Virus record (IMG/VR): IMGVR_UViG_3300020442_001774
Span: 1-24,244 of that record
DNA: 24,244 nt
Direction: 5' to 3' (one strand)
Source of the DNA: a virus
Shown: in pieces, positions 1 to 24,244 of the stretch
Position numbering within the stretch: position 1 is the first letter of the stretch
Layout: each line of letters opens with the position of its first letter
Program-made: the position numbers and the translations under genes
The notes under the pieces: generated by a model
What the model was told of the DNA's origin: nothing
The model's database searches: none
What the model saw: the letters and a program-made list of their open reading frames with translations, nothing else

Positions 1-440
1 TCTAATTCAATATTACCTTTGTTCCAGTTTATAACACCTTGTTGTAACCACTTCGGTAAATTTTCATATGCTAATTGCACCCTACTTAATATATCTCTAG
101 CAGTAGATGATTTGTTGGCAAGTATGGCAATATTAGAATTAGGATTAAACAATGCATAATGTAAAAGATAAGAAACCACGGTAGTTGATTTACCTGATTG
201 TCTTGGCAGTTTACATATGGTGAATCTGTTATCGTGAATTGTTTTAACAATATGTTCTTGAAACCCATACATTTTAAAAGGTACAAGTCCTTCATCAAGA
301 GAAACTATTTGTATATAGTTTTTCATAAAGTAAATAGGGTCTTTAGAACATTTTTCAAACTCTATTATCTGTTCTTTAGTAAACTCAACTGGTGTATTTA
401 CTTTTTTTAAATTAGGATTACCTAGATATGCGTCAGTCAT
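1..440 (-). CDS. gp17: Terminase large subunit gp17, N-terminal part (cut by window edge)
   Basis: This is the N-terminal 146 or so residues of the ATPase/nuclease that pumps DNA into the T4-type prohead. The track-independent translation starts MTDAYLGNPN and contains a Walker A-like P-loop, RQSGKST, at about residues 80-86. It is followed by the gp17-typical stretch ANKSSTARDILSR and a segment ending INWNKGNIELE, which closely follows the T4 gp17 pattern (ANKGST..., EWNKGSIEL...). The ATP-binding region is therefore present; the rest of the ATPase and the nuclease domain lie left of base 1. The start ATG (438-440) overlaps the stop of the small upstream ORF by 8 bases, and a purine-rich AGAGGG lies about 11 bases upstream. 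Its place after gp16 matches T4 gene order. Identification is secure; completeness cannot be judged. Confidence 0.95.
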   Translation of the reverse strand, partial: MTDAYLGNPNLKKVNTPVEFTKEQIIEFEKCSKDPIYFMKNYIQIVSLDEGLVPFKMYGFQEHIVKTIHDNRFTICKLPRQSGKSTTVVSYLLHYALFNPNSNIAILANKSSTARDILSRVQLAYENLPKWLQQGVINWNKGNIEL

Positions 441-720
441 TTATTACTATTCCCTCTATATGTGTGTAACCTAGTTTTAATGCAGCTTGTACTCTTTGCG
501 AACCACGCCAAACAGAATATTGTTTTTCTGCATATGGGACACCACCTACACCTTTTCTAGGTTGCAAAGATATTGTATGTTTTTTTACCTCTATTGGATT
601 TTGCAACTCTTCACCATTTAATAACTCTGGCAAAGGTGTCATAGATTTGATATAATGGATTTTACTTATCTCCAGTATTATCTTTTTTTGGTTGTCCGCT
701 TTCGCCTTCAATAATCTCAT
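433..720 (-). CDS. Small ParB-like protein between gp16 and gp17 (start uncertain)
   Basis: This ORF codes for up to 95 aa. The C-terminal half has WRGSQRVQAALKLGYTHIEG, which resembles the end of a ParB/sulfiredoxin-type N-terminal fold, where a G-x-R-R/Q-x-x-A-A-x-x-L-G stretch is common. The function is unknown. It lacks the helix-turn-helix and dimerisation parts of a full ParB. The start is ambiguous. The ATG at 718-720 overlaps gp16 by 59 bases but has a purine-rich stretch (AGAAGAAAAGAAG) just upstream. The internal ATG at 640-642 (69 aa) avoids the overlap but has no clear ribosome-binding site. The stop overlaps the gp17 start by 8 bases, suggesting coupled translation with the terminase. 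T4 has nothing between genes 16 and 17, so this is an extra gene. Coding status is likely; the fold call is tentative. Confidence 0.55.
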   Translation of the reverse strand: MRLLKAKADNQKKIILEISKIHYIKSMTPLPELLNGEELQNPIEVKKHTISLQPRKGVGGVPYAEKQYSVWRGSQRVQAALKLGYTHIEGIVIND

Positions 721-1138
721 CTTCTTTTCTTCTATTTAACATCTTTTGTAATTCTGCTGTAGAACCTACAAACAATGCGTTTTTAATATTAGCACTTGTT
801 TTATTAGGTACTTCTTTTAAATCTTTTAATTTTTTTTGTAAGTCTTGTAGTTTGTCAACGGTTGTAGCAACTTGACCTATTAATTGACCTGCAACTTCGT
901 ATGCTCTAGGGTGTTGACCCTCTTTGGCAATTTCTAATATGCCTTCAATTGCTTCGTTACCTTTGTCAATTAAATTATAATAATTATCTCTACTATGAGA
1001 ATAATCATTATCTATATCTGTTTTTGTTTCATCAATTTTTCTAGGTACAGGTGCTGGTTGTTCAAAGTCTTTTACAGCAACCTCATTTTTCTTTTCTATA
1101 CCTAAAATTTCATTAACATTGTCTTCTAATTTACTCAT
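662..1138 (-). CDS. gp16: Terminase small subunit gp16
   Basis: This 158-aa protein begins MSKLEDNVNEILGIEKK and is placed exactly where T4 gene 16 belongs, between gp15 and gp17. The T4-type small terminase recognises DNA and stimulates the gp17 motor; it forms rings through coiled-coil segments. The middle (about residues 60-125) is rich in heptad-like Leu/Ile/Val spacing (ATTVDKLQDLQKKLKDLK), consistent with a coiled coil. The C-terminus is charged and Lys-rich. I chose the ATG at 1136-1138 over the ATG 75 bases upstream for two reasons: it has AGGTG close upstream, and it gives an 8-base overlap (ATGAGTAA) with the gp15 stop instead of a long one. The family call rests on N-terminal similarity plus synteny; the sequence itself is divergent. 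Confidence 0.85.
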   Translation of the reverse strand: MSKLEDNVNEILGIEKKNEVAVKDFEQPAPVPRKIDETKTDIDNDYSHSRDNYYNLIDKGNEAIEGILEIAKEGQHPRAYEVAGQLIGQVATTVDKLQDLQKKLKDLKEVPNKTSANIKNALFVGSTAELQKMLNRRKEDEIIEGESGQPKKDNTGDK

Positions 1139-1940
1139 CTTCACCTGTTTGAGGATTATATTTCTTACCATCATTGAAAGTGGATATTGTTGTTGTAAAT
1201 CCAAAATCATCATCTGCGTCAGCAGTAGAAGGATTAGGTGTAATTATAATCCTTTCCTCTCTTGTTTTATCTGCACCAGTATTAGTGTCAGTATATAAAT
1301 CATCTTGTACTTTTTTAATAACTTTTTGATTTTGCATAGGACCAAATAAATAAGTCTTTGCTGTAAAATTTAAAGTATATATAACTGCTCTTCTTGTAGT
1401 AAATGTGCCATCATAACTATCTTCATAATTAACATCATTTAATATAATAGGCACGTCTCTTTTAATTCCTAATTCAGGAACCATATTAATAGTTACCGTA
1501 AAGTCTGGTTGGAAGAACGGTAAAATTTGTTCTACGATAATTAATCCATTCTCTGCCGTTGCTGTGAAAATGTTAAGGGTATAACTTACGTTGTACGGCA
1601 CAGGTGTATAATTAAAGTTTAAAACTTTACCGTCTTCACCGGTCTTAACTTGTCTAAACTTTTGCATTTTATTAATCTTCCTACTAGGGTCATAAGTTAA
1701 ACCATTCATTTCAAATCCCATTCTAGGAAGTTTTTGTGCAAATTGTCTATTATCTAAATTAGATTGTTCGTCTAATCTAACTAAAAATTTTTCTTTAGGT
1801 GCATATGCTAAAGGCACTCTATATCTTTTGGTAACTGCACCTGTTGAAGATGTATTTTGTACAATAACATTATTAAACAATTGACCAAAAGCAATTGTTA
1901 ATCTTCTAATACCTTCGTTATAAAAATGAGAACCAAACAT
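1131..1940 (-). CDS. gp15: Tail sheath stabiliser / completion protein gp15
   Basis: This 269-aa protein opens MFGSHFYNEGIRRLTIAFG. It then has RVPLAYAPKEKFLVRLDEQ, a pattern typical of T4 gp15 (N-terminal MFG-x-YN, then a RVP-I-x-YA-x-K-E segment). In T4, gp15 forms the hexameric ring that caps the finished tail tube and sheath and joins it to the neck. The length is close to T4 gp15. The start ATG (1938-1940) overlaps the gp14 stop by one base (TAATG), and a GGAGAGG sequence lies about 11 bases upstream inside gp14. Downstream, its stop overlaps the gp16 start by 8 bases. Gene order and sequence agree, so the call is strong. Confidence 0.93.
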   Translation of the reverse strand: MFGSHFYNEGIRRLTIAFGQLFNNVIVQNTSSTGAVTKRYRVPLAYAPKEKFLVRLDEQSNLDNRQFAQKLPRMGFEMNGLTYDPSRKINKMQKFRQVKTGEDGKVLNFNYTPVPYNVSYTLNIFTATAENGLIIVEQILPFFQPDFTVTINMVPELGIKRDVPIILNDVNYEDSYDGTFTTRRAVIYTLNFTAKTYLFGPMQNQKVIKKVQDDLYTDTNTGADKTREERIIITPNPSTADADDDFGFTTTISTFNDGKKYNPQTGEDE

Positions 1941-2761
1941 TATTCGTCAACCTCTCCAAAAGGATTTCTTTCTGTAAAATCTAGTATGTCATCTGCTGTA
2001 CCCACCGTATCATAACCTGCTTCTGTATTCATATCTAAATTTTTTGCATAAGGTGATTGTTGTTGTATTGTTTCTGTGCCTTCAAAAGTTTCTAACATTA
2101 ATAATGCCTTTTGACCAGTAGCATAATCAAAGTAATCTTCTAATTCAATTGAACCATCGCCTGTTAATGCAACTTGACCTGATTCTAAACCAACTTTGTG
2201 ATTTAAAGTGTTTAGTGAAAACTTATCTTCAGCTTGGTCAAGTATTTCTTGACCTGTATTAATTTCTTCGCTAGAGTATTCAAATCTTGATACTCTCAAT
2301 TTGTAAACTGGTAAATTACCTAATTGAAAGAATGGCTCTTGGTCTTCAACAAAAGTAATTTCAAAAAATGAATTCATTAAAGGTAAATAAATTATATCAC
2401 CTTCATTCGGTCTGCCAACTGCAATTAAATTTGCCTTACTAGCAACGTGTTCCTCAAATCTACGTTTAGAAACAACCAATGTTGTGTCTTCTCTTATTTC
2501 TAAACCAAATTTGTTAATTAATTCTTGTTCACCTGCAAAGCCTTCAGTTGTTTCAAAATACATTTCAATCATATACGAGTCATCAAAACGACTTGTAGTA
2601 TCTTCGCCTAAAACTAAATCTCTATTGACTAATGTTCGTGGTAGGTAATATACGTCTTGACCGTATATTTTTAATCCCTCAATGATAAGGTCTTCGTGTA
2701 GTCTTTTTTCGGCAGTATTTCCGATACCTTTACCGCCTTGAAAGTAGTGATTGATTGCCAT
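1940..2761 (-). CDS. gp14: Neck protein gp14
   Basis: This 273-aa protein starts MAINHYFQGGKGIGNTAEK and continues with KIYGQDVYYLPRTLVNRD, DSYMIEMYFETTEGFAGE and KFGLEIREDTTLVVSKRRF. These stretches are typical of gp14 in T4-like cyanophages. In T4, gp14 sits with gp13 in the head-tail connector region and completes the head for tail joining. It lies 4 bases after gp13, with AGGATAG just upstream of the ATG, and shares a TAATG junction with gp15. The C-terminal 60 residues are acidic and of low complexity. No anomaly was seen. Confidence 0.93.
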   Translation of the reverse strand: MAINHYFQGGKGIGNTAEKRLHEDLIIEGLKIYGQDVYYLPRTLVNRDLVLGEDTTSRFDDSYMIEMYFETTEGFAGEQELINKFGLEIREDTTLVVSKRRFEEHVASKANLIAVGRPNEGDIIYLPLMNSFFEITFVEDQEPFFQLGNLPVYKLRVSRFEYSSEEINTGQEILDQAEDKFSLNTLNHKVGLESGQVALTGDGSIELEDYFDYATGQKALLMLETFEGTETIQQQSPYAKNLDMNTEAGYDTVGTADDILDFTERNPFGEVDE

Positions 2762-2765
2762 AACA

Positions 2766-3572
2766 CTATCCTATCATCATTGCTGGATTTAATTCATATG
2801 ATTGTCTTATCTCTTGTTCTAATTTTTCTATGCTATCGCAAGCTTCTTGAAATATTTGTTGACCATTTAAGGTAACACCACCTATCATTTGAACGCCACC
2901 AAATTTTGATAAGTTGGCACCCCATTGTTTTTTAAATAAAGCGGTTACATATCTCTTTAAGAAAATATCATTAAAAACATCTGTATTAGTTGCTGGGTCT
3001 AATTTTCTATAACATTCAATTACCAAATATTCTCCGACTTGTAAATCATTTTTCCAATCCATATCAACATATAATTTATTTTCGTGTTGATTAAATCTCA
3101 TAGGTTTTTCACCTACTAATACGTGGTCTAAAAAATCTAAATGTCTCAATACAACATCATAATTAATTACTGAAGTTGATGAGAAATCATATAGGTCATT
3201 TAATCTTAATTGATATCTTACGTCAAATAGATTTAAATTACCTTTATTTGAAAACGGAAATATATTGATTATAGAAATAATTGAACTTGGTATTGCAAGA
3301 AAATTTTGACCCTCTTTCCAGCTATTGGTAACAGAACCGACCGTAGCAGATTCAGTTGAATCACTTGTCATTCTATCTTTGTCTGCTTGTGTATATTGAT
3401 ATTTTAAATATGTTCTTTTAACACCATCATAATGGTATTGAGTGAAGTATTGCATTGCCTCATCAATTCTATCTTCAAGTTGGTCATCATCTACGTTAAT
3501 CTCAATTACAGGCTTACCTAACGCTCTTAAAGCATATTGTTTTAAATTTTCTCTTGTTGCTGGTTCTGCCAT
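2766..3572 (-). CDS. gp13: Neck protein gp13
   Basis: This 268-aa protein begins MAEPATRENLKQYALRALG. It contains the gp13-like segment PVIEINVDDDQLEDRIDEAM followed by YFTQYHYDGVKRTYLKYQYT, which is common to neck protein gp13 of T4-like marine phages. In T4, gp13 binds at the head-tail connector and is needed for head completion. A consensus late promoter (TATAAATA, 3594-3601) lies directly upstream, and AAAAGGG sits about 9 bases before the ATG. The neck/packaging block therefore has its own late promoter, separate from the bilin cassette before it. The identification rests on sequence pattern and the gp13-14-15-16-17 order. Confidence 0.93.
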   Translation of the reverse strand: MAEPATRENLKQYALRALGKPVIEINVDDDQLEDRIDEAMQYFTQYHYDGVKRTYLKYQYTQADKDRMTSDSTESATVGSVTNSWKEGQNFLAIPSSIISIINIFPFSNKGNLNLFDVRYQLRLNDLYDFSSTSVINYDVVLRHLDFLDHVLVGEKPMRFNQHENKLYVDMDWKNDLQVGEYLVIECYRKLDPATNTDVFNDIFLKRYVTALFKKQWGANLSKFGGVQMIGGVTLNGQQIFQEACDSIEKLEQEIRQSYELNPAMMIG

Positions 3573-3593
3573 TTGTTATACCCTTTTCTGGTA

Positions 3594-3601
3594 TATTTAT
3601 A
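3594..3601 (-). promoter_or_regulatory. T4-type late promoter upstream of gp13
   Basis: The minus strand reads TATAAATA exactly, the T4 late consensus recognised by the gp55/gp33/sliding-clamp system. It lies in the 36-base gap between the bilin reductase stop and gp13, 22 bases before the gp13 ATG. Confidence 0.75.
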
Positions 3602-3608
3602 ATAGTTA

Positions 3609-4313
3609 TTACAAGTAGGGTTGGTTTTCTGAAACAAACGGAAATAGGTTGTCCGAGCAGAATAATTTAATGTCTTCTTCAGGTAATCCAAGAGATTGCA
3701 TAACTCTAGGCGTGTGTGGATTCTTTTGTTGATGTTCAGAATAGTAATTTTGCGCTTTAATTACTTCTTTCATATCTGCTTCGCCTTCGTGATTTCTAAT
3801 TTTATCAATGTAATTATTTAAATTAGATACTGCCATAGTACATATTTTATTTAATTCGTCTTCTTCTCTTACGTTACCAGCGGCTATCATTCCTCCCGAG
3901 AAGATAGCCTTTGCCCAATCTGGTAACTCTCTCTCTTTACTCGGTTTAAACCACTTGTTTTCTTCTATAAACCATTTTGTTAATGGGTGGTCTTTTTGTA
4001 ATAAAGGACTAAAATCGTGAAAGGCGCCGGTGACTTTCTTTTCACCTGCTATAATATCAAAACCATAAATTGGTCCACCATTTGTTAACATAGGCATAAG
4101 GCATAAGTGAGCCATCCATAGACCTTTTGACTCTCTTACATCAACTACATCTAAATGTGCTCTTCTAATATATCTATTGTTCCAGGTTCTATTGACCCAA
4201 CCTAATTTTTCATTGTTGAATCTTTCCATACCTGGTTCTTTATATTCAACCAGATTTTTATTTAAGACTTCAATAGTCTCATTTTGCCACTTGATTAGTC
4301 TTTCCCAAATCAT
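3609..4313 (-). CDS. pcyX: Ferredoxin-dependent bilin reductase, PcyA/PcyX type
   Basis: This 234-aa protein reduces biliverdin IXalpha using electrons from ferredoxin. The family is clear from alignment with remembered PcyA. AHLDVVDV matches MHLELAKV, MAHLCLMP matches LHCVMFP, GPIYGFDIIAG matches LPLFGCDIVAG, FHDFSP matches IADLSP, and the C-terminal YSEHQQKNPHTPRVM matches YCQQQQKNDKTRRVL. The likely catalytic residues are His69 and Asp86, equivalent to PcyA His88 and Asp105. PcyA Glu76, needed for vinyl reduction, is replaced by Asp55. That combination is what I recall for PcyX, the phage group that makes phycoerythrobilin; PebS of cyanophage P-SSM2 is clearly more distant. I chose the ATG at 4311-4313 because AAGGA lies 5 bases upstream; an ATG 33 bases further upstream has no such support. 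It overlaps the heme oxygenase by 35 bases, so the two are coupled. PcyX versus PcyA activity is inference. Confidence 0.88.
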   Translation of the reverse strand: MIWERLIKWQNETIEVLNKNLVEYKEPGMERFNNEKLGWVNRTWNNRYIRRAHLDVVDVRESKGLWMAHLCLMPMLTNGGPIYGFDIIAGEKKVTGAFHDFSPLLQKDHPLTKWFIEENKWFKPSKERELPDWAKAIFSGGMIAAGNVREEDELNKICTMAVSNLNNYIDKIRNHEGEADMKEVIKAQNYYSEHQQKNPHTPRVMQSLGLPEEDIKLFCSDNLFPFVSENQPYL

Positions 4314-4881
4314 ACATTTCCTTAAATAGTTTTGTTGCACTTTCAAAACAAAATATTGCTTCTGGCAACACGTTTACCTCATATAAATTTAAATAACTTT
4401 CAACTCTTTCTTTTACAATTCTTTTATATTCTTTTGCCTCATTGTGTTTAAATATATAGTATCTATTAGGTCCAGGTGTCTTTCTTTTAATCATCTGACC
4501 ACCTGACAAATCACCTAAATGTCTAACATATATGTGAGCATATAGTTTTTCATTTTCACCTCTAATAGTATCTAAATGTTCAACATATGCTTTTGTACTT
4601 TCAGTTTCTATTGGCGGACTGCCGATATCTCCCCACAATGCTCTGTAATCATAAAATATATGTTCAGCTCTTGGTAGATTTAAAGTGTCTAAAAACAAAG
4701 AACTTTCTAAACAATATTGTTCTAATTTAGAATAACACTTTAATTGATTATATAAGTATGTTGCATATAGTTTTTCATCAATAGTACCTGATAATAAAAG
4801 TCTAACAAAGTCTTGTCGCTCGGCGTTCTTATGATATTCCCAAGTTAACTCTTTTATTCTATATTTTTTTTCTTGTTCCAT
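4279..4881 (-). CDS. ho1: Heme oxygenase (biliverdin-forming)
   Basis: This 200-aa protein is slightly shorter than cyanobacterial HO1. It would cleave heme to biliverdin IXalpha, CO and iron using ferredoxin as reductant. His17 in LTWEYHKNAE fits the proximal heme ligand (family pattern T-x-x-x-H-x-x-A-E). The distal helix carries the diagnostic GDLSGGQ at residues 123-129, within YVRHLGDLSGGQM. The C-terminal helix has FCFESATKLFKEMYDLG, resembling the family's A-F-x-x-x-x-x-x-F-x-x-L end. The ATG (4879-4881) shares a one-base TAATG overlap with the 248-aa gene, and no strong ribosome-binding site is visible, so reinitiation is likely. Its 3' end overlaps the bilin reductase. The substrate-product chain (heme to biliverdin to reduced bilin) matches the ho/pebS pair in cyanophage P-SSM2. 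The family is secure; regiospecificity is inferred. Confidence 0.95.
   Translation of the reverse strand: MEQEKKYRIKELTWEYHKNAERQDFVRLLLSGTIDEKLYATYLYNQLKCYSKLEQYCLESSLFLDTLNLPRAEHIFYDYRALWGDIGSPPIETESTKAYVEHLDTIRGENEKLYAHIYVRHLGDLSGGQMIKRKTPGPNRYYIFKHNEAKEYKRIVKERVESYLNLYEVNVLPEAIFCFESATKLFKEMYDLGKTNQVAK
4319..4323 (-). promoter_or_regulatory. Ribosome-binding site deciding the bilin reductase start
   Basis: The minus strand reads AAGGA, 5 bases before the ATG at 4311-4313 and inside the heme oxygenase coding region. It favours this start over the in-frame ATG at 4344-4346. Confidence 0.65.
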
Positions 4882-5627
4882 TAATCAACTTCAATTTCTA
4901 AATGTGGTTTTTCTCTTTTCCATCTATCTTCTAATTTTAACGTATCTAATATTTTTGTTTTATCTAAAGGGTAGTCTTCAGGTAATTCATCTGATACACT
5001 ACCATATTTTTTAAACTCTTCTATTTTTCTTAAATTATCTTTTTCTCTCCAGTCACCAAACTCTTTTGTTTGTATAAAATCATCTTTTGTTTTCATAAAG
5101 TAATCAGCTAATGAAATAAATCCACTTACAACACGAATTCTTGCTAATGAAAATTCTCTAGGTTTGTAATCTTTTAAGGGTTTTAAAAATGCTCCTATAT
5201 CTTCTTCACTTACATTTAATACTTGTTTAAATAAATCAACGGTACAACCATATATTACTTGATAAGAAAACCAATCTTTTTCCCAAAATGTTCTATTAAG
5301 TAATTTTGCTGGAGTATTAAACTTATAATCTTCGCCTAACTTATGAATTAAGTCTGTTGTATGAGGCATTTTAGGCATTGCTGGCGCACCACCTATTTTA
5401 TAGTTTCTAATTTGAAACGGCCATAATTTTTCCCACTTTTCTAATATTACTTGTCTTTGATTGTGGTGTTCAAAATCAACAGCATTCATCATTGTTTCAA
5501 AATGATTAATAATCCACCATACTTGATACCAGTATGTTGCCTGCATTTCTTTTGGATATGATTGAAATTTATCGCCGAATATATCGTGAGATTGAAATTT
5601 TAAATAGTTTTGTTTCGTTTTGTACAT
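4881..5627 (-). CDS. Unrecognised 248-aa protein leading the bilin cassette
   Basis: I do not recognise this family. The protein is soluble-looking, without signal peptide or membrane segment, and rich in Trp, Tyr and Phe (for example YWYQVWWIINHFETMM near residues 32-47). Its composition suggests a mainly helical fold. There is essentially one cysteine (in YGCTVD), so it is neither a ferredoxin nor a classical Cys-linked bilin carrier. A His pair (EHHNQ) and a Gly/Pro/Met stretch (IGGAPAMPKMP) are the most distinctive local features. GGAG lies 5 bases before the ATG. Its stop overlaps the heme oxygenase start in a TAATG junction, so it is co-translated with that gene and probably shares its pathway: a bilin-binding, chaperone, or redox-partner role is possible but is only inference from position. 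It is not similar by eye to CpeT, PebA/B, or any T4 neck protein. Confidence 0.8.
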   Translation of the reverse strand: MYKTKQNYLKFQSHDIFGDKFQSYPKEMQATYWYQVWWIINHFETMMNAVDFEHHNQRQVILEKWEKLWPFQIRNYKIGGAPAMPKMPHTTDLIHKLGEDYKFNTPAKLLNRTFWEKDWFSYQVIYGCTVDLFKQVLNVSEEDIGAFLKPLKDYKPREFSLARIRVVSGFISLADYFMKTKDDFIQTKEFGDWREKDNLRKIEEFKKYGSVSDELPEDYPLDKTKILDTLKLEDRWKREKPHLEIEVD

Positions 5628-5641
5628 TTTAACTCCATAAT

Positions 5642-5664
5642 AAAAAAATAGTCAAAAACTATTT
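5642..5664 (-). terminator. AT-rich hairpin with U-run after the 747-aa fibre
   Basis: On the minus strand AAATAGT (5658-5664) pairs perfectly with ACTATTT (5646-5652) around a TTTTG loop, and transcription then runs into a stretch of seven T from 5648 to 5642. It starts just after the fibre stop codon, so it fits a weak rho-independent terminator or attenuator between the fibre block and the bilin cassette. The stem has only one G-C pair, so strength is doubtful. Confidence 0.4.
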
Positions 5665-5667
5665 ATT
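5660..5667 (-). promoter_or_regulatory. Possible late promoter for the bilin cassette
   Basis: The minus strand reads AATAAATA, seven of eight matches to the T4 late consensus TATAAATA. It lies 33 bases upstream of the 248-aa gene and overlaps the fibre stop codon and the hairpin. If real, it lets the heme oxygenase/bilin reductase cassette be expressed late, together with virion genes. Confidence 0.4.
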
Positions 5668-7909
5668 AGTCTTGTGGCGATGAAGCCATATGAGCACGAT
5701 AGTTATTACTTCCCCAAGATGAACCAGTTGTTGCCTGATATCTGTAAGGCATAATTGAGAACATATAAGTTTGGTTATTTGGTTGATAACCTGAAGTAAA
5801 CAATTTACCATCTTGGTTTCTGTAATAATAATTCATTGCTGTCGGATAACCGTAAGAACCAAAGTCAACTATTCTACTATTACAAGGTTGTACAGCTCTT
5901 CTTTTTCTATGTCTGTTTTCAGTATTAGATTCAAAACCTTGAGCCATATCCATTTGATAACCATTGTGGTTACTATCAGGATTATCATTTGCTAATGAAG
6001 GGAACCATTGGTAACCGTAATTATTACCGTACCAAATTGAACCATCTTCATCTAATATACCTGGTGAGTCATAAATGTATGAACCATCACCTCTGCTAGA
6101 GTTTTGACCTTGAATATATCTTACGTATTTTGGTCCTCTTAAATGAGAAAACATTCCGTGAATTCCGCCTGATTGATACCAGTAACCTTGTTGTACTCTT
6201 GAACCTCTAGTACCATATGTTCCGTAGTTACCATCATTTACCCATAACATACCTGTTGATTTTTGTCTAATGTACATCCATTTATTTTCATCACCACCAC
6301 ACCAGAATTCATCAACATCACCGTTTAAGTGAAAATCACCTCTTTGGAATTGAGCAGTATATTCTGTATTGTTATCACCAATACCAAACATACCTGGAAC
6401 TTGTCCGCTTGTCATATAACCTGTGTACCACATATAGCCTTCGCCATCTAGTACCCAAGTACCTGCGTGACCTTGTCCGTCATAAGACCAATGTTGTAAT
6501 AATTTCATACCACCATACATATTCCAATTAATTTCAACTCTTCTTGGAATGTAGTAGTAATAAGTACCTTGAGAAGTATGAGAATTCATACCAACTCCTA
6601 GGCAACCGTAAACGTCTTGTCCCCAAGCCCATAAGTAACCGTCTTCATCAAGAGCGTGCCAATACATTTCTTCGTTACCTGAGCCCCACATATCAACAAT
6701 TCTTTTGTTGTTAAAAAATTGTTGAGGAATTTTAATTGGTCTTCTTATAGCGGCAGAATAGAATGAGAATGAATAAGGCGAACCACCGTTAGTATCAGTT
6801 GAGTTGTTGATACTAGGATTACCAAAACCAGCTTGACCTTGGTCGTTGTGTCCCCAAATCCAAACTGAACCATCTTCACCTAATGACCAAATTTGTTTAC
6901 CGTTTGAATTGTGTCCTTGAGAAGTTGTACCAACTTTTACCATTTTTGTATCGTTAAAAGAACGTATTGTATCTCCTAACCAATCAACCGTATCACTCGC
7001 TGATACTCTGTTTGTATAACTTCTATTTGATGAGTTTGTATTACCACCCTCGTTGTAACCTAATTGATAATGACCATTGTAACCTGAAGCATAAACTTCA
7101 CCGTTATTCATTAGCCAAATACTAAAGTTATGACCTGTACACCATTGAATACATTTTGGTGCCTTACCATCAGGCGTTACCATATGACCTGTAAATTCGT
7201 GGTCTTTTGCGTGGTCTTTATTATCTGTTGATGTTCTCCAATCAATGTGTGTGAAACCTGACATATGTGGTCTACCTTGTCTACCATCACCACTCATATC
7301 ATCACCTGTCCCCATCATTCCAGTATCATCATTACCACCCCAACGCATTGCGTCACCGTTAGACATAATAACACCTAATGAATAGTGTTGAGACATTTCA
7401 TTATTGTTTCTACCCATATTGTACTTCCAACCTAAAGGAGCTCTGTTAGTGTACGATACGGTTTTATTTCTGTCTGGATATGCAAATGGTGACTCGTAAA
7501 TCATTATCCAATATTCACTAGGTTCACCTCTGTGTTCTTCAACCCAAGTATTATAACGTCTTGTTCTTTTTATACATTGGTAAATTCTTCTACCAACTGA
7601 ACACATTTCGCCTGGCTCATATTGTCTCCAAAATTCCCATTCACCAATATCGTCTGTTGAACGTAGGAATAATTGCCAGTATTTTGGGTTATCAGGTCTA
7701 AAAGACTTTTGGACTATTCTCATTGGGTCCATAGAATAGTTATTTGTGTTAACTAGGAAATCACCTGATAATGTATATGCGATAGGACAATCTCTTATAC
7801 ATCTATAAGATTTTCCTTTCCACATAACAATATCATTCTTGGAGTAAGCTGTTCTATCTCTCCAAGGACCTTGCCATTTAAGTTTAAATTCGTTTAATTC
7901 AAAAGCCAT
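5666..7909 (-). CDS. Giant tail-fibre/adhesin with RCC1-type propeller (747 aa)
   Basis: This is a virion fibre-like protein and the shortest of three paralogues. Residues 8-40 form a small beta module (KWQGPWRDRTAYSKNDIV then GKSYRCI) resembling carbohydrate-binding CBM5/12-type folds. A second, degenerate copy follows near residues 91-150. From about residue 174 to the end there are roughly eight RCC1-like repeats with cores such as GSVWIWGHNDQGQAGFG, GYLWAWGQDVYGCLGVG and GEVYASGYNGHYQLG, predicting a beta-propeller of about seven blades. Between the first two blades lies an insertion with WRTSTDN, also present in the 1053-aa paralogue. It is probably a receptor-binding tip or decoration. 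It sits just upstream of the bilin cassette. The start ATG has AAAGG about 11 bases upstream. The architecture is clear; the virion location and ligand are inferred. Confidence 0.85.
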   Translation of the reverse strand: MAFELNEFKLKWQGPWRDRTAYSKNDIVMWKGKSYRCIRDCPIAYTLSGDFLVNTNNYSMDPMRIVQKSFRPDNPKYWQLFLRSTDDIGEWEFWRQYEPGEMCSVGRRIYQCIKRTRRYNTWVEEHRGEPSEYWIMIYESPFAYPDRNKTVSYTNRAPLGWKYNMGRNNNEMSQHYSLGVIMSNGDAMRWGGNDDTGMMGTGDDMSGDGRQGRPHMSGFTHIDWRTSTDNKDHAKDHEFTGHMVTPDGKAPKCIQWCTGHNFSIWLMNNGEVYASGYNGHYQLGYNEGGNTNSSNRSYTNRVSASDTVDWLGDTIRSFNDTKMVKVGTTSQGHNSNGKQIWSLGEDGSVWIWGHNDQGQAGFGNPSINNSTDTNGGSPYSFSFYSAAIRRPIKIPQQFFNNKRIVDMWGSGNEEMYWHALDEDGYLWAWGQDVYGCLGVGMNSHTSQGTYYYYIPRRVEINWNMYGGMKLLQHWSYDGQGHAGTWVLDGEGYMWYTGYMTSGQVPGMFGIGDNNTEYTAQFQRGDFHLNGDVDEFWCGGDENKWMYIRQKSTGMLWVNDGNYGTYGTRGSRVQQGYWYQSGGIHGMFSHLRGPKYVRYIQGQNSSRGDGSYIYDSPGILDEDGSIWYGNNYGYQWFPSLANDNPDSNHNGYQMDMAQGFESNTENRHRKRRAVQPCNSRIVDFGSYGYPTAMNYYYRNQDGKLFTSGYQPNNQTYMFSIMPYRYQATTGSSWGSNNYRAHMASSPQD

Positions 7910-7931
7910 CTTTGTTTAACCTTTTATTTTA

Positions 7932-8351
7932 TTATGCTATTGCTGGCAAACCGTAGTTTGCATATATAGCATTTATATCTGTTTTTAGTGTTGCAACAGC
8001 TGTTTTAACTGCTGAAACATCATTAATTATTGCGTCATATATCACAACTTTTGGATATTGTGCTTCAAAATCTTCTACTTTTCTTGCGACTTCCATTGCA
8101 ATTGATGTAGTGTTTCTTAATGCTTGTAAATCTGCTAAGTCGTCAGCGTCTGAAGCGTCAAGAACTTTAACACCATATTTACTTGCATTAGTACCACTAG
8201 CGTCAACGGTAACTTCCGAATCGTCATAAGAGAAGAAAGCGAAACCATCCATTGTCTGAAGTGAAATCGGACCAGTACCACTTGATACTACTGGCTGAAC
8301 GTAATCACCTTCTTGAGCAATTTCTTTTAGTTTAAAAACTTTCTTTGCCAT
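7932..8351 (-). CDS. Small accessory structural protein between RCC1 fibres (139 aa)
   Basis: The family is not recognised. The N-terminal half (MAKKVFKLKEIAQEGDYVQP to about residue 75) looks beta-rich, with SGTGPISLQTMDGFAFFSY. The C-terminal half is Ala/Val/Asp-rich and helical (KTAVATLKTDINAIYANYG), compatible with a short trimeric coiled coil. It is therefore a candidate fibre connector or fibre-bound small protein. It sits between two paralogous giant fibres. It has its own exact late promoter (8379-8386) and the best ribosome-binding site in the region (AAAGGAG about 8 bases before the ATG), suggesting strong expression relative to the fibres. Confidence 0.75.
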   Translation of the reverse strand: MAKKVFKLKEIAQEGDYVQPVVSSGTGPISLQTMDGFAFFSYDDSEVTVDASGTNASKYGVKVLDASDADDLADLQALRNTTSIAMEVARKVEDFEAQYPKVVIYDAIINDVSAVKTAVATLKTDINAIYANYGLPAIA

Positions 8352-8378
8352 TTTATTTTTCTCCTTTAGTATTAATAC

Positions 8379-8386
8379 TATTTATA
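8379..8386 (-). promoter_or_regulatory. T4-type late promoter upstream of the 139-aa gene
   Basis: The minus strand reads TATAAATA exactly, 28 bases before the ATG and immediately after the stop codon of the 1208-aa fibre. It merges into a 14-base perfect palindrome (TAGTATTAATACTA, 8367-8380) that precedes the AAAGGAG ribosome-binding site. Confidence 0.75.
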
Positions 8387-11300
8387 TTACCTGCCGTGCC
8401 CTTGGTTATAAGCAAAGCCTGAAGTTGAAGTCCAACCGTGAGTCCACCAGTTGTGACCAGTACACCAGTTGTTTCTTCCCCAATGATAAATTTTTCCGTG
8501 TTCATCTGTAAATCTGTAACCACCAGCATATTCAGCTGAACCTTGGTCATCTGTTGTAATGTGCATATTTCTTACTCTTGCACCAGCAGGTGTCCACCAA
8601 GTAAATGGATAGTAGTTTGAACCATCTTGTTGATAATTACTTCCTGCGTGACCATTCAACATAGAATTTCTTGAATCATAACCAAAATTCCAAGCTTTTC
8701 CGCTATCTTCAATCCAGAATGTTCTACCTTGGTCTGAATAACTACAAGATATAGAAACTTCTTTACAATTTTTTACATTTTGAACTTGCGTTGGTGATGT
8801 TTGGTTACCAGTTTGACCTGTACCAAGATTGTAATAACCACCTGAATATCCCCAACCGTACATTGTTCCGTCTTTGTGTCTACCAAAAGCAGATTTGTAA
8901 CCATTCCAGTACATAGTCCATATGTCAACAAAGTCACCGTTAGGTGCTGTCTCAATTTTAGTTAATTGAGATAAGTTTGAAGTATTACCATTACCAGCAT
9001 TTCCGTAGTTATTGTGGCCTGTAAACCAAGTATAACCATTTCCATCTAGTAAAGTAACCCAAACGTCATTTGATTGACCAGATATTTGCCATACTGCGAT
9101 ACCATTGTTAGAACTTGGATCCCAATTTGCCATTTTTACAGGTCTGTATTTGTCTGTTGTAGTGTTATCACCTAATTGACCATTACCGTTTCTACCAAAA
9201 GAATACAAAGTATCACTAGCTGTTCTTACATAAGAACTTTGGTCTGTACAAGCAATGTCTATAATTTTTTCGTTGTCAAAATATTTTGCTGGTATTCTGT
9301 AAGGTGCTGGTTTATTTTGTGTTCTACCATCACCAATTTCACCGTAACCGTTATAACCCCAAGTCCACACACAACCTGAATCGTCTAGTGCCATTGTGTG
9401 GTGAGTATTATTTGACCATTGACTTTCAGCAGTCTTAATAATTTTTACGTCTTCTAAACCTAAAACTCTCATATATGCTTCTTGGTCGCCTTGCTCGTGC
9501 CCAACTCCCATTTCACCATTTGAGTTTTCACCGTTTTTGTAAACTTCTCCGTTATCAAATAGAACACTTGAACGTGACCTACCTTCTTGAATTTGAATAC
9601 ATCTAGGTGTTGTTAAAGGTTTTCTAACCGTACTTCTATTTCTACCTCTGTTTTCATTGTAACCTGTGTAGTTTAAATCTTCACTTCTCCACCAATCTCT
9701 CCATCTAATATTAATTTCTTCGTAGTATGAAGCATAGTAAGCACCATTTTGTTGGAAACCATTTCTAGGATAGTTAATACCCCATAATACACCGTTTTTA
9801 TCAATGTGTCTGTAAACGTTATCATCATTTAAAGATGTTGCTGTGTAGTGTTTATACGGCCAATGTATAGGACCTTTGTTACCATACCAAGCATTTGCCT
9901 CTTCAGCTTGGTTAACTTGTCTACCAAAAGATTCCCAATCGTTCCAGTATGACTGAATGTGTGCTGGGTATTCTTGATATTGTTTTCTAATTAATTTACC
10001 ACTTGTTGTTGTAGATTTTGTTCTTAAAGGCGACACGGTAACATCTTGAGGACCATAGTGAGGAGGTCTACCGTGTGAGTCTCTAATACATCTGTAAAGT
10101 CCTGTTGGACCTTGAGGTGATATTTCACCATCTGATAATCTTTTTTCTGGTCTGTAAATTACAACATCATTGTAGCTGTAGTGGTGGTCTGGATTATATT
10201 TACCACAAAATTTAATACCTGTTTGTAATCTGTCCCAATGTTTGTAACCTCTCCAAGACTCTTCTACGTCCCAACCTAAATCAGAATACATATCTGCTTT
10301 TGTTGCCGCTGAGTCTAAACAGAAAGGATAAATTTTTGTACTTCTTGTTTTAAAGAAACCTACTGGAATATAAATTTCAACTTGTCTATCTTGATTTTTC
10401 TTCCAAGAATATACTTGACCACCTCTTGTTTCACCATTTTCAGTAGTGTATGCTGGCATATCACCAGTATAAGCATTGCCTTCATTTGGTATAGTATCAG
10501 CAAAAGTTTCTTTATATTGTGTTTCTGTAACCTGTTTATTGTTTAAGAAGTATCTAACTAAACCATTTTTGTTAGCACCTTTGTACATAGGAATGTTTGA
10601 AGGCACATAACTTCTTGCTCTTGAACTTGGTGTAATTGTGTCTGCTGACCAACCCATACCAGAGTGTTGTGAGCAATAGTAGTATAATTTGTCAATACCT
10701 TTTCTAACTTTAATTTCTGTAAACGCACCTTTTTTACCTGGTGTTCCTACCGTTCTAACACCTGTTGTGTACTCTGAACCTGAATTATGTGTACCATTTT
10801 CAGTTGTAGAAAATCTTAAAGGGTGATTTAAGTTTGAAGCGTCTGATTGGTCAAATCTATAAGTTTTACCCTCTACTAAATTTAAGGTTACATCTGCTGT
10901 AGCAGTTGAACCATTGATAGAATATTTGTTTGTAGAACCTGTATTATAGTATGGGTGGTTACTAGGGTTACCACTTACTACTGCAACCTCAAATATTCTT
11001 TCATCAACAGCAGTTGAGTCAATCATATCTGGTAAATAAAAGTTTGTAGAACTTTCATTGTTTACCGTTTCGTTGTTAGGTCCTCTTGTAATTTCTGTAA
11101 AGTTTACAACTGCACTTGCACCTGCACCACCTAATCTTGTATCTTCAGCGTTTGCACCTGCAGCTGATAGATATAATGGGTAGAAAACTCCAGTATCGCC
11201 AGTTGAAGTTGTACCTACTACAAAGTATGGTCCATCTTCATCATTAGCTAATGAAGTACCTGGTGTTGAGTTATGAATACCATCAGCAGTTGTTGAAAAT

Positions 11301-12013
11301 CCTAATGGGAAAGTTTTATTAGTTTCGTGTCTTTGATTAAATCTGTATTTGTAACCTTCTTTGAAATGTGTAAAGGTTCTCCAACCACCACCTTCGCCAC
11401 CAAAAGAGTTTCTACCAAGTGTATTACTTGCAACTCTATTGTCAATTTTAAATTTGTTTGACGGAGATGTTTGTATCTCTACGTGAAAGTTATTCTCTAC
11501 CGGTACATAGTTTTGGTAGAATTGAATTTTGTTTGTGTTTAACTCACCATAACCAAAAAAGTTACCAGGGTCACCCATTGCGTAAGTTTCATTGTCTTCT
11601 AATAAGTGTGATTGATAATCTAAAAAGTAACCACCGTTATTTGAGTTATTGTTAAAGTAATCTGCTTGACCAAATCTTTGACCATTTCTAGTTGACTCTT
11701 GCGTATTTTCATCATTACCGTATCTTGAAGTATTGATTACAGGATTACCTGTTTCATTACTTCTTTGGAAGTCATCTTCCATAACGTGGTAACCTCTACG
11801 TCTGTCCGGGTCATTTGAGTATGTTCTTGTCCAGTAATAACCTGTGTTCTTATCACCTGGCGCCATATTGTCGTAACCATTTGACAAGTAAGGATTTGTA
11901 CAAATCCATAGAGAGTTATTGAACCAACAAACATCATCTTTACGATAGTTTGTATTTGCGTTCCAATCTCCTTGGAATGCGAATTTTACTCTTCCTAAAT
12001 TAATTTTTGCCAT
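8387..12013 (-). CDS. Giant tail-fibre/adhesin with cupredoxin-like domain and RCC1 propeller (1208 aa)
   Basis: Domains in order are as follows. Residues 8-38 are a carbohydrate-binding-like module (KFAFQGDWNANTNYRKDDV). Residues about 181-310 and 363-456 are two related beta domains of cupredoxin type. Residues about 460-600 are an unassigned region. Residues 598-645 hold a second small module ending GLYRCIRD. An RCC1-type propeller runs from about 733 to the end, with cores such as GCVWTWGYNGYGEIGDG and LYSFGRNGNGQLGDN. The second cupredoxin-like domain has NHPLRFSTT (His397) and YYYCSQHSGMGW (Cys447, His450, Met453), the ligand types of a mononuclear copper site. The first lacks them (KTFPLGFSTT). 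It is probably a distal tail fibre that contacts the host surface. A near-consensus late promoter lies at 12032-12039. It is paralogous to the 747- and 1053-aa proteins. Confidence 0.87.
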   Translation of the reverse strand: MAKINLGRVKFAFQGDWNANTNYRKDDVCWFNNSLWICTNPYLSNGYDNMAPGDKNTGYYWTRTYSNDPDRRRGYHVMEDDFQRSNETGNPVINTSRYGNDENTQESTRNGQRFGQADYFNNNSNNGGYFLDYQSHLLEDNETYAMGDPGNFFGYGELNTNKIQFYQNYVPVENNFHVEIQTSPSNKFKIDNRVASNTLGRNSFGGEGGGWRTFTHFKEGYKYRFNQRHETNKTFPLGFSTTADGIHNSTPGTSLANDEDGPYFVVGTTSTGDTGVFYPLYLSAAGANAEDTRLGGAGASAVVNFTEITRGPNNETVNNESSTNFYLPDMIDSTAVDERIFEVAVVSGNPSNHPYYNTGSTNKYSINGSTATADVTLNLVEGKTYRFDQSDASNLNHPLRFSTTENGTHNSGSEYTTGVRTVGTPGKKGAFTEIKVRKGIDKLYYYCSQHSGMGWSADTITPSSRARSYVPSNIPMYKGANKNGLVRYFLNNKQVTETQYKETFADTIPNEGNAYTGDMPAYTTENGETRGGQVYSWKKNQDRQVEIYIPVGFFKTRSTKIYPFCLDSAATKADMYSDLGWDVEESWRGYKHWDRLQTGIKFCGKYNPDHHYSYNDVVIYRPEKRLSDGEISPQGPTGLYRCIRDSHGRPPHYGPQDVTVSPLRTKSTTTSGKLIRKQYQEYPAHIQSYWNDWESFGRQVNQAEEANAWYGNKGPIHWPYKHYTATSLNDDNVYRHIDKNGVLWGINYPRNGFQQNGAYYASYYEEINIRWRDWWRSEDLNYTGYNENRGRNRSTVRKPLTTPRCIQIQEGRSRSSVLFDNGEVYKNGENSNGEMGVGHEQGDQEAYMRVLGLEDVKIIKTAESQWSNNTHHTMALDDSGCVWTWGYNGYGEIGDGRTQNKPAPYRIPAKYFDNEKIIDIACTDQSSYVRTASDTLYSFGRNGNGQLGDNTTTDKYRPVKMANWDPSSNNGIAVWQISGQSNDVWVTLLDGNGYTWFTGHNNYGNAGNGNTSNLSQLTKIETAPNGDFVDIWTMYWNGYKSAFGRHKDGTMYGWGYSGGYYNLGTGQTGNQTSPTQVQNVKNCKEVSISCSYSDQGRTFWIEDSGKAWNFGYDSRNSMLNGHAGSNYQQDGSNYYPFTWWTPAGARVRNMHITTDDQGSAEYAGGYRFTDEHGKIYHWGRNNWCTGHNWWTHGWTSTSGFAYNQGHGR

Positions 12014-12031
12014 AGTTTTTTACTCTCTTAT

Positions 12032-12039
12032 TATTTATC
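12032..12039 (-). promoter_or_regulatory. Possible late promoter upstream of the 1208-aa fibre
   Basis: The minus strand reads GATAAATA, seven of eight matches to TATAAATA, 18 bases before the ATG at 12011-12013. It overlaps the end of the preceding fibre gene. The purine-rich AAGAGAG follows as a likely ribosome-binding site. Confidence 0.4.
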
Positions 12040-15000
12040 CTAAAATTGGTGGACTAGGTATTTGTCTTCCTTGTCCGTTAGTATTTCCCATCATATAACT
12101 TCCGCCATAACCGTGTAGATAATATCTATTATCATAAGTTTTATATTCCCAAAAAGCATAAATTGTGTCAGAGTTATCTCCGTAACCACAACCTCTTACA
12201 TCTTCAACGTTACCTTGCATTGAAGGAGGTAATCTCATTGGCATAAAGTAACCATTACTAAAATGCTCTTTTAAGTTTTCTGCGTTTCTGTCTGCTGTTC
12301 CGTTAGTAGAAGTCCAACCAAAACCACATTGACCTCTTCTATTATCACCTGTAGCATACATCATTCCGTCCCAAGTTAATATCTTCGTACTTAAATCGTT
12401 ATAGTGAGGGAAGAAAGAAACCATTTTAACATTTTTAAAATCTCTTGTTGTACTTGAACCTAATTGGAATTTAGGGGTCACAAATCCACTTCTATCTGTA
12501 TTTGAACCATCACCTAGTGAGTAATGGTTATTGTAACCAGCACATTGAAGATTACCTAATGAATCTTCTACCCACATTTGAGTATATGAACCGTTACCTC
12601 CCATCCAGAAATTTTCACAATCTGCATTTGAAGCATTACCTGGACCATTTGAACAAATTGTCCAAGTGTTTAAGTGTGTTGTATTACCATTTCCCATCCA
12701 ACCGTGGTCATTTTTACCAGTTGTGTAAATTGTTCCTCTTTCAGTCAAGATAGCGCAATTACCATCTGAAGAACGAGCAGTACCTTGAACTTTTTTAATT
12801 TCTCCTACACCAGTACCGTCAAAAGTTTGAGTTGTTACCTCTTGAGGAGAACTTTGGTTTGTAGTATTACCGATACCTAATTGTCCGTTACCGTTATAAC
12901 CCCAAACATATAATTTTTTCTCTTTTGTATATGCCATTGCCCAAGTATATGACTCACCAAAAGTCCAAAATGCCTCTATTTCACTATTGTTAAAGTTAGT
13001 TGCTTTATCAATTTTTACAGGAACACTTTGGTTAGATGTATTACCATTTCCTAACTGACCATATCCGTTATAACCCCAAGACCATAATTCGCCGTCTTCA
13101 TCTATTGCATAACAAGAGTGAGTGTTATCGTTATAACCTTGCCAGTTTGATATGAAACATCTTTTAATTCTTACACTTCTAAATACGTGGTTTGAATCGT
13201 TAGCAGCTAAGTAAACGTTTGTATCTGAACCACCAACTCTTACTGGATAATCTCTGTTTGAAGTTGAAGCGTCACCTGATTGACCGTGACCACCATAACC
13301 CCAATGATATAATTCACCAGAATTCATAAGAGCCATACCTGACTCATAACCACCTTCTAATTGAATAATTTTAGGAACTTCTCCATCTGGTGTTGTGTGA
13401 ACACCTGTACCACCATTGTCTGTACTTCTCCACCAATCATAGTGAGAGAATGACATTTGAGTAGCAGTCATAAATGTTTGGTTAAATCCGTTTTGACCTG
13501 TTGAAGCACTACCCCAAGACCATACGTTACCTGTACCACCGTGGAATGCTGGCCAATCTACGCAATGTCTTGATGTTCTTTGACCTGATAATCTGAAATA
13601 TTTGTTGTCATCACCTAAAGGACCATTGTTCATTAATGATACACATTCGTGAGGATTACCTGTATAGATTGTTGCCATACCTCTAGTTTGTTTTCTAGTT
13701 GTAGCAACTTGACAAGTTAAATCTGCACCACCACCAAATATATCTCCGTCAAAAGTTAGAGTATCACCAACAACATTGTTTTCACCACCTGAAATCATAC
13801 CTGTGTCATTGAAATATCTTCTATGTCTTTGTGAATCTCTGTTTTCTCTTTCTACTTCAATTGTAGCTGTACCTGCAACACCAACTCCGTTTACAGAGAA
13901 ACTAAAGTCAGCAGCACCACCGCCACCTAATGAAGCGTCAGCGATTGTTAATTGTTCATCATCAACATATCCTGAACCACCTGTTGGTGTAGTTGATTTA
14001 TTTCTTGTTTTAATAATTTCTATTTTGGTAACTGCACCATTTGTACCAACCGTAATATCAAAAGTAGCACCTGTTCCAACACCTGTTGTTGCTGATTGTG
14101 AAACGTTTGTATATTTACCTGCTGTTCTTGAAGAGTCAGCAGCTGCAAAATTATCAACTGCTAAAATGTTACCATCACCTTGAACTGAAATTTTAAACAT
14201 ACCTGGATGTACGTTAGTAGCTGAGTTTGATGTAGATTTAGGAGATACATTTCTGAATACTCCGTGTTTTCTATTTGCGTCAGCAGCTGAAATATTATTT
14301 ACGGTTTCAATTACACCGTTATTTTCATATCTTTCATCATCTGATTCATATTCAGCACCCATTTTCATCCAATACATATTTGCATTAGTGTCAACATTTC
14401 TGTTGTAAGGTAAAAATCTTTCTGTACCATCTGTTGTGTGTTGTCTTAAACAGATATAAGTTGATAAAGTTTCTTTCTTTGATTGACCCTCGTAATCTGT
14501 ACCTTGGTCATTATTAATTCCGTGTCTAACTTTTACAACATCATTTTCATAGTAAACCGTACCACTTGTATTTACGTGGTTGTCTCTCCATTTAAATGAG
14601 TTTCTTAAAGGTCTCCAAGTATCCCAATCTGCAACTACAATTTTAGCACCATAACTTGCGCCACCTGTACCAGCAGAGAAGTAATAAATTTCATCTGGTG
14701 TATCTTTTGTAAACTCTACAACTACTTTTCTAGCAGTTTTAGGATTAAATTTTGCTGTTGTTGTGTAATCTGATTGAGAAACTTGTTCCTCATTGTGATA
14801 ATAAGAAACACCTTCAGTTAAATAATTTGAAGTTTGACTTGTAGCAGTTGTTGATAATGCTAAAGGTTGGTCATCATTATTGTTATTGTTTTGGTAAAAA
14901 GTAATTTTATCACCTCTTCTTACATATAGAGGAGTTGCCCACTCAATAGTAGAAGTTTCATCAGCGTCTATTTGAAATTTTGTTGTTGAATCGTTAGGGT

Positions 15001-15196
15001 CAGTTGTTACCTGAATGTTATAATGATATTGAGTATTTTGTTGTGGTCTTTTACCAGTTGTATCAGACTCTCTAATCATTAAGTAGTCAGTATTATTCCA
15101 TAATACGATATCGTCTTTTTTATAAGCGACAGAATTATCGTATTCGCCACGATAATTAAACCATAAATTTCCGATTTTTGTTCTAGTTATTGCCAT
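12035..15196 (-). CDS. Giant tail-fibre/adhesin with RCC1 propeller (1053 aa)
   Basis: Domains in order are as follows. Residues 10-42 are the shared carbohydrate-binding-like module (WFNYRGEYDNSVAYKKDDIV). Residues about 62-189 are a cupredoxin-like beta domain that has lost its metal ligands (DQPLALSTT and IYYFSAGTGGASYG). A second module lies near 195-255 (YYENDVV, STYICLRQH). Gly-rich beta segments lie at about 310-500, including GGSGYVDDEQLTI, a repeat style common in marine T4-like fibres. An RCC1-type propeller runs from about 510 to the end, with the clearest repeats of the set (LWSWGYNGYGQLGNGNTSNQ and LYVWGYNGNGQLGIGNTTNQ). An exact late promoter at 15206-15213 and AGGAT before the ATG indicate its own late expression. 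Its role as a receptor-binding fibre is inferred from architecture and from its position in the tandem of paralogues. Confidence 0.87.
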   Translation of the reverse strand: MAITRTKIGNLWFNYRGEYDNSVAYKKDDIVLWNNTDYLMIRESDTTGKRPQQNTQYHYNIQVTTDPNDSTTKFQIDADETSTIEWATPLYVRRGDKITFYQNNNNNDDQPLALSTTATSQTSNYLTEGVSYYHNEEQVSQSDYTTTAKFNPKTARKVVVEFTKDTPDEIYYFSAGTGGASYGAKIVVADWDTWRPLRNSFKWRDNHVNTSGTVYYENDVVKVRHGINNDQGTDYEGQSKKETLSTYICLRQHTTDGTERFLPYNRNVDTNANMYWMKMGAEYESDDERYENNGVIETVNNISAADANRKHGVFRNVSPKSTSNSATNVHPGMFKISVQGDGNILAVDNFAAADSSRTAGKYTNVSQSATTGVGTGATFDITVGTNGAVTKIEIIKTRNKSTTPTGGSGYVDDEQLTIADASLGGGGAADFSFSVNGVGVAGTATIEVERENRDSQRHRRYFNDTGMISGGENNVVGDTLTFDGDIFGGGADLTCQVATTRKQTRGMATIYTGNPHECVSLMNNGPLGDDNKYFRLSGQRTSRHCVDWPAFHGGTGNVWSWGSASTGQNGFNQTFMTATQMSFSHYDWWRSTDNGGTGVHTTPDGEVPKIIQLEGGYESGMALMNSGELYHWGYGGHGQSGDASTSNRDYPVRVGGSDTNVYLAANDSNHVFRSVRIKRCFISNWQGYNDNTHSCYAIDEDGELWSWGYNGYGQLGNGNTSNQSVPVKIDKATNFNNSEIEAFWTFGESYTWAMAYTKEKKLYVWGYNGNGQLGIGNTTNQSSPQEVTTQTFDGTGVGEIKKVQGTARSSDGNCAILTERGTIYTTGKNDHGWMGNGNTTHLNTWTICSNGPGNASNADCENFWMGGNGSYTQMWVEDSLGNLQCAGYNNHYSLGDGSNTDRSGFVTPKFQLGSSTTRDFKNVKMVSFFPHYNDLSTKILTWDGMMYATGDNRRGQCGFGWTSTNGTADRNAENLKEHFSNGYFMPMRLPPSMQGNVEDVRGCGYGDNSDTIYAFWEYKTYDNRYYLHGYGGSYMMGNTNGQGRQIPSPPILG

Positions 15197-15205
15197 TTTA
15201 TATCC

Positions 15206-15213
15206 TATTTATA
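15206..15213 (-). promoter_or_regulatory. T4-type late promoter upstream of the 1053-aa fibre
   Basis: The minus strand reads TATAAATA exactly, 10 bases before the start codon at 15194-15196. It is close to the ribosome-binding site AGGAT, so the leader would be extremely short or the message starts near the ATG. Confidence 0.6.
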
Positions 15214-15220
15214 CCTATAA

Positions 15221-18200
15221 TTACTCGTTGCTAGGAGTTTCTACACCTTGTTCAGCGTCTCCTGTTGTTCTATAAATTAAATTTCCTGCTTTGTCAATTT
15301 CAATTCTAACAGAGCCGTTAATTACATCAAAACCTGCGTTTTGTTCAGCAGCATTAAATAATGTATCTTCATATTGATTTACAACGTTAAAGTTAGTTAT
15401 TACTTTTCTGTTTAATTGTCCTGTATCTCTATCAAAAGATAATGTTTGTAAATTAGGAGTTACCGAACTATCAACATAATTTTTGTTTACTAAATGATTT
15501 GCCAAAGTTGGCGCCACACTTGTTTGTGGTATTGTTGTAAATGTTGTTGTATTACCTGTTGAAGCAGATATGTTTGCTCCTGATATTGTAATTTCACCAA
15601 TTACAGCAGAGTTAACGGTCAAGTTGTTTTGACCACCACCAAGTTGGTTTTCAACGAATGTTCTAATTGCCTTCTCGGTTACGAGAGCGTTATCAGAATT
15701 ATCACCTAAAGTACCATCTGTTGAGAATTCATTTACGGTTGCACCAAAATTTCCTAATGCAACTGAACCTAGAGATAATTGTCTTAATCCAGAAAGGTCA
15801 AAAGCTTCTGCGTTCAATGTTGCCTTACCTGTTGATTGTTCTACTCTAAACAATTCACCAACTCTAAAGTTACCATCTTGGTCGGTTGATGTATAGAATA
15901 CTCTACCTCTATCTAAATCTTCTACTTCATCTGCTTGGTCAGGTGCTTGTGTATATCCGTTTAAGTCTGGATAATTTGTTGTTGCAATACCACCTGTACC
16001 AATATCTAGGAAGTCGTGACCTGTTAATCTTATATTTGAATAGTTTTGTCTAATTGTAGCAGTTGTTCCGTGTGTTGGAGCATTTGCTTTTGAAATATTA
16101 GGCGAAACTTCTAAATTTGTTATACCACCATTTGCGTGTGATAATACGGTTACTACAATATAACTTTGTGTAGCATTTGCAAAAACTATATTTGAACCAG
16201 GTTTTGGAGCAGCCGATAAACCTGAAGTTTTGACCGTTGCACCTACTGGTAAAATATCAGCATAACCATCACCGCTTACGGTACCTGCTGTGTTTTCTTG
16301 TTTATAACCTGAACCTGCAGCTACATATTGCCATCTTGAAATTACACCATCACCAATTGACGCTGTACCTGTTCCTAATGTTGTTGCGTTAGGGTCAGTA
16401 ATTGTTATTGAAGGCGCTGATGAATAACCTGCACCACCATCAATGATTAAGAATTTTTTAATAATTTGGTTTTCAATTACAACTCTTGCTAATGCATTTC
16501 TTGTAGGAGAACCACCGCCTGTGATGGTTACTCTTGGTTCAATTTCGTAGTTTGTTGTTGCGTTAGGAGCAACTGCAACACTTGTTGGACCAAATACATC
16601 AAAACCTGCTGAACCGTCTTCTTTATAAACCGTAGCAGTTTTAGTTGCTGAAACATAATCTCCGATATAAGCAGTTTGACCTGAACCAGTACCACTTGTA
16701 ACCGTAATTCTCATACCGTTATAGAAGTCATCTGGTTGTGTATCGGCAGCCGCTAATCTAATTGTAGTTGTTGAACCACCTTGAGCAACACCAATGGTTG
16801 TAAAGTGACCTGAACCATTAGTGGTTACATCAATATGTTTTACTGCACCGTCAGCAAAGTCGGCAGTAAAGTTAGCATTTGCGCCTGAACCTGTAATTGT
16901 TTCTGTAGCAGATGTATAAGTTTCACCTGCGTATTCTTGTTCTAATCTGTAAACACCAGCGTTTGATACTAATGCTCTACCAATGATTGCCTCATTGTCT
17001 CTTGTAGTTACCGTTGTTGTTACCGGTGTTTCGTTAGGGTCAACACCTGAAGCAACAGAACCTTTTTCACCATAAGAGTTGTTAGAGTTTAGTGAACGCA
17101 TTACACCACCTGAATCTGCAAGATAACCAACGTGGCAGTAATAAGTAAATACAGATACTAATTCTGATTTAGCACCGTTTAATATCCAAACACCGATACC
17201 GTTATCAATTACCTGTGTAAAGTCATTTGCAAGAATTGATTTGTTACCTGCGTTGTGTAAAGAACCATCAATCTTAATACCAATTGCTCTAGTACCTAAT
17301 GATGAGCAGTTTTGTACAAAAGGTGACCTTGCAACAATGTGAACTGAAGTATCAGTAGGACCTGTTCCTGGGTCAAGAGCACAAACAACACCTGTTGCTG
17401 TTGCGCCTGTACTAGTTGTTGGTCTTGTAATACCATCTGAACTTGGCGAACCTGCTAATTGACCTGTCATACCACTAAACGTCATACCAGATAATGTACA
17501 AGAGTCATTTAATCTAAACATTGTCTGTCTGTTATTTGGTGTTGAACCATCACTTGAAATACCTGCACCAGAACCATTGTCTGTTGTAGTATCAGGTGAA
17601 ACGGTAACACTTCGTAAGTTATCACCTATAATAGCAGTTTTTCTTCCTACTCTAATTGGTAATTGTTCAGTATATGTTCCTGTTGCAACTTTAATTGTTT
17701 TGAAATTTGTTGAATCAGCAAATGTTTGAGCACAAGCATAGTTTAATGTTCTCCAAGGTAATTCAGGAGAAGAACCTCTGCCTGTATCTGTATTATCTAC
17801 ACCTGAAGTAGATACGTAATAAACTTTTTGTGATACGTTTGGTAATGCCCAAACAATATCTGTACCATCTGATTTTAGGAAAGTACCAGCAGCGCCGATT
17901 GGTAATCTAACTCGTTGAGTTGCGTCTCTTGTTAAAATATCACCTCTTGTAGTTAGAGTTGCGTTTGAATCTCCTTCTGCAAGTAAGTCCCAATCAGTTT
18001 GACCTGAAACATCTGGTCTGTTTGAAGCAGATGATGTGTGATTTGTTTTTGCTCTATATGAAGATGAGCCGTGTGATACTGCGTCACCAATTTTGTAATC
18101 TGTACCTGAACTCCAGTTATTTCTCCAATATAAACCTTCAACAACTAAATCCCAATATGAGTTAGTTGTACCTGTTGGTTCTTGACCTGTACCATCAATT

Positions 18201-18934
18201 TTAGCCACATAATAATGACCACCGTGATTAACGGTATCTCCAGTTTTATATGCTGTAGAGTTTGACCAAGTACCTGTATTAGTAAATCCTGTTGATAATA
18301 ATTTCCAATCTGAAGAGTTGTTATAAGGTATAACGTTATTGTTTGCTCTTTCTGCAACGTATTGATAACCACCGTAGGTAACAATGTCACCTAATTGGTA
18401 TAAAGTTGAAGATGACCAAGAATTTTCAAATTCTAGTCCTGATACGAATAAAGTAAATTTTGTTTCATCTAAAGTTGTACCTGAAGATGTATGTTGAGTT
18501 GTACATAGATATGTGTTTGCACCATATTTAACTATGTCATCATTTCTGTAAGATGTTGAAGTTTGCCAATCACCTCTCCAAGCTAAACCAGCAGCGAATG
18601 TTTGCCACTTAGCATTGTCATCATATAAGTCTGCTTGTGAAGTATGTCCTGTTAAACATCTGTATGTTGAACCACCAAAGGTAACAATGTCGTCAACTTT
18701 GTAAAGAGTTGTTCCCTGCCAGTTTCCTTTGTATTCAAAACCGCCGGCCATTTTTGCCCATTTAGGCGTTGCGTGGTTTAAGTCTGTGTAAAAATCTGCT
18801 GACGCTGTATGGTTTACTTTACATACAAACGCATTACCACCATATGTAAGTACGTCATCTTTGATATAAGCGGTTCCGGTAGTCCAAGACCCTTTAAAGT
18901 GAAACTTTAGTCTACCTAGTACAAAATCTGCCAT
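15221..18934 (-). CDS. Giant tail fibre with six carbohydrate-binding-like repeats and beta-helix (1237 aa)
   Basis: Residues about 10-322 hold six tandem modules of about 52 aa, each with a W-x-x-x-T-x-Y-x-x-x-D-x-V-x-x-G-x-x-Y core. A linker with TRGDILTRDATQRVRLPIG follows. Residues about 371-650 look like a right-handed beta-helix of the pectate-lyase type (YYVSTSGVDNTDTGRGSS, PWRTLNYACA, KVATGTYTEQLPI). Gly-rich segments (GGGSPTRNA, GGAGYSSAPSITI) run to about 960. The C-terminal part has GRVFYTSTDQDGNFRVGELF and LVNKNYVDSSV, motifs widespread in fibres of T4-like marine phages. It is probably a long fibre or baseplate-attached adhesin. Unlike the next three genes it has no RCC1 propeller. 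AGGAA lies 8 bases upstream of the ATG; I saw no late promoter in its 20-base upstream gap, so it may be read with the preceding 148-aa gene. Confidence 0.87.
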   Translation of the reverse strand: MADFVLGRLKFHFKGSWTTGTAYIKDDVLTYGGNAFVCKVNHTASADFYTDLNHATPKWAKMAGGFEYKGNWQGTTLYKVDDIVTFGGSTYRCLTGHTSQADLYDDNAKWQTFAAGLAWRGDWQTSTSYRNDDIVKYGANTYLCTTQHTSSGTTLDETKFTLFVSGLEFENSWSSSTLYQLGDIVTYGGYQYVAERANNNVIPYNNSSDWKLLSTGFTNTGTWSNSTAYKTGDTVNHGGHYYVAKIDGTGQEPTGTTNSYWDLVVEGLYWRNNWSSGTDYKIGDAVSHGSSSYRAKTNHTSSASNRPDVSGQTDWDLLAEGDSNATLTTRGDILTRDATQRVRLPIGAAGTFLKSDGTDIVWALPNVSQKVYYVSTSGVDNTDTGRGSSPELPWRTLNYACAQTFADSTNFKTIKVATGTYTEQLPIRVGRKTAIIGDNLRSVTVSPDTTTDNGSGAGISSDGSTPNNRQTMFRLNDSCTLSGMTFSGMTGQLAGSPSSDGITRPTTSTGATATGVVCALDPGTGPTDTSVHIVARSPFVQNCSSLGTRAIGIKIDGSLHNAGNKSILANDFTQVIDNGIGVWILNGAKSELVSVFTYYCHVGYLADSGGVMRSLNSNNSYGEKGSVASGVDPNETPVTTTVTTRDNEAIIGRALVSNAGVYRLEQEYAGETYTSATETITGSGANANFTADFADGAVKHIDVTTNGSGHFTTIGVAQGGSTTTIRLAAADTQPDDFYNGMRITVTSGTGSGQTAYIGDYVSATKTATVYKEDGSAGFDVFGPTSVAVAPNATTNYEIEPRVTITGGGSPTRNALARVVIENQIIKKFLIIDGGAGYSSAPSITITDPNATTLGTGTASIGDGVISRWQYVAAGSGYKQENTAGTVSGDGYADILPVGATVKTSGLSAAPKPGSNIVFANATQSYIVVTVLSHANGGITNLEVSPNISKANAPTHGTTATIRQNYSNIRLTGHDFLDIGTGGIATTNYPDLNGYTQAPDQADEVEDLDRGRVFYTSTDQDGNFRVGELFRVEQSTGKATLNAEAFDLSGLRQLSLGSVALGNFGATVNEFSTDGTLGDNSDNALVTEKAIRTFVENQLGGGQNNLTVNSAVIGEITISGANISASTGNTTTFTTIPQTSVAPTLANHLVNKNYVDSSVTPNLQTLSFDRDTGQLNRKVITNFNVVNQYEDTLFNAAEQNAGFDVINGSVRIEIDKAGNLIYRTTGDAEQGVETPSNE
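17969..18901 (-). repeat. Six tandem ~156-base repeats coding carbohydrate-binding-like modules
   Basis: The repeats encode residues about 12-322 of the 1237-aa fibre. Copies begin near FHFKGSW, EYKGNW, AWRGDW, EFENSW, TNTGTW and YWRNNW. Each carries a conserved Asp in a D-x-V/I pattern and an aromatic near its end. The first three keep a Cys (VCKV, RCLTG, LCTTQ) and an HT pair, while copies 4-6 replace the Cys with Ala. Protein repeats are clear; DNA identity has decayed, so the expansion is not recent. Confidence 0.8.
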
Positions 18935-18954
18935 TGTTCGTTCCTATATTTTAA

Positions 18955-19401
18955 TTATACGGTCCAATTTGCTGTTGCACCGTCTTTTGAGTTATACGTA
19001 TATTCACTTCCAATTCTTAATATCAAATAGCCTTCATCATTCATAAAGTAAGTCGCTTTGTTTTCATCAAATACGTGTTGCTCATAGTTTCTAAATCTAG
19101 TATTTGGTTTTCGTGGGTCATCTGTTGAATTATATTCAATAGGAATATCATTAATATTATGACCTACTCCATATACTCCACTAGCATATTCCATTTCATT
19201 TGTTTGAAATGAACCAACAGAGTTGTAAGCAGTACCCTCACCATTGTCCATCTTAATTTCGTCAGCACTATACCAATTTACTTTACTATAAGTTAGAAGA
19301 CCGTCATCATCACGTTTCATTCCGTGGAGAGCATATTCACTAGTAATCGTTTTACCATTTGCGTCTTTAGCGTTGTAAACTTTATTAATTACTAGTGCCA
19401 T
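18955..19401 (-). CDS. Unrecognised structural-region protein (148 aa)
   Basis: I do not recognise the family. It is a soluble, beta-looking protein rich in Tyr, Asn and Asp (SEYALHGMKRDDDGLLTYSK, ASGVYGVGHNINDIPIEYN), with no signal peptide, membrane segment or cysteine. It leads the giant-fibre block and has an exact late promoter (19433-19440) and AGGAG about 9 bases before the ATG, so it is expressed late. It ends 20 bases before the start of the 1237-aa fibre and may drive that gene by read-through. A role as fibre base or small virion protein is inferred from location only. Confidence 0.75.
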   Translation of the reverse strand: MALVINKVYNAKDANGKTITSEYALHGMKRDDDGLLTYSKVNWYSADEIKMDNGEGTAYNSVGSFQTNEMEYASGVYGVGHNINDIPIEYNSTDDPRKPNTRFRNYEQHVFDENKATYFMNDEGYLILRIGSEYTYNSKDGATANWTV

Positions 19402-19432
19402 TCTGGTCTTCTCCTAACTTAAATTCTATCTA

Positions 19433-19440
19433 TATTTATA
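19433..19440 (-). promoter_or_regulatory. T4-type late promoter upstream of the 148-aa gene
   Basis: The minus strand reads TATAAATA exactly, 32 bases before the ATG at 19399-19401, in the 46-base gap after the 109-aa gene. Confidence 0.75.
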
Positions 19441-19447
19441 AAACTTT

Positions 19448-19777
19448 TTAACTTAATTCTAATATAGATAAAAAACATTCCATATTAGCTACATCACCAT
19501 ATACTCTTATTATGTCACCAGCCTCTAAATTTAGAGGTTTATCCATCTGCAAAGTGTCATTTGGTGGTACCTCACCATCTTTAATAACGTGTCTAAAGGT
19601 TGTGCCACCATCTGTCGTAATTTTTATAGTACCTTTTGAAGTACCTGAAGGATTTAAATTTGATATCATACAAGCGTGGATAACTGCTTTTGTGCCTGCT
19701 GGACAAGTATAAACGTTGGCACTTGCCGAATCACCTATTTGTAAAGCTGCACCTGCATTAATAAACGTACTAGCCAT
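19448..19777 (-). CDS. Small virion-type beta protein (109 aa)
   Basis: This 109-aa protein begins MASTFINAGAALQIGDSASA. It has a compact beta pattern: a YTCPAGTKAVIHAC strand pair, TIKITTDGGTTFRHVI, then PLNLEAGDIIRVYGDV and a short end. Small proteins of this pattern, with alternating beta strands and a Pro-x-L-x-L-x-x-G-D turn, occur among fibre and baseplate genes of marine T4-like phages, but I cannot name a family. AGGAGG, a near-perfect ribosome-binding site, sits 7 bases upstream of the ATG in the one-base gap after the 143-aa gene, so the two are co-translated. Confidence 0.75.
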   Translation of the reverse strand: MASTFINAGAALQIGDSASANVYTCPAGTKAVIHACMISNLNPSGTSKGTIKITTDGGTTFRHVIKDGEVPPNDTLQMDKPLNLEAGDIIRVYGDVANMECFLSILELS

Positions 19778-19778
19778 A

Positions 19779-20210
19779 TTATCCTCCTAATGCAATCGCA
19801 AAAGCAACTGCGTCACCCTCAGCTGCTAAAGGGTCACCTGTAGCAGTACCATCTTTTGTTAAATTTCCAGTTGTGATTACATCACCAGATACGTTAGGTA
19901 ATCTAACAATATTATCTGCTGTTGGCTCTACAACTCTTAATGTAGTTTCATAAGCGTTAGCAAGATATCCTTCAAATACAAGGTCTGAACCATTTAAGAC
20001 AATATTATTTGTAGTAATATTACCGTTAGTGGTTACGTCTTGCAAGATAACTGAACCAGCACCACCTAATTCTTTAACGGTACCGTTTTGCATTTTAGTA
20101 TAAAACTTACCGTCAGCAGCGTTCATAGATAACTCGCCAACTTCAAGAGCTGAAGCAGCTGGTATCTGTAATGGTGTAAATGAACGTTTTGGTTTAATTA
20201 CGGTTGACAT
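19779..20210 (-). CDS. Fibre-like accessory protein with GELSMNAADGKFYTK motif (143 aa)
   Basis: This 143-aa protein opens MSTVIKPKRSFTPLQIPAAS, followed by LEVGELSMNAADGKFYTKMQ. The motif of a leader peptide, then G-E-L-x-x-N-x-x-D-G-K-x-Y-x-K, is typical of phage tail-fibre N-terminal segments. The middle (TTNGNITTNNIVLNGSDLVFEG) looks like a beta-helical shaft, and the end is Gly/Ala-rich. It is much shorter than a whole fibre, so it is an accessory or a remnant. The start ATG overlaps the preceding 77-aa gene by one base (TAATG). The fibre relationship is good; the exact role is unknown. Confidence 0.75.
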   Translation of the reverse strand: MSTVIKPKRSFTPLQIPAASALEVGELSMNAADGKFYTKMQNGTVKELGGAGSVILQDVTTNGNITTNNIVLNGSDLVFEGYLANAYETTLRVVEPTADNIVRLPNVSGDVITTGNLTKDGTATGDPLAAEGDAVAFAIALGG

Positions 20211-20443
20211 TATCTTCTATTCTTTGCTTTAAATTTAATTTTGTTGATTAATTTTTGTTTTGTGTATCTTCTATCTAATTCTATACCGATTTTTCTACCG
20301 ATAATTTCTAATTCTTTTTTAGTTTTGTATTGTAAATCACCTACTCTAACAACTACACTTTTCTTTTTGCCTGATAAAAATTTAGGTTGTTTGTCGTATG
20401 ATTTAACTACACTATCAAACCACTTCTTAATAATATTAAACAC
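20210..20443 (-). CDS. Small basic protein with HeH/SAP-like end, GTG start (77 aa)
   Basis: The predicted protein has a basic C-terminus (KQKLINKIKFKAKNRR). Residues about 40-70, KTKKELEIIGRKIGIELDRR then YTKQKLINKI, resemble a HeH/SAP/Rho-N-type helix-extended-loop-helix, a nucleic-acid-binding fold seen in small phage proteins. The start codon is GTG (20441-20443), overlapping the TAG stop of the 569-aa fibre (TAGTG). The stop overlaps the next start as TAATG, so this gene is held by coupling at both ends. A nucleic-acid-binding-like protein embedded among fibre genes is unexpected. The fold call is tentative. Confidence 0.65.
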   Translation of the reverse strand: MFNIIKKWFDSVVKSYDKQPKFLSGKKKSVVVRVGDLQYKTKKELEIIGRKIGIELDRRYTKQKLINKIKFKAKNRR

Positions 20444-22152
20444 TAGAAAGACCCTCCGTCAATTGTAGAAACTTCAACTTCGCCTGAAGTTACCGTGAAA
20501 TTATCTGAAGTAAATTTAGCAACACCAATATTTGTTGTACTTGCTAATTCACCTGCTATAGTTAATGTGCTACCTGAAGCAACCGTATTCATACCTTCGC
20601 CTGCTAAAAACTCTAAAGTACCACCAACTGCAACTGAACCTTGCGTTGAAGATTCATCTGTAAAGAAAATAGGTTCTGCTAATTTAGAACTTGCAATATT
20701 ACCTGCTAACATAGAGTTAGTAATACCTAATGCTTTAACTCTTAATGAGTCTGTTGCAACTTCAATTGAAGAGTTATCTACTTCAACGTCAAGTGTATTA
20801 CCTGATTTACTTAAAGCTGCACCTGCAATTACTGAACCTGCGCCAGAGAATTGTACAACATCTAAAGCAGTTGTTCCAAAAGTTGGAGCACCTGTGTGTG
20901 TAAATACATAACCGTTATTAGAACCAACCGTACCTTCTTCTACGAATACGAAAGCACCACCTGATAATTCTGATGGTTGGTCTTCAGGAGTTGCTCTTGT
21001 TAATACAAAAGCAGTTGAACCGTCACCTTGCGTTGAAACAACATAGATACCGTTTTCAGAAGCTGTTGTTTGATTTTTAACTAATAGTCTGTCGTTAACT
21101 GCAAGTGAAACACCATCAACAACGATAGCGCCATTTGAACCTGCTGTTAATGTTGCACCAACACCTGAACTTCCGTTATTGTAAGTTGCTGATAAGTCAG
21201 CAGTTGTAGCCGCTCTACAAGATGGTTTAGTATCTAAACCTTGAGCAACTTGGTCAACGTATGCTTTGTTTGCTAATGATTGATTATCAAAACCACTTCT
21301 ATCTTCATAACCACTAGGAACTTTTATAGTACCTGTGCCGTGTGGGTTGATATTAATATCTTTGTTACCTGCTGTTGTTGATAATGTTTGACCATTGATT
21401 GTAATGTCATCAACAACTAGTGAAGTTAATCCGTCAATATCTGTTGTAGTTGCACCTAAAGTTAATGTAGATGAACCTAAAGTAATTGTAGGATTTGCTA
21501 AATTAGCATTTGATATTCCTGCACTACCTGATAAATTTGAATCTGTTAATGCTGTTGCGTTTATAGTTACCGTATTATCAGTAACCGCCGCCTGCATACC
21601 AGCACCACCGGCAAAAGTCAAAGTCTCATTTGTATTGTAAGTGTCTGAACCAGTATCACCTGCTAAATCAATATTAGAAAAGATAGTTTCAAAAGATAAG
21701 TTTCCTGAACCATCAGTTTTCATAAACTGACCGGCAGAACCGTCACCGTTAGGTAGTGTAAACGTTGTTGTAGCGCCAACACTATTTGGTGATTTCAAAC
21801 CTATAAAGTTTGTACCGTTGTTTGTGCCTTCATTGAATTTTATTTGTCCGCCATTTGTTGCTGAATTACCAACAATGAATTCGTCTATGGCTTTGTTTGA
21901 GTCAACAATGATTGTTGAATTAGCAGTTAAAGCACCGTGAGCGTGGTCATTTAAGTCTGCGAAATATTTACCGCCGATAACGTCTATACTAGTTGCGTTA
22001 CCATTTGAATCTACTGAACCTGTTCCTATGAAAAGTCTATCACCTAAATTTGCTTGAGTACCTGCACCAAACGTAAGACCCATTTCTCCTTGTTTAAGTG
22101 TAGCTGGTGATGATGACCCGGAACTTCTTTTTATCTGAATTATAGTTGCCAT
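20443..22152 (-). CDS. Tail fibre / structural protein (569 aa)
   Basis: The N-terminus MATIIQIKRSSGSSSPATLK, followed by GEMGLTFGAG and GDRLFIGTGS, matches the N-terminal attachment module found on many phage fibres (pattern I-x-I-K-R-S-x-G followed by G-E-x-x). The middle has SGYEDRSGFDNQSLANKAYV then DQVAQGLDTKPSCRAATT, a fibre segment widespread in T4-like cyanophages. It continues with VNDRLLVKNQTTASENGIY and ends in beta-helical segments with a DSLRVKALGITNSML-type repeat. It has no RCC1 domain. It is the first large gene after the small baseplate genes and is probably a fibre or fibre-base protein. AAGGAT lies 6-7 bases before the ATG. Confidence 0.85.
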   Translation of the reverse strand: MATIIQIKRSSGSSSPATLKQGEMGLTFGAGTQANLGDRLFIGTGSVDSNGNATSIDVIGGKYFADLNDHAHGALTANSTIIVDSNKAIDEFIVGNSATNGGQIKFNEGTNNGTNFIGLKSPNSVGATTTFTLPNGDGSAGQFMKTDGSGNLSFETIFSNIDLAGDTGSDTYNTNETLTFAGGAGMQAAVTDNTVTINATALTDSNLSGSAGISNANLANPTITLGSSTLTLGATTTDIDGLTSLVVDDITINGQTLSTTAGNKDININPHGTGTIKVPSGYEDRSGFDNQSLANKAYVDQVAQGLDTKPSCRAATTADLSATYNNGSSGVGATLTAGSNGAIVVDGVSLAVNDRLLVKNQTTASENGIYVVSTQGDGSTAFVLTRATPEDQPSELSGGAFVFVEEGTVGSNNGYVFTHTGAPTFGTTALDVVQFSGAGSVIAGAALSKSGNTLDVEVDNSSIEVATDSLRVKALGITNSMLAGNIASSKLAEPIFFTDESSTQGSVAVGGTLEFLAGEGMNTVASGSTLTIAGELASTTNIGVAKFTSDNFTVTSGEVEVSTIDGGSF

Positions 22153-22161
22153 TTTTTATCC

Positions 22162-22410
22162 TTAAAAGTTACCACAATTAAACAAGAGCGTCCCGGTTGT
22201 GGTTACTATCTCCGTTCTGGTTACAAATTTACCGTCTGAAGCTCTATATTGTAATAATGCACCATCATTTAATTCTGTCGTGTCAACATCACTTAAAAGT
22301 TTTAATTGCATAGTGGCGTTCCCAGCTGCCTGAGCCGAGGGTAAGGTTACTGAAACTTTTTGTGGACCGGCACTAGTATTTACATTAATTTTAGCTGTTA
22401 TATCAGGCAT
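22162..22410 (-). CDS. Small fibre-associated protein (82 aa)
   Basis: This 82-aa protein starts MPDITAKINVNTSAGPQKVS and ends with LSDVDTTELNDGALLQYRAS then DGKFVTRTEI. The element L-S-D-V-D-x-x-x-L-x-D-G-x-L-L-x-Y is a common phage fibre motif. A short beta-rich protein of this kind may cap or bind the next fibre. An exact late promoter lies at 22431-22438 and GGGAG about 7 bases before the ATG, so it probably opens the promoter unit for the 569-aa fibre that follows 9 bases later. Confidence 0.75.
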   Translation of the reverse strand: MPDITAKINVNTSAGPQKVSVTLPSAQAAGNATMQLKLLSDVDTTELNDGALLQYRASDGKFVTRTEIVTTTGTLLFNCGNF

Positions 22411-22430
22411 TATTCTCCCTCTTCTTACTA

Positions 22431-22438
22431 TATTTATA
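22431..22438 (-). promoter_or_regulatory. T4-type late promoter upstream of the 82-aa gene
   Basis: The minus strand reads TATAAATA exactly, 21 bases before the ATG at 22408-22410, in the 45-base gap after the 110-aa gene. Confidence 0.75.
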
Positions 22439-22455
22439 ACAAAAAGTAGTTAGAA

Positions 22456-22788
22456 TTATGTGGTTACTTGAGGACGAACAGAGATAATACCCTCAATAAC
22501 TCTGGTAACAACAGCACCGTTGACTATCTCTAAATCATATACGTATCTAGTGTCTTCTAGGGCTGTTGTCTGGTCTGCTGTTAGTGATAAGGTAACTTTC
22601 CCTTCAGTTGCTGAAGCGATTGTTGTTGTAATATCTTGTCTTGTTTTTGTTGATTGATAGCCTTTTGCTAATTTAGCCCTAGCAGTATAACCTGTTAAGT
22701 CAAAGGCATTTCCGTTTGCGTCTTTGACGGTTACATCCGAGGTAAATGTAGCACCTTGGTCTATCTGTAAATTAGCTATAGCAGCCAT
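22456..22788 (-). CDS. Small baseplate/fibre-base-like protein (110 aa)
   Basis: This 110-aa protein has an Ig-like or BppU-N-like beta pattern: QIDQGATFTSDVTVKDANGN, then FDLTGYTARAKLAKGY, TTTIASATEGKVTLSLTADQ and a YVYDLEIV strand, ending in EGIISVRPQVTT. This is the usual pattern of small phage proteins built on a single beta-sandwich that binds the baseplate or fibre. Its start follows the 66-aa gene's stop codon with no spacer, so the two are co-translated. The family resemblance is moderate. Confidence 0.75.
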   Translation of the reverse strand: MAAIANLQIDQGATFTSDVTVKDANGNAFDLTGYTARAKLAKGYQSTKTRQDITTTIASATEGKVTLSLTADQTTALEDTRYVYDLEIVNGAVVTRVIEGIISVRPQVTT

Positions 22789-22989
22789 CTATTTCTTCTC
22801 TGATTCTGTCTCTTTTTTTAATAATTCTACTATCTTGGCATTATAATGTTTTGTCAAAACGTCAATTTTCTCAAGCTCAAGTTTATGTCTTGTAGCATTG
22901 ACCTGAATTTCTTGTCTTACCACTAGATAATTCTGTAAATCAGGACTAAATTTAGTTTCATCATACTCTTTACCATCTATTGTAATCAT
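22789..22989 (-). CDS. Small coiled-coil protein (66 aa)
   Basis: This 66-aa protein starts MITIDGKEYDETKFSPDLQN and then forms a charged helix (HKLELEKIDVLTKHYNAKIV) ending in ELLKKETESEKK. The ITIDGKEYD opening followed by a coiled coil resembles short proteins of unknown function that are common in T4-like cyanophages (I recall DUF6447, not verified). It is the first gene of the leftward late operon, with an exact late promoter (23013-23020) and a GGAGAA ribosome-binding site before the ATG. Its function is unknown. Confidence 0.75.
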   Translation of the reverse strand: MITIDGKEYDETKFSPDLQNYLVVRQEIQVNATRHKLELEKIDVLTKHYNAKIVELLKKETESEKK

Positions 22990-23053
22990 ATCAATTTCTC
23001 CTTGTACTATACTATTTATATGATAAATACTAGTATGAATTGGAGAAAATATA
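22990..23053. promoter_or_regulatory. Divergent late-promoter region
   Basis: This 64-base intergenic region separates the leftward and rightward operons. On the minus strand an exact TATAAATA lies at 23013-23020. On the plus strand a near-consensus GATAAATA lies at 23022-23029, 24 bases before the oxygenase ATG. The two boxes form an imperfect palindrome, TATTTAT then ATAAATA, separated by three bases. Each direction is followed by a GGAG-type ribosome-binding site. Confidence 0.6.
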
Positions 23054-23851
23054 ATGAATATAGAATACTTAAATGATTGGGCTGTTGAGATTAAAGATAT
23101 AGATATATCTGAAGCTGACGAAACTACTGCTCATAAAATAGCAGACCTAGTTTTAAGTCAGATGGTCGTAGTAATTAAAAATCAAAATTTATCACCAGAA
23201 CAACAATTACGATTCTGTAATTTTATTGGAGAATATCAGTCCACAAATACTGATAGAGCAAAAGATATATCACTAATAGATGGTGTGTTAAGAGTTACCG
23301 GTCAAAAAAATGATAGAGGTGAAGAAGGATTATTTGGTCATACTTCAGCTTTAGATTGGCACGCCAACCAGGCCAGTAATTATGAAAGAAAACCATTGAT
23401 ATGGTTATATGGTGTTGAAGGCACCAAAGGCAGTATTACAAGTTGGATTAACAATATAGAATCTTATAACAATTTATCTGAAGATATTAAAGAAAAAATT
23501 AAGAATACTAAAATAACATTAGGTTATAAAGTTGACTCATATAGTCCTAGTAAATTTTTTAAAGAACATCACGCTACAGATAGACCGTTTAATTTAGTAC
23601 ATACTAATGACGCTAAGAAAACAGGATTATACTTTCCTTTCTTACAAGTATTTGGTGGTTTAGATGATGAAACATTTAACACTTTAAAAAATCATATACT
23701 AAAAGATGAGTTTAGATATGACCATCATTGGCAAGATGGTGATATTGTATTAAGTGAACAATGGTTAAGTATTCACAAAAGACATTACTTTGAAAAAATG
23801 GAAGATAGAGTGCTACATAGAATAGCATTTGATTATTCAAAATTAAAATGA
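23054..23851 (+). CDS. TauD/TfdA-like 2-oxoglutarate oxygenase with H-x-N site
   Basis: This 265-aa protein fits the TauD/TfdA clan of Fe(II)/2-oxoglutarate oxygenases. The N-terminus has a DDIVLSQMVVVIKNQNLS-like strand-turn (ISEADETTAHKIADLVLSQM, then VVVIKNQNLSPEQQL), typical of the family. The metal motif is at LDWHANQ. The first His ligand is His103, but the usual Asp of H-x-D is Asn105 (codon AAC). The distal His is His241 (LSIHKRH), with Arg256 (HRIAFDY) placed to bind the 2-oxoglutarate carboxylate. The substrate is unknown. GGAGAA lies 7 bases before the ATG. It overlaps the next gene by 4 bases (ATGA). With Asn in place of Asp, catalysis may be weak or changed; whether close homologues also have Asn was not tested. 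Confidence 0.85.
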   Translation: MNIEYLNDWAVEIKDIDISEADETTAHKIADLVLSQMVVVIKNQNLSPEQQLRFCNFIGEYQSTNTDRAKDISLIDGVLRVTGQKNDRGEEGLFGHTSALDWHANQASNYERKPLIWLYGVEGTKGSITSWINNIESYNNLSEDIKEKIKNTKITLGYKVDSYSPSKFFKEHHATDRPFNLVHTNDAKKTGLYFPFLQVFGGLDDETFNTLKNHILKDEFRYDHHWQDGDIVLSEQWLSIHKRHYFEKMEDRVLHRIAFDYSKLK

Positions 23852-24244
23852 ACTATTTTTATATACCAGAATTAAAATTTGATAGAGAAGAATTGTATCA
23901 TTGTTTTTTAAAGAATGAAAATGAATGGGCATTTTACGGTCCTACTAAACTAACAAGTTTACATACAAAATATGTTGACTTAAAAGAAGTAGATTATATT
24001 GTAAATCAATTTAAGAAACCAGATATAATAGATAACATTAAATTTTTTAAAACTATCGCTGGTGGAAATGTATCTGCTCATAGTGATAAAAGAAATGTAG
24101 CAATTAATATACCAATTGACACTACTGATAAACAACATACAATATTTTTTGAATCAAAAGGAGATTATAATAATCCTAATATTAAAGTAGGCGATAAACA
24201 AATGTCCGTACAAGCAAAAAAATATAATGATGTAGTTGAAACAC
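23848..24244 (+). CDS. Second 2-oxoglutarate oxygenase-like protein (cut by window edge)
   Basis: The visible 132 residues start MNYFYIPELKFDREELYHC. The key region is IAGGNVSAHSDKRNVAIN, with His78 and Asp80 forming an H-x-D, followed by Arg82 and strand VAINIPI, then QHTIFFES. This matches the small oxygenases of the aspartyl/asparaginyl beta-hydroxylase-like or cupin type that are common in marine T4-like phages. The distal His and the C-terminus lie beyond base 24244. It overlaps the previous oxygenase stop as ATGA (23848-23851), so the two are translationally coupled. The substrate is unknown. Confidence 0.75.
   Translation, partial: MNYFYIPELKFDREELYHCFLKNENEWAFYGPTKLTSLHTKYVDLKEVDYIVNQFKKPDIIDNIKFFKTIAGGNVSAHSDKRNVAINIPIDTTDKQHTIFFESKGDYNNPNIKVGDKQMSVQAKKYNDVVET

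Follow-up and report, generated by a model that had tools for sequence, protein, structure and literature searches.

The window, that is, the whole stretch of DNA analysed here, is a virus record of 24,244 bases whose gene content is that of a T4-like myovirus. The genes of the terminase small subunit, the tail sheath stabiliser gp15 and the neck proteins gp14 and gp13 occupy positions 662-3572, all on the minus strand, and this gp15/gp14/gp13 neck-tail block is adjoined by a row of long fibre genes. In published pelagimyophages the tail fibres form a variable host-recognition cluster beside gp14 (PMC7029224), a layout that the fibre row adjoining gp14 in the window fits. The minus strand also carries an adjoining bilin-making pair, a ferredoxin-dependent bilin reductase and a heme oxygenase (3609-4881; Pfam E 1.4e-15 and 7e-19), and, next to the heme oxygenase, the gene of a 248-aa protein (4881-5627) that has no match in Pfam or PHROG. 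A TauD-family dioxygenase is encoded at 23054-23851 on the plus strand, opposite to the structural genes.

The fibre of interest is a 1208-aa protein encoded by an open reading frame at 8387-12013 (minus strand). Its residues 343-467 are matched by PHROG tail-fibre families, and RCC1-like repeats are found in its C-terminal part, at about residues 798-1121 (Pfam RCC1, E 1e-23). Repeats of this type lie toward the C-terminus in three adjacent fibres (5666-7909, 8387-12013 and 12035-15196, minus); the PHROGs label of the RCC1-like families, "regulator of chromosome condensation" in DNA metabolism, looks misleading for tail proteins. The fibre encoded at 15221-18934 (minus) has five CBM_5_12-like stretches, and a similar W..Y..D.V motif, perhaps a common attachment module, opens the other three fibres.

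After the N-terminal region of the 1208-aa fibre and before its RCC1-like repeats, and hence not at either terminus, lies a domain that an earlier, sequence-only reading had described as cupredoxin-like within residues 363-456, pointing to the motifs NHPLRFSTT and YYYCSQHSGMGW. Both motifs are present at those residues and the domain is real, but it is longer than claimed: its first strand lies near residue 337, and the domain spans residues 337-460, or about 10634-11005 on the minus strand. A family HMM, made mostly from ligand-bearing copies, with ligand-free ones possibly under-sampled, matches residues 355-457 at E 4e-44. The four residues that had been proposed as a type-1 copper set could be assigned to their codons, all on the minus strand, and are kept across relatives. 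They comprise His397 (CAC, 10823-10825), the N-terminal copper-ligand candidate, which aligns with the corresponding His of cupredoxins, and a candidate ligand loop between the last two strands (Cys447-x2-His450-x2-Met453, 10655-10675), made up of Cys447 (TGC, 10673-10675), His450 (CAC, 10664-10666) and Met453 (ATG, 10655-10657). The pattern H-x45-60-C-x2-H-x2-M is present in just 0.16% of shuffles of the 1208-aa protein. The residue after His397 is Pro (HP); small blue-copper proteins usually have Asn (HN) after the first His ligand.

Degenerate copies of the domain occur in the same gene cluster. The first copy of the domain in the 1208-aa fibre itself (residues 196-258 aligned; 11240-11428, minus; family HMM E 1e-14) has Phe in place of the His and no recognisable ligand loop, a pattern ("F---") seen in 15 loci. 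Another, in the neighbouring fibre of 12035-15196 (14642-15010, minus; family HMM E 2.8e-19), has Gln, Ser, Thr and Tyr-type residues in place of the ligands, with QSTY or NSNY in relatives of that fibre.

The domain was modelled by AlphaFold2 with a pLDDT of 91 from 24 related sequences, and with a pLDDT of 96.3 and a pTM of 0.89 from 85 diverse sequences, with 8-9 strands. In the model, His397 stands just before a strand, Cys447 ends the second-last strand, His450 lies in the loop and Met453 comes just before the last strand, which is the order of these four residues in cupredoxins. When the 85-sequence model was compared with the PDB by Foldseek, ranks 1-12 were all cupredoxin-fold proteins, headed by pseudoazurin, a pseudoazurin into which an amicyanin loop had been engineered, and copper nitrite reductase, and the 24-sequence model likewise had mostly cupredoxins on top. 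The top matches were weak (E 0.005 and up, TM-score about 0.42-0.55), with antibody and titin domains further down the lists. The predicted fold is thus consistent with a cupredoxin, but the match is weak, and because of these E-values and TM-scores the case for a cupredoxin is not rested on it.

Searches of Pfam, NCBIfam and the PDB with the window domain as a single sequence retrieved no cupredoxin, and no match to Pfam PF00127 or PF13473 was obtained at E <= 1 or E <= 10. In a Pfam scan of 24 family members PF00127 appeared once, at E 0.17, and a PDB profile search gave one pseudoazurin at E 1.3; the best PDB profile matches, ribosomal L31 and antibody chains, were judged to be due to chance. 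The profile of 83 family members was then compared by hhalign with 28 plastocyanin/azurin-type sequences from bacterial genomes, and the two aligned over 79 columns at 94.7% probability (E 6.3e-8) with the four ligands in register, against less than 1% for the Big_2 and reversed-profile controls; COX2 (CuA) sequences did not match the family profile (0.7%). With the four ligand columns masked the probability was 33%, versus 0.6% for the control, indicating some similarity outside the ligands, though these provide most of the signal. Intermediate sequences lead in the same direction. The proximal tail fibre of P-SSM2, a divergent member of the family, matches PF00127 at E 4.8e-4 (20.9 bits, just under the 21.2 cut-off) and PF13473 at E 2.8e-4, and its PDB search has cupredoxins on top (4hcf best, E 8e-4), with Cupredoxin 1, rusticyanin and auracyanin among the matches. 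These comparisons give statistical support to a sequence relationship of the family to known cupredoxins. Some phage copies (L169:15373-15711, L178:2544-2849) are weakly similar to a plant At5g54830-like domain (PF25489, E 0.004-0.02), which may be a relative of the phage domain.

The conservation of the ligands provides a further line of evidence. A first survey found H, C, H and M in 90/90 copies covering the ligands, with some search patterns that themselves contained ligands, and for this reason the search was repeated with queries that stop short of the first His. In these ligand-blind searches all four ligands were found in 79/80 and 27/27 loci, the odd one out being a broken frame, so that every readable copy (106/106) carried the complete set. 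The counts to rely on are the unfiltered and ligand-blind ones, since the hhalign family sets and the filtered family alignment required C-x2-H-x2-M, and the invariance of Cys, His and Met there is by construction; the first His, which the filter did not require, is invariant in that alignment as well. Among 213 full-length copies, a set that includes phage regions picked by tblastn only, each had either four ligands or at most one, and none had two or three. At 70% redundancy, 3 partial cases were counted versus 25 expected under independent site loss, and 0 of 20,000 shuffles were as low, a permutation test that overstates independence because the copies are related by descent (five separate degenerate groups at 50% redundancy). 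The ligand-free patterns seen (KGTL, DSDF, QATH, DATM, KDDY, QSTY, NSNY, YSQM and FSQM) all come from copies matching the family, and six ligand-free copies tested against the family profile gave E-values of 1e-15 to 1e-27, so the fold can be kept without the metal site.

Such all-or-none loss is expected of a metal site and not of packing residues. The point bears on the possibility that the domain is a metal-free, Ig-like structural domain in which Cys, His and Met have a packing role, to which the modest Foldseek E-values, the antibody and titin domains lower down and the very existence of ligand-free copies could be ascribed. For such a role, losses one by one should be the rule, but the copies have lost either none of the four or three or four at once, and the Big_2 control gave no profile match; this explanation is regarded as highly improbable. 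Judged from the alignments and the predicted model, the putative His, Cys, His and Met ligands take the canonical type-1 positions.

The spacing of the loop had been noted as tighter than in plastocyanin (x4 before Met). It is no anomaly but exactly that of amicyanin, as checked in PDB 1aac (His53, Cys92-x2-His95-x2-Met98), and type-1 sites form when loops of amicyanin length are implanted into a different cupredoxin scaffold (PMC7480511). Sequence alone leaves the metal unfixed, and with its Pro following the first His the domain departs from classical small cupredoxins; it could thus be argued that the four conserved residues coordinate a different metal, zinc for instance, or hold copper in a site of the non-blue kind. 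However, Cys-His-His-Met at such spacing is the amicyanin type-1 set and all four ligands are aligned by hhalign, and this alternative is regarded as improbable.

The domain belongs to a large family without a Pfam model of its own. At E 0.01, tblastn retrieved 324 phage records, nearly all from cyanophages, plus phages of Pelagibacter and Methylophilales, in which the domain is carried by tail fibres and by the tail/baseplate proteins gp9 and gp7. The sequence-only expectation that such a domain would be unusual in a phage adhesin must therefore be dropped, as it is widespread among marine phages. In Foldseek comparisons with viral models, giant-virus "beta-sandwich" proteins also match. In marine bacteria, SAR86 among them, copies reside in lipoproteins and in giant surface proteins; several of the SAR86 lipoproteins are small, with little beyond the domain, and in Arcticimaribacter it lies in an open frame of 9219 aa. 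Within the SAR86 order 67/151 genomes have the domain, weak matches counted. Among the bacterial carriers, some short metagenome-assembled contigs, though not the chromosome-scale ones, may in fact be phage DNA that was misplaced. One lipoprotein of about 636 aa that recurs in SAR86 (L217-L220) has one distant copy with His...C-x2-H-x2-M intact; its weak matches had been considered as multicopper oxidases, an assignment that was rejected.

Fold (statistically weak), profile comparison, intermediate sequences and all-or-none ligand conservation thus concur in supporting the cupredoxin reading. The domain is probably a genuine cupredoxin whose mononuclear type-1 copper site is intact (His397, Cys447, His450 and Met453, with an amicyanin-type loop) and which serves as a modular beta-sandwich block in the fibre; from its sequence it would be expected to bind copper. 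Against this count the weak Foldseek scores, the 33% match of the masked profile and the Pro after His397; moreover, we know of no redox partner for tail fibres. Small cupredoxins are usually electron carriers, and on that ground one could envisage a redox role for the domain, in electron transport or in the oxidation of something on the host surface. Neither a partner protein nor a second copper site was seen, however, and the domain is extracellular and repeated, built into giant fibres and adhesin-like proteins. Electron transfer is unlikely for repeated extracellular modules without a partner, and such a role is considered very improbable. A structural or adhesive function for the bound copper, rather than electron carriage, is proposed only tentatively, with a copper-stabilised adhesion or spacer module as the most likely role and copper-dependent docking as a possible one and the chief alternative. 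In such a scheme, the fibre would be made as an apo-protein in the host cytoplasm and its domain would load copper after lysis, with seawater or the host envelope as the source; the bound copper would then fix the ligand loop, and hence the surface shown to the host.

A more specific proposal is that the copper-loaded domain is itself what the host sees, the fibre docking on copper-handling surface proteins or outer-membrane receptors of the host, which would carry the iron Trojan-horse idea for tail fibres over to copper. PMC11705849 sums up an iron precedent in tail fibres, the HxH sites of T4 gp37 and the Trojan-horse hypothesis, and predicted surface lipoproteins of marine bacteria bear the domain as well. 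Nevertheless, there is no known receptor, the domain is also carried by gp9 and gp7, parts of the baseplate for which receptor contact is not necessary, and in the 1208-aa fibre it is internal, between other domains, so that this proposal is rated as fairly unlikely. The broadest form of the idea, that blue-copper centres are routine on the fibres and baseplates of marine tailed phages, are loaded once the host has lysed and offer a copper-bound surface for host recognition, the virions constituting a seawater copper ligand pool, is seen as unlikely.

Returning to the true cupredoxin as the preferred reading, cupredoxins are a known kind of protein, and no earlier description of one in tail fibres or as a virion module was found in the open-access literature, although structural-superfamily databases may already flag the fold. 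On sequence grounds, many ocean virions may carry copper. If the domain binds it, an abundant class of ocean viruses contacts its hosts with parts that bear metal centres, virions join the copper ligands of seawater, and whether phage-tail metals matter for infection becomes directly testable, with the natural ligand-free copies of the same gene cluster as ready-made negative controls. The analysis also names a protein family that lacks a Pfam model and is now annotated as "hypothetical" or "structural".

Among known systems, amicyanin (1aac) and plastocyanin/azurin (PF00127) share with the fibre domain its predicted cupredoxin-like fold and a His before a mid-domain strand, and amicyanin also shares Cys-x2-His-x2-Met between the last two strands. 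They differ in having HN at the first ligand where the fibre domain has HP, and amicyanin is a small soluble periplasmic electron carrier whereas the fibre domain is part of a 1208-aa virion fibre. The closest solved folds to the model are pseudoazurin and the cupredoxin domain of copper nitrite reductase (3ef4, 2ux6, 2dv6), at 6-16% identity and the modest TM-scores already given. The fibre's domain is contained in the PHROG tail-fibre/baseplate families phrog_30742, 27200, 693, 708 and 677, whose annotation is "tail" or unknown, with no mention of copper. T4 gp37 and Alteromonas phage R22Y (PMC11705849) have, like the present fibre, a metal site in a tail fibre, here a predicted one; there, the iron is bound by paired His motifs in trimeric fibres, whereas here a candidate type-1 copper set lies within one domain.
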